Origin: Pelagibacteraceae bacterium AG-426-L23 | GTDB lineage: Bacteria; Pseudomonadota; Alphaproteobacteria; Pelagibacterales; Pelagibacteraceae | Length of the DNA stretch: 45,174 nt | Assembly (NCBI GenBank): GCA_003213115.1 | Contig: QCNU01000004.1 | Location: 1-45,174 of the forward strand | Direction of reading: 5' to 3' | Shown: piece by piece, positions 1 through 45,174 of the stretch | Layout: every line of letters begins with the position of its first letter | Position numbering within the stretch: position 1 is the first letter of the stretch | Notes under the pieces: generated by a model | What the model saw: the letters and a program-made list of their open reading frames with translations, nothing else | Told to the model about the DNA's origin: nothing | Databases searched by the model: none | Position numbers and translations under genes: made by a program

Positions 1-235
1 TTGGTCCCTTAAAGTATTTTTCTAATTCTTTACAAGGAGAATCTTTTAAAGCAATTTTTGTAATTCTATTTTTTGTAATTTTAAATAAAATATCTTTTTC
101 TCTTAATTCTTTTCTTAAATTGTCTAACTCTTTAACATTTAAACCTTGATATTGAGCTACCATAACTGCTTCGCTTGAAGAGAAAACTTTTTTCATCTCT
201 TCAATATAATTTTTTTTACTTTCTTTATTCATCAT
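1..235 (-). CDS. rplJ: 50S ribosomal protein L10, partial
   Basis: This is the N-terminal part of ribosomal protein L10, which anchors the L7/L12 stalk on the large ribosomal subunit. About 78 residues are visible before the gene runs off the window edge. The reading shows the typical L10 opening: a charged helix, then a segment like VMVAQYQGLNVKELDNLR, then KDILFKITKNRI. Two ATG codons lie side by side (235 and 232) and the choice between them is arbitrary. The start lies a few bases after the rplA stop, as in the usual rplK-rplA-rplJ operon, so it is cotranscribed with the genes to its right. Identification rests on sequence and gene order together. Confidence 0.93.
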   Translation of the reverse strand, partial: MMNKESKKNYIEEMKKVFSSSEAVMVAQYQGLNVKELDNLRKELREKDILFKITKNRITKIALKDSPCKELEKYFKGP

Positions 236-239
236 AAAA

Positions 240-929
240 TTATCTCTTTACTCCAGCTTTAAAAGAAATTCCCATTGTAGAAGTGATATAAACACCTTTA
301 ATAAATTCTCCCTTTAATGTGTCAGGTTTTTCCTTTTTAATCGTATCAATCAAATGATTAAAATTATTCAATAGGTTTTCACTGGAGAAACTTTTTCTTC
401 CAATAGTAGAACCTAGATTGCCATCTTTATCAGTTTTTATTTCAACAAGACCTTTTTTAAAGTTTTGGACTGTGTTTTTAACATCTGTTGTAACTGTCCC
501 TAGCTTAGGATTTGGCATCAAACCTTTTGGACCTAATATTTTTCCAAGTTTTCCTATTTTAGACATCATATCTGGGGTACAAATTAGTTTATTAAAATTA
601 AATTTACCTTTTGATATTTGATCGAGTAAATCATCTGAGCCTACGATATCAGCTCCATTCTTTTTAGCTTCCTCTACTTTATCTGGACCACATAAAACGG
701 CTAGCTTAACTTTTTTACCTGATCCATTGGGAAGTTTAACTGTTGTTCTTAGGTTAAAGTCACCACCTTTAGACTGTTTAAGATTTAATCTTAATGAAAC
801 ATCAACTGACTCATCAAACTTACAAGTAGAATTTTTTTTAACTAATTCAAAGATTTCTTTTAAATCCTTTTTCTTCTCAATTGATTTATCTTTATTTATA
901 GCTTTATATCTTTTAGATCTTTTCTTCAT
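240..929 (-). CDS. rplA: 50S ribosomal protein L1
   Basis: Ribosomal protein L1 binds 23S rRNA at the mobile L1 stalk and in many bacteria represses its own operon. The 229-residue protein starting MKKRSKRYK is the normal family length; a longer frame reaching 971 would add 14 residues inside rplK and is not used. The L1 signature is seen in the middle, around CTPDMMSKIGKLGKILGPKGLMPNPK, followed by the conserved LGTVT. The ATG overlaps the rplK stop by one base (TAATG), which points to translational coupling. The gene sits between rplK and rplJ as in most bacteria. Confidence 0.97.
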   Translation of the reverse strand: MKKRSKRYKAINKDKSIEKKKDLKEIFELVKKNSTCKFDESVDVSLRLNLKQSKGGDFNLRTTVKLPNGSGKKVKLAVLCGPDKVEEAKKNGADIVGSDDLLDQISKGKFNFNKLICTPDMMSKIGKLGKILGPKGLMPNPKLGTVTTDVKNTVQNFKKGLVEIKTDKDGNLGSTIGRKSFSSENLLNNFNHLIDTIKKEKPDTLKGEFIKGVYITSTMGISFKAGVKR

Positions 930-1354
930 TACTCTTTTACCTCTATACCCATTGAACGAGCTGAACCACAAATAATTTTAGTTGCTTCTTTAAGATCAAA
1001 CGCATTTAAATCTTTCATCTTTTCTTTTGCAATTGCCTCAGCCTGTTTCATTGTGATTGATCCAGCTATAACTCTTCCTGGTTCTTTTGAACCACTTTTA
1101 AGTTTTGCAGCTTCCCTAATAAAGTGTGAAGCAGGTGGTGACTTAATAATAAAATCGAATTTTTTATCTTTGTATACAGTTATTACTACTGGTACTGGTT
1201 TTCCCATAAAAGCTTTAGTTTTTTCATTAAACGCTTTACAGAATTCCATAATATTTATTCCTCTTTGTCCAAGAGCAGGTCCTACAGGTGGTGCTGGATT
1301 TGCTTGGCCACCTTTAATTTGTAATTTAACGTATCCTGCAATTTCTTTCGCCAT
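929..1354 (-). CDS. rplK: 50S ribosomal protein L11
   Basis: L11 binds the GTPase-associated region of 23S rRNA together with L10 and is needed for stringent-response sensing in many bacteria. The 141-residue length is typical. The N-terminal domain shows [19 protein letters not shown] and the C-terminal rRNA-binding domain ends with the [13 protein letters not shown] signature. It starts two bases after nusG and overlaps the rplA start by one base, so nusG-rplK-rplA-rplJ read as one transcript. Confidence 0.98.
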
Positions 1355-1356
1355 AA

Positions 1357-1881
1357 CTATGTTTTTTCTACCTGATTAAACTCTAAATCTACTGGAGTTG
1401 GTCTGCCAAAAATTGATACAGAAACTTTTATTCTAGATTTTTCTTCATCAATTTCCTCTATCAAACCATTAAATGAAGCAAAAGGTCCGTCACAAACTTT
1501 TACTTTTTCTCCAATCTCAAATGTTATACCACTTTTTTGATTTATTGCACTTTCAGAAACTTGCCCTAAAATTCTTTGAATTTCCTTATCTGATATAGGG
1601 GTAGGTTGGTCTCCAGAACCTAAAAAACCGCTTACTTTTTGAATATTCTTAATCAGATGATAAATTTCTTTACTTAAATTAACCTTTACTAAAACATAAC
1701 CTGGAAAATACTTTTTTTCTCTTTTTGTCCTCTTCCCTTTTTTTACCTCTGTAACTTGGTGTGTTGGAACTAAAATCTGCTCTAAATTTGACTCAAGTTT
1801 TTTTTTAGAAAGAGCGTCTTTAATTGAATCGACTACTTTTTTTTCAAATCCTGAGTATGCTTGCACGATGTACCAGTTCAT
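1357..1881 (-). CDS. nusG: Transcription termination/antitermination factor NusG
   Basis: NusG binds RNA polymerase and links it to Rho or to the ribosome. The protein has 174 residues, the usual size. An N-terminal NGN domain opens with [16 protein letters not shown] and contains [11 protein letters not shown]; a KOW domain follows near residues 122-160 with [18 protein letters not shown]. It lies directly downstream of secE, with eight bases between the nusG stop side and secE coding end, in the conserved secE-nusG-rplK-rplA order. Nothing unusual is seen. Confidence 0.97.
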
Positions 1882-1883
1882 AT

Positions 1884-2075
1884 CTAAAAATTTAAAGTTA
1901 AAAGAATATTTAGAAAAAATCTCAATACTTGATCAAGTAATAAGAAAAATATTGCTGCTATTGAAGCTAAACCAAATACCATTAGAGAGCCAGTCAAAGT
2001 CTCTTTTTTGGTTGGCCACGTTATTCTAAAACCTTCCTGTTTTACTTCTTGTATAAATCTTAAAGGATTTTTCAT
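1884..2075 (-). CDS. secE: Preprotein translocase subunit SecE
   Basis: SecE is the small clamp subunit of the SecYEG channel in the inner membrane. I start it at the ATG at 2075 (MKNPLRFIQEV), giving 63 residues; a longer open frame to 2123 would run into the tRNA-Trp gene. The protein has the short amphipathic helix with the signature ITWPTKKET followed by one transmembrane helix, exactly the single-span form found in most bacteria. It is the first protein gene after tRNA-Trp and precedes nusG. Confidence 0.95.
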   Translation of the reverse strand: MKNPLRFIQEVKQEGFRITWPTKKETLTGSLMVFGLASIAAIFFLLLDQVLRFFLNILLTLNF

Positions 2076-2093
2076 ATTAAAATCATAATTTTT

Positions 2094-2169
2094 TGGCAGG
2101 AGCGGAGGGACTCGAACCCACAACCTCCGGTTTTGGAGACCGGCGCTCTACCAATTGAACTACGCTCCT
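2094..2169 (-). tRNA. tRNA-Trp (CCA anticodon)
   Basis: A complete cloverleaf can be drawn on the minus strand: acceptor AGGAGCG pairs with CGCTCCT, the anticodon loop is CTCCAAA with anticodon CCA, and the T-loop is GTTCGAGTC. The 3' CCA is encoded. It lies between tuf and secE, the conserved place for tRNA-Trp in alphaproteobacteria and many other bacteria. Confidence 0.97.
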
Positions 2170-2175
2170 AGTAGT

Positions 2176-3366
2176 TTATTTTATAATTTTTGTTACTACT
2201 CCAGCTCCAACTGTTTTACCGCCTTCTCTAATTGCAAAATTTAATTTTTCACTCATTGCAATAGGCGTTATTAGTTTAACAGTAAACTTACCGTCATCAC
2301 CAGGCATAACCATTTCCGTACCTGAAGGTAAAGTAACTTCACCAGTAACATCTGTAGTTCTAAAATAAAACTGCGGTCTATATTTTGTAAAGAATGGAGT
2401 GTGTCTTCCTCCTTCTTCTTTTTTTAAAATATATGCTTGAGCTTCAAACTCTGTATGTGGTGTTACAGATCCTGGTTTAGCAAGAACCTGTCCTCTCTCT
2501 ACATCTTCTCTCTCAACACCTCTTAAAAGAGCTCCGATATTATCTCCTGCTTCGCCGCTGTCTAAAAGTTTTCTAAACATTTCAACGCCAGTACAAACAG
2601 ATTTTTTTGTATCTCTAATACCAACTATTTCAATTTCTTCTCCAACTTTTACAACTCCTTGTTCAACTCTACCTGTCACAACAGTTCCTCTTCCTGAAAT
2701 TGAAAAAACATCTTCTACAGGCATCAAGAACGGTTTGTCTTTAGGTCGATTAGGCTGAGGAATAGTTTCATCAACAGCTTTCATTAGTTCCATAATCGCA
2801 TTTTTTCCAGTTGCTTCGTCTTTTCCCTCTACTGCATTTAAAGCTGATCCTTTGATTATTGGAATTTTATCTCCAGGAAATTTATATGAAGTTAACAATT
2901 CTCTAATTTCTGTTTCTACTAAATCAACTAATTCTTTATCTTTTACTTGATCAATTTTATTTAAAAAAACAACAATCGCGGGTACGCCTACTTGACGAGC
3001 TAACAAAATATGTTCTCTTGTCTGTGGCATAGGACCATCAGCAGCATTAACAACTAATATAGCTCCATCCATTTGAGCCGCACCTGTTATCATGTTTTTA
3101 ACGTAGTCAGCGTGACCCGGACAATCAACGTGAGCGTAATGCCTTTTTGCGGTTTCATACTCAACGTGTGCTGTTGAGATAGTAATTCCTCTTTCCTTTT
3201 CTTCAGGAGCTTTATCAATTTGATCATAAGCAACAAATTTAGCGCCGCCTGCTTCAGACAACACTTTTGTAATTGCTGCTGTTAAAGTAGTTTTTCCATG
3301 ATCTACGTGCCCAATTGTACCAATGTTACAATGTGGTTTATTTCTATTAAACTTTTCTTTCGACAT
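2176..3366 (-). CDS. tuf: Elongation factor Tu
   Basis: EF-Tu delivers aminoacyl-tRNA to the ribosome as a GTP-dependent switch. The 396-residue protein has the G1 motif GHVDHGKT near residue 19, the switch segment RGITIS, G3 DCPGHADY and G4 NKID, then the two beta-barrel domains, ending in [12 protein letters not shown]. It is flanked closely by tRNA-Gly upstream and tRNA-Trp downstream, so mature mRNA is probably produced by tRNA processing from a common transcript. Base use is visibly less AT-rich than in the accessory genes, as expected for a very highly expressed gene. Confidence 0.99.
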
Positions 3367-3397
3367 CTTTTTTTTCCTCTTTGTTTTTTTTTAATCT

Positions 3398-3471
3398 TGG
3401 AGCGGGTAAAGGGAATCGAACCCTTACATCCAGCTTGGAAGGCTAGCGTTCTACCATTGAACTACACCCGC
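3398..3471 (-). tRNA. tRNA-Gly (TCC anticodon)
   Basis: Minus-strand cloverleaf with acceptor GCGGGTG pairing with TACCCGC, anticodon loop CTTCCAA (anticodon TCC), T-loop GTTCGATTC and an encoded CCA end. It lies between tRNA-Tyr and tuf, the standard order in this gene block. Confidence 0.96.
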
Positions 3472-3513
3472 AATATCCAAACTATTTTCGCTCTTGTTAA
3501 AACTAATTAAGTT

Positions 3514-3599
3514 TGGTGGAGGGGGAAAGATTCGAACTTTCGAAGACCGAAGTCAACGGGTTTACAGCCCGCCCCATTTGACCGCTTTGGTACCCCTCC
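3514..3599 (-). tRNA. tRNA-Tyr (GTA anticodon)
   Basis: Minus-strand class II tRNA with a long variable arm, acceptor GGAGGGG pairing with CCCCTCC, anticodon loop CTGTAAA (anticodon GTA), T-loop GTTCGAATC and encoded CCA. It is the first gene of the leftward tRNA-Tyr, tRNA-Gly, tuf, tRNA-Trp, secE block; the promoter must lie in the 139-base gap before rlmB, but I see no strong -35/-10 pair there. Confidence 0.96.
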
Positions 3600-3738
3600 T
3601 TAATAAACTTGTTAAGGGATACCCAATAACTTAAAAAGTATTTAACAACAAGGGTTTTATAAGCGTGTTAAGTAATAAAAGCAATAAATCATTTTATGTT
3701 TAAATATGCTATTTATTTGAAAAAAAATCTTATAATTC

Positions 3739-4482
3739 ATGAAAAAAACAACATTTTTAATTGTCGGTAAACATGCTGTAGTTGAGGCCTTAAAAAATCC
3801 TAGAAGAAAGATTGAAAGAGTCTTTGTTACTGAAGATGCTAAAAAAACTTTGAATAGAGAAAATCAACATCTAAATCTTCTTAAAGATGTTCACGTTTTT
3901 TATAAATCAAAGAAAGAATTGGATAATCTTTGTGGAAAAGATGAAATAACTCATCAAGGATTAATTGCGGAGGTTGAGCAATTAGAGGAAATTACTATAA
4001 AAGAATTTGTAATAAACAACCCTAAAAAAAATATAAACTTTATAGCTTTAGAAGAAGTAACAGATCCAAGAAATATTGGTTCGATAATAAGAAGTGCTGT
4101 GTCTTTTAACATTGACGGTATTATTGTAAAAGAACGTTCATTTCCGTCAAAAAGTAAATTACTTTATAAAAGTGCTAGCGGAGGTATAGAACATATTAAT
4201 TTATTTAAAGTTTCAAATATTAATACAACATTAAAATACTTAAAAACTAAAGACTTTTGGGTTAGTGCATTTGATGTATCTGCAAAAAAAGATTTTACCG
4301 AACATGAATGGAAAGGAAAAAATATTTTACTTTTTGGTTCTGAGGGATATGGATTAAGACAAAAAACTTTACTTCACTCAGATTTTAAATTTAGAATTGA
4401 TATAAATAAGAATATTGAGAGCTTAAATATTTCAAATACAGTGTCAATTGTGTGTCATCACATCAATCATCTGCTTAAATAA
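3739..4482 (+). CDS. rlmB: 23S rRNA (guanosine-2'-O-)-methyltransferase RlmB-type (SpoU family)
   Basis: This 247-residue protein is a SpoU/TrmH-family 2'-O-ribose methyltransferase, most likely the enzyme acting on G2251 of 23S rRNA. An N-terminal substrate-binding domain (residues 1-80) opens with IVGKHAVVEALKNP. The knotted SAM-binding domain has motif 1 DPRNIGSIIRSA (109-120), motif 2 FGSEGYG (199-205) and motif 3 SLNISNTVSI (228-237), where many family members have SLNVS. Divergent transcription from the tRNA-Tyr/tuf block is the usual alphaproteobacterial context. Its end overlaps the convergent glycosyltransferase gene by eight bases, marking the left edge of the accessory region. Confidence 0.93.
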   Translation: MKKTTFLIVGKHAVVEALKNPRRKIERVFVTEDAKKTLNRENQHLNLLKDVHVFYKSKKELDNLCGKDEITHQGLIAEVEQLEEITIKEFVINNPKKNINFIALEEVTDPRNIGSIIRSAVSFNIDGIIVKERSFPSKSKLLYKSASGGIEHINLFKVSNINTTLKYLKTKDFWVSAFDVSAKKDFTEHEWKGKNILLFGSEGYGLRQKTLLHSDFKFRIDINKNIESLNISNTVSIVCHHINHLLK

Positions 4483-5632
4483 TTTTGCTATATTTTTTTA
4501 ATACAAGGTCCCAATTAAAATTTGTTTTTACTTTTTTATAACCATTATTAGAAATTTTATTAGACAAACTTTTATTTGTCTTTAATTTAAAAATTAAATT
4601 TATTAATTGTTCATCATTTTTATATACAAGGAGATCCTTATTCTTTTTAAGCACAGAATTGTTAAATGATTTAAAACTACAAATAGTGGGAATACCATAG
4701 CTCATGTAATTTAAAATTTTATTCTGCATACCTGTGGCTATATTAAGATTTGAAATTCCACATATTGAATTTTTAATTAAGTTGTTTAAATTTTTTTTAG
4801 GACCTAATACTTTAACATTTTTATAAGTCATTAAAATAACTTTATTTAAAATTGATATCTCCCCAATAATGTGAAATTCGATTTCTGGAAATTTCTTATT
4901 TATTTTTGGCAAGATTTTTTTAACAAAGTAAAAACAAGCTTCTTTATTTGGCAAATATTTAATATTTCCAATGAATAAAATCTTATTATTATTTTTTTTG
5001 AATATAAAAATCTTCTTTTGAGAAAAACTACCGTTACTAATTTTTACAACTTTGTCTTTAAAAATATGTTTTGATTTATTTAAATTATTGTTGTCGACTA
5101 AAACTATTTTGTCAAAAATGTCCAAACATTTTTTTTCATAATTTTTAATTAATAAATATTCTAAAAAGTATAAATATAAGAGGGGATTTAAGAATGAAAT
5201 TTGATTAAAAGTTTGTTTGTAATTGTCAGAATAAACATCGGTCATTTCTAAAATTTTTTTTCCAGTAAAATTTGAGGGCATATGTTTTGTAGATCTTAAT
5301 AAATGAAAAATTATCACATCATAATTATTGTGTTGATTTTCTATAAACTTATGTGCTTTTTCTGAGTAAAAGAAACCAAGTTGTAAAGGGTTTATTTTAA
5401 ATAATTGTAGAAATGAATTAATTAGACTTAAAAATAAACTTCTTTTAAAAAAAAACTTATTTCCTTTAAAAGATTTATCTGGAACAGTTTCGTTATTTAA
5501 TTCATCTATATAAATCATATCTACTTTATTTTTTTTTGACAGATATTTAATTATTTGTGATGATCTTAATCTGTCACCAGAGTATTTTTTAGAAAATGGA
5601 TTTCTTGTAGTGACAAATAATATTTTTCTCAT
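4475..5632 (-). CDS. Glycosyltransferase, GT4-like (GT-B fold)
   Basis: A 385-residue putative glycosyltransferase of the GT-B fold. The N-terminal half starts with a Rossmann-like strand (KILFVTTRNPF) and a GDRLRSSQIIKYL segment typical of this group. The C-terminal half contains ILFIGNIKYLPNKEACFYFV and EFHIIGEI, then a nucleotide-sugar site region with the GMQNKILNYMSYGIPTI segment where GT4 enzymes carry their glutamate motif. It is likely cytoplasmic and acts in surface polysaccharide or glycan assembly; donor and acceptor cannot be read from sequence. Codons are extremely AT-rich with many Lys, Asn and Ile. It is convergent with rlmB and is the first island gene. Confidence 0.8.
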   Translation of the reverse strand: MRKILFVTTRNPFSKKYSGDRLRSSQIIKYLSKKNKVDMIYIDELNNETVPDKSFKGNKFFFKRSLFLSLINSFLQLFKINPLQLGFFYSEKAHKFIENQHNNYDVIIFHLLRSTKHMPSNFTGKKILEMTDVYSDNYKQTFNQISFLNPLLYLYFLEYLLIKNYEKKCLDIFDKIVLVDNNNLNKSKHIFKDKVVKISNGSFSQKKIFIFKKNNNKILFIGNIKYLPNKEACFYFVKKILPKINKKFPEIEFHIIGEISILNKVILMTYKNVKVLGPKKNLNNLIKNSICGISNLNIATGMQNKILNYMSYGIPTICSFKSFNNSVLKKNKDLLVYKNDEQLINLIFKLKTNKSLSNKISNNGYKKVKTNFNWDLVLKKYSKII

Positions 5633-5655
5633 TGTTAATTTGTATTATAAATTAA

Positions 5656-6429
5656 TTATTTAAAAAAAGTATTTAATAATCTTAAAAAGAAATCTTTTAT
5701 ATCATCTTTCAGATATGTTTTATTATTGATAACTCTAAAAAAATATCTTGGATTATATCTTGTGTTAATTTTATCTGGATTGTTAAATTTTTTATTTTCA
5801 AACTTGATATTAACTTCATTTTTAATATTATTATCTATAGGATCTATACTTACAACTTTATAACCGTATTCATCAAAATAATTTTGAACTTCTTCTAACG
5901 TGTGATTATCTTCGTAAAGAGCATCTTTTTTATTAATTGCTGCCTCTAAAATACCTTTATGAACTTTACGTCTAAATTTTCCTAAACCCTTTAAAACATT
6001 AAGATCATTTCCTTGAGTATCAATATGTAAGTAATTGATTTCTTTAATTTCATTATCTAAACAAAATTTTTCTAAAGTAATTATATCTATATTGATTTTT
6101 TTAACTACATGAAATTGAGTGTCTCTATATCCTGGCCAACTTCTATCTAAATCTGAAGAAAATTTTTTTAGGGAGGATCCGGTTGGATTTTTTGAAATTA
6201 AAAAGTCGCCGGTTTTATTTTCATTTGAAACTGCTTTATTAAATAATTTATAATTTGAGATTCTTTTTCCTAATCTTTTTTCCAGTAAAACTTTATTTAA
6301 GTTTATTCTTTCAATTAAAGAAGGATTGGCTTCAAAAGCATAAATAAAAAAATTTGGATTTTTTATTGCTAAAGCTAGACCGTCAATACCATTGTAAGCT
6401 CCAACATCAAAAATAATTTTATTCTTCAT
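5656..6429 (-). CDS. FkbM family SAM-dependent methyltransferase
   Basis: A 257-residue methyltransferase of the FkbM group, which mostly O-methylates sugars or small hydroxylated molecules. The SAM-binding motif FDVGAYNGIDG lies at residues 7-17, followed by YAFEANPSLIERI (motif 2) and the family signature YLHIDTQGNDLNVLKGLG around residues 133-150. In polysaccharide loci these enzymes cap or decorate glycans. It is followed after 23 bases by the GT4-like gene, so the two are probably cotranscribed. The methylated substrate is not predictable. Confidence 0.87.
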   Translation of the reverse strand: MKNKIIFDVGAYNGIDGLALAIKNPNFFIYAFEANPSLIERINLNKVLLEKRLGKRISNYKLFNKAVSNENKTGDFLISKNPTGSSLKKFSSDLDRSWPGYRDTQFHVVKKINIDIITLEKFCLDNEIKEINYLHIDTQGNDLNVLKGLGKFRRKVHKGILEAAINKKDALYEDNHTLEEVQNYFDEYGYKVVSIDPIDNNIKNEVNIKFENKKFNNPDKINTRYNPRYFFRVINNKTYLKDDIKDFFLRLLNTFFK

Positions 6430-6486
6430 TTACAAGGTTATATCCTTTTATAAGAAAGGATTTAAACAATATTTTTTAAGAATTTT

Positions 6487-8109
6487 TTAAACTGTAGGAG
6501 GTGTTGGATTAGGATCTTCTTCCCAAGAGATTTTCTTTCTTAGCTCTTTCAACATTGCTCTACCTTCTTCGTCATCTTTTTCAGCTATTTTTATTTTAGG
6601 TAGATCTTCATCCGGTAATTTTACGTATAAATTAAATGTTCTATATAACCCAGCTAACATTTTTTTGTATTCCTCTGGAAATTTTAAAATAGTATTTTCA
6701 TCAAAAGCGTATCCGTAATCTATGTCATCCGCTGCGTCTTTAGGCAATAATCCCTGGTCAACGCAAGTTTGATATAATGAGCATGAACGATAGGGAGTGA
6801 ACATAAATATATTGAATTGTATACCGTTGTGAATTCTGTAAAGATCTTTACAGAGATTAATTGTGTCAAAAACTAACTCTCTGTTTTCGTATGGAAATCC
6901 CATCATATTTGAAACTGTAGCTCCAATACCCTCTTCTTTTAATATTTTAATACTATTTGCTACTGACGCGTTTGTATAACCTCTCTTTAAATGTTTTTTT
7001 CTAAAATCTTCATTTCCATGTTCAAGAGATACGCCCAACCAATGCATACCTACTTCTTTTAACTTTTGCATTCTGTCTCCTTTGACAGTTTCAAATCTAG
7101 TTTGAAAATAAAAAGGAATTTTAATTTTACTATATTCCTCTATGAACATATCAAAATCTGCTTTGCTTAAAGCTAAAAAATATTCACTAGAAAAATGAAT
7201 ATAATTACAATCATGTTTATCCACTTGGTGGTATATTTGTTCTATAATTTTTTTCATATCCATTCTTCTGTAATATCTGCCTGCACCAGCATTGCTGTAA
7301 AAATCTCCAAGCAAAGAATTTTCACAATATGTACATTTGTGAACGCATCCTCTTGATGCTTCTATAACCAAAGTTTTGTAAATTTTTCCTTGCATAGGTT
7401 TAAGCAGAAGGCTCTTATCAAAAGCAGCAAAATCTGGGAAAGGGATTTTGTTTATATCTGGTAACATAGCGGGAGGATTTTTATGAATCTTTCCATTTTC
7501 ATCCCTCATCCAAAAGCCCCTTGTGTTTGTAGGATCTTTTTTTTCTCTTAATTTTTCACATAAGTCTGGAAAAGATATTTCCCCTTCTCCAACACAAACA
7601 TAACTAATTGATGGTTCTTTCAAAAATATTTCAGGAGTTAAAGTGGGAAATATTCCGCCAGCTACAACATGTACATCAGGAAAATTTTCTTTAACCATGT
7701 TTGTCATTTTTAAAGCCATTTTTTTTGTATTTTCTAAAATTGAAACACCTACAAGACTTGGCTTAAATTCATTCATCAAAATTTTCAAATCTGTTAACAT
7801 GTCATTTGGCCTATCTCTCCAAATATCATCTTTGTCCTCTATTGGCTTAGTCATTGTCTCTGCTCGCTCATCTTCTTGAGCAGAATATCTATCTACTTCT
7901 TTTTCTTTATAAAAAGCAGTATCAAATATTCTTACATCAAAACCTTTGTCTTTAAGAGCTGCACTTAAAGATGCCATGCCAACTGGTAAACCAGTAACTC
8001 TGTACATTGTTGGATAAATTAAAAGGACTCTAAAATTTCCATGAATAGTTGTAAGCGGAGACTTTTTCCCCGAAATAACTGAGTTTGTAATATTGCTTTG
8101 TACGCTCAT
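6487..8109 (-). CDS. B12-binding domain radical SAM protein
   Basis: A 540-residue protein with an N-terminal cobalamin-binding-like Rossmann domain (residues 27-190, RVLLIYPTMYRVTGLPVGMASLSAAL, then VVAGGIFPT and VCVGEGE) and a radical SAM domain whose cluster cysteines are C255, C259 and C262 in RGCVHKCTYC. Members of this class methylate unactivated carbons or rearrange substrates using SAM and often B12. The classic His of base-on B12 domains is not evident, as is common in this group. Its protein is less Lys/Asn/Ile-biased than the genes on either side, hinting at different history or expression. A B12 importer lies less than 2 kb upstream, which fits a cobalamin requirement. The reaction itself is unknown. 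Confidence 0.85.
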   Translation of the reverse strand: MSVQSNITNSVISGKKSPLTTIHGNFRVLLIYPTMYRVTGLPVGMASLSAALKDKGFDVRIFDTAFYKEKEVDRYSAQEDERAETMTKPIEDKDDIWRDRPNDMLTDLKILMNEFKPSLVGVSILENTKKMALKMTNMVKENFPDVHVVAGGIFPTLTPEIFLKEPSISYVCVGEGEISFPDLCEKLREKKDPTNTRGFWMRDENGKIHKNPPAMLPDINKIPFPDFAAFDKSLLLKPMQGKIYKTLVIEASRGCVHKCTYCENSLLGDFYSNAGAGRYYRRMDMKKIIEQIYHQVDKHDCNYIHFSSEYFLALSKADFDMFIEEYSKIKIPFYFQTRFETVKGDRMQKLKEVGMHWLGVSLEHGNEDFRKKHLKRGYTNASVANSIKILKEEGIGATVSNMMGFPYENRELVFDTINLCKDLYRIHNGIQFNIFMFTPYRSCSLYQTCVDQGLLPKDAADDIDYGYAFDENTILKFPEEYKKMLAGLYRTFNLYVKLPDEDLPKIKIAEKDDEEGRAMLKELRKKISWEEDPNPTPPTV

Positions 8110-8224
8110 ACTTTAGTTTTTAATATTCTTATAGGCTGGACTTCGACATTAATGTAATAGATCCTTACTGTCAAGTTCGCTATTTCCTGTCTTTTAATGC
8201 TTTTAATCAAGTGATTCATGTTTA

Positions 8225-9520
8225 CTAACTGCTTATAAGTTTTATTTTTAATAATAAATTGTATATTTCCAAGATCTTTTTAAATTTTAACTTAAGTATT
8301 TTTGACATTTCTATCAAATCGTTGCTTCCATCAGAGTATTGAAGAAAGTCTAAAAAATTTTTAGACTTTTTATAAGGTATAATATTCTTTAAGTTTGAAA
8401 GTGTCGGATAAAGTCCTCTTTTACTCATTAAAGGCTGACACGAAACTAAACTTTTCGGAATAATTTTTTTTTGAAGTATTTCAATTGCCTTACTTGATAC
8501 TTTAAATCCTCCTTTAAGACCTTTGACTGAGACTATCTTAAAATCATCTAAAGATGTGTGATATTCTGGATACTCTAAATATTTTGTTCTGAATATTGAT
8601 GCCATGGGCAAATTAATACCAGGTGAGCTGAACTGCCTTTCATCAGAGCCAGGATTTAGATATGAATATCTTTTAAATTTTATTTTAAGTAATTTATAGG
8701 CTTCTAAAAGAGATTTATCTACAAGTGTATTTCCATATTTAGATAATTTGCAGCCATGACTTCGATTGTCTCCAATGCAAGTTAAATGATAACCGCCAAT
8801 AACATCTTTTTTAAGCTTTTCTAAATTTTTATTAATATAAGCTATTGATCCAATGGTTTCAGGAATAAAGATAAATCTAATAGTTTTTTCTAATTTTTTA
8901 TATTTTTTAAAATATTTAATTAGACTCATAGTTACTATGGGTCCAGATAATTCATTATTAGCCATAGAGGGATGACAAATATTTGTAGAAATTAAAATTT
9001 CTTGTTTAGATTTTCCTTTTAAAACTAATTCACCGTAATGCAAATTTCCTCTACTATTTAAACTCGAGTCTATCAAAACTTTGAATTTATCTGAATTTTT
9101 ATAATTTTTGATTATATTTTTTTTTTGATTGTGAGTTATGCAGAACCCCCAAAATCTTTTATAATAAGAAGTCTTGTATGGTATTGCGTTTGGCTGTTTT
9201 GGCAAAGAATGTAAATTTTTTAAAAGAATTTTTTTTGAAATTTTTGTGTTTAATGGAATAGAATATCCAATAATATGTAGGTTGTTTTCCTTGAAGTCTA
9301 TTATTTTTTTTCCTGTTTTATCAATTACATATGCTTTTTTGATATTCCACTCAGGTGGTACTTTCCAATCATAAACTTTGGAACCAGATTTTATTTTTTT
9401 TATTTTTAAATTTGGAAATTCATTTTTAATTATATTTAATGTTTTTTTAGTCCCTGCACCAGTAAGGCTCCTGCAAATAGGAAAAAGTTTTTTACCCAAA
9501 TTAAAGTATTTAGTAATCAT
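8225..9520 (-). CDS. DUF4910 / aminopeptidase-like protein with C-terminal winged helix
   Basis: A protein of about 431 residues from the ATG at 9520; a second in-frame ATG at 9541 adds seven residues and cannot be excluded. It matches the DUF2172/DUF4910 architecture: N-terminal LFPICRSLTG, then VPPEWNIKKAYVID, NLHIIGYSIPLN and IPYKTSYYKRFWGFC, then an M28-peptidase-like core with the putative metal-site segment ICHPSMANNELSG, FIPETIGS and YHTSLDD, and a final segment of about 80 residues resembling a winged helix. Proteins like this recur in polysaccharide and nonribosomal clusters, but no activity is firmly assigned. It is separated by 115 non-coding bases from the downstream radical SAM gene. 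Confidence 0.82.
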   Translation of the reverse strand: MITKYFNLGKKLFPICRSLTGAGTKKTLNIIKNEFPNLKIKKIKSGSKVYDWKVPPEWNIKKAYVIDKTGKKIIDFKENNLHIIGYSIPLNTKISKKILLKNLHSLPKQPNAIPYKTSYYKRFWGFCITHNQKKNIIKNYKNSDKFKVLIDSSLNSRGNLHYGELVLKGKSKQEILISTNICHPSMANNELSGPIVTMSLIKYFKKYKKLEKTIRFIFIPETIGSIAYINKNLEKLKKDVIGGYHLTCIGDNRSHGCKLSKYGNTLVDKSLLEAYKLLKIKFKRYSYLNPGSDERQFSSPGINLPMASIFRTKYLEYPEYHTSLDDFKIVSVKGLKGGFKVSSKAIEILQKKIIPKSLVSCQPLMSKRGLYPTLSNLKNIIPYKKSKNFLDFLQYSDGSNDLIEMSKILKLKFKKILEIYNLLLKIKLISS

Positions 9521-9551
9521 TTTATAATACGATATACACATTTATTACGAT

Positions 9552-9570
9552 TTGTTCAATAAATGAACAA
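9552..9570. repeat. Perfect 7-bp inverted repeat in divergent intergenic region
   Basis: TTGTTCA and TGAACAA form a perfect dyad with a five-base spacer. It lies between the divergent DUF4910 and btuB-type genes, upstream of the putative btuB promoter. It could be an operator or simply AT-rich chance. Confidence 0.4.
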
Positions 9571-9596
9571 GATTTAATATGAAAACTACTTTTTGT

Positions 9597-9626
9597 TTGA
9601 CTTTATATAATTTTAAGTATTAAAAT
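9597..9626 (+). promoter_or_regulatory. Putative sigma-70 promoter of the B12 riboswitch operon
   Basis: A -35-like TTGACT (9597-9602) and a -10-like TAAAAT (9621-9626) are separated by 18 bases, each one mismatch from consensus. Transcription would start near 9633, just before the riboswitch aptamer. The -10 lies inside a perfect inverted repeat at 9616-9638. Confidence 0.5.
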
Positions 9627-9638
9627 CGCTTTAATACT
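9616..9638. repeat. Perfect 9-bp inverted repeat over the putative -10 element
   Basis: AGTATTAAA and TTTAATACT form a perfect 9-bp dyad with a five-base loop (ATCGC). It covers the proposed -10 box and start site directly upstream of the cobalamin riboswitch, so it may be an operator giving a second layer of control, or a 5' end hairpin. Confidence 0.5.
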
Positions 9639-9639
9639 G

Positions 9640-9755
9640 AAATGCATGGTGGGAAATCAGTGTGAAATTCATTGTCTGTTCCTGCAACCGTAAAGACGGA
9701 GCGCCACCCAGTATAGTCCGCTGTTGAATGATGGTCAGGAAGAGCCTAGTTCTGC
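9640..9755 (+). promoter_or_regulatory. Cobalamin (AdoCbl-type) riboswitch
   Basis: The core consensus is present in order: GGTGGGAAATCAGTGTGAAA, then TTC, CTGTTCCTGCAACCGTAA (consensus CCCGCAACTGTAA), GCGCCACCCA (consensus GCCACTG) and the B12 box GGTCAGGAAGAGCC near 9733-9746. It lies about 40 bases upstream of the receptor start codon at 9795. Ligand binding is expected to reduce expression of the receptor and the membrane protein behind it. No clear intrinsic terminator is seen in the short expression platform, so control is more likely at translation initiation. The exact boundaries are approximate. Confidence 0.9.
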
Positions 9756-9794
9756 AATTAAAAATTGACAACGGCACTACGTTTAAATGCTGTT

Positions 9795-11642
9795 ATGAGA
9801 TTTTTTTTTATAATTTTAGTTTTCTTTTTGTATTCCTTAAAGGTTAATAGTAAAGATCTTGAAAAATGTGAATGGAAGAATGTTTCTGGGAAGCCATGCT
9901 TAACAATTTTTTCAACTCCTAATACTTCAAAAATTACTGCTAGAACTTTAGGTAAGACTGTTATTACAAAAAAACAGATGATTGATTCAGGTTATAAAGA
10001 TGTAAGAAGTCTTTTAGAACATGTAGCTGGAGTTGACGTATATAGTGATGGACCAAGAGGACAAAAAACTTCAATTTTCATGAGAGGCACTAATTCAAAT
10101 CATACATTGGTTTTATTAAATGGAATTCCAATTAATGACCAAAGTTCTCCAAAAGCTATGTTTGATTTTGGTTATGATTTCTTACAAGGTTTACAACAAA
10201 TAGAAATTTATAAAGGTGCAAGTGGTGCAATTTTTGGTCCTGCTGCAATAGGTGGAGCAATAAATTTCGTAACTGATATTAATTATGAAAATTCTTTCTC
10301 TTTTAGCGGTTCTCATAGCAGAACAAATTCTATTAGCGGAAACTATACTTATTTGACCGATAATGGTTGGCATCACAACATCCAGGCAGGATCTTCTCAA
10401 ATTGAAGAGTTGAGCACTCAAAATACATCAACAGACTTAGATGGAGCTAAAAATTTATCTCTAAATTACAATTCAATGAAATTTTTAAGTGACAACACTA
10501 AATTAAAATTTACAGGTTACACTCGTAAAACTGATAGTGGTTATGACAGTTGGGATGATGCGAATGCTAACGCTGATAACATAATGTATGCCTTTCAAAC
10601 AAGTATTGAGAACAAAAAGAAAGATTTAGAAGATAATTTCACTGCTCATGTTCATGTGCATGATAGGTATTATGATACAGCTGTTAAAAATAAATATTAT
10701 TCACAATCTTATACGGTCAAAGGTGAGAGAAAATTAAATCTATCTGATAATATTTCTTTAGGTTTTGGCAGTGATTACAATTACAATAAAGGTGATTTTC
10801 AAGTAAAAGGAAATTGGGGCTCATCTGCAAAAGGTCATTCTGATAACTTAGGTTTATATTCAAATTTAGGTTATGAAATAAATAACAATACAATTTTATC
10901 AGCTCATTTGCGCGGCGATAAAAATAAGTATAGTGAAGAACATTTGACCTACAGATTAAATTTAACAAAATTAATTAATAATTTTGCTTTAGGTTTTACA
11001 GAGTCTACTGGGCTGAGACACCCGGATCTTTATGTTTTACACGGAACTAATCCTAGTAAAAGTTTTAAACCTATGAATACTACAAAACCAGAGACAAGCT
11101 TAACAAGAGAAGTAACAGCAAAATATAATTTTTCTGAAAATCTTTTTATTGAATCTACAGCCTATAAAGGTTCAGTTTCTGATGTTTTAAATCGTGGTAC
11201 ATCGACGTATGGCTATAATGAAATTATAGATATTAAACAAGAAGGATTAGAAAATAGTTTAGTCTTTAAAAATAAAAATCAAAAAATTGCGCTATCTAGT
11301 ACTTTTTCCAAAAGCAGAGAAGATGATGGAAGTCCGCAACTTAGGAGACCAGAAAAACAATTTGGCATAAATTATTCCAAAAATTTTATTACAAAAGCTT
11401 TGGGACCTTTCAGTTTAAATTATGATTATAGACATGTAGGCAAAGTTGAAGATTGGAAAAATGGATCAATTAGAGCCAAGGTTGATAGCTCTGATATAAT
11501 GAATTTAAACCTATCAAAAAACTTTTTCGGAAGTATATGGTCAGTAAATATACTTAACTTAACTGATGAAAAATATCAACGACCTGACACTTATAATCAA
11601 GAAGATAGAAGAATTGAGTTGTCATTTAGGCATAAATATTAA
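9795..11642 (+). CDS. btuB: TonB-dependent vitamin B12 receptor (BtuB-like)
   Basis: An outer-membrane TonB-dependent transporter of 615 residues, matching BtuB length. I start at the ATG at 9795, which gives a signal peptide (MRFFFIILVFFLYSLKVNSK); an upstream in-frame TTG at 9765 would put extra residues before it. The plug domain follows: VITKKQMIDSGYKDVRSLLE, GVDVYSDGPRGQKTSIFMRG, LVLLNGIPIND and IYKGASGAIFGPAAIGGAINFV, then a beta-barrel ending in an aromatic residue (FRHKY). The cobalamin riboswitch immediately upstream makes a corrinoid the best substrate guess. A DUF6580 gene follows after 12 bases. No BtuCDF ABC genes are present in the window. Confidence 0.9.
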   Translation: MRFFFIILVFFLYSLKVNSKDLEKCEWKNVSGKPCLTIFSTPNTSKITARTLGKTVITKKQMIDSGYKDVRSLLEHVAGVDVYSDGPRGQKTSIFMRGTNSNHTLVLLNGIPINDQSSPKAMFDFGYDFLQGLQQIEIYKGASGAIFGPAAIGGAINFVTDINYENSFSFSGSHSRTNSISGNYTYLTDNGWHHNIQAGSSQIEELSTQNTSTDLDGAKNLSLNYNSMKFLSDNTKLKFTGYTRKTDSGYDSWDDANANADNIMYAFQTSIENKKKDLEDNFTAHVHVHDRYYDTAVKNKYYSQSYTVKGERKLNLSDNISLGFGSDYNYNKGDFQVKGNWGSSAKGHSDNLGLYSNLGYEINNNTILSAHLRGDKNKYSEEHLTYRLNLTKLINNFALGFTESTGLRHPDLYVLHGTNPSKSFKPMNTTKPETSLTREVTAKYNFSENLFIESTAYKGSVSDVLNRGTSTYGYNEIIDIKQEGLENSLVFKNKNQKIALSSTFSKSREDDGSPQLRRPEKQFGINYSKNFITKALGPFSLNYDYRHVGKVEDWKNGSIRAKVDSSDIMNLNLSKNFFGSIWSVNILNLTDEKYQRPDTYNQEDRRIELSFRHKY

Positions 11643-11654
11643 TAATCATAACTA

Positions 11655-12152
11655 ATGAAAAAAGAAATTTTCCCAATAACTTTAATATTGATCTTAGCCT
11701 TATCTAGGTTAATACCACATCCACCTAATTTTACCCCAATTATAGCAGTAGCAATTTTAAGTGGTTACTTTTTTAAAAATTTATATTTATCTTTTTTAGT
11801 TTTAATAACTTCAATGATAGTCGCTGATTTTTTTATTGGTTTTTACGATAACATGTTGGTTACTTACATAACTTTAATATTAATTTCTTTCACTTTTTAT
11901 AAGGTTGGTTCTAAATTAAACTACAAAAACTTGTTTCTTTTTAGTTTATTCGGCTCTCTAATATTCTTCATTATTACTAACTTCGGAGTATGGGCTTTAG
12001 GAAATTTTTATGAAAAAAATTTAAAGGGATTAATTGAATGTTATATTTTAGCAATCCCATTCTTTGGTAACACATTTTTATCCACTTTAGTCTTTGCCTA
12101 CCCATCTATCTTTATTCATAAGAAAGTAGCGAGTATATCTATTGCTAGATAG
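11655..12152 (+). CDS. DUF6580 family membrane protein, possible inner-membrane cobalamin transporter component
   Basis: A 165-residue integral membrane protein with about five to six hydrophobic spans. It shows the DUF6580 pattern: SRLIPHPPNFTPIIAVAIL near residues 17-35, MIVADFFIGFY near 54-64, FFIITNFGVWALGNFY near 104-119 and CYILAIPFFGNTFL near 129-142. It is 12 bases downstream of the B12 receptor gene and so under the same riboswitch. Its size, topology and context resemble substrate-binding S components such as the BtuM group, which is my inference and not a family assignment. His22 and Cys129 are the obvious candidate cobalt ligands. No energising ABC subunits are nearby. Confidence 0.75.
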   Translation: MKKEIFPITLILILALSRLIPHPPNFTPIIAVAILSGYFFKNLYLSFLVLITSMIVADFFIGFYDNMLVTYITLILISFTFYKVGSKLNYKNLFLFSLFGSLIFFIITNFGVWALGNFYEKNLKGLIECYILAIPFFGNTFLSTLVFAYPSIFIHKKVASISIAR

Positions 12153-12193
12153 AGCTTGCGTTAAATGCTATTTTAAAATAAATAAACTTTTGT

Positions 12194-12269
12194 GCCCTCA
12201 TAGCTCAATTGGTAGAGCAACTGATTTGTAATCAGTAGGTTCGCGGTTCGAGTCCGTGTGAGGGCACCA
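12194..12269 (+). tRNA. tRNA-Thr (TGT anticodon)
   Basis: Plus-strand cloverleaf with acceptor GCCCTCA pairing with TGAGGGC, anticodon loop TTTGTAA (anticodon TGT), T-loop GTTCGAGTC and an encoded CCA end. It separates the B12 uptake operon from the DUF5989-SGNH pair; tRNA genes like this are common integration points, but no repeat of its 3' end was seen in the window. Confidence 0.96.
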
Positions 12270-12302
12270 TAGATCATTAATAACTTAAAGAATGCAATTT
12301 TA

Positions 12303-12461
12303 ATGTTTTTTATAAAATTTATAAAAGAATTTTGGGAGTTTATAAATGAAAGAAAAAAATATTGGCTTTTGCCAATATTTATTGTGCTTACTCTGTTTGG
12401 TATTATAATTGTTCTAAGTCAAGGGTCGGTAATTGCCCCATTAATTTACACAATATTTTAA
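12303..12461 (+). CDS. DUF5989 family small membrane protein
   Basis: A 52-codon gene encoding a small protein with one strongly hydrophobic segment. It begins MFFIKFIKEFWEFINERKKY, continues with WLLPIFIVLTLFGIIIVLSQ and ends GSVIAPLIYTIF. This matches the DUF5989 pattern of an amphipathic N-terminus, a WLLPI transmembrane start and a GSxxAPxIYTxF end. DUF5989 genes usually sit next to an SGNH hydrolase and often a carbamoyltransferase; here the SGNH gene follows after 27 bases, which supports the call. Its function is unknown; a membrane scaffold for a secretion or modification step is only a guess. The ATG has no obvious ribosome binding site. Confidence 0.88.
   Translation: MFFIKFIKEFWEFINERKKYWLLPIFIVLTLFGIIIVLSQGSVIAPLIYTIF
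12357..12380. repeat. Perfect 10-bp hairpin inside the DUF5989 gene
   Basis: AAATATTGGC and GCCAATATTT pair perfectly around a TTTT loop, within codons for the start of the membrane segment. It is not followed by a T run, so it is not a normal terminator; it could slow translation or be coincidental. Confidence 0.5.
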
Positions 12462-12488
12462 CTGATATAGATGCAATGTACCTTATAA

Positions 12489-13601
12489 ATGACAATTAAA
12501 ATTAAGAAAAAAATTTCTATTATTTCACTATCAGCGGCAATAACATTAATACTTTTTTTTATAACAGATATTTTTTTTAGTAATTTTATTTCAAAAAATG
12601 ATTATTTTGCTGCTTGTTATCAAAGAGATGAAGATTTTTATTTTTTAAAAAGTAATTGTGAGGCCTATGAGAAATATGCTTCTAATAATTATAAAATTAT
12701 TACAAATAATTTTGGAATGAGAGTTTCAGAAAAAAATACAAATAATAAAAATAAAAAAAATTATTTTTTTGTTGGAGATTCTCAAGTTTATGGAATAGGT
12801 TTAGAATATAAAGATACTTTTGTAGGAATATTAGAAAAAAATTATGAAGAATATAATTTTTACAACTTAGCACTACCATCATATAGCCCTACAGTTTACT
12901 ATTATAAAATTAATAAATTCATAGAACTATTAAAACCTGAAAAAATTTTTATTTTAATTGATTTAACTGATATTTATGATGAAACATACAGATGGAAAAT
13001 ATCTAATACTAACGGCACACCTTACTTAATAGATAAAAAAAAGAAAAATAATGAAATTAGTCTAGATAAAACCTTTTCAAGCAAAATTGATAAATTTAAA
13101 GATAAAAATTTCAAAGGAACTAAAATTATTTCTTTTCATTTAAGAGAGTCTCTCAGAGCTCTCAAGAGAAAGATATTTGTTTCAAAAAAAGAAAAAATAA
13201 ATCTGCAAAAAAAAGTACAAAAGACCGAGGTGGGTAAAATAACTTATCAGAAATTACCCATAGATAGAGACATAAATCTAATGAAATTGAATCTTGAAAA
13301 TAAGATTATAGAAATTTCAAATTTAAAAGAAAAGCATAATTTTGATTTATATTTAATAACCCTGCCTTATCCTGAAACTTTAGAATATGGTCAAAATGAA
13401 TTCAATTGGGAAAATTTTATTTTTGATCTGTGTAAAAAAAGTTCATGCGAAAAACATATAAGTTTATTTCCAGTTTTTTCAAAAGCTAAAACTAAAGAAG
13501 ATAATTGGTTAAATAAATATTTTATTAATAACGACTTTCATCCAAATAAAAATGGTCATTATTTGATTTATAATGAAATAAAAAAAATTTTTAAAAATTA
13601 A
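12489..13601 (+). CDS. SGNH/GDSL hydrolase family protein
   Basis: A 370-residue protein with an N-terminal membrane anchor (residues 9-30, IISLSAAITLILFFITDIFF) and an SGNH-type fold. The nucleophile block is FFVGDSQVYGIG with Ser98. The Gly and Asn blocks may lie in ALPSYSPTVYYYKI. The catalytic DxxH-type block is NDFHPNKNGH with Asp349 and His351, although spaced DFH. Such proteins add or remove acyl groups, or are inactive relatives acting in polysaccharide O-acetylation. It follows the DUF5989 gene closely and is probably cotranscribed. Its last 11 bases overlap the convergent GT2 gene. Confidence 0.8.
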   Translation: MTIKIKKKISIISLSAAITLILFFITDIFFSNFISKNDYFAACYQRDEDFYFLKSNCEAYEKYASNNYKIITNNFGMRVSEKNTNNKNKKNYFFVGDSQVYGIGLEYKDTFVGILEKNYEEYNFYNLALPSYSPTVYYYKINKFIELLKPEKIFILIDLTDIYDETYRWKISNTNGTPYLIDKKKKNNEISLDKTFSSKIDKFKDKNFKGTKIISFHLRESLRALKRKIFVSKKEKINLQKKVQKTEVGKITYQKLPIDRDINLMKLNLENKIIEISNLKEKHNFDLYLITLPYPETLEYGQNEFNWENFIFDLCKKSSCEKHISLFPVFSKAKTKEDNWLNKYFINNDFHPNKNGHYLIYNEIKKIFKN

Positions 13602-14520
13602 TTCTTTCTTTTTCTACTACTAAAGGCAACTTTCTGGTATGTGTAAGAATCGTCATCACGTACTCCCCGATAAAACCCAGCAAAAATATTTGAATTGAAG
13701 CAATGGTAAATAAACCTATTACTAATGGAGCAATTCCAACTTCAAATGAATCCCAAAATAAAATTTTGTAAAAGAAAAAAACTGTAGCTATCATAATAGA
13801 AATAATACTCGTAAAAAAGCCTATAAACGTCATCAGCCTTAAAGGTAGTTTTGAATGTTTAACAATACCTAAAACACCTATATCGTATAAAGTATAAAAA
13901 TTATTTTTGGTTTCTCCTCCAGATCTTTTAGGTTGATGAAATTGAATTAATTTTATTTGAGAACTGATTTCTGAGAGCAAACCTCTAAAGTATGGGTACG
14001 GATCGTCAATTTTTCTAATTTGATCTACAATATTTTTTGTAAATAAACCAGATCCAGTAGTATTTCTCATTAAAGGAACATCTGAAATTTTGTTAATAAA
14101 TTTATAAAAAAAATTTTTAAATGAGTTAAGAAAAAAGTTTTCATCTGAGCTAATTCTTTGTGCTAATATTATTTGATTACCTTGTTCCCACTCTTTAATA
14201 TATTTTGGAATTAACTCTATAGGATCCTGAAAATCTGAATTCATCAAAATACATGCATCGCCAGAAGCTTGAAGCATTCCATATATTGGTGATCTTATAT
14301 GACCAAAGTTCCTTGAATTAATTATGACTTTAACTTTTTTATCCCTTGCAGCAATTTTTTTTAAAATTAAAATTGTCCCATCATTAGAATGGTTATCAAT
14401 AACTATATGTTCGTAATCGTAATCTAATTTGCTCATCTCTATTGAAATTTCTGAGCAAAGTTTTTCTATATTCTTTTCTTCATTAAAAGTTGGAGTTATA
14501 ATGCTTATTTTTTTACTCAT
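13591..14520 (-). CDS. Family 2 glycosyltransferase, GtrB/DPM1-like polyprenyl-phosphate type
   Basis: A 309-residue GT2 enzyme. The catalytic domain spans residues 1-225, with SIITPTFNEEKNIEKLCSEI at the start, the DNHSNDGT nucleotide-binding segment and the DxD-equivalent MNSDFQDPIELI near 93-105. Two transmembrane helices follow (about 228-252 and 264-288). This architecture is that of GtrB and dolichol-phosphate-mannose-synthase-like enzymes, which load one sugar on undecaprenyl phosphate at the cytoplasmic face. It is the last gene of a minus-strand operon that builds an unusual sugar, so I infer that it transfers this sugar to the lipid carrier. Its counterpart in the second module is at 28732-29664. 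Confidence 0.88.
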   Translation of the reverse strand: MSKKISIITPTFNEEKNIEKLCSEISIEMSKLDYDYEHIVIDNHSNDGTILILKKIAARDKKVKVIINSRNFGHIRSPIYGMLQASGDACILMNSDFQDPIELIPKYIKEWEQGNQIILAQRISSDENFFLNSFKNFFYKFINKISDVPLMRNTTGSGLFTKNIVDQIRKIDDPYPYFRGLLSEISSQIKLIQFHQPKRSGGETKNNFYTLYDIGVLGIVKHSKLPLRLMTFIGFFTSIISIMIATVFFFYKILFWDSFEVGIAPLVIGLFTIASIQIFLLGFIGEYVMTILTHTRKLPLVVEKERINF

Positions 14521-14524
14521 TTTC

Positions 14525-15373
14525 TTATTTTATAATTGAATATAAAGAAGTTCTCAAATTATAATTAATTTTAAGTTTTAGTTCTTTCTGGGCTTTTTTG
14601 ATCGATGGCACATATCTTTCAATTTTTTTACTGCTAATTTTTTTAATTTCTACAGGTTTATTAAAAACATTGCCAATTATTTTTGCTAAATTTTGAATAC
14701 TGATACTCTCATCCGAACCAACGTTATAAATAGGACATTTTACATTTGAATTAACAAGTATTGTTAAAAGCCACTTAACCATATCGTGACTATGCATATA
14801 ACTTCTATAAACTGTAAATTTTGATTTAACTAAAATTTTTTTCTTATAAAGACCTGCTTTTATAAAGTCAGAGATGGCATACTTTTTTTCAGTTAAAATT
14901 CTTTTTCCAATAAAAGTGAAAAGTCTTGCTATAGAAACTTTATACCCTTTTTTTCCAAGTTTTTTAAATTCTTTTTCTGTTAAAATTTTGCTTTTAGAAT
15001 ATTTTTTTTTACTTTTAATTTTTCCATATACTGCACCAGAGCTAGTAAATAGTACTTTAGTTTTTTTAGGTAATTTTTTAAACAAATATATAAAGTTTTT
15101 TAATGCATTTTTATCATTTTTATCATTTGAGGAATTTACTGCATAAATTATATAGTCGCTTTTGGGAAGTTTTTTTAACTTTTTTATATCTCTGGTAATA
15201 TATTTTAGATATAAACCTTTTTTGTTTTTTTCAATAATTCTTCTTCTGCTAATTAATGTAATCTTATTAATTTTCCATTTTAGAAGTTTTTTTTCTTTAG
15301 CATAATCCAATATAGATCTGCCTAAAAAACCGCTAGCACCAACTATAGTTAATGTTTTCAATTTATTTACCAA
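14525..15373 (-). CDS. NAD(P)-dependent sugar epimerase/reductase (extended SDR), module 1
   Basis: A 282-residue short-chain dehydrogenase of the extended, sugar-acting type. The cofactor motif GASGFLGRS is at residues 12-20, and the active site shows TSSGAVYG (110-117) and Tyr125-x3-Lys129. The start is TTG at 15373, overlapping the transketolase C-half by 11 bases; another TTG four codons later is equally possible, and there is no ATG nearby. Position next to the transketolase pair suggests it reduces the keto group that a two-carbon transfer leaves on the branched sugar, much as YerF does in yersiniose synthesis. That role is an inference; a plain epimerase is also possible. Confidence 0.8.
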   Translation of the reverse strand: MVNKLKTLTIVGASGFLGRSILDYAKEKKLLKWKINKITLISRRRIIEKNKKGLYLKYITRDIKKLKKLPKSDYIIYAVNSSNDKNDKNALKNFIYLFKKLPKKTKVLFTSSGAVYGKIKSKKKYSKSKILTEKEFKKLGKKGYKVSIARLFTFIGKRILTEKKYAISDFIKAGLYKKKILVKSKFTVYRSYMHSHDMVKWLLTILVNSNVKCPIYNVGSDESISIQNLAKIIGNVFNKPVEIKKISSKKIERYVPSIKKAQKELKLKINYNLRTSLYSIIK

Positions 15374-16256
15374 AAAACTTTAAATAATATTTGTCTAAAA
15401 GATATTGTTCTGATCCTACTTTGCTTATTATCTTTTTATCAATACTCTTCGAGATTATTTTGGTTTTTATTTTTTGATTATTAGTGGACTCTTTAATCCA
15501 AGATCCAAAGCCTCCATCTTCTAAATGATCTTCTAGGACCAAAACTTCGTCCCACTTTTTTAATTGGTTTAATTGTATGTTTTTAAATTTCATGCCCCAA
15601 ATAGGTAAAGAATATAAGGAAAATTTATTATACTTAGCTCTTATCAAAAGATCCTTTGCTAAACTGGCTATGTTGCCTGTAGTTAAAAATATTTTTTTAC
15701 TTTGAGTGTGCTTTGTTGAAATTGGCAGCCATTTGCCTGGTTTCACATTTGGAATTTTTTTGTGTAAAATTTTATTTTTAGTTTTAGCTAGTCTTAAATA
15801 AGAAGGTTGTGAATTTTTAACTATATACTTCATGCATGCTCTCACTTCCATATCGTCACCTGGAGATGCAATTATCATATTTGGGAAAAGTCTCATTAAA
15901 CCATAATCCTGTAATGAGTGATGTGTATAACCTAAACTACCATAACTCACCCCTGCTCCAACATTTACAATTGTTACCGGAAGATTGTGATAATCAACAT
16001 CATTTCTTATTTGTTCAGCACATCTAAATGTTGGAAAGTTACCAATCGAATAAACAAAAACGTGATTCCCTTCTAAAGCCATTCCAGAAGCTATTCCCAT
16101 CATATTTTGTTCAGCTACCCCGGCATTATAAAATTGATTTGGAAACATTTTTGCAAATTTTTCAACTACGCTATAACCAAGGTCATTTACTATTAAAACT
16201 ATCTTTTTGTTTTTTTTTGCTGCAAGAATTAATTCTTCAATAAAAATATTACGCAT
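15363..16256 (-). CDS. Transketolase-like ThDP enzyme, C-terminal subunit, module 1
   Basis: A 297-residue protein equivalent to the pyrimidine-binding and C-terminal domains of transketolase/DXS. The ThDP-activating glutamate is Glu49 in YNAGVAEQNMMGIASGMA. Further conserved parts are TYPE segments VYSIGNFPTFRCAEQIRNDV, YTHHSLQDYGLMRLFPNM and SYLRLAK. The C-terminal domain carries LVLEDHLEDGGFG. Together with the overlapping upstream N-half gene it forms a split enzyme. Because the genes around it make a nucleotide sugar, I infer a dedicated C2-transfer role in branched-sugar formation and not central carbon metabolism. The start overlaps the N-half stop by eight bases. Confidence 0.85.
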   Translation of the reverse strand: MRNIFIEELILAAKKNKKIVLIVNDLGYSVVEKFAKMFPNQFYNAGVAEQNMMGIASGMALEGNHVFVYSIGNFPTFRCAEQIRNDVDYHNLPVTIVNVGAGVSYGSLGYTHHSLQDYGLMRLFPNMIIASPGDDMEVRACMKYIVKNSQPSYLRLAKTKNKILHKKIPNVKPGKWLPISTKHTQSKKIFLTTGNIASLAKDLLIRAKYNKFSLYSLPIWGMKFKNIQLNQLKKWDEVLVLEDHLEDGGFGSWIKESTNNQKIKTKIISKSIDKKIISKVGSEQYLLDKYYLKFFGK

Positions 16257-17046
16257 TATTTACTTCTTTCAAGGCTTTTTTTAATTCTCTAGCATTAGGA
16301 GATTTATAATGCCATGCAATATTATTTTCCATAAAACTAACTCCTTTGCCTTTTATTGTATTAGCTATAATAACCCTGGGTTTATTTTTATTTTTTAATT
16401 TAAGAGCTTTTTTTAATTGAAGAATATTATGTCCATTTATATTCTTTACCTCGCAGCCAAAAGAGCTGATTTTTTTAATAAGAGGTTCAATTTTTATAGT
16501 TTCAGACACAAATGTTAAACTTTGAAGTTTATTATAATCAATGATGACACAAAGATTATTAAGTTTGTGGTGAGCAGCAAACATCAAGGCTTCCCAAGTT
16601 GTTCCCTCGTTTAATTCTCCATCACTTATTAAAACAAAAACTTTACGATTACTTTTATCTTTTTTAGCTGACAACGCCGAGCCAATCGCAACAGGTAAAC
16701 CATGTCCGAGTGATCCAGTAGAAAATTTTATACCAGGAACATGATGGCTAACGTGACTCATTAGTAATGTATTATTTTCCCCGTAAGATAGTAAGGTTTT
16801 TTTACTTAATATTCCTTTTTCAAATAAAATACAGTACAGCGCCAAACATGCATGTCCTTTACTTAATATAAAAGTATCTTTAAATTTTCTTTTAACTGAA
16901 GTTTTTCTCAAAACACTATTAAATAGCACAACTAGAATCTCAACAATTGATAAACATCCTCCTATATGAGAAGATTTAGCTTTGTGGCTTAATTGTAGAA
17001 TATGAGTTTTTATACTTTTAATTATTTTATTTTGTAATGTGTTCAT
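16249..17046 (-). CDS. Transketolase-like ThDP enzyme, N-terminal subunit, module 1
   Basis: A 265-residue protein equivalent to the ThDP diphosphate-binding domain of transketolase. Visible are SSHIGGCLS (His27), LSKGHACLALY (His65), STGSLGHGLPVA (His115) and the metal/ThDP motif ISDGELNEGTTWEA ending in VIIDYN (Asp142 to Asn172). The first Gly of the usual GDG triplet is Ser here. It starts within the last 20 bases of the RfbH-like gene and overlaps the C-half by eight bases, so the three are strictly coupled. It needs the C-half to make a complete active site at the subunit interface. Confidence 0.86.
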   Translation of the reverse strand: MNTLQNKIIKSIKTHILQLSHKAKSSHIGGCLSIVEILVVLFNSVLRKTSVKRKFKDTFILSKGHACLALYCILFEKGILSKKTLLSYGENNTLLMSHVSHHVPGIKFSTGSLGHGLPVAIGSALSAKKDKSNRKVFVLISDGELNEGTTWEALMFAAHHKLNNLCVIIDYNKLQSLTFVSETIKIEPLIKKISSFGCEVKNINGHNILQLKKALKLKNKNKPRVIIANTIKGKGVSFMENNIAWHYKSPNARELKKALKEVNNA

Positions 17047-18232
17047 TTAAAAATTTTAATATAATAGAATGGATGTAGGAAATATCTTTATTAGAAAGAC
17101 CTTGGTGACATCCAATTAATAAACCATTTTTCATTATGTAGTCAGAACTTTTAAAATTATTAAGTTTATTTTTACTTGAAATTAACTTCTGAAATGCTGG
17201 ATGTCTTAAAATATTTCCTGAAAATATTGGCCTTGTTTGTATATTATGTTTTTCTAAAAAGATTTGAAACTTTTTTCTAGTAAATTTATTATTGTTTTTT
17301 AGTATAACTGGGTATGCTAGGAAATTAGTTCTGACTTTATTCTCAATCCTTGGAATTACAAAGTATTTATTAAGTTTTTTAAAAAAACTACTATGATATT
17401 TAAAATTTATATTTCTTAATTTTGAAAAATATCTAAATTTTTTCAATTGTTCCAATCCAAAGGCTGCTCCTATCTCAGAAGGCTCAAAGTTGTAGCCAGC
17501 CTCTGAAAATACGAATTTTCTATCATAATTAAAGCCTTTTAATTTAATTCCTAATCTTTTATTGATATTTTCAGAGTCTTTGATCAAGGTAGACATTCTT
17601 CCCCAGCTTCTCAAAACTTTTGCCCTTAAATAATAATTTTTATCATTTGTTAGCATAATACCACCGTTTCCGGCGCAACTAATAACATGTGATCCATAAA
17701 AACTAGTTATAGATATATCGCTATAAATACCTGTTGATTTTTTATTTATCGTTGCTCCCAAAGTATCGGCTGAGTCCTCAATTATTTTAAGCTTATGTTT
17801 TAAAGCTAATTTTTTTATTTTTTTCCAATCAGGAATATTTCCAATCAAATTTGGAATTAATAAAGCTTTAGTTTTTTTAGAAATTTTACCTTCAATTTTA
17901 TCTACATCAATTTGAAGAGTTTCAATATCACAGTCAACAAAAATTGGGTTTAAGTTACTCAGCATTATAGAAGAAACAGCAGTTCCAAAATTAAGACATG
18001 GAGCTATAATTTCGCTTCCTTTAGGAAAGTTCATTACTTTCAATGCCAAAATTAATGCTGAAGAACCTGAATTTACCATCAATCCATATTTTTTTGAGAA
18101 TAATTTAGCAATTTTATTTTCAAAGGTTTCGACCGATTTGCCCATTTGAGTGGACTGATTAAGAGTTTTGATAACAGCATTTATTTCTTTTCTGCCATAA
18201 ACATTTTTACCGTAAGATATTTTTTTTTGCAT
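17027..18232 (-). CDS. RfbH-like sugar 3-dehydratase (DegT/AHBA family) lacking Fe-S cysteines
   Basis: A 401-residue PLP/PMP enzyme of the DegT/StrS fold, closest in its motifs to RfbH (CDP-6-deoxy-4-keto-glucose 3-dehydratase, E1). It has VNSGSSALILAL (53-64), IIEDSADTLGA (150-160) and SFYGSHVISCAGNGG, where His182 replaces the Schiff-base Lys of aminotransferases, the hallmark of the 3-dehydratases. The segment after WGR, which in RfbH carries the cysteines for a [2Fe-2S] cluster, reads MSTLIKDSENINKRLG with none. That resembles ColD, which works with PMP and glutamate without a cluster. It lies five bases after CDP-glucose 4,6-dehydratase, so its substrate is probably CDP-4-keto-6-deoxyglucose. 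Confidence 0.85.
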   Translation of the reverse strand: MQKKISYGKNVYGRKEINAVIKTLNQSTQMGKSVETFENKIAKLFSKKYGLMVNSGSSALILALKVMNFPKGSEIIAPCLNFGTAVSSIMLSNLNPIFVDCDIETLQIDVDKIEGKISKKTKALLIPNLIGNIPDWKKIKKLALKHKLKIIEDSADTLGATINKKSTGIYSDISITSFYGSHVISCAGNGGIMLTNDKNYYLRAKVLRSWGRMSTLIKDSENINKRLGIKLKGFNYDRKFVFSEAGYNFEPSEIGAAFGLEQLKKFRYFSKLRNINFKYHSSFFKKLNKYFVIPRIENKVRTNFLAYPVILKNNNKFTRKKFQIFLEKHNIQTRPIFSGNILRHPAFQKLISSKNKLNNFKSSDYIMKNGLLIGCHQGLSNKDISYIHSIILKFLNEHITK

Positions 18233-18236
18233 AATT

Positions 18237-19304
18237 CTAACTTAAATAATTTTGAATTTGCTCCTCACAAATTCTTTTATAACCTCTTAATTTTGCATGA
18301 TTATTCCATTCAATAATTTTGCTCAATGACTTATTTAAACTCCATTTTGGGTACCATTTTAATAGTTTTTTGGATTTATAATTACTTAATCTTAAATAAC
18401 TTGTTTCAGGTTTAAAATCTTTTAAATTATTTTTTGCTACTCCAATCTTAAGTCTCAATGATTTTGAAAAGTAATTCGCAATATATTTAACTGATTTACA
18501 ATTTGAAATATTTGGTCCAAAATTCCAGTTTTGAACTACTTTATTGAGTTTGTTTTTATACAGTTTTTCTGCCAAAAGCAAATAACCACTCAAAGGTTCT
18601 AAAACATGTTGCCATGGTCGAGTCGAATGAGGGTTTCTTAAAATGATCTTTTTATTTTTTTTGGCAAATCTATAAATATCAGGGATTAATCTGTCTTCAG
18701 AATAATCACCTCCACCTATAACATTCCCTGCTCGAACTGTAGCTAATCTCTGGTTAGAATCTTTTTTAAAAAATGAATTGTTGTATGAAGAAAATAAATG
18801 TTCTACACAAACCTTTGACGAGCTATAAGGATCGATACCACCCAATCTATCTGACTCTTTAAATATTTTATTTTTAGAGTTATCATAAACTTTGTCAGTA
18901 GTAATTATTATACTTGATCTGACTTTTTTAATTTTTCTTACACATTCTAAAACATTAAGGGATCCAACTACATTGGTATCAAATGTTTCTTTAGGTAAAA
19001 GATATGAATATCTAACAAGTGGTTGGGCTGCTAAATGAAAAACAATAGTCGCTTTTGAATTTTTTATTTCTTTATAAAGTTTTTTATAATCTCTTACATC
19101 AGCTATAATTGATTTTTTAACCACTTTGTTAACTTTTGCTAAGTTGAACAAGTTAGGTTTTGTTGTAGGACTTAAAGAATAACCTGTAACATGTGCGCCC
19201 AAATATTTTAAAAAAATACATAACCAACTACCTTTAAAACCTGTATGACCTGTTACAAAGACATTTTTATTTTTCCAGAAATGTCTGCCTATATTATAAT
19301 GCAT
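18237..19304 (-). CDS. rfbG: CDP-glucose 4,6-dehydratase
   Basis: A 355-residue extended SDR that should convert CDP-glucose to CDP-4-keto-6-deoxyglucose. Evidence is the cofactor loop VTGHTGFKGSWL (18-28), the family-specific HLAAQPLVRYSY, the catalytic TTDKVYDN with Thr136-Asp137-Lys138, and Tyr160-x3-Lys164, then RAGNVIGGGDYSEDRLIPD and RPWQHVLEPLSGYL, all characteristic of RfbG and not of dTDP- or GDP-sugar dehydratases. It is the first gene of the leftward module 1 operon. A glucose-1-phosphate cytidylyltransferase (RfbF) is not in the window and must be elsewhere. Confidence 0.93.
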   Translation of the reverse strand: MHYNIGRHFWKNKNVFVTGHTGFKGSWLCIFLKYLGAHVTGYSLSPTTKPNLFNLAKVNKVVKKSIIADVRDYKKLYKEIKNSKATIVFHLAAQPLVRYSYLLPKETFDTNVVGSLNVLECVRKIKKVRSSIIITTDKVYDNSKNKIFKESDRLGGIDPYSSSKVCVEHLFSSYNNSFFKKDSNQRLATVRAGNVIGGGDYSEDRLIPDIYRFAKKNKKIILRNPHSTRPWQHVLEPLSGYLLLAEKLYKNKLNKVVQNWNFGPNISNCKSVKYIANYFSKSLRLKIGVAKNNLKDFKPETSYLRLSNYKSKKLLKWYPKWSLNKSLSKIIEWNNHAKLRGYKRICEEQIQNYLS

Positions 19305-19370
19305 GAACTACTTAATTAACACTTGAATTAGATTTTATCAAATATTAAAAGGTAATTAACAAATTTTCTA

Positions 19371-20957
19371 ATGAGTTTAATTAATAAAAAAATATTTCTT
19401 TTTTTAACTTTTATCTTTGCAATGTACTGTGCTGTCAAAATAGGTACAGCATGGGATGCTGGAACTCACCTCATAATGGGCAAAAATAGACTTAACTATT
19501 TACTCTCATTTGGGAGTATTGATAAAGAATTATGGTTTAGTAGATATTTTCCAGGTATCTCTTATACATTAACTGCTTTTTTTGTAACAATTTTTCCAAA
19601 ACAATACGAATTTCAGATTCTACACTTGTTAAATTTATTTATTTCAATAAGTGGTGTTTATGGATTGGCTAGAATATCTAAAACTATTTTTAATAAGAAA
19701 ATTGCCAATATAGTTTTTATTATTTTTTTGTTTTATCCAGCTTACTTTGGTCATATGGCGATAAATCCCAAAGATACAGTTATTACTGTTTCTTTTATAT
19801 GGATATCATATTTCATATTAAAGTATCTTCAAAAGCCCAATCTATATCAAAATAATAGAAATTTTATATTAATTATAAGTTTTTTAATTGCCCTTGGTTC
19901 AGGTGTTAATTTAGTTTTTGGTGGAGTTTTAATCCCATTAATAATTTTTGTACTATTTGAAATATTCCTCTACAAAAAATTCATTAATGCAAAATTTTCT
20001 TACAAAAAGTTTTTAATAGACATAAGTTTAATCTTACTCATATCATACTTAATTTTAGTTATATTTTGGCCGCAAGTTCACTCAAATATTTTTACATTAC
20101 CTTTTTTATTTTTATTAGATACTTTAAGTAATCCTCCTGTAGGAGCTCCTGCCACCATATTAAATGAAGAAATTTACCTATCTAATAACCCTTCTAAAAT
20201 TTATATTTTAACTAGTTTTATTTTACGTTCACCTGAGTACTTATTAATTTTATATCCTTTATCTTTTTTCTTTATATTTTTTAAAAATAATTTTTTTAAA
20301 AATAAAATTAAAAACTTTAATTATAAGATTTACGTTGTTATGAAAATATTAGTAATTTTTTTAATTTTGCTAAGTTTTTCTTCATTTCCCTTGTACGATG
20401 GAATGAGAAAGTTTATGTTTATAATTCCTTATTTTATAATTGTGCCTTCTTTAGGTATTTATTATATTTTATCAAACATACATCTTATAAGTAATAAAAT
20501 TTTATTATCTTTATTAAGTGTTTTAGGATTAATTTTTTTATTTAAATTTTTTTCATTAACGCCCTACCAATACGTATATTTAAATTACTTAAATGGTAAA
20601 ACTTCAAATAATCATACAAAATTTGAAAATGATTATTTAGCTACATCAATGAAAGAACTATTTGAAAAGTCTAAATTTCCAAAAAATGAAGTTATAAAAC
20701 TAAATTATTGTGGAGTGGGAGAAGGAAAAATTAAAAGGTATTTAAGGGAATTTAAATTCTCAAATGTAAAATTAACTAAAGACAAAAAAGATTATGATTA
20801 TGTTGTCATGACGAACAGAGTTAATTGGGACAGTATAGATTGGAAGGATCCTAATCCTTTAAAAAATGTTAAATCATGTTTTCAATCTTTTGAAGGTAAA
20901 TTAATAAGCTCAGTTTCAAGAAATGAGCTGAAATTGTCTATGATTAAAGAAAATTAA
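19371..20957 (+). CDS. Multi-spanning GT-C-like glycosyltransferase, module 1
   Basis: A 528-residue integral membrane protein with roughly 10-12 hydrophobic spans. Near the N-terminus it has TAWDAGTHLIMG and SRYFPGISY, later AINPKDTVI in a loop, and a C-terminal soluble stretch containing TPYQYVYLNYLNG. The loop acids and the YQYVYLN segment resemble PMT/GT39-type lipid-linked sugar transferases, whose active site faces the periplasm. It is transcribed divergently from the module 1 operon with 66 bases between. I infer that it moves the polyprenyl-linked sugar made by module 1 onto a polymer or protein. Exact family and substrate are uncertain. Confidence 0.7.
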   Translation: MSLINKKIFLFLTFIFAMYCAVKIGTAWDAGTHLIMGKNRLNYLLSFGSIDKELWFSRYFPGISYTLTAFFVTIFPKQYEFQILHLLNLFISISGVYGLARISKTIFNKKIANIVFIIFLFYPAYFGHMAINPKDTVITVSFIWISYFILKYLQKPNLYQNNRNFILIISFLIALGSGVNLVFGGVLIPLIIFVLFEIFLYKKFINAKFSYKKFLIDISLILLISYLILVIFWPQVHSNIFTLPFLFLLDTLSNPPVGAPATILNEEIYLSNNPSKIYILTSFILRSPEYLLILYPLSFFFIFFKNNFFKNKIKNFNYKIYVVMKILVIFLILLSFSSFPLYDGMRKFMFIIPYFIIVPSLGIYYILSNIHLISNKILLSLLSVLGLIFLFKFFSLTPYQYVYLNYLNGKTSNNHTKFENDYLATSMKELFEKSKFPKNEVIKLNYCGVGEGKIKRYLREFKFSNVKLTKDKKDYDYVVMTNRVNWDSIDWKDPNPLKNVKSCFQSFEGKLISSVSRNELKLSMIKEN

Positions 20958-20974
20958 TTTTTTTAAAATAAAAT

Positions 20975-21745
20975 TTATCTCGTATTTTTTATCAATTGCT
21001 CGATTTTTATTTTTTTCACTAAACTTCTATTTTTATCGTAAAGAAGATTTATTTTATTTTTTTTATCTATTTTTATCGATAAATACTTAACATTTCTTAC
21101 TTCTAAATTATCAGCAACTGCAGCTACTGGTCTTTTGATTGGGTCTAAATTATTTATTTTAACGCTATTAGTATTTGAAATCACTTTTCCTCTCCATCTT
21201 CTTGGCCTAAACGGGCTTATAGGAGTAATTGCAAGCTTACCGGAGTCTAAAGAAAGTATGGGTCCATGAACTGATAAATTATATGCAGTGCTCCCGGCCG
21301 GTGTTGAAACAAGAATTCCATCCCCAATGAGTTTTTTTATAATTGTTTTTTTTCCTACTTTTAGATTTAATGATGCTGTCTGTCTACTTTGCCTAAAAAG
21401 TGAGACTTCATTTATTGCCATTAACCTTTTTTTAGTATTTTTACTAGTAGATACAATTATATTTAAAGGATTGATAAAGGTTTTTTTTGCATTCTTAATT
21501 TTTTTATATAAATTTTTTGATTTATATTTGTTCATTAAAAAACCAAAGGTCCCGCAATTTATTCCGTAAAAAGGTTTTTGAAATCTTGTAAATTTTTTAA
21601 TAGCCTGCAACATAAAACCATCTCCACCAACTACAACAATACAATCTGATTTTGAAATAGAGTGATTTTTATATTTCTTTAAAATAATCTTTTTTAAATT
21701 TTGAGACTTTTTAGTTTTATCAAAAATAAAATATATATTTTTCAT
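20975..21745 (-). CDS. nadK: NAD kinase
   Basis: A 256-residue ATP-NAD kinase that makes NADP. The GGDG motif lies at residues 40-43 in VVVGGDGFMLQAI, followed by GINCGTFGFLMN, the conserved AINEVSLFRQ, and the glycine-rich GDGILVSTPAGSTAYNLSVHGPI, the strongest NAD kinase signature. SPFRPRRWRGKVI follows. It is a core housekeeping gene placed between the two accessory sugar blocks, convergent with the GT-C gene and directly downstream of tRNA-Leu on the same strand. Confidence 0.96.
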   Translation of the reverse strand: MKNIYFIFDKTKKSQNLKKIILKKYKNHSISKSDCIVVVGGDGFMLQAIKKFTRFQKPFYGINCGTFGFLMNKYKSKNLYKKIKNAKKTFINPLNIIVSTSKNTKKRLMAINEVSLFRQSRQTASLNLKVGKKTIIKKLIGDGILVSTPAGSTAYNLSVHGPILSLDSGKLAITPISPFRPRRWRGKVISNTNSVKINNLDPIKRPVAAVADNLEVRNVKYLSIKIDKKNKINLLYDKNRSLVKKIKIEQLIKNTR

Positions 21746-21750
21746 TTTTT

Positions 21751-21836
21751 TGGTGCCCTCGGCCAGACTCGAACTGGCACTCCCTTACGGGCAAGGATTT
21801 TAAGTCCTTTGTGTCTACCAATTTCACCACGAGGGC
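21751..21836 (-). tRNA. tRNA-Leu (TAA anticodon)
   Basis: Minus-strand class II tRNA with acceptor GCCCTCG pairing with CGAGGGC, anticodon loop CTTAAAA (anticodon TAA), a long variable arm, T-loop GTTCGAGTC and an encoded CCA end. It ends six bases before the nadK start, so the two share a transcript. Confidence 0.96.
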
Positions 21837-21854
21837 TTGAGTTATTTTCATGAG

Positions 21855-21883
21855 TTTTTATGCTAATATATATAATTGAACAA
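21855..21883 (-). promoter_or_regulatory. Putative promoter for tRNA-Leu and nadK
   Basis: On the minus strand TTGTTC (21883-21878) and TAAAAA (21860-21855) are 17 bases apart, about 20 bases upstream of the tRNA-Leu 5' end. The spacing is right, the boxes are only moderate matches. Confidence 0.35.
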
Positions 21884-21914
21884 GTTTAATAAGTAAATTT
21901 ATTTCATTTAAGAA

Positions 21915-23108
21915 CTAGCCTTTAACGCTGCCAGATGTAAGGCCACTTACCAAATATTTTTCAAAATACACAAAAATAAAAAGAACTGGTAGAGTAACTA
22001 TAACAGAACCAGCCATTAAATATTGGCGCGGAGTTTCCGCATCCCCACTTAAGTATTGAATAGCTCTCGATAAAGTAAAAGATTTAGGACTATCTAAAAA
22101 CATTAAAGAAAAAAGGAATTCATTCCATGCAATCATAAAAACATATAAGGCTACCGATGCAATCGCCGGTAAACTTAGTGGTATAATAATTTTTAAAATT
22201 ATACCAAACCAATTCTGACCATCCATGATACCTGCATCTTCAATCTCTTTAGGGATGCTTTTAAAATATCCTTGCAGCATATAAATAGCGACCGGCAATG
22301 TTGTGGCTGTATAAACAATCAATAGACCAAAAATTGAGTTCCTTAATCCCAATTGACTAAACACAGTATATAATGGAATCACTAAGACTATAGCTGGAAA
22401 CATATAAATGATTAAAATTGAAGTTGATAAAAAATTTTTACCAAAGAAATTTAATCTAGCTACTGCGTAAGCCGCAGGTATTGCAAATAATAGTGTTACA
22501 ATAACAGTTCCAACTGAAACTGCTGAGCTTATTAAGATATATCTTCCAAAATTATAAGTTTCAAAGATTACAAAATAAGACTTAAATAACTCTGTTAAGC
22601 TTTTTGTGAAATCTAGACTAAAGTCCAAAGGATTAACTAATAAAGCTATCTGCGTTTTAAAACTAGTAACCAGCATAATATAAAATGGAAATAAAATTAC
22701 GAATGCAAAGAAAACAATGCCAAACAAGGTGATAAAATCAAAAATAATCTTTTCAGATATGAAATCTTCTTTCAAAGAGTCCATACTATATTTTTTGAGT
22801 TTGTTCATAAAAAATAAAGTGATTAAGAAAACCCCAAGAATATACCAATATGGTGATGCCTCGTTTAAGTAAAAATATAAAATTGAAAATAAAAATGATA
22901 ATGAGAAAATCTTTATTAAGTGATTAATCTTTTTTCCAATTAAGACAAATGCTAACGACAAAAGGATACAAATAGAGAAAACTATTGTGATGTTTAAATT
23001 AGTAAAACTTAGACCCTGTAAGGTCGACATAATCTTCCAAATTGACAAGATACATGTCAGAAAAAAAGACGATATGATTAAAAATATTGAAAGAGATTTA
23101 AACTTCAT
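21915..23108 (-). CDS. Sugar ABC transporter permease (MalG/UgpE-like) with extra N-terminal spans
   Basis: Inner-membrane permease of a carbohydrate ABC importer (CUT1 type). From the ATG at 23108 it has 397 residues, about 120 more than usual. The additional N-terminal part carries about four hydrophobic spans (residues 5-100). The MalG-like core starts near FPFYIMLVTSFK, and the ATPase-contacting EAA loop is EIEDAGIMDGQNWFGIILKIIIPLSLPAI. The C-terminal LVSGLTSGSVKG is typical of MalG-like subunits. It overlaps the end of the first permease by 11 bases. The role of the added spans is unknown. Confidence 0.9.
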   Translation of the reverse strand: MKFKSLSIFLIISSFFLTCILSIWKIMSTLQGLSFTNLNITIVFSICILLSLAFVLIGKKINHLIKIFSLSFLFSILYFYLNEASPYWYILGVFLITLFFMNKLKKYSMDSLKEDFISEKIIFDFITLFGIVFFAFVILFPFYIMLVTSFKTQIALLVNPLDFSLDFTKSLTELFKSYFVIFETYNFGRYILISSAVSVGTVIVTLLFAIPAAYAVARLNFFGKNFLSTSILIIYMFPAIVLVIPLYTVFSQLGLRNSIFGLLIVYTATTLPVAIYMLQGYFKSIPKEIEDAGIMDGQNWFGIILKIIIPLSLPAIASVALYVFMIAWNEFLFSLMFLDSPKSFTLSRAIQYLSGDAETPRQYLMAGSVIVTLPVLFIFVYFEKYLVSGLTSGSVKG

Positions 23109-24358
23109 TACCCCTCTTTCCAATTAATCTAAAATAAATAACCATGAAAGTAAGAAGCAACATTACAATTACTATTGAAACAGCTGAGCCCATTCCGATA
23201 TCTGATACAGCAAACCCTTGTTGATAAACATTAATAGGGAGTGTTCTTGTTCCTGATGCGCCACCCGTTAATAAAAAGATATCTTCAAATTTATTAAAGT
23301 TCCAAATAAACCTAATCATAAATAAAATTGAAATGATTGCTGTAATTTGAGGCAGCGTTATATGGATAAATTTTTTGGATTGGGCTCGCTCCATCCACAT
23401 CAGCTGCTTCATACAAACTTTGTGGAATGGCTTGTAATCTTGCTAAAATAAAAAGAAAAGCGAGAGGAAAATAACGCCAAATTTCAAAAAATATAACAGT
23501 GGTTAAAGCTAGTCTTAATTTAAATTCAAAACCTAAAATACTCATTGTTATGTATTTTTGGCCCAGTAAATTTATTGGTTTCTCTATAATATTAAAATTA
23601 ACCAATAATGCATTTAAAGTTCCGCTATTTGGGTCTAACAATAAAGTCCAAGTATAAGCTAAAGCAACCACAGGACCTACATAAGGAAAAAGTAAAATAC
23701 CTCGCATGTAAGTTCGACCTTGAATATTTTGATTAACTAATTGTGCTGCTAAAATTCCAAAGATAATTGCACCTACAGTGCCAAAAAAAGTGAAGTAAAA
23801 TGTAGTTAAAAGCAATTCAACAAAATTATTTTCATAAAAGACTTTTTTAAAATTTTCTAAAGTAAAACTTGTAGACAATAGTGGATTATCTGCTTTTCCA
23901 CTTAAAATTGGTTTTTGAGATTTAATCATTTTTTTATCAATTGTTTCACCATTATTATTCTTTATGGTTATCTCAAAATTTTCTCTATATTTTGCCTCCC
24001 AATTTCCAAAATTACAAATCACCTTTTTAGATTGAAAATTACATCTTGGATCTAGATTTATTGGTGAAATATTTTTCGGAAATTTATCTTGGAACTGAAC
24101 ATTTCTTATTTCTTGAATTAACGAGCTATTTCTTAATTTATAAATAATTCTTAATTCTGATTGATTTTCTGAAATTGATTTAACAATTTTCTTTGCTCTC
24201 GGTTCAGGAATTCTAATATCTTTTAACTCAATGTCTTTAAAACTGATCCAAACATTTGCAAATATAGGAAATAAAACTATAGCAAAAACCAATAAGACTG
24301 CAGGTAAAACTAAGGTGTAAGCAGTTCTTTTTTCTAATTTTGATAATGTATCGCTCAT
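23098..24358 (-). CDS. Sugar ABC transporter permease (MalF/UgpA-like), frameshifted
   Basis: The partner permease of the sugar importer, interrupted by a frameshift. The first frame runs 24358-23312 and the second picks up within 23412-23098; removing one A from the A6 run at 23376-23371 joins them as EAADVDGASPIQKFIHITLP, a normal EAA loop, and gives 419 residues. The N-terminus has one span (14-36), then a periplasmic insert of about 140 residues before the second span. Residues 65-140 of this insert resemble a DUF11-type Ig-like domain with two cysteines (106, 115); MalF also has a large Ig-like P2 loop. The gene follows the binding-protein gene across a strong hairpin. Confidence 0.85.
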
Positions 24359-24359
24359 A

Positions 24360-24396
24360 ATAAAGAGCGGATAATACTTTATTATCCGCTCTTTAT
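24360..24396 (-). promoter_or_regulatory. Strong intercistronic hairpin between binding-protein and permease genes
   Basis: A perfect 16-bp inverted repeat (arm with AAAGAGCGGATAAT) with a five-base loop fills the gap between the binding-protein stop at 24408 and the permease ATG at 24358, ending one base before that start codon. There is no T run, so full termination is unlikely. It probably protects the upstream mRNA from 3' decay, hides the permease start, or both, so that binding protein is made in excess. Confidence 0.8.
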
Positions 24397-24407
24397 AAAT
24401 TTATTAT

Positions 24408-25730
24408 TTAAAACTTAGCTAATTCAGCGTTAATTTTCTTAACTGCTTCATCAACTGAGATTTGATCATCAATATATTCTCTAGTGATTCTATTTAAGAA
24501 CTGAGAATTAATGATTTTTGATGCTCGAGAAAGTTCACCTTCTTTAACTCCCCATCTGTTTGCAGTATCTAAACCAGCAACAATGTTATCAATAACATCT
24601 GCAGAATAAAGGTCAGTCAATGGTGCTTTTCTATCAACACCTACAGGTAATTTACTCCAAGCTTTCGTGTAAGCACTAGGATCACTTTTGTTTCCTCTTC
24701 TTACAGGGAATTTTCCTTCCGGAGCAATTCCTAATGTCGCTGTATATCCATCACTCATTGAGTATTCTATGAATTTTTTAGCTTCATCTGTATCTGCATC
24801 CGCTGTTATTCCAAAGTATCTCACATCAGCCCAAGCAGCTCCTTTTTTATTGTTAGGTCCACTGAAATTAGTAATAAAACCAGTTTTAGAAGCTAGCTCT
24901 GGTGATGTAGGATCACTATTTATTGTTGGAGGAGCAGAGTCTCTTAATCCTGCTAACTCGTCCATTATAAATGGTGACCAAATAACCATAGGTGTTTTTC
25001 CTGCAAAATATAAAGCTCTAGATTGTTTCCAGAATAATTCTCCTGGAGGACTAGCTTTAGCAATTACTTTATAAAATTCTAAAGAATTCTTTAAAGCTTT
25101 ACCTTGCTTTTTAGTTCCACCTTTTTTAACAAAGTTAACTCCATTTGCTAAAAGTACATGCTCAAGTACTTGACTCATAAAGTTTTCATCTGTTTTAGTA
25201 GCAGCTACAAAGCCAAACATGTCGTTGCTTGATAATGCGTTAACAGCTTTAACTATATTTGCATATGATGTTGGTGGTTCTAAACCAGCTTTTGCAAATA
25301 GATCTTTTCTGTAAACAACCATTTGTGTCCAGCCATCTACTGGAACAGCTGCAATTTTTCCACCTTTCTTAGCCATATTTAATGCACCTGGTGCAAATGT
25401 TTTTTTTCCCAATGATTTAACAACATCATTATTTGCATCTACATCTAATATGCCTGCTTCAGCCCAAGGTAAAACATATTGCAAAGTGTGATAAATCACG
25501 TCTGGAAGATTTCCGGCTGCCGCGGCTGCAGTAGCTCTTGTTCCAAGATCTTTTTCCTCAACGGGTATTACTTCAACACTAATACCAGTTTTAGCTTCGA
25601 AAGCCTTTGCCATTGATTTTTGTTTTTCCATTCTTTCTGGTTGAACTTCAGTTGTCCAGAACGTAATTCCGGCATAACTTGAGTTAACAAAAAATGAAAA
25701 AGCAAATATGTATACTAATATTTTTCTCAT
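24408..25730 (-). CDS. Sugar ABC transporter substrate-binding protein (family 1)
   Basis: A 440-residue periplasmic binding protein of the CUT1 type. A signal peptide (MRKILVYIFAFSFFVNSSYA) precedes the mature start at GITFWTTE. The N-lobe shows MAKAFEAKTGISVEVIPV and AAAAGNLPDVIYH, the hinge region AVPVDGWTQMVVYRKDLFAKAGLEPPTS, patterns seen in MalE/UgpB-like proteins. It is the first gene of the leftward transporter operon and divergent from the ATPase gene. Less AT-biased codons than the neighbouring polysaccharide genes suggest high expression, as usual for transporters in oligotrophic marine bacteria. The ligand is probably a glucoside given the adjacent phosphorylase. Confidence 0.93.
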   Translation of the reverse strand: MRKILVYIFAFSFFVNSSYAGITFWTTEVQPERMEKQKSMAKAFEAKTGISVEVIPVEEKDLGTRATAAAAAGNLPDVIYHTLQYVLPWAEAGILDVDANNDVVKSLGKKTFAPGALNMAKKGGKIAAVPVDGWTQMVVYRKDLFAKAGLEPPTSYANIVKAVNALSSNDMFGFVAATKTDENFMSQVLEHVLLANGVNFVKKGGTKKQGKALKNSLEFYKVIAKASPPGELFWKQSRALYFAGKTPMVIWSPFIMDELAGLRDSAPPTINSDPTSPELASKTGFITNFSGPNNKKGAAWADVRYFGITADADTDEAKKFIEYSMSDGYTATLGIAPEGKFPVRRGNKSDPSAYTKAWSKLPVGVDRKAPLTDLYSADVIDNIVAGLDTANRWGVKEGELSRASKIINSQFLNRITREYIDDQISVDEAVKKINAELAKF

Positions 25731-25836
25731 TATTCCCTCTCTATTTTTATTAATTTTCAGAAAAACCTACCAAATCTGTTCGAATAATAAACCCTTAAAA
25801 AAAAAATATGGCAGGTATGCAAATTTTAGATTAACG

Positions 25837-25866
25837 TTGATTTTTGGTTAAAATAAAATCTAAAAT
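25837..25866 (+). promoter_or_regulatory. Putative promoter of the ATPase-phosphorylase operon
   Basis: TTGATT (25837-25842) and TAAAAT (25861-25866) are 18 bases apart, the same layout as the promoter in front of the B12 riboswitch. The start would lie about 25 bases before the ATG at 25899. The 168-base divergent gap also has to hold the promoter of the leftward binding-protein operon, which I could not place. Confidence 0.4.
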
Positions 25867-25898
25867 ATTTAAATTAAACTCTAGGTTGAAAATTTTTT

Positions 25899-26951
25899 AT
25901 GGCATCTATTGAACTAAAAAATATTGAAAAAAGTTTTGGAACAAACAAGGTAATAAATAAATTTGATATAAAAATAAATGATGGAGAATTTATTGTTTTA
26001 GTTGGTCCATCAGGTTGTGGAAAGTCTACTCTTTTAAGAATGATCTCAGGTTTAGAGTCAGTTGATATAGGAGAAATTTATTTAGATAACAAACTAATAA
26101 ATAATCTAATTCCTTCTAAACGGGAAATAGCAATGGTTTTTCAATCCTACGCTCTGTATCCGCACATGAATGTTTTTGAAAATATGGCTTTTGGTTTAAA
26201 AATGGAAAAAATTTCAAAAAGTGAAATCAATCAAAAAGTTAATAATGCTGCTGCTACACTTCAAATAGAAGATTTACTTGAAAGGAAGCCTAAACAGCTA
26301 TCAGGCGGACAAAGACAAAGAGTTGCAATTGGTAGAGCAATTACAAGGAGTCCTAAAGTTTTCTTATTTGATGAACCATTATCAAACCTTGATGCTGCTT
26401 TAAGATCTGAAATGAGAGTTGAAATATCTAAACTACATAAAAAAATGAATTCAAATATAATATATGTAACTCATGATCAAGTTGAAGCAATGACATTAGC
26501 TGATAGAATTGTAGTTCTTAATAAGGGAAATATTGAACAATATGGAACACCTAATGAGATTTATTCAGATCCAAATAATATTTTTGTAGCAGAATTTATT
26601 GGATCGCCAAAAATGAATATAATTAAAATCAATAAAGAACACATTGCTAACTCAAACACTTTGCACTTATTTAATAATAAAATAACTTTTGATAATTTAG
26701 AATTTAAAGATGAGATTTATATAGGTATTAGGCCTGAAGATATAAGCTTAAAAAGCAATCATGAAATCCAGGTAGATGTGAAAGTTGATCTTATTGAGAA
26801 TTTAGGATTTGAAAAAATCATTTATTCTAAAGTTTCAGAAAATCAAATTATAATTAAATCTTCAGAGAATATTAATAATCATTCACTAAAGATATCTTTT
26901 TCAAAAGATAAGGTATTATTTTTTGATAAGGATAAAAACAGGATTAGATAA
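25899..26951 (+). CDS. Sugar ABC transporter ATP-binding protein (UgpC/MalK-like)
   Basis: A 350-residue MalK-type ATPase that powers the sugar importer. Seen are Walker A GPSGCGKST (near 37-45), Q-loop VFQSYALYPHMNVFENMAF, signature LSGGQRQRVAIGRA, Walker B VFLFDEPLSNLDAALR and switch His in VTHDQVEAM. The C-terminal part (about 235-350) is a TOBE/OB regulatory domain with IGIRPEDI, shorter than in E. coli MalK. It is divergent from the binding-protein and permease genes and runs into the phosphorylase gene after 26 bases, tying transport to catabolism. Confidence 0.95.
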   Translation: MASIELKNIEKSFGTNKVINKFDIKINDGEFIVLVGPSGCGKSTLLRMISGLESVDIGEIYLDNKLINNLIPSKREIAMVFQSYALYPHMNVFENMAFGLKMEKISKSEINQKVNNAAATLQIEDLLERKPKQLSGGQRQRVAIGRAITRSPKVFLFDEPLSNLDAALRSEMRVEISKLHKKMNSNIIYVTHDQVEAMTLADRIVVLNKGNIEQYGTPNEIYSDPNNIFVAEFIGSPKMNIIKINKEHIANSNTLHLFNNKITFDNLEFKDEIYIGIRPEDISLKSNHEIQVDVKVDLIENLGFEKIIYSKVSENQIIIKSSENINNHSLKISFSKDKVLFFDKDKNRIR

Positions 26952-26977
26952 TTTCATTTGAATAAAAAATATTATTA

Positions 26978-28699
26978 ATGTCTACTCAAAAAGGTCAAAA
27001 AAAAATAAGATCTAAACTAGATAATATATACAAAATATCTTTATCTAAAAAAGATATTGATAAATTTGAAGATGAAATAATTCAAATAATTAAAAATTTT
27101 AACAAAAAAATTCCAAGAAAGAAAATGAATATTTCAGAGAAAACTTCATTAATAATTTGTTATGGAGATAGTATTTATTCAAATAAAAAAAATTCAATCT
27201 CATTATTTAAGACTTTTTTCCAAAAAAAATTAAAGAAATATTTTAATATGATACATTTTTTACCTTTTTATCCCTCTAGTAGTGACAGTGGTTTCTCTGT
27301 AAAGGATCATTATCAAATTGATAATAAACTAGGTAATTGGTCTGATATAAAAAAAATTTCAAAATCAAACGACATCATGGCTGATATAGTAATTAATCAT
27401 GCATCAGCAAGAGGTTTATGGTTTAGAAATTTTTTAAAAAATAAAAAACCAGGTAAAAATTATTTTTTAACCATCGACTCTAAATTTAATACTTCAAAAG
27501 TTATACGACCAAGAGATCACAAATTATTAAAAAAAATTAATATTTTTAACAAAAAAGAATACCTTTGGAGAACTTTTAGTCCAGATCAATTAGATCTAAA
27601 CTTTAAAAATCCATCCGTATTATTAAGATTTATTAAAATTATGATTAATCTTATTAATCATGGTGTAACTGTTTTTAGGTTAGATGCAATTGCATATCTT
27701 TGGAAAGAGAGTGGTACAAAATGTATTAATTTAAAACAAACGCATGAAATAATTAAACTTTTAAGAATAATTTGCAGTTCTCTAAATGTAGAAACCATAA
27801 TTGTTACAGAAACAAATCTACCCGAAAAGGAAAATCTAAGTTATTTTGGTAAAAATGATGAAGCTAATTGGATCTATAATTTTTCTCTCCCACCATTATT
27901 AATTCATGCTTTTTTATTTGAAAATAGCTCATATTTAAATCAATGGAGTAGAAAACTTCCAATTACGAAAAGTGGAAACAGTTACTTAAATTTTATATCA
28001 TCTCATGATGGAATTGGTATTAGGCCTACAGAGGGAATATTTAACCAAAAAATATTAAACAACTTTCTTAAAAGACTAAAAAAAAATGGATCAAAATTCT
28101 CATATAGAAAAGTTCAAAATAAATCAAAAAAAGTTTACGAGGCAAATATAACTGTTTTCGATGCACTTAAAAAATCGGACTATGATTCAAAAGGAAAATT
28201 TTTTTTAGAACGATATGTATCGGCACATTCAATTATGATTTCTTTTGAAGGAATCCCTGCAGTTTATTTTAATTCTTTGTTTGGCAAATCTAATGACGAA
28301 GCTAAGTATATAATAACTGGGAATAATAGGGACGTTAATAGATATAAATGGAATATTAAAAATATTTCAAAAAAACTTAATAATAAAAATTCTAAACAAA
28401 ACATATTTTATCGGAAAATTTCGCATTTACTTAGTGTTAGAAGAAAACAAAAAGCATTTCATCCAAATGCCTCAAGACACAATATAAACTTTGGCTCAAA
28501 AATTTTTTCTTTCAAAAGAATAAGTATTAATAAAGAACAAACTATAATTTGTATTACAAATTTATCATCAAAAATTCAAAGAGCAAACCTAGATAAAATT
28601 TATCATAATTGGAATAATTTAATTGGTTCTAAAATTGAAATAAAGAATAAGCTTTTAATATTAAAACCCTTTGAAACAATTTGGTTAAGTAATAGATAG
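26978..28699 (+). CDS. GH13_18 sugar phosphorylase, possibly glucosylglycerate phosphorylase
   Basis: A 573-residue alpha-amylase-fold phosphorylase of the sucrose phosphorylase subfamily, cytoplasmic. Characteristic segments are CYGDSIY (61-67), MIHFLPFYPSSSDSGFSVKDH (91-111), the nucleophile Asp236 in VFRLDAIAYLWK, the acid/base Glu278 in VTETNLPEKENLSYFG and Asp344 in SSHDGIGIRPTEGIF. The RPTEG segment after HDGIG resembles the E. coli YcjM-type glucosylglycerate phosphorylases more than sucrose phosphorylases, which I treat as suggestive only. It would split an imported alpha-glucoside with phosphate to glucose 1-phosphate plus glycerate or another acceptor. It follows the ABC ATPase gene directly. 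Confidence 0.85.
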   Translation: MSTQKGQKKIRSKLDNIYKISLSKKDIDKFEDEIIQIIKNFNKKIPRKKMNISEKTSLIICYGDSIYSNKKNSISLFKTFFQKKLKKYFNMIHFLPFYPSSSDSGFSVKDHYQIDNKLGNWSDIKKISKSNDIMADIVINHASARGLWFRNFLKNKKPGKNYFLTIDSKFNTSKVIRPRDHKLLKKINIFNKKEYLWRTFSPDQLDLNFKNPSVLLRFIKIMINLINHGVTVFRLDAIAYLWKESGTKCINLKQTHEIIKLLRIICSSLNVETIIVTETNLPEKENLSYFGKNDEANWIYNFSLPPLLIHAFLFENSSYLNQWSRKLPITKSGNSYLNFISSHDGIGIRPTEGIFNQKILNNFLKRLKKNGSKFSYRKVQNKSKKVYEANITVFDALKKSDYDSKGKFFLERYVSAHSIMISFEGIPAVYFNSLFGKSNDEAKYIITGNNRDVNRYKWNIKNISKKLNNKNSKQNIFYRKISHLLSVRRKQKAFHPNASRHNINFGSKIFSFKRISINKEQTIICITNLSSKIQRANLDKIYHNWNNLIGSKIEIKNKLLILKPFETIWLSNR

Positions 28700-28731
28700 A
28701 TACACAAGAGTTTTAAAGATCTAAAGAAAAA

Positions 28732-29664
28732 TTACTTGTAGTCTTTAATCTCCTTAATTACGTATTGATCTCTACCTTTTGTTTGCTCAAATATTCTTGC
28801 TAGATAAATTCCCATTATACCTAAGGTGAATAATAAAATTCCTGAAAAAAAAGATATAGCAATTATGATGCTAGTAGCTCCTGGTATGGCAAGATCATTA
28901 AATTTTAGAAAAAGAGCATAAATAATTAAAATAACGGATACAAATATTGAAAAAAAACCAAAAAATATTCCAATATATAGAGGTTTAAGAGAATAACTTG
29001 TAATTCCATTTATAAAATCTGTTATTGGACCAGCAGATAATAAAGGCATTTTAGACTCACCAGCACCTCTAGCTTGTCTTTCATAATTAAGATACGCCTG
29101 TTTAAAACCTACCCATACTGAAAGCCCTCTAACATAAGGTCTAAATTCTTTTTGATTTAAAATTTTCTCTAAAGCTTTTTTTGATATTAATTTATAATCA
29201 CCTGCTTCGATTGGTAAATTTATATCAGATAAAATATTTATTAAATAATATGCTATTTTAGTTACAAACATTCTAAATTTTCCTTCACCTTTTCTCTTAG
29301 TTCTTATTGTGTGAACTACATCAAATCCCTCCTCATATTTTTTTAACATGTCAGGAATTAACTCTGGTGGATCTTGAAGATCAGTATGTAAATAAACCAC
29401 CGCTTCACCTGTGGCATGTCTAAATCCCGCTAACACACAAGGATCTACACCAAAGTTTCGGCTCATGTTAATAATTTTAATTGGATAATCTTTTTGTAAT
29501 TTAAGTAAAATGTCTTCTGATTTATCTGTCGAGTCATCGTTTACAAAAATTAATTCATACTTCCAATCAGATGAATTTTTTAAACTACCATGCACTCTCT
29601 CAACTAATTTTTGGATATTGCCTTCTTCATTTCTAAAAGAAAAAACTACAGATAAAAGTTTCAT
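28732..29664 (-). CDS. Family 2 glycosyltransferase, GtrB/DPM1-like, module 2
   Basis: A 310-residue GT2 with the same architecture as the 13591-14520 protein: catalytic domain with SVVFSFRNEEGNIQKLVERV, FVNDDSTDKSEDIL and the metal-site segment VYLHTDLQDPPELIPDM, then two C-terminal transmembrane helices (about 230-255 and 265-290). VRGLSVWVGFKQ and RGAGESKMPL are typical of GtrB-like undecaprenyl-phosphate sugar transferases. It closes the minus-strand module 2 operon and presumably loads the module 2 sugar onto the carrier lipid. Convergent with the phosphorylase gene, 32 bases apart. Confidence 0.9.
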   Translation of the reverse strand: MKLLSVVFSFRNEEGNIQKLVERVHGSLKNSSDWKYELIFVNDDSTDKSEDILLKLQKDYPIKIINMSRNFGVDPCVLAGFRHATGEAVVYLHTDLQDPPELIPDMLKKYEEGFDVVHTIRTKRKGEGKFRMFVTKIAYYLINILSDINLPIEAGDYKLISKKALEKILNQKEFRPYVRGLSVWVGFKQAYLNYERQARGAGESKMPLLSAGPITDFINGITSYSLKPLYIGIFFGFFSIFVSVILIIYALFLKFNDLAIPGATSIIIAISFFSGILLFTLGIMGIYLARIFEQTKGRDQYVIKEIKDYK

Positions 29665-29700
29665 TTTTTTGTTATATAGTTTGTTTAAATAGTACTCTAA

Positions 29701-30738
29701 TTATACTAAAATTAAGTATTTGTACCATTCAATTGTTCTTAATAAACCTTCTTTAATATCGACTGATATTTTATAATTTATTGTTTTTAGTATTTTGCGG
29801 TTAGAAATTCTTATCACTTTTGGTGAACCAATCATTTTTGATCCACGATTAACTACTTTTTTATTTGATATTTTTCCAATCATTGAAAAAATTTTACCCA
29901 GAGTAATCATTTTATGATTGTTTAAATTAAATATTTGATTTTTAGACTTCGCAGTTATTTTAACCATCATATTAATAGCGTCAGAAATAAATAAATTTGA
30001 CCTAAGTTGTTTTAAACCTCCATAAATATCTATTTTTTTATTTTTAATCGCTCTTAAAATTACCTGATTTAAGACTCTCTCGTCATTTAACTTAACACCT
30101 GGTCCGTAGATTAAACATGCCCGAAAAATTGTATAATTATTGAAGCTATTAACTATAAAAGATTCTCCAAATCTTTTGCTATCAATATATGCTGATCTAG
30201 GGTGCGTTGATCCTGTATTACCTGCGCTTTCTTCTGTACATTTTTTTTCATTTCCAGAATATATTTCAGTAGTACTTAAATATATAAATTTAGAATTTTT
30301 TTTTAAATTATTTTTTAAATCAATAATTGTATTAGAATTTAATTTATATGTAGAACTTTTATACTTTAAAAATTTTGAAGGCTGTCCATACCCAGCACAA
30401 TGAAAAATTATGTCATATTTTTTACTCTTTTTAATTCTTTTTTTATTTAAATTTAATTTAAAAAAATTTATTTTTTTATTTTTTTTGAAGTATTTTTTTA
30501 CAAATTCAAAAAGAGAAGTATTATAGGTTCCATCTACATAAATATTTTTTCTTTTTTCAACATTAAGTTTATTAAAAAAAAATAGTAAATTAATTCCAAT
30601 AATTCCAGAGACACCTGTTATAAGTATTCTTTTATTGTTGAAAAAATTAATTTCATTTGCTGATATTTTTTTAATATCAATTTTATTTAAGTTTTCTATT
30701 AATTTATTTTTGGTAAGTTTTTTATTATTTAAATTCAT
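29701..30738 (-). CDS. NAD(P)-dependent epimerase/dehydratase (extended SDR), module 2
   Basis: A 345-residue extended SDR. The cofactor loop GVSGIIG is at residues 42-48, preceded by a 35-residue N-terminal extension. The active site has YLSTTEIYSG (153-162) and Tyr184-x3-Lys188, followed by IFRACLIYGPG and LRSNLFISDAINMMVKI, patterns of UDP-glucuronate decarboxylase/GDP-sugar SDRs. It overlaps the transketolase C-half by 14 bases, the same position as the SDR of module 1, so a reduction or epimerisation step after C2 transfer is the inferred role. It is only distantly similar to the module 1 SDR. Confidence 0.83.
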   Translation of the reverse strand: MNLNNKKLTKNKLIENLNKIDIKKISANEINFFNNKRILITGVSGIIGINLLFFFNKLNVEKRKNIYVDGTYNTSLFEFVKKYFKKNKKINFFKLNLNKKRIKKSKKYDIIFHCAGYGQPSKFLKYKSSTYKLNSNTIIDLKNNLKKNSKFIYLSTTEIYSGNEKKCTEESAGNTGSTHPRSAYIDSKRFGESFIVNSFNNYTIFRACLIYGPGVKLNDERVLNQVILRAIKNKKIDIYGGLKQLRSNLFISDAINMMVKITAKSKNQIFNLNNHKMITLGKIFSMIGKISNKKVVNRGSKMIGSPKVIRISNRKILKTINYKISVDIKEGLLRTIEWYKYLILV

Positions 30739-31576
30739 GTATCTTTTTTAATATACTTTCATTGCAAAATTTTAGATATTTATCTTGAACTATTTTATCT
30801 CCGTATTTATGAATTATTGTTTCATTATATCCGATTGACAAAATTTTAGTGTCTAAGAAATTTTTTTTTCTTATTTTTCTCTCTAATATGCTTCCAAAAT
30901 ATGGTTCAATAATTATTACTTTTTTATATTTTTTAATGAAATCAAAATTCATATTTTTTGATATGCTATTAATGTAGTAAACATCCATTTTTTGGTTAAA
31001 AAATATTTCACTATTTGCCGCGTTTCCTACAATAATAATTATTTTTTTATTTTTATTTCTTTTAATAAAACTATTGTTTTTAATTGGTTTTTTTCCAACA
31101 TTTCCCGACATTCTAAAATAGTTTACTGAATTATTTTTATAATTTTTTTTAAAAAGATAATCAAATTCCTGTGGGTTTGAAGGTAAAAATAAATTTATAT
31201 CATCATAATTAGATAAAACACTTATATCTTCAAAACAATGATGAGTGGTACCTAATTTTGCATAGTCATTTGAGCCTCCGACTGAAACAATATTACAAGA
31301 AAGTTTGTTGTAAACGAAATCAACTTTGATTTGTTCTAATGCTCTTAAAACTAAAAAAGGTGTTATAGTATGAATTACTGGTATGTAACCAGCTTTTGAC
31401 AATCCTGCTCCAAATCCTAACATGGTTTGTTCCATTGTGCTCATATTTAAAATTCTATTAGCAAACTTTTTAAAAATGTTTCTAAAAGAGAAAATACCTA
31501 TATCTCCAAGTAAACAAAAAATTTTTTTATCTTTTGTCATTAGTTGTTCAATTGTTTTAGGAAAAATACGTCTCAT
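30725..31576 (-). CDS. Transketolase-like ThDP enzyme, C-terminal subunit, module 2
   Basis: A 283-residue counterpart of the 15363-16256 protein. The ThDP glutamate is Glu49 in LNMSTMEQTMLGFGAGLS; further matches are PVIHTITPFLVLRALEQIKVDF, TTHHCFEDISVLSNY and NYFRMSGNVG. The first half aligns well with module 1, the last 100 residues much less. Its ATG overlaps the stop of the N-half gene (ATGA), a coupled pair. As in module 1 the substrate is inferred to be a keto nucleotide sugar. Confidence 0.82.
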   Translation of the reverse strand: MRRIFPKTIEQLMTKDKKIFCLLGDIGIFSFRNIFKKFANRILNMSTMEQTMLGFGAGLSKAGYIPVIHTITPFLVLRALEQIKVDFVYNKLSCNIVSVGGSNDYAKLGTTHHCFEDISVLSNYDDINLFLPSNPQEFDYLFKKNYKNNSVNYFRMSGNVGKKPIKNNSFIKRNKNKKIIIIVGNAANSEIFFNQKMDVYYINSISKNMNFDFIKKYKKVIIIEPYFGSILERKIRKKNFLDTKILSIGYNETIIHKYGDKIVQDKYLKFCNESILKKIHEFK

Positions 31577-32326
31577 ACTTTAAGTTCCTTTTTAAAAATT
31601 TCAATTTCTTTTGCAGTAGGAGCTCTATGATGCCATGCAGGATTATCAGCGATCGATTTGATGCCATATCCCTTAATAGTGTTTGCAATAATTATGTTAA
31701 AAAGATTATTTTTTAGAGTTTTTTTTAATGTTTTGTCAAATTTAATTAAATTATGACCATTTACTTCATATATTTTATTACAAAAAACAGCCAATTTTTT
31801 TTTCAATTTTAAAAATTTAATACTTCTAAAATCAGAGTTATTTCTATCTATAATTAAGACCAAATTATTTAATTTATAATTATCTATAGCATGCAAACTT
31901 TCCCATGTTGTTCCTTCCATAAGCTCTTGATCTCCCATTAAACATATAACTTTTTTTTTATTTTTTTTTTGTTTTAAAGCATAAGCAAAACCAACAGAGT
32001 TTGGTAGACCATGTCCAAGTGAACCTGTAGAAAAATTAAATATAGGAAGTTTTGTAGAATCAGGGTGACCACCTAATTTTGAGTTCAGTTTACAGAACGA
32101 ATAAAAAGTTTTTTTTATTAATATATTTAAAGAAATACATTACTGCATACATGCCTATTGATGCATGACCTTTGCTTAAAATAAAAAAGTTTTTTTTGAT
32201 GTATTTTTTGAATATTATATAAAGAATTTCTAAAATTGAGAATGCGCTACCTACATGACCTTCTTTTGTTTGATAACAATTTTTAAGAATTAAATATCTT
32301 ATTAAATTTATATTTTTATTCTGCAT
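31573..32326 (-). CDS. Transketolase-like ThDP enzyme, N-terminal subunit, module 2, frameshifted
   Basis: An N-half transketolase subunit split by one frameshift. The frame from 32326 gives TKEGHVGSAFSILEI and FFILSKGHASIGMY and stops at 32090; the frame ending at 31573 is open from about 32110. Deleting one A from the A8 run at 32116-32109 yields a continuous 250-residue protein through NKKTFYSFCKLNSKLGGH, FSTGSLGHGLPNS and LMGDQELMEGTTWES to RAPTAKEIEIFKKELKV, close in length to the 265-residue module 1 protein. The ThDP motif reads GDQE where transketolases have GDGE. Sequencing error, slippage or real decay are all possible; see the findings. Confidence 0.8.
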
Positions 32327-32344
32327 ATTATATTATAGTTTTAG

Positions 32345-32842
32345 TTATTTATCTCTTTTAGACAAGATAGGTTTTTTAATTGGCCATTTATAATTGATTT
32401 TTGGATCATTCCATTTAACTGTTATTTGGTCTTTTGCATCAACATATTTTCCTTTAAATGACCATTTATATGCTAATAAGGCTTCTTTTGATAAGCAAAG
32501 CCAGGAGTTTAAAAACATTGGTGGGATAAGCACAGAAGTTTTATTTTTTTCATTTAGTCTAAATGAGGAAAATTTTAAATAGTTTTTTGAATTACGCCTA
32601 AAATCGACAACTACATTAAGTGTTTCACCTTTAACACAAGTGATCAATTTCCATGACTTTGTATCTCCATGAAAACCTCTGAGCACATTTTTTTTTGATG
32701 AAGTGAATTTATCTAAATTAAATTTAATATTTTTAAAATATTTTTTTTCCCAAAAAGTCCAAATTTGACCTCTAAAATCATTAAATGCGTTTACTTTAAA
32801 ATATTTTACTTCATGTAGTTTTTTATCTGAATAGATAAGCAT
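32345..32842 (-). CDS. RmlC-like nucleotide-sugar 3,5-epimerase family protein
   Basis: A cupin protein of about 165 residues from the ATG at 32842; a TTG four codons upstream is an alternative. It resembles dTDP-4-dehydrorhamnose 3,5-epimerase: FNDFRGQIWTFW, then NVLRGFHGDTKSWKLITCVKGE with catalytic-type His58, NVVVDFRRNSKNYLKF with Asp80, and LAYKWSFKGKYV. The last 10 residues keep the WNDPKINYKWPIKKP tail of the family. It is the first gene of module 2 and may epimerise the keto sugar before or instead of a dehydration. The dinucleotide carrier is unknown, and dTDP-sugar synthesis genes are absent here. Confidence 0.82.
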   Translation of the reverse strand: MLIYSDKKLHEVKYFKVNAFNDFRGQIWTFWEKKYFKNIKFNLDKFTSSKKNVLRGFHGDTKSWKLITCVKGETLNVVVDFRRNSKNYLKFSSFRLNEKNKTSVLIPPMFLNSWLCLSKEALLAYKWSFKGKYVDAKDQITVKWNDPKINYKWPIKKPILSKRDK

Positions 32843-32914
32843 ATATATTTTCAATGAGTTTTGATATAATTAGATTATAATTGTTCTTACAAATTATACA
32901 ATAAAAAATACATA

Positions 32915-34729
32915 ATGAAAAAATATCTACCAATTTCTGCATCTCTTCTATTATTAGGTATTTCAATAATTTTTTGGGACAGTATAAAACTGCCGTACGA
33001 TGAAAGTAATGTAATTGCAGGACTACCTTTATATAAAAAATTTAATCCAATAAATGATAAAATAAGATTTTTATTTTTTATTGTACCCTCAGTTTTAATT
33101 TATTTATTTTGTTATTTAAGGGTAAATACAAATACTTTTCGTTTTAATTTAAAAAGTAAAGATTTCTTCTTATATAGATTAAAAAATAAAGAAATTAATT
33201 CTGATAATTCTCTAAATTTATATAGCTATTTATTTATATTATTAATTACTTTAGAATTTTTTTCTTTAGATTTTAATCGTTATATTAAAACAGTAGATAT
33301 GTTTCATGATGGAACGCTTTTAGTTCCGCCTTTAAATTACTTAGAAAATAAAGAACTATTAAAATCTACGTTCCATAACTATGGCTTTATAGGTAATAAT
33401 CTTGGATTATTTTCAAATTTTGTTTTGGGCTATTACAGCATAGGAAGCATAACTTTTATTAGTTTAATGTTAGTATACTTAAATAAATTTTTTATAATTT
33501 TAATCTCAAAAAAAATAATTTCATATTCAAATTTTGAAGATACGCTAAAAAAACTTTTGTTTATTATCTTTACTTTCTTCCTAATACTTTCGATACCACA
33601 TTATTTTGGTGGTCCAAGGACTTCTTTATTTTTATTTTTTATACTTCTATTGGGTACAGCGTTATGTGATAACACATTTTTAAAATTTAAATTCTTTCTC
33701 GTTGGTATATTTTCTGTAATATCTTTATTATGGTGGTTTGATATTGGGTTTTATACTAATTTACTTATAATTATAACAGCCATATATTTAATTCTAAATA
33801 AAGAAAGCAAAAAATTATTAGTTTTACTAATAAGTATTATTTCTTCTTGGTCTTTATTTTTACTAATAATTTCTCCAGAAGAAATAAAGGAACTTTTTTA
33901 TCAATTAAATTTTATTTATTCAACCTCGCATTATTCATTAAGCATTGAATATATCAAGCCATTCAGTGCAAATAGCGGTAGGTGGACAAAAGCATTAATT
34001 ATTATTTACATGACAAGTTTAATGTTAATCCATTTAAATTTTAGTAAAAAATTTTTTGTAAATTATAAGGTTAAAGTTTTTATATCTTTATTATTTATTG
34101 CTGGTGTTATCTTATTTAATGATGCTCTTATGAGATCCGATAGTATGCATGTTAAGTCATCTTCAGGGCTCTATACTAGCGTATTTGTTTTGCTTATACT
34201 TATTTTTTTATTTCAAAGAATAGAAACAATTAGAAAAATTAAAAAATTAACTTACAATTTAAAATTTATTAATTTTAACATTATTGTCTTTATCTTCTTA
34301 TCATTTGTTTTTTTTTCATCTATAAAGATTACGAATATTTTTTATGTTAATAATAATATAGAAGAACTTGTTAAAGCAGAAGATAATTTATTTTTAGACA
34401 ATAATCTCTCAGCCTTTTTAAAACGATATAAAGAATTGAGTAAAACAGATGATTGCATTCAAGTGCTTTCAAGTGATGTTGCTGTACCATATTTTCTAAA
34501 AAAACCATCTTGTACACAATTTTTTATGCCAGTTTTTATATTAAACGGAATTACTGAAAGTAAATTTATAGATCAATTAAATAAGTCTTCTCCAAATATT
34601 ATTCTCTTTAAGTCACCAAATATTATTTTGTTAGAAACAATGAACATGACAAATGCTCTTAGACATGTTGAAGAAAAATATTCTTTTTATGAAAATTACA
34701 ATGGTTATATTTTTTATAAAAAAAATTAA
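32915..34729 (+). CDS. Multi-spanning GT-C-like membrane protein, module 2
   Basis: A 604-residue integral membrane protein with about 12 hydrophobic spans and a soluble C-terminal tail. A periplasmic-type loop after the third span has VDMFHDGTLLVPPLNYLENKE and STFHNYGFIGNNLG, acidic and aromatic residues as in GT-C active-site loops; MRSDSMHVKSSSGLY lies in a later loop. I do not recognise a precise family. It is divergent from the module 2 operon, 72 bases away, in the same position as the 528-residue GT-C protein relative to module 1. The inferred role is transfer of the lipid-linked module 2 sugar. Confidence 0.65.
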   Translation: MKKYLPISASLLLLGISIIFWDSIKLPYDESNVIAGLPLYKKFNPINDKIRFLFFIVPSVLIYLFCYLRVNTNTFRFNLKSKDFFLYRLKNKEINSDNSLNLYSYLFILLITLEFFSLDFNRYIKTVDMFHDGTLLVPPLNYLENKELLKSTFHNYGFIGNNLGLFSNFVLGYYSIGSITFISLMLVYLNKFFIILISKKIISYSNFEDTLKKLLFIIFTFFLILSIPHYFGGPRTSLFLFFILLLGTALCDNTFLKFKFFLVGIFSVISLLWWFDIGFYTNLLIIITAIYLILNKESKKLLVLLISIISSWSLFLLIISPEEIKELFYQLNFIYSTSHYSLSIEYIKPFSANSGRWTKALIIIYMTSLMLIHLNFSKKFFVNYKVKVFISLLFIAGVILFNDALMRSDSMHVKSSSGLYTSVFVLLILIFLFQRIETIRKIKKLTYNLKFINFNIIVFIFLSFVFFSSIKITNIFYVNNNIEELVKAEDNLFLDNNLSAFLKRYKELSKTDDCIQVLSSDVAVPYFLKKPSCTQFFMPVFILNGITESKFIDQLNKSSPNIILFKSPNIILLETMNMTNALRHVEEKYSFYENYNGYIFYKKN

Positions 34730-34757
34730 GAATTTTTTTAGTGGTATATTTTTTTTA

Positions 34758-35672
34758 TCAATCTATTCCAAATCTTAAACTTTTTTCTTTTTCTTCTCCG
34801 GTGGTATATTTTATATTAACTTTTATATTTTTATTCACCCTCATATCTTCATTGCCTATCCATAAACCTGCAGCGAGATGCATTATGCCTATTTTATTAT
34901 GCGGCAAAAAAGGTTCGACAAAAGTTTTTCTTTCTTTGTCATATTTTGGAAGCACATTACTTGCAATCCAGTTACAATAAAGAGGAAGAAATTCTACATC
35001 AACATTATGGTTATAAACTGCTATGTTTATAGCTAAACCCTCAGATCCAAACACTTGTCCCTTAGCTAAAGCTTTTTTTAAAATGTCTTGCCATATTTTC
35101 CAACAACTTGAATCTTTTTCCAAAGAAAATACTCCAATGTTAATATGAGGAGCGAAAGCTATTTTTCTAGCTACTGACTCGGGAAAGCCAGATTTTTTTG
35201 CATGTTTATAATTTTGTGATTTTACTAACGCAAGTTTTCCAAAAATCCAAGTTACTTTTGATAAAACCCTGTAACCAGATCCTACTGATTGTGTAATACC
35301 AAGTTTACCACTATCACAAGCCTTAAAATACATTTCTACTGTATTCCAGGAATTAACCCACGCATCACAATCAATCCAAAGATATTTTTTAAAATCTGGA
35401 AAGTAGTTTGGTATAAATGCTCTAGAGATCTGACTTTTTAACCATTCCTTTCCAGCAATTTTATGTTTTGGAACTTCTATATCCCAGTTTGCCTTTTTTA
35501 TAGAGTAAACTTTATCATTAATCATTTTTAATTGTGATTCAGTCATTCCAGCGTCTAAAACACATATGGAAGTATCTTTATTAATATCATTTTTTTTAAT
35601 AGAATTTATAAGTTCAACTAGAAGTTCAAAATATTTTGAGTCTGCAAGTGTTACAATTGCTTTAGAATTCAT
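34758..35672 (-). CDS. Glycosyltransferase, GT8-like
   Basis: A 304-residue putative GT-A glycosyltransferase. It opens with AIVTLADSKYFELLVELINSI, as GT8-type enzymes do, and has the metal-site segment YLWIDCDAWVNSWNTVE near residues 97-112. A later FAPHINIGVFSLEKDS and the C-terminal HNKIGIMHLAAGLW fit the family's acceptor and metal His positions. No signal or membrane segment is seen, so it is cytoplasmic. It is the last gene in a run with two GT17 genes and the trk/ntr genes on the minus strand, eight bases after the first GT17. Substrates are unknown. Confidence 0.75.
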   Translation of the reverse strand: MNSKAIVTLADSKYFELLVELINSIKKNDINKDTSICVLDAGMTESQLKMINDKVYSIKKANWDIEVPKHKIAGKEWLKSQISRAFIPNYFPDFKKYLWIDCDAWVNSWNTVEMYFKACDSGKLGITQSVGSGYRVLSKVTWIFGKLALVKSQNYKHAKKSGFPESVARKIAFAPHINIGVFSLEKDSSCWKIWQDILKKALAKGQVFGSEGLAINIAVYNHNVDVEFLPLYCNWIASNVLPKYDKERKTFVEPFLPHNKIGIMHLAAGLWIGNEDMRVNKNIKVNIKYTTGEEKEKSLRFGID

Positions 35673-35679
35673 TTTAATA

Positions 35680-36570
35680 TTATTTAGCCTCCAACCATTC
35701 TTTATACATATCCTTATTTTTTATTAAAAATCTTGGCAAAAGATTGTCTTCGACTACTTTTAAATCAATATTTGAATTCCATTTATTGAAGTTGCTTTTG
35801 TCCATTGCGTGATTATAAAAAACTTTTTTGTTAGATATGTTTTTTTTTAAGTCTTCAATGTTGATTCCGCTTTCTTCATATTCCAAATGATGAGCAAAAT
35901 TAGACATTTTAAAGTGAATATCTTCAGGTTTTTTAACATTAGTAAAGTGCCATCCTCCATTATTAATAAAATTAACACCTATATATTTTTTATTCGAGAA
36001 TAAAGCGTCCAGTCGCCAGAATTCATATTTTTTTGATTTTATATTTCTAAGCCATTGAGGCGAAATTAAGTGTCTTTTTTTACATGCTTTAGTCCCGTAC
36101 CATACAAAATTTGGGTAAATCAAATTTAGTTTATAATAAAACATTTTTTGGCAAAAAATATTAATTTTATATTTATATCTAAATTTTTCTAGATTTGGTA
36201 CCTCGTCTAGATCACTAATTAATATTAAGTCTTCGTCGTCAAATTCATTTATTTTACTCATTAAATAGTTTCTTTGGAAAATATCTCTTGTTATTGAATT
36301 ATGTAAAATTTTTGAATTTTTTAAGTTGATTTCATCTTTAGATTCTACCTCTCTTAAGTTCTGAGGTTCTTGATCAAGAACGGTATAAATTATTTTTTTT
36401 TCAAATTTTTTAAATTTTTTAATATCAAAATTAAGTTTTTTGCTCATTCCTTTGTGATTGTATGTAGCCTCACATATTACGAACTTTGATACGTATTGAT
36501 CTAATATATTAAGACGAAGATCTAGCAACATGTCCTCATCAAAATACATAAAGCAGTCTATTATTTTCAT
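35680..36570 (-). CDS. Family 17 glycosyltransferase (copy B)
   Basis: A 296-residue GT17-type enzyme (the family of eukaryotic bisecting GlcNAc-transferase, widespread in bacterial glycan loci). Signatures are KIIDCFMYFDEDMLLDLRLN at the start, FVICEATYNHKG, RDIFQRNYLM, the DxD-like LILISDLDEVPNLEKF, SPQWLRNIKSKK and NNGGWHFTNVKKPEDI. It is clearly paralogous to the next gene upstream, six bases away. Both are cytoplasmic. It probably adds a HexNAc-like residue, but donor and acceptor are unknown. Confidence 0.9.
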   Translation of the reverse strand: MKIIDCFMYFDEDMLLDLRLNILDQYVSKFVICEATYNHKGMSKKLNFDIKKFKKFEKKIIYTVLDQEPQNLREVESKDEINLKNSKILHNSITRDIFQRNYLMSKINEFDDEDLILISDLDEVPNLEKFRYKYKINIFCQKMFYYKLNLIYPNFVWYGTKACKKRHLISPQWLRNIKSKKYEFWRLDALFSNKKYIGVNFINNGGWHFTNVKKPEDIHFKMSNFAHHLEYEESGINIEDLKKNISNKKVFYNHAMDKSNFNKWNSNIDLKVVEDNLLPRFLIKNKDMYKEWLEAK

Positions 36571-36576
36571 AAACTT

Positions 36577-37470
36577 CTATTTAACAAACCATTCTTTGTA
36601 TTTATCAATATTTTGCTGAAGATAACTAGGCATCTCTCGAATATCAGCCGTAATTAAACGTTCAGGATTATTAAATTTATCAGTTTTCATATCTTCCTTT
36701 AAATTGTAAATAGTCTCTTTTTTTTTAATTCTATCGGCAATTTTTAAAGGACCAAGTGGATTTAAATCGTACTCCCTATGATGAGCATATGTAGACATTT
36801 TTTTCTCTAAATCTTCAGGAGTTTTCATATTTGAAAAGTGCCACCCACCATCATCAACAAAAAAAATATCGCTAGCCTTGGTATTTGAGAATAAAGTATC
36901 AATTCTCCATATAGGATATTTTTTGCTTTTGATATTTCTCAACCATTGTGGCGATTTTAAGTTACATTTTTTACAAGCTCTAGTTCCATACCAATTGAAT
37001 GATCCTAATTTTAAGTTAAATTTATAATAATAAAAATTTTGCTTAAAAATTATAATCTTATTTTTAATATTTTTTATATTTTTATTTTCTAAATTTGGAA
37101 TTTCATCTAAATCAGAGATTAAGATTAAGTCATTGTCTCTAGCATCTTTTAACCCATTAGTAATATAGTTCCTTTGATAAAAATCTCTTCTCATTCCATT
37201 AAGTATGTATTTACTATTTTTAGTGTTCTCGTCATCATCGCTATTAATTTTTTCTATATCCAATGGTTCATGGTTTAAAACTAAATAAGTTATTTTATCT
37301 TTAAATTTTGGAAAATTTTTAATATTAAAATTAAGTTCTTTTTTTTTACCACTATGAGTAAACTTGCTTTCAACTATTACAAATTTATCGACATATTTAT
37401 TTAAACAATTCAAACGAAAATCTAATATCATGTCTTCGTCATAAAACATAAAGCTGTCAAAAATTTTCAT
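36577..37470 (-). CDS. Family 17 glycosyltransferase (copy A)
   Basis: A 297-residue GT17-type enzyme with KIFDSFMFYDEDMILDFRLN, FVIVESKFTHSGKKKELNF, RRDFYQRNYI, LILISDLDEIPNLE, WYGTRACKKCNLKSPQWLRN and DDGGWHFSNMKTPEDL. Shared motifs with the downstream copy run along the whole length, so the two arose by tandem duplication and then diverged. It starts six bases after trkH, which means these accessory enzymes ride on the core ntrY-ntrX-trkA-trkH transcript unless an internal promoter exists. Confidence 0.9.
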   Translation of the reverse strand: MKIFDSFMFYDEDMILDFRLNCLNKYVDKFVIVESKFTHSGKKKELNFNIKNFPKFKDKITYLVLNHEPLDIEKINSDDDENTKNSKYILNGMRRDFYQRNYITNGLKDARDNDLILISDLDEIPNLENKNIKNIKNKIIIFKQNFYYYKFNLKLGSFNWYGTRACKKCNLKSPQWLRNIKSKKYPIWRIDTLFSNTKASDIFFVDDGGWHFSNMKTPEDLEKKMSTYAHHREYDLNPLGPLKIADRIKKKETIYNLKEDMKTDKFNNPERLITADIREMPSYLQQNIDKYKEWFVK

Positions 37471-37476
37471 TTTAAA

Positions 37477-38892
37477 TTAATCTTTTATTAAAAATTTTTT
37501 GATAATTAAAAAAAATGATATTAACTCAATTTTGCCAATAATCATAAAAATTATAAGAAATACTTTAGAATTTGTTAACAGGCTTCTAAATTCAATCTCG
37601 TTCAAACCATATATTCCTGAAGATGCAGTGTTTGTTAAAGTTAAAACGGCTAGTTTAAAAGAACTTTCAAAACCAATGTTATCAAAAAGTAAAATTCCCG
37701 ATAGAACAAAAAGACTTATAAAAAAAGAAATAAAAACTAAAAAAGAAAGCCTTATGTTGTTATCATTTATTTTTTTTTCTGAAAAAAGAATATTTTGATT
37801 TACAATATTGTTTGGTTTTGCCAATTTAAGTATTTCAATAAAACTTGCTTTCAATAAAATATAAATTCTTATAAACTTTATTCCCGAGGTGTTAGAAATA
37901 ATTGAACCGCCAATAATAGTTAGAAATAAAAAATATAACGACAAATTGCCTGAAGTCTCATTTAAACTTATTCCAGAGTTACCAATACTCGTTAAAATCA
38001 TTATTATTGTATCAAAAAAATCTAAATTGCTTATTGTTACTAATAACAGCCCTGAAAAAACTATAATTAATAATAAAATTGTAAAATCTTCATAATGTTC
38101 TCTGTATAAATTTTTTTTAGAAAACAAATTATAAATCAAATAAACATTAAAAATAGAAAGTAAAAATGAAACTATTAAAAAAAATTCTTGAGTATTTGTT
38201 CTTATAATTTGTTGTAAAGAATTAGATGGCAAGAAACCTCCTGCCGAAATAAGTGTCATTGATAAGTTAAGGCCATTAAAGAGCCTAACATCTGAAAATA
38301 TAAAAAAAATAAATATTAAGCTTGTTAAAAAAACATATAAAAAGAAAACTTTTAAAGAAATTTTTTTAATATTAGCTTCTGGATTTAAGCTTTTTTCGCT
38401 AAATACTAAATCATTTAATTTATAATTAAATTGAGAGTTTGAAAAAAATAAAACTAAAAATATCAAAAAATATAAACCACCTATCCATTGTGACGAAGAT
38501 CTCCAAATAATCAATGTTGGGTCTAAATATTTAACATTACTAAATATTGAAAAACCGGTTCCAGTTATTCCAGAATAGGCTTCAAATAATGAGTCCACTA
38601 AAGTAATTTGATAGTTACTTAAATAATAAGGAATCGCAATTAGTTTTGCGCTTATTAAATAGATTAATATAACTAGAGAAACTTGTTCATAAAAATCTAT
38701 CCTTTTAGAAGAGTTCTTGCCTAAAAAAAAAAGAACAATACCTAAAATTAACGAAAATATTAAAGTGATGATATATGACTCGATGTTTAAAAAATAATCA
38801 AAGTATGAAGAATATATTATGTTTACGAATGCTAAAAAACTCAATGGAAAACAAAATAGGCTAAGATAGTATGATATTCCTTTAAAATTCAT
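37477..38892 (-). CDS. trkH: Trk potassium uptake transmembrane protein TrkH
   Basis: A 471-residue inner-membrane K+ channel subunit. Four selectivity-filter P-loops can be seen: YSGITGTGFSIF, MTLISAGGFLPSNS, LTSIGNSGISL and LTNTASSGIYGL. SQWIGGLYFLIF follows the first. Length fits the family. It is directly downstream of trkA (six bases), its cytoplasmic gating ring. The two together give constitutive K+ import. It is the last core gene before the accessory glycosyltransferases. Confidence 0.92.
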   Translation of the reverse strand: MNFKGISYYLSLFCFPLSFLAFVNIIYSSYFDYFLNIESYIITLIFSLILGIVLFFLGKNSSKRIDFYEQVSLVILIYLISAKLIAIPYYLSNYQITLVDSLFEAYSGITGTGFSIFSNVKYLDPTLIIWRSSSQWIGGLYFLIFLVLFFSNSQFNYKLNDLVFSEKSLNPEANIKKISLKVFFLYVFLTSLIFIFFIFSDVRLFNGLNLSMTLISAGGFLPSNSLQQIIRTNTQEFFLIVSFLLSIFNVYLIYNLFSKKNLYREHYEDFTILLLIIVFSGLLLVTISNLDFFDTIIMILTSIGNSGISLNETSGNLSLYFLFLTIIGGSIISNTSGIKFIRIYILLKASFIEILKLAKPNNIVNQNILFSEKKINDNNIRLSFLVFISFFISLFVLSGILLFDNIGFESSFKLAVLTLTNTASSGIYGLNEIEFRSLLTNSKVFLIIFMIIGKIELISFFLIIKKFLIKD

Positions 38893-38898
38893 TATGAA

Positions 38899-40272
38899 TT
38901 ATGCAGAAGCTACACTAAATATTTTTTCAACTTCTTTTAAGTGTTCTCTTTTTGCTAAAAAAACAACTAAATCGTCTTTTTCAAATATAAAGTCTGATCG
39001 CGGAATTATAACTTTTTCTTTTCTCACTATTGCGCCTACTCTTATATGTTCCGGTAATTCAGAGTCTTTTATAGCTTTATTTAATAAATCAGACTTATCT
39101 AAAATTTCAGCTTCCATAAATTCATATTCCCCATCTAAAAGTGAATAAACTGTTCCAATCGTACCTCTATGAACATGCTCCATGATTCTTGAAACAGTTG
39201 TCATTCTTGGATCAACTAAATCGTCGATATTTAATGAGCTTTGAAGTAAATTGTAATTAGTTTTGGTAACTATTGCTATTGTTCTTTTTTTTGAACCTGA
39301 TTTTTCAGCTAAAACGCAAGCCATAATATTATTTTCATCATCATTTGTAAGAGCTAGAACAGTTTCAGACTCTTCTATATTTGCCTCTTTTAGAATTTCT
39401 TCATCTAAACCATCTCCATTTATAACAATCGACGACGAGAGTTCGCCAGCAATTTCCTCTGCTCTCTCCTTATTTTTTTCAATTATTTTAATTCTTGTAT
39501 CTTTAAAATTGCTCTCTAACATTTTAGCTAAATTAAGTCCTATATTACCTCCGCCAATTATAAGTATTTTCTTTGAAATTTTTTCAACATGACCAAATGC
39601 TTTTAAAAGAGGATTTAATTGATCACTGCTTACAACAAGATAAACCTTATCTCCCTCTAAAAGTTTGTCATTTTTTTTTAGAAAAATTAATTTGTCCTTT
39701 CTCACTGCTCCAAGAATATTTGATTTAAAATCGGGAAATTTTTCTGTAAGATTTTTTAGAGGTGTATTAATTATTGGACAATTTTTCTCTATTGATATCT
39801 CAAGCATTTTAAGTTTATTGTTTGCAAAAGGCACACAGTCCAATGCACCAGGAGCTTCCAGTCTTCTAAATAGAGATTTAGCTACTTCCATTTCAGGAGA
39901 TATAATTACGTCTATAGGGATATTAGACTTGTTGTAAAGTTTGCTCCACTTTCCCTCTAAAAATTCTTTAGATCTGATCCTAGCAATCTTCTTAGAGATA
40001 TTAAATAAAGAGCTCGCCAACTGACAAACAATCATGTTTGTTTCATCATTTTTTGTAACTGCTATTATCATGTCAGCCTTTTCTGCTCCTGCATTTTCGA
40101 GAACTGACGGAAGAGTTGCTCTACCGACTATTCCCTTGACATCTTGAGTGTCATTAATTTTTTTAATATCTTCTGATGATTGATCAATCACAGATATTGA
40201 ATGACCCTGAGCTGCTAATTGTTTACTAATAGAAAAGCCAACCTTACCGGCTCCACAAATAATTACATTCAT
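38899..40272 (-). CDS. trkA: Trk system potassium uptake protein TrkA
   Basis: A 457-residue cytoplasmic regulator of TrkH with two tandem RCK units. Dinucleotide motifs are CGAGKVGFSI (6-15) and IGGGNIGLNLAKML near 237-250; each is followed by a TrkA-C domain (about 140-220 and 370-457). It starts two bases after ntrX ends, keeping the ntrX-trkA order typical of alphaproteobacteria. Confidence 0.95.
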   Translation of the reverse strand: MNVIICGAGKVGFSISKQLAAQGHSISVIDQSSEDIKKINDTQDVKGIVGRATLPSVLENAGAEKADMIIAVTKNDETNMIVCQLASSLFNISKKIARIRSKEFLEGKWSKLYNKSNIPIDVIISPEMEVAKSLFRRLEAPGALDCVPFANNKLKMLEISIEKNCPIINTPLKNLTEKFPDFKSNILGAVRKDKLIFLKKNDKLLEGDKVYLVVSSDQLNPLLKAFGHVEKISKKILIIGGGNIGLNLAKMLESNFKDTRIKIIEKNKERAEEIAGELSSSIVINGDGLDEEILKEANIEESETVLALTNDDENNIMACVLAEKSGSKKRTIAIVTKTNYNLLQSSLNIDDLVDPRMTTVSRIMEHVHRGTIGTVYSLLDGEYEFMEAEILDKSDLLNKAIKDSELPEHIRVGAIVRKEKVIIPRSDFIFEKDDLVVFLAKREHLKEVEKIFSVASA

Positions 40273-40274
40273 TC

Positions 40275-41642
40275 TTAATTGATACCTTTAATGCCTAGCG
40301 ATTTAAGTTTTCGATGTAAAGCAGATCTTTCCATACCAATGTGTTCTGCCGTTTTTGAGATGTTGCCGTGATTTTTTTGTAATTGGTTTAGTAAATATTT
40401 TTTCTCAAACTTTTCTCTTGCTTCTTTAAGAGGAAACGACATTGCATTAATTAAATCATTTGAGCTTAAATTTGAAGAAGAACTTTGAGACAAAATGTCA
40501 TTTAATATTTTATTAACATTAGACTGATTTTCGTTAACTGATAAAATTGTTATTCTTTCGATTAAGTTTCTAAGTTCTCTGATATTACCAGGCCAATTGT
40601 AAGTAAATAATAAATCATTGTTTGGGTCAATGTTAGCTTCTGGTACTCCATTTATTTCTGAAAGTTTCTTTTTAAAATAATCAACTAACAAAGGTATATC
40701 CTCTGTTCTTTCTTGAAGTGATGGAAGGTTAATTGGAACAACATTAAGCCTATGAAAAAGGTCTTCTCTGAAATCTCCATTAGAAACTAAATTATTTAAA
40801 TTTTTTGAAGATGAAGAAATTATTCTAATATTAACATTTATATCTTTTGAGCCGTTGACTCGTTTAAATTTTTGGTCGATAAGAACTCTTAAGATGCTAG
40901 CTTGAGTTTCTAAAGGTACTTCTGAAACTTCGTCAATTAGCAATGTTCCTTTATTAGCCTTTTCTAGAATACCGTAAGAGATTGAACCATCTTTATATTC
41001 TTCGCCAAATAATTCCTTTTCATATCTTTTTTCTTGTAACAAAGCCGCGTTTAAAACAATAAATGGATCTTTTGATCTTGATGAATTTTTATGAATTTTT
41101 CTAGCAACTAGTTCTTTACCAGAGCCTGTGGGACCTGTAATCAGAACTCTACTATCAGCTGATGATAGTTTTTCGATAATTTTTTTTACTTTCAGTATCG
41201 ATGGACTTTTTCCTATAAAATCAAAAGAGTGAAAGAGCTTACCTTCTAAATTTTCTCTCTCATTTTTTAAAGAGAGACTTTCTAAACCTCTTTTTACATA
41301 ATTTAATATTTTTTCACTTGAAAAGGGTTTTTCAACAAATTCATAAGCTCCTAGTCTAATTGCATCAACTGCAACTTGAACATTAGCGTGTCCAGAAATC
41401 ATTATTACAGGTATATTTTTATCTTTTTTAATAAGTAATTTTAAAAGTTCAATTCCATCTCTATCGCCTTTATCCAACTTAATATCTATGATTGCTAAAT
41501 CTGGTGTTTTTTTCTTTATTTCAAAAACTGCTTGATCATAATTTGCTGCTGGTCTGACAATATAATCTTTTTCTTTTAATATATTGCATATTAAAAATCT
41601 TATGTCAGAATTGTCATCTACTACTAAAATTTCTCTTTTCAT
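40275..41642 (-). CDS. ntrX: NtrX-type response regulator with modified AAA+ domain
   Basis: A 455-residue response regulator with receiver domain (residues 1-120; VVDDNSD and phospho-acceptor Asp in LAIIDIKLD), AAA+ domain (about 140-370; Walker A GPTGSGKE, LLIDEVSEVP, RLNVVPINLPSLQERTEDI) and Fis-type HTH (410-455; HGNISKTAEHIGMERSALHRKL). The GAFTGA loop that contacts sigma-54 is missing: after ELFGEEYKDG the sequence goes straight to SISYGILEKANKGT. This fits known NtrX proteins of sigma-54-free bacteria acting with the housekeeping sigma. The four-base overlap with ntrY pairs it with the kinase. Confidence 0.93.
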   Translation of the reverse strand: MKREILVVDDNSDIRFLICNILKEKDYIVRPAANYDQAVFEIKKKTPDLAIIDIKLDKGDRDGIELLKLLIKKDKNIPVIMISGHANVQVAVDAIRLGAYEFVEKPFSSEKILNYVKRGLESLSLKNERENLEGKLFHSFDFIGKSPSILKVKKIIEKLSSADSRVLITGPTGSGKELVARKIHKNSSRSKDPFIVLNAALLQEKRYEKELFGEEYKDGSISYGILEKANKGTLLIDEVSEVPLETQASILRVLIDQKFKRVNGSKDINVNIRIISSSSKNLNNLVSNGDFREDLFHRLNVVPINLPSLQERTEDIPLLVDYFKKKLSEINGVPEANIDPNNDLLFTYNWPGNIRELRNLIERITILSVNENQSNVNKILNDILSQSSSSNLSSNDLINAMSFPLKEAREKFEKKYLLNQLQKNHGNISKTAEHIGMERSALHRKLKSLGIKGIN

Positions 41643-43415
41643 TTATTTATAGGTAAAGTTATTAATATAGTTAAGCCTTCGTTATTTCTATTATTATTTA
41701 AAGAAATATCACCTGAGTGTTCATTAATAATTTTACTAACAATAGGCAAACCTAAACCAGTTCCACTTTTTTTTGTTGTAAAGTATGGAGTCATTACTTT
41801 TCTTGTATCTCTAATACCCGTGCCATTGTCAGTCAACTGAATGAATATATAGTCATTATTTTTATTGATTTCTATATCAATTTTTCCAGTGAAATCCTGG
41901 TTTTTTGCTTTCTTTTCCAAAAAAGACTCCTCAGAATTCTTTATTAAATTAATAAAAACCCTGTAAATTTGCTCTTCATCAACTCGAGTAAAAACTTGTT
42001 CCTCTTTTGATAAAATTGAAATTTTATTTTTTGAGGACATATTAACAAAATCAACTGCTCTTTTTGCTATTAGAAAAATGTCGACTTTTTTCATGACTGG
42101 GCTTGGCATTCTAGCAAAACTGGAAAACTCATTTGTCAAATTTTCTATATCTTTAATTTGTCTACTTATTGTTTTCAAATAATTTATGAAACTTTCTTTA
42201 TCTTTTAAAATTTGGTTAGAATATTTTTCGTTTAGCCTGTCAATTGATAATTGAATTGGTGTAAGTGGATTTTTAATTTCATGTGCTAATTTTCTAGCTA
42301 CTGTTTCCCATGCTGAATATCTTTCTGCTGTTAATAATTTATCCTGTTGTTTTTTTAACTTTTTTATCATGTTATTGAAATTTTTGTTGAGCATCTTAAA
42401 TTCCTCATCAGTATCGACATCAGGTACCTTAACATCTAATTTGCCTTTACTAATATTTTCAGAAGCAGTAATAAGATTAATTATTGGTTTAGTAAGTCTA
42501 CCTGCAAATGAAATTGCTATTACCGTTGAAAGAAATAGTAAAAGAGTTACAACAATTATATATATTATTGCAAACGTAATCTTTAAGCCAGTTTGTCGAC
42601 TTTCAACTGTATAATAAAAATTTACAGCTTCCTCCGTTTCATTAAGGTAATTTAAAATTTCTGGATCTATATTCCTTGATATATATAGATAGGTGTCAAT
42701 TAAATTATTAAGTTTAATTAAAGCAGAAGTTTTATCTTCAAGCTCTGGAAGTATCACTGGTAACCCCCCTAAAGCATCTGAGAAATTTTCTTCAGATGGT
42801 AAAATAAGTTCATTTATATTTTTTTCTGTCTCTGAAAATAAAATATTACCAGAACTATCTATAAGATAAATGTCATCTACCCGCCTTAAAAGTTTTTCTG
42901 ATCTAATTATGTCGTTAAATCTTTTTTGGTTTGAATAAAAAAATCCAGATGCTCTATTGATTCCTACGCTCATTAAAAAAACATCAGCTTTTATTGTTAA
43001 CTTACTTTCCTCTAAGTAATTTTGTGCTACGTCGTACGAATTATTTACTGCTTGAGTGATTTTTTCATTAAAAAAATTTTGAATACCAAAATTAAATAAA
43101 AAAAGTGAGAATATAGCAATTAAAAGAGAGGGGATAAAAGTAAATAACGAGAATACAGAAATATATTTTATATTTGTTTGCGATCCGGTTTTATTTCTTT
43201 TGCCTGCAGAATACAAACGTATTGCATTTTTTAAATATAAGTGAAAAAAAGATTATTAATAAAAATACATCAATTATTAAGAGAACTTGTAAATTTTTGG
43301 CACTTAACGATATAAATCCTTGGTTTATAAAAGTAAGAAAAGTAATTATTCCAAGAGAAATGCAAAGAATTGATGAAATAATTATCCAATTCAGGCCTTT
43401 AATAATTTTAAACAT
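41639..43415 (-). CDS. ntrY: NtrY-type sensor histidine kinase, frameshifted near the N-terminus
   Basis: Membrane sensor kinase partner of NtrX. The N-terminal 70 residues (two spans) are read from 43415 and stop near 43191, while the rest is read in another frame from about 43228 down. Deleting one A from the A6 run at 43232-43227 joins them as SLIFKNAIRLYSAGKRNKT and gives 591 residues. Domains in order: two spans, a third span (ISVFSLFTFIPSLLIAIFSLF), a periplasmic sensor of about 170 residues, a fourth span, HAMP, then HisKA with the phospho-His in ARKLAHEIKNPLTPIQ and a HATPase with DNGTGI and KKSGTGLGLPIV. No PAS domain is visible, unlike longer NtrY proteins. Confidence 0.88.
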
Positions 43416-43463
43416 TTTAAATAATTCTTAATAATTTATATAAATATAATATAACTTAATACA

Positions 43464-44597
43464 ATGAGTTTTTGTCTGATTTTATTAGCAGCTGGCAATA
43501 GTAATAGATTTAAATCACAACTGCCAAAACCCTACCATAAAGTAGGAGGTAAAACTCTGCTTGAAATTTCCTTAAATAAGGCTTCTTTTTTTTCTGAAAT
43601 TAAAAAGATTATAGTCGTATACAACAGAAAACACCTTAAAAACATAAAAAAAATTAAGTTAAAAAACATAAAATTAATAAGGGGTGGAAAGACAAGACAA
43701 GATTCTACATTTAATGCCTTGAAATATTTAATAAAACAAAAAGGAATTTCTAAAGTTTTAATACATGACTCGGCTAGACCAAATTTTTCAAAAAAACTTC
43801 TTAAATCTATTTTAAAAAAAATGAAAAATTCACGTGCAGTAGTACCAATATTAAAAATTAATGATGCTATAAAACAAAAACATGAAAAATATGTGATTAG
43901 CAAAAAACGAAATAACTTATTCGTTACACAAACGCCGCAATGCTTTAATTTAAAAGAAATTTTTAGTTTACATAAATCTGATAAATACAGATACTTAGAT
44001 GATGATTTTTCACTACTTAAAGATTTTAACAAAGTAAAATTAATAGAGGGAGAATCAAATAACTTTAAAATCACAAATAAAAATGATTTTATAAATTTAA
44101 AAAAAATTTTTAAATCTCAAATGAGTTTAGGTATTGGTTTTGACGTTCATAGACTAGTTTTAAATAGAAAACTTTATTTGGGTGGTCTAAAGATTAAATC
44201 TAAATTAGGAACTCTAGGTCACTCAGATGGAGATCCAGTTTTACATTCAATTACTGATGCAATATTAGGTGCTTGCAATATGGGAGATATAGGAAATAAA
44301 TTTTCTGACAAAAATAAGAAATTTAAAAACATAAGATCAACTATTTTACTTAAACAAGTAATCAAAGAAGTAAAATCTTTGGGATATTATATTAATAATA
44401 TAGATGTAAATATAATTACTCAGACTCCAAAAATTAAAAAATTCAAAAAAAAGATTGCATTCAATATTTCTAAAATATGTGAAATTTCAAAAAATCAAAT
44501 TAATATAAAAGGTAAAACTACTGAAAAGTTAGGTGTTATTGGAAAAGAACAGGCAATTGCATGTGAAGTTATAACGTCGGTTATTAAATATGATTAA
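43464..44597 (+). CDS. ispDF: Bifunctional IspD/IspF (MEP cytidylyltransferase / ME-cPP synthase)
   Basis: A 377-residue fusion of two enzymes of the MEP isoprenoid pathway, as is common in alphaproteobacteria. Residues 1-215 are IspD: LLAAGNSNRFKSQLPKPYHKVGG, GGKTRQDSTFNAL, LIHDSARPNF and VTQTPQCFNL. IspF begins near residue 220 with LGIGFDVHRL (metal ligands Asp and His), then GHSDGDPVLHSITDAILGA, DIGNKFSD and KGKTTEKLGVIG. It is divergent from ntrY with a 48-base gap and overlaps pgpA by eight bases. Confidence 0.96.
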   Translation: MSFCLILLAAGNSNRFKSQLPKPYHKVGGKTLLEISLNKASFFSEIKKIIVVYNRKHLKNIKKIKLKNIKLIRGGKTRQDSTFNALKYLIKQKGISKVLIHDSARPNFSKKLLKSILKKMKNSRAVVPILKINDAIKQKHEKYVISKKRNNLFVTQTPQCFNLKEIFSLHKSDKYRYLDDDFSLLKDFNKVKLIEGESNNFKITNKNDFINLKKIFKSQMSLGIGFDVHRLVLNRKLYLGGLKIKSKLGTLGHSDGDPVLHSITDAILGACNMGDIGNKFSDKNKKFKNIRSTILLKQVIKEVKSLGYYINNIDVNIITQTPKIKKFKKKIAFNISKICEISKNQINIKGKTTEKLGVIGKEQAIACEVITSVIKYD

Positions 44598-45093
44598 AAA
44601 ATTTAATACTCTATTTGTAACTTTGTTTGGTATAGGAAAAATTAATTTTGCTCCTGGAACTTTTGCTTCTTTATTTACAATTATTTTTTTATTTTTTTGT
44701 TTTCATATAAAAAATTATCCAAATGGTTTTATCTTAGTATTTTTATTAATAGTATTTTTTTATTCATTTTATGCTGTTGGCACTTATATCCGAGAGTCTA
44801 AAAATAAAGATCCTCAAGAAATTGTAATCGATGAGTTTATTGGACAATCTATTCCAATATTTTTATATGAAATAGGTCATGGTACAGAAAAATTAGCCAA
44901 TGAGGCTTTATATTTTTATATATATATATTTATATTGTTTAGATTTTTTGACATAAAAAAACCATTTCCTGTAAACATGTTCGACAAAAAGTTAAAAAAT
45001 AGTTTTGGTGTAATTTTAGATGATGTAATAGCTGGCTTATACGTGGTATTAACAATAATAATATTTATGATTTTAAAATCAAGATTCTTTTAA
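44590..45093 (+). CDS. pgpA: Phosphatidylglycerophosphatase A
   Basis: A 167-residue membrane phosphatase that makes phosphatidylglycerol. Matches include FGIGKINFAPGTFASL at the start, the acidic motif EIVIDEFIGQ, FRFFDIKKPFPVNMFDK and the C-terminal GVILDDVIAGLYVVL. Three to four hydrophobic spans are present. It is translationally coupled to ispDF and to the next gene (TAATG). Confidence 0.92.
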   Translation: MIKKFNTLFVTLFGIGKINFAPGTFASLFTIIFLFFCFHIKNYPNGFILVFLLIVFFYSFYAVGTYIRESKNKDPQEIVIDEFIGQSIPIFLYEIGHGTEKLANEALYFYIYIFILFRFFDIKKPFPVNMFDKKLKNSFGVILDDVIAGLYVVLTIIIFMILKSRFF

Positions 45094-45174
45094 TGAAAGT
45101 AAAAAAAATTATTAATTTACTAAGAAAAAAGAAACTTAAAATTGCATTTGCTGAGTCTTGCACGGGGGGAATGC
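45093..45174 (+). CDS. CinA-family C-terminal domain protein (nicotinamide-nucleotide amidase), partial
   Basis: Only the first 27 codons lie in the window. They read KKKLKIAFAESCTGGM, the highly conserved start of the CinA C-terminal domain, which deamidates nicotinamide mononucleotide. The start overlaps the pgpA stop by one base. The short lead before AESCTGG shows a stand-alone C-terminal domain and not a full-length CinA. Confidence 0.85.
   Translation, partial: MKVKKIINLLRKKKLKIAFAESCTGGM

Follow-up and report, generated by a model that had tools for sequence, protein, structure and literature searches.

Branched-sugar pathways and the window cassette

In the yersiniose A pathway, a CDP-glucose 4,6-dehydratase (CGD), an RfbH-family 3-dehydratase, a ThDP carboligase and an SDR are encoded in one cluster, and these kinds of enzyme are likewise found together in the window, a stretch of 45,174 nucleotides from Pelagibacteraceae bacterium AG-426-L23 (contig QCNU01000004.1). 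The carboligase YerE carries out the matching reaction on CDP-3,6-dideoxy-4-keto-glucose with pyruvate as a donor (PMC12247030). In contrast to the decarboxylase-family YerE, the carboligase of the window is a split transketolase (TK), and no ThDP enzyme of the YerE type, that is, of the decarboxylase superfamily, was found among the ORFs of 13591-19304. The window 3-dehydratase also differs in lacking the cysteines of an E1-type [2Fe-2S] cluster, and the extended SDR is a candidate counterpart of YerF. In aldgamycin and kibdelomycin (KbDH) synthesis, two-subunit ThDP enzymes similar to alpha-ketoacid dehydrogenase attach a two-carbon branch to a keto sugar (PMC12247030), but they use pyruvate and belong to another ThDP superfamily, whereas the window halves are of the TK family. 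Split TKs have been proposed as sugar-branching enzymes for miharamycin and amipurimycin, with 13 further candidate sequences, all from Streptomycetes (Krug 2024, as told in PMC12247030), and thus sugar branching by a split TK is not new as an idea. According to PMC12247030, none of the miharamycin-type TKs has been characterised in vitro and their reaction has not been experimentally reported; a literature search found no assay of any enzyme of the TK group described below. Compared by description, those TKs resemble the window pair in being encoded by split genes and in the proposed placement of a hydroxyacetyl group on a keto sugar, although they are confined to Streptomyces, while the present cassettes lie in CDP-sugar loci from five or more phyla.

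The first-pass annotation had placed a CGD, a 3-dehydratase, a split TK and an SDR at 14525-19304, and profile scores bear out all of these, on the minus strand (Table 1). By their coordinates, the CGD and 3-dehydratase genes are separated by a 4-base gap, the 3-dehydratase gene overlaps that of the N-terminal TK half (TKn) by 20 bases, TKn overlaps the C-terminal half (TKc) by 8 bases, and TKc overlaps the SDR gene by 11 bases. A 4-base gap also separates the SDR from the GT2 glycosyltransferase gene, and thus the packed run reaches past the SDR to GT2. A chance array is ruled out because the same gene order, with 44-76% identity, recurs at another locus (L169).

Table 1. Genes of the cassette and its flanks, with the profile matches
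Feature	Position	Strand	Profile match
CDP-glucose 4,6-dehydratase (CGD, RfbG type)	18237-19304	(-)	TIGR02622, 432.9 bits (cut-off 278.45)
RfbH-like DegT protein, PMP/PLP-dependent 3-dehydratase	17027-18232	(-)	NF011936, 284.3 bits (under cut-off 423)
TK N-terminal half (TKn), ThDP-binding	16249-17046	(-)	PF00456, 107.6 bits
TK C-terminal half (TKc)	15363-16256	(-)	PF02779, 103.4 bits
Extended SDR	14525-15373	(-)	PF01370, 56.9 bits
GT2 glycosyltransferase	13591-14520	(-)	PF00535
528-aa membrane protein, divergent from the cassette	19371-20957	(+)	no Pfam match

The catalytic pattern of the CGD class, [ST]DK...Yx3K (PMC8987622), was seen by eye in the window translation as TTDK and YSSSK. The closest solved relatives of the 3-dehydratase are E1 (3bcx, 3bb8) and ColD, the GDP-4-keto-6-deoxymannose 3-dehydratase (3b8x, 2gms, 3gr9). 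In the place of the PLP lysine it has a histidine aligned with the one mutated in 3bb8 and in ColD mutants (His220 of E1 and His188 of ColD). The window protein and 15 relatives (39-77% identity) share this replacement, and none of them has cysteines in the cluster region, where E1 has them. The protein resembles ColD in both respects (PMC8987622), although its sequence is slightly nearer to E1 (192.7 vs 173.6 bits) and its gene is linked to a CDP-glucose rather than a GDP-mannose dehydratase. Since the dehydratase histidine is present and the Fe-S cysteines of E1 are absent, it probably resembles ColD in mechanism and needs no E3 reductase; the role of the active-site histidine and the dehydration chemistry of the ColD type are described in PMC8987622. 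Of the earlier designation "RfbH/E1", the RfbH likeness is retained and the E1 type is replaced by a ColD-like one.

The SDR is proposed to reduce the branch ketone, the role of YerF. The Tyr and Lys of its YxxxK motif are invariant in the SDR alignment, and a model of low confidence (pLDDT 66.1) matches nucleotide-sugar SDRs. Relatives occupy the same place at L169 (44%) and L171 (38%). Counting against the proposal, conservation of the SDR from cassette to cassette is poor (17-23% identity to that of the window), an SDR1/SDR3-like gene is seen in 11 of the 19 loci in which a TK is linked to a CGD, and L172 has a different type of SDR in this slot. GT2, whose closest solved chains are 5ekp (sll0501) and undecaprenyl-phosphate transferases, is of the polyprenyl-phosphate (PgfS/GtrB/ArnC) kind and likely loads the finished sugar onto a lipid carrier. 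A relative lies at most 8 genes away in 13 of the 19 CGD-linked loci. The divergent 528-aa protein has 8 TM-like segments and shares 22% identity over 494 columns (E 3e-13) with the membrane protein that adjoins the L090 TK cassette; it is tentatively regarded as a possible GT-C transferase using the lipid-linked sugar.

From the observed gene content, gene order, recurrent linkage and residue changes, we infer every step of the following route. It is rather probable that the five genes of the cassette make a C4-branched deoxysugar as a CDP derivative via ketol transfer by the TK. CGD would convert CDP-glucose to CDP-4-keto-6-deoxyglucose, from which the Fe-S-less RfbH relative would strip the C3 hydroxyl using PMP, with glutamate as an amine source as in ColD, leaving the C4 ketone. 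TKn and TKc with ThDP would then transfer a two-carbon ketol, donated by a ketose phosphate or by hydroxypyruvate, to this ketone, forming a tertiary alcohol that bears a hydroxyacetyl branch. Reduction of the branch ketone by the SDR would give CDP-3,6-dideoxy-4-C-(1,2-dihydroxyethyl)hexose, and GT2 would load the branched sugar onto undecaprenyl phosphate for use in a surface glycan.

Active-site residues of the split transketolase

Residue numbers are those of E. coli TktA, and DXS denotes the DXS family. The window pair belongs to the TK family by its ThDP-binding and pyrimidine domains (Pfam) and its catalytic residues, H26, H66, H100, D155 and N185 in TKn, which also keeps H261, and E411 and H473 in TKc. 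The best solved relative of both halves is the split TK of Carboxydothermus hydrogenoformans: TKn is closest to 6yak, its N-terminal component (E 6e-62), and TKc to 6yaj, which is also the best PDB fold match of the AlphaFold model of TKc (pLDDT 81.9; TM 0.79 by query length). The Carboxydothermus enzyme retains H...GEDG...SH, the pocket of metabolic TKs, whereas the window has G...GSLG...TH. We take R358, S385, H461, D469 and R520 to be the phosphosugar-binding positions of metabolic TK. A pocket keeping all of them had been named beforehand as evidence against a sugar-branching role; at the sequence level, H461, D469 and R520 are replaced by G, L and K, R358 is kept, and S385 has no certain alignment.

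Among the 19 CGD-linked TKs, H26, H66, D155, N185 and H261 are kept throughout and H100 in 17, the window included; in the other two, L200 and L202, this position is Leu, and the group that they transfer may be a different one. Both H461 and D469 are lost in all 19, and a CGD is nearby in none of the 29 TKs that keep both. The same loss is seen in 51 TKs without a CGD nearby, which makes it a feature of a wider group and no marker of this substrate. In the TK tree the window falls in a group of 44 rows (SH-aLRT 99), none keeping both residues. The CGD label requires 6 changes on this tree, so that the CGD-linked TKs are clustered but do not form one clade.

Recurrence of the cassette

The whole cassette was found again in another genus of the same family. 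At L169, an RfbF-like gene, CGD (48%), RfbH (76%), TKn (64%), TKc (59%), SDR and GT2 (64%) follow in the same order; L170 has CGD-RfbH-TKn-TKc and L171 has RfbH-TKn-TKc-SDR. Within the order (297 genomes; distances reckoned by hand from listed places), a CGD lies at most 8 kb from TKn in 5 of the 6 most similar matches, the sixth being cut by a contig end, vs at most 10 kb in 1 of the 65 remaining matches. Outside the order (L089, L090, L091, L095, L097, L101, L103, L199, L200, L202 and L207), a split TK accompanied by a CGD relative, in most cases also by RfbF and by either RfbH or a C-methyltransferase, is found in Bacteroidota, Actinomycetota, Bacillota, Omnitrophota and other Alphaproteobacteria. 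A single run of genes on a plasmid of Methylovirgula sp. HY1 comprises rfbF, rfbG, an oxidoreductase, rfbH and both TK halves, with GT2 and GtrA facing it. The suggested tie of the split TK to a CDP-4-keto-6-deoxyhexose route is strengthened by this linkage across phyla. Among the observations that count against the proposed route are these: the sole RfbF-like gene of the window genome scores under the cut-off and is sited away from the cassette, and the RfbH clade of the window is without a TK in all 11 more distant loci read, some of which are cut by contig ends.

An RfbH-type 3-dehydratase and a C-methyltransferase would each leave a 4-keto sugar. In L089 (PF08421/PF13489/PF08484), L090 and L095, a C-methyltransferase occupies the slot of the absent RfbH, so that the 3,6-dideoxy product predicted by the first-pass annotation is specific to the present cassette and does not extend to all TK cassettes. 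Also counting against the route, both enzymes are missing within 8 genes in 4 of the 19 CGD-linked loci (L101, L173, L203 and L209). Several TKs that have lost H461/D469 and lack a CGD adjoin PglF-type dehydratases, aldo-keto reductases or DegT aminotransferases; in the 4 PglF-type loci read, the TK again stands beside an enzyme making a 4-keto sugar.

Alternative readings and significance

The two-carbon unit might differ within the same pathway: a DXS-like TK pair would decarboxylate pyruvate and transfer acetyl to C4, giving a 1-hydroxyethyl branch of the yersiniose type. Such a transfer is possible, since TKc matches the NCBIfam dxs model slightly better than the TK model (97.6 vs 91.7 bits) and DXS chains come next after 6yaj in the PDB search; the loss of H100 in two CGD-linked TKs points the same way. 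The N-terminal half is, however, clearly TK (PF00456 107.6 bits vs 35.3 bits for DXP_synthase_N, PF13292), and the Asp present in DXS at the 469 site is lost. His100, presumably the residue separating ketol from acetyl transfer, is kept in the window and absent in all 5 DXS compared, which favours ketol transfer, as the first-pass annotation had predicted. Although pyruvate is also the donor for YerE and the alpha-ketoacid dehydrogenase-like branching enzymes (PMC12247030), acetyl transfer is unlikely here. That the pair is a metabolic TK in split form, serving pentose phosphate metabolism, has a precedent in the solved 6yak/6yaj enzyme, but is very improbable given the changes at H461, D469 and R520, the tree group in which neither relative nor window keeps both H461 and D469, and a separate full-length TK in the genome (668-aa frame, PF00456 443.7 bits).

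The TK might instead supply the same glycan with a separate building block, a ketose in free or phosphorylated form, its proximity reflecting the clustering of surface-sugar genes. The 51 TKs with the same residue loss away from a CGD, several beside PglF-type dehydratases, aldo-keto reductases or DegT aminotransferases, are consistent with this. Against it are the directly adjacent genes with overlapping frames, the similar neighbours across five phyla, the contrast within the order (5/6 vs 1/65) and the pairing with a 4-keto-sugar enzyme even in the PglF-type loci; we judge it quite unlikely. Membership of the DegT family (PF01041, 246.4 bits) would also allow the RfbH-like protein to be an aminotransferase in a route to a 4-amino sugar, with the TK acting elsewhere, which is barely credible for a protein that, like E1, ColD and its 15 relatives, has His for the PLP Lys.

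Beyond ketol transfer by the window pair, it is about an even question whether a broad group of split TKs (H461/D469 lost, often YGxLGx[ST]HH) has left pentose phosphate metabolism and now carries out carboligation at the C4 keto group of nucleotide-activated sugars. Several routes would be served. CDP-4-keto-6-deoxyglucose would be branched after 3-deoxygenation in the window and after C3-methylation at loci of the L089 type; UDP-4-keto-6-deoxy-GlcNAc is a possible further substrate where PglF-type dehydratases adjoin the TK, with an aldo-keto reductase reducing the branch ketone or a DegT enzyme aminating it. If the TK joins a ketol to a ketone, the products would be chiral tertiary alcohols that already carry a hydroxyl group as a handle. 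The cassettes are a source of candidate enzymes, some from named isolates (Methylovirgula sp. HY1 and Paenibacillus chibensis NBRC 15958), and a defined TK substrate should be obtainable from CDP-glucose using the first two enzymes of the cassette. The recurrence of these gene sets in unrelated bacteria points to a candidate way of making branched surface sugars, and the cassette predicts such sugars in surface glycans of small-genome Alphaproteobacteria and other phyla. If the broader reading is true, split TKs would join YerE and the PDH-like enzymes as a third ThDP family in wide use for branching bacterial surface sugars.

Layout of the cassette and its genome

The cassette is read on the minus strand in the order dehydratase, RfbH-like protein, transketolase (TK) N-half (TKn), TK C-half (TKc), SDR and GT2. 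Since each gene is separated from the next by a 4-base gap or shares 8-20 bases with it, the cassette would appear to be organized like a translationally coupled operon. The first-pass annotation had named a CDP-glucose 4,6-dehydratase and a split TK followed by an SDR, and both are upheld by family matches.

Genes of the cassette in the window and the matches on which their names rest
Gene product	Coordinates	Strand	Basis
CDP-glucose 4,6-dehydratase	18237-19304	-	TIGR02622, 432.9 bits (cut-off 278.45)
RfbH-like protein	17027-18232	-	NF011936 (RfbH), 284.3 bits, under the cut-off of 423
Transketolase N-half	16249-17046	-	PF00456
Transketolase C-half	15363-16256	-	PF02779
SDR	14525-15373	-	YxxxK kept; resembles nucleotide-sugar SDRs
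GT2 glycosyltransferase	13591-14520	-	Likeness to polyprenyl-phosphate glycosyltransferases

By analogy with YerF, the reductase of yersiniose synthesis, the SDR would reduce the branch ketone; its model is of low confidence (pLDDT 66.1), and its fold matches therefore tell only that it is a nucleotide-sugar SDR. The resemblance of the GT2 makes it likely that this enzyme loads a lipid carrier. A divergent 528-aa membrane protein at 19371, weakly similar (22%) to a membrane protein adjoining the TK cassette of locus L090, is tentatively regarded as a transferase using the lipid-linked sugar. The protein at 19371 showed no GT-C homology to the membrane protein at 32915.

The 10 contigs of the window genome add up to 987 kb and encode a full-length TK (668-aa frame, 443.7 bits) as well as another split pair at about 476.6 kb of contig C1 (locus L084, 8550-10372), in which sites 461, 469 and 520 of E. 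coli TktA are Ala, Leu and Ser, respectively. Thus, the window pair is not the sole TK of the cell. On the minus strand of the window, a second module (28732-32326) contains TKc (30725-31576), an SDR (29701-30738) and a GT2 (28732-29664), with neither a dehydratase nor an RfbH adjoining. Because matches to its TKn fall in two frames (31582-32124 and 32102-32326), that half is either a pseudogene or wrongly sequenced. On the same strand, an ABC-permease-like gene, named by eye, appears to be divided between two overlapping frames (23312-24358 and 23098-23412), perhaps owing to a frameshift, and a B12-binding radical SAM protein adjoins a DUF4910/DUF2172 protein at 6487-9541, close to glycan genes.

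The 3-dehydratase and its replacement

The 3-dehydratase had been described as an RfbH/E1 enzyme. A histidine of this RfbH-like protein aligns with the active-site histidine of E1 (3bcx; 3bb8, in which it is changed) and of ColD (2gms and mutants). Where E1 has its cluster cysteines, no cysteine occurs in the window protein or in 15 relatives of 39-77% identity; the cluster cysteines are present in the RfbH proteins of loci L091 and L103 and of Methylovirgula. According to PMC8987622, E1 and SpnQ carry a [2Fe-2S] cluster and E1 acts with the reductase E3, while ColD is without a cluster and its PMP is regenerated with glutamate. From this account and the absent cysteines, a ColD-like mechanism acting on a CDP sugar is most likely for the window 3-dehydratase. 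The protein shares the active-site histidine with E1 but lacks the cluster cysteines, and it resembles ColD in the histidine and the missing cluster; it is assigned to neither, the likeness to ColD not being extended to the substrate. The branched-sugar interpretation, in which a TK would replace YerE, is partly supported and is strengthened by the comparative evidence, with its E1-type 3-dehydratase corrected to a probably ColD-like one.

This Fe-S-less type also occurs outside the cassette, its more distant relatives standing without a TK: no split TK was found near RfbH relatives of 39-55% identity (0/11 loci), and it is therefore the TK, not the 3-dehydratase, that marks the cassette. Some candidates around such relatives were discarded: a weak TKn match in L070 is PDH E1-alpha, and a 580-aa protein in L069, suspected to be YerE, is an ABC exporter. 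Another suspected YerE, a 577-aa protein in L071, had no NCBIfam match at 1e-10. In L070 (8284-15327), an Fe-S-less RfbH relative (53%) lies with several SDRs close to the PDH E1-alpha-like protein, and this locus possibly represents a PDH-like kind of sugar branching. In L074 (2283-5699), Fe-S-less RfbH and CDP-glucose dehydratase relatives stand beside a NeuB/PseI-like synthase, an unusual combination.

In three loci (L089, L090 and L095), the RfbH slot is filled by another protein, which in L089 has PF08421, PF13489 and PF08484 domains and to which those of L090 and L095 are 41% identical. We take this combination to be the make-up of an NDP-4-keto-sugar C-methyltransferase. A 3-dehydratase and a C3-methyltransferase have in common that C3 is changed beside the C4 ketone and the ketone is left intact, and the 4-keto sugar source, the SDR and the TK are constant across the swap. 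Of the indirect evidence for action of the TK on the C4 ketone, this exchange is the strongest.

The pocket and descent of the split transketolase

The best match of both halves is the solved split transketolase 6yak/6yaj, and the C-half model (pLDDT 81.9) has 6yaj as its top PDB fold match. In metabolic TK, the phosphate is presumably held by H461, R520, R358 and S385 and a substrate hydroxyl by D469, and H100 is assumed to contact the ketol hydroxyl (E. coli TktA numbering). All 19 dehydratase-linked TKs keep H26, H66, D155, N185 and H261, as well as D381, E411, F437 and H473, and R358 is kept in 18, being Lys in L101. In every one of them H461 is replaced by Gly and D469 by Leu, Ala or Gln; R520 is Lys in 16/19 and Arg in L097, L101 and L203. 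A pocket keeping all phosphosugar-binding residues, which the first-pass annotation had set against its own reading, is thus, at sequence level, not the case in the window TK, with its Gly at 461 and loss of D469. Both H461 and D469 are missing from 70 of the 101 C-halves scored, and a dehydratase is nearby in 19 of these 70; 29 C-halves keep both residues and two are mixed, with no dehydratase nearby in either set (0/29 and 0/2). The association of double loss with a nearby dehydratase (C-halves with double loss compared with all others, Fisher p 0.0006) is not corrected for descent.

The pocket fits neither metabolic TK, as judged from the loss of H461 and D469, nor DXS, in which Asp is present at the 469 site and H100 is absent (5/5 DXS of related genomes). 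This bears on the transferred unit. A DXS-like donor other than a ketol would agree with the C-half taken alone, for which DXS models score slightly above TK models, and the enzymes of L200 and L202, with Leu at position 100, may use a different donor. H100 is nevertheless retained in 17/19 dehydratase-linked TKs including that of the window, so that such a donor is less likely for the window enzyme; its retention favours ketol transfer by the window TK and most of its kin.

In a TK tree of 83 rows made by a quick method, the window TK falls into a set of seven rows (SH-aLRT 100), six with a dehydratase and the seventh from L171, and this set is nested in a group of 44 rows (SH-aLRT 99). The label of a nearby dehydratase, borne by 12 rows, requires six changes on the tree, as compared with a mean of 11.4 when shuffled, and none of 500 shuffles was that low. 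Dehydratase-linked TKs are clustered on the tree and do not form a single clade.

Recurrence and the wider group

The neighbourhoods of 20 close TKn relatives in the order were mapped together with L089 (21 loci). L169, of another genus of the same family, has an RfbF-like protein, dehydratase (48%), RfbH-like protein (76%), TKn (64%), TKc (59%), SDR (44%) and GT2 (64%). The dehydratase, RfbH-like protein and both TK halves occur in L170; the RfbH-like protein, both halves and the SDR in L171, whose contig ends at the RfbH-like gene; the RfbH-like protein, a different SDR, both halves and GT2 in L172, with dehydratase and RfbF at a greater distance; and RfbF, both halves and a convergent dehydratase in L173. 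Among 297 genomes of the order, 71 TKn matches are found in 61 genomes and CDP-glucose dehydratases in 97, 96 of them above the family cut-off. By distances computed by hand from listed positions, a dehydratase lies within 8 kb of five of the six TKn matches of at least 56% identity, the sixth being that of L171, and within 10 kb of one of the remaining 65 (genome G678). Of 385 genomes of the class, 44 have RfbH relatives, 73 TKn relatives and 19 both; the two are within 5 kb in five of the 19, counting the window's, and by their listed places far apart or on separate contigs in ten others. One of the five close pairs (L201, genome G345) has no dehydratase in its neighbourhood.

In a scan of GTDB species, a dehydratase relative is found within eight genes of the TK in seven of the best 80 of 593 confirmed TK relatives (L089, L090, L091, L095, L097, L101 and L103), ten of the 80 being without a TKn frame in the ORF caller. 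These seven dehydratases were assigned by BLAST against the window protein (43-48%; 32% for L097), without a profile. The loci, mostly metagenome-assembled, belong to Alphaproteobacteria, Bacteroidota, Actinomycetota, Omnitrophota and Bacillota, and L103 is from an isolate, Paenibacillus chibensis NBRC 15958. A plasmid of Methylovirgula sp. HY1 is publicly annotated with a single run of rfbF, rfbG, an oxidoreductase, rfbH, TKn and TKc and with GT2 and GtrA oriented towards this run. The 19 dehydratase-linked C-halves are accompanied by RfbF (16/19), GT2 (13/19), an SDR of the SDR1/SDR3 kind (11/19) and RfbH or a C-methyltransferase (15/19; 11 and 5, one with both); the 101 C-halves were selected for similarity, some of them manually (L199-L202 for RfbH proximity), and these counts are therefore descriptions, not rates. 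In a phage collection, TK relatives occur in 27 mostly unannotated records, with about 40% identity at most among the matches listed.

In a review, ThDP enzymes forming tertiary alcohols comprise YerE-like enzymes, whose substrate is CDP-3,6-dideoxy-4-keto-glucose, two-subunit enzymes resembling PDH, and transketolases; the last are proposed for miharamycin and amipurimycin with no in vitro study, and 13 putative split-gene TK sequences are all from Streptomycetes (PMC12247030). The role proposed for the cassette matches that of the miharamycin and amipurimycin TKs, with a different sugar nucleotide and different hosts. No paper linking a split transketolase to CDP-glucose sugars was found among the papers listed by literature searches that cover few subscription papers. 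Judged from its genes, the cassette is a candidate for sugar branching by a TK.

The aptA/aptB pair of an Apilactobacillus plasmid (L216, 3977-5705), labelled apulose-4-phosphate transketolase, has neighbours that are no sugar catabolic set and a C-half keeping the metabolic-like H...GRDG...SH; the label looks doubtful, and for these reasons it was not used to argue for ketone chemistry. In L217-L219, split TKs that adjoin FGGY kinases have window-like losses at 461 and 469. They may be apulose-4-phosphate transketolases of the apiose pathway, which would provide a ketone precedent and serve here as a lead only; this label is absent among their NCBIfam matches. The TK of a Streptomyces plasmid (L195) likewise shows the pattern YGQLGPTHH in an unannotated record.

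Among the loci read in which a pocket-loss TK stands without the dehydratase, the TK adjoins PglF-type dehydratases (PF02719) in L085, L100, L174 and L175 and aldo-keto reductases in L174 and L096, and in L175 a DegT aminotransferase and a bacterial sugar transferase lie alongside. These five loci are possible UDP-sugar branching routes. If these TKs do act on UDP-4-keto-6-deoxy-GlcNAc, the group would, in the boldest reading, serve generally to branch NDP-4-keto sugars.
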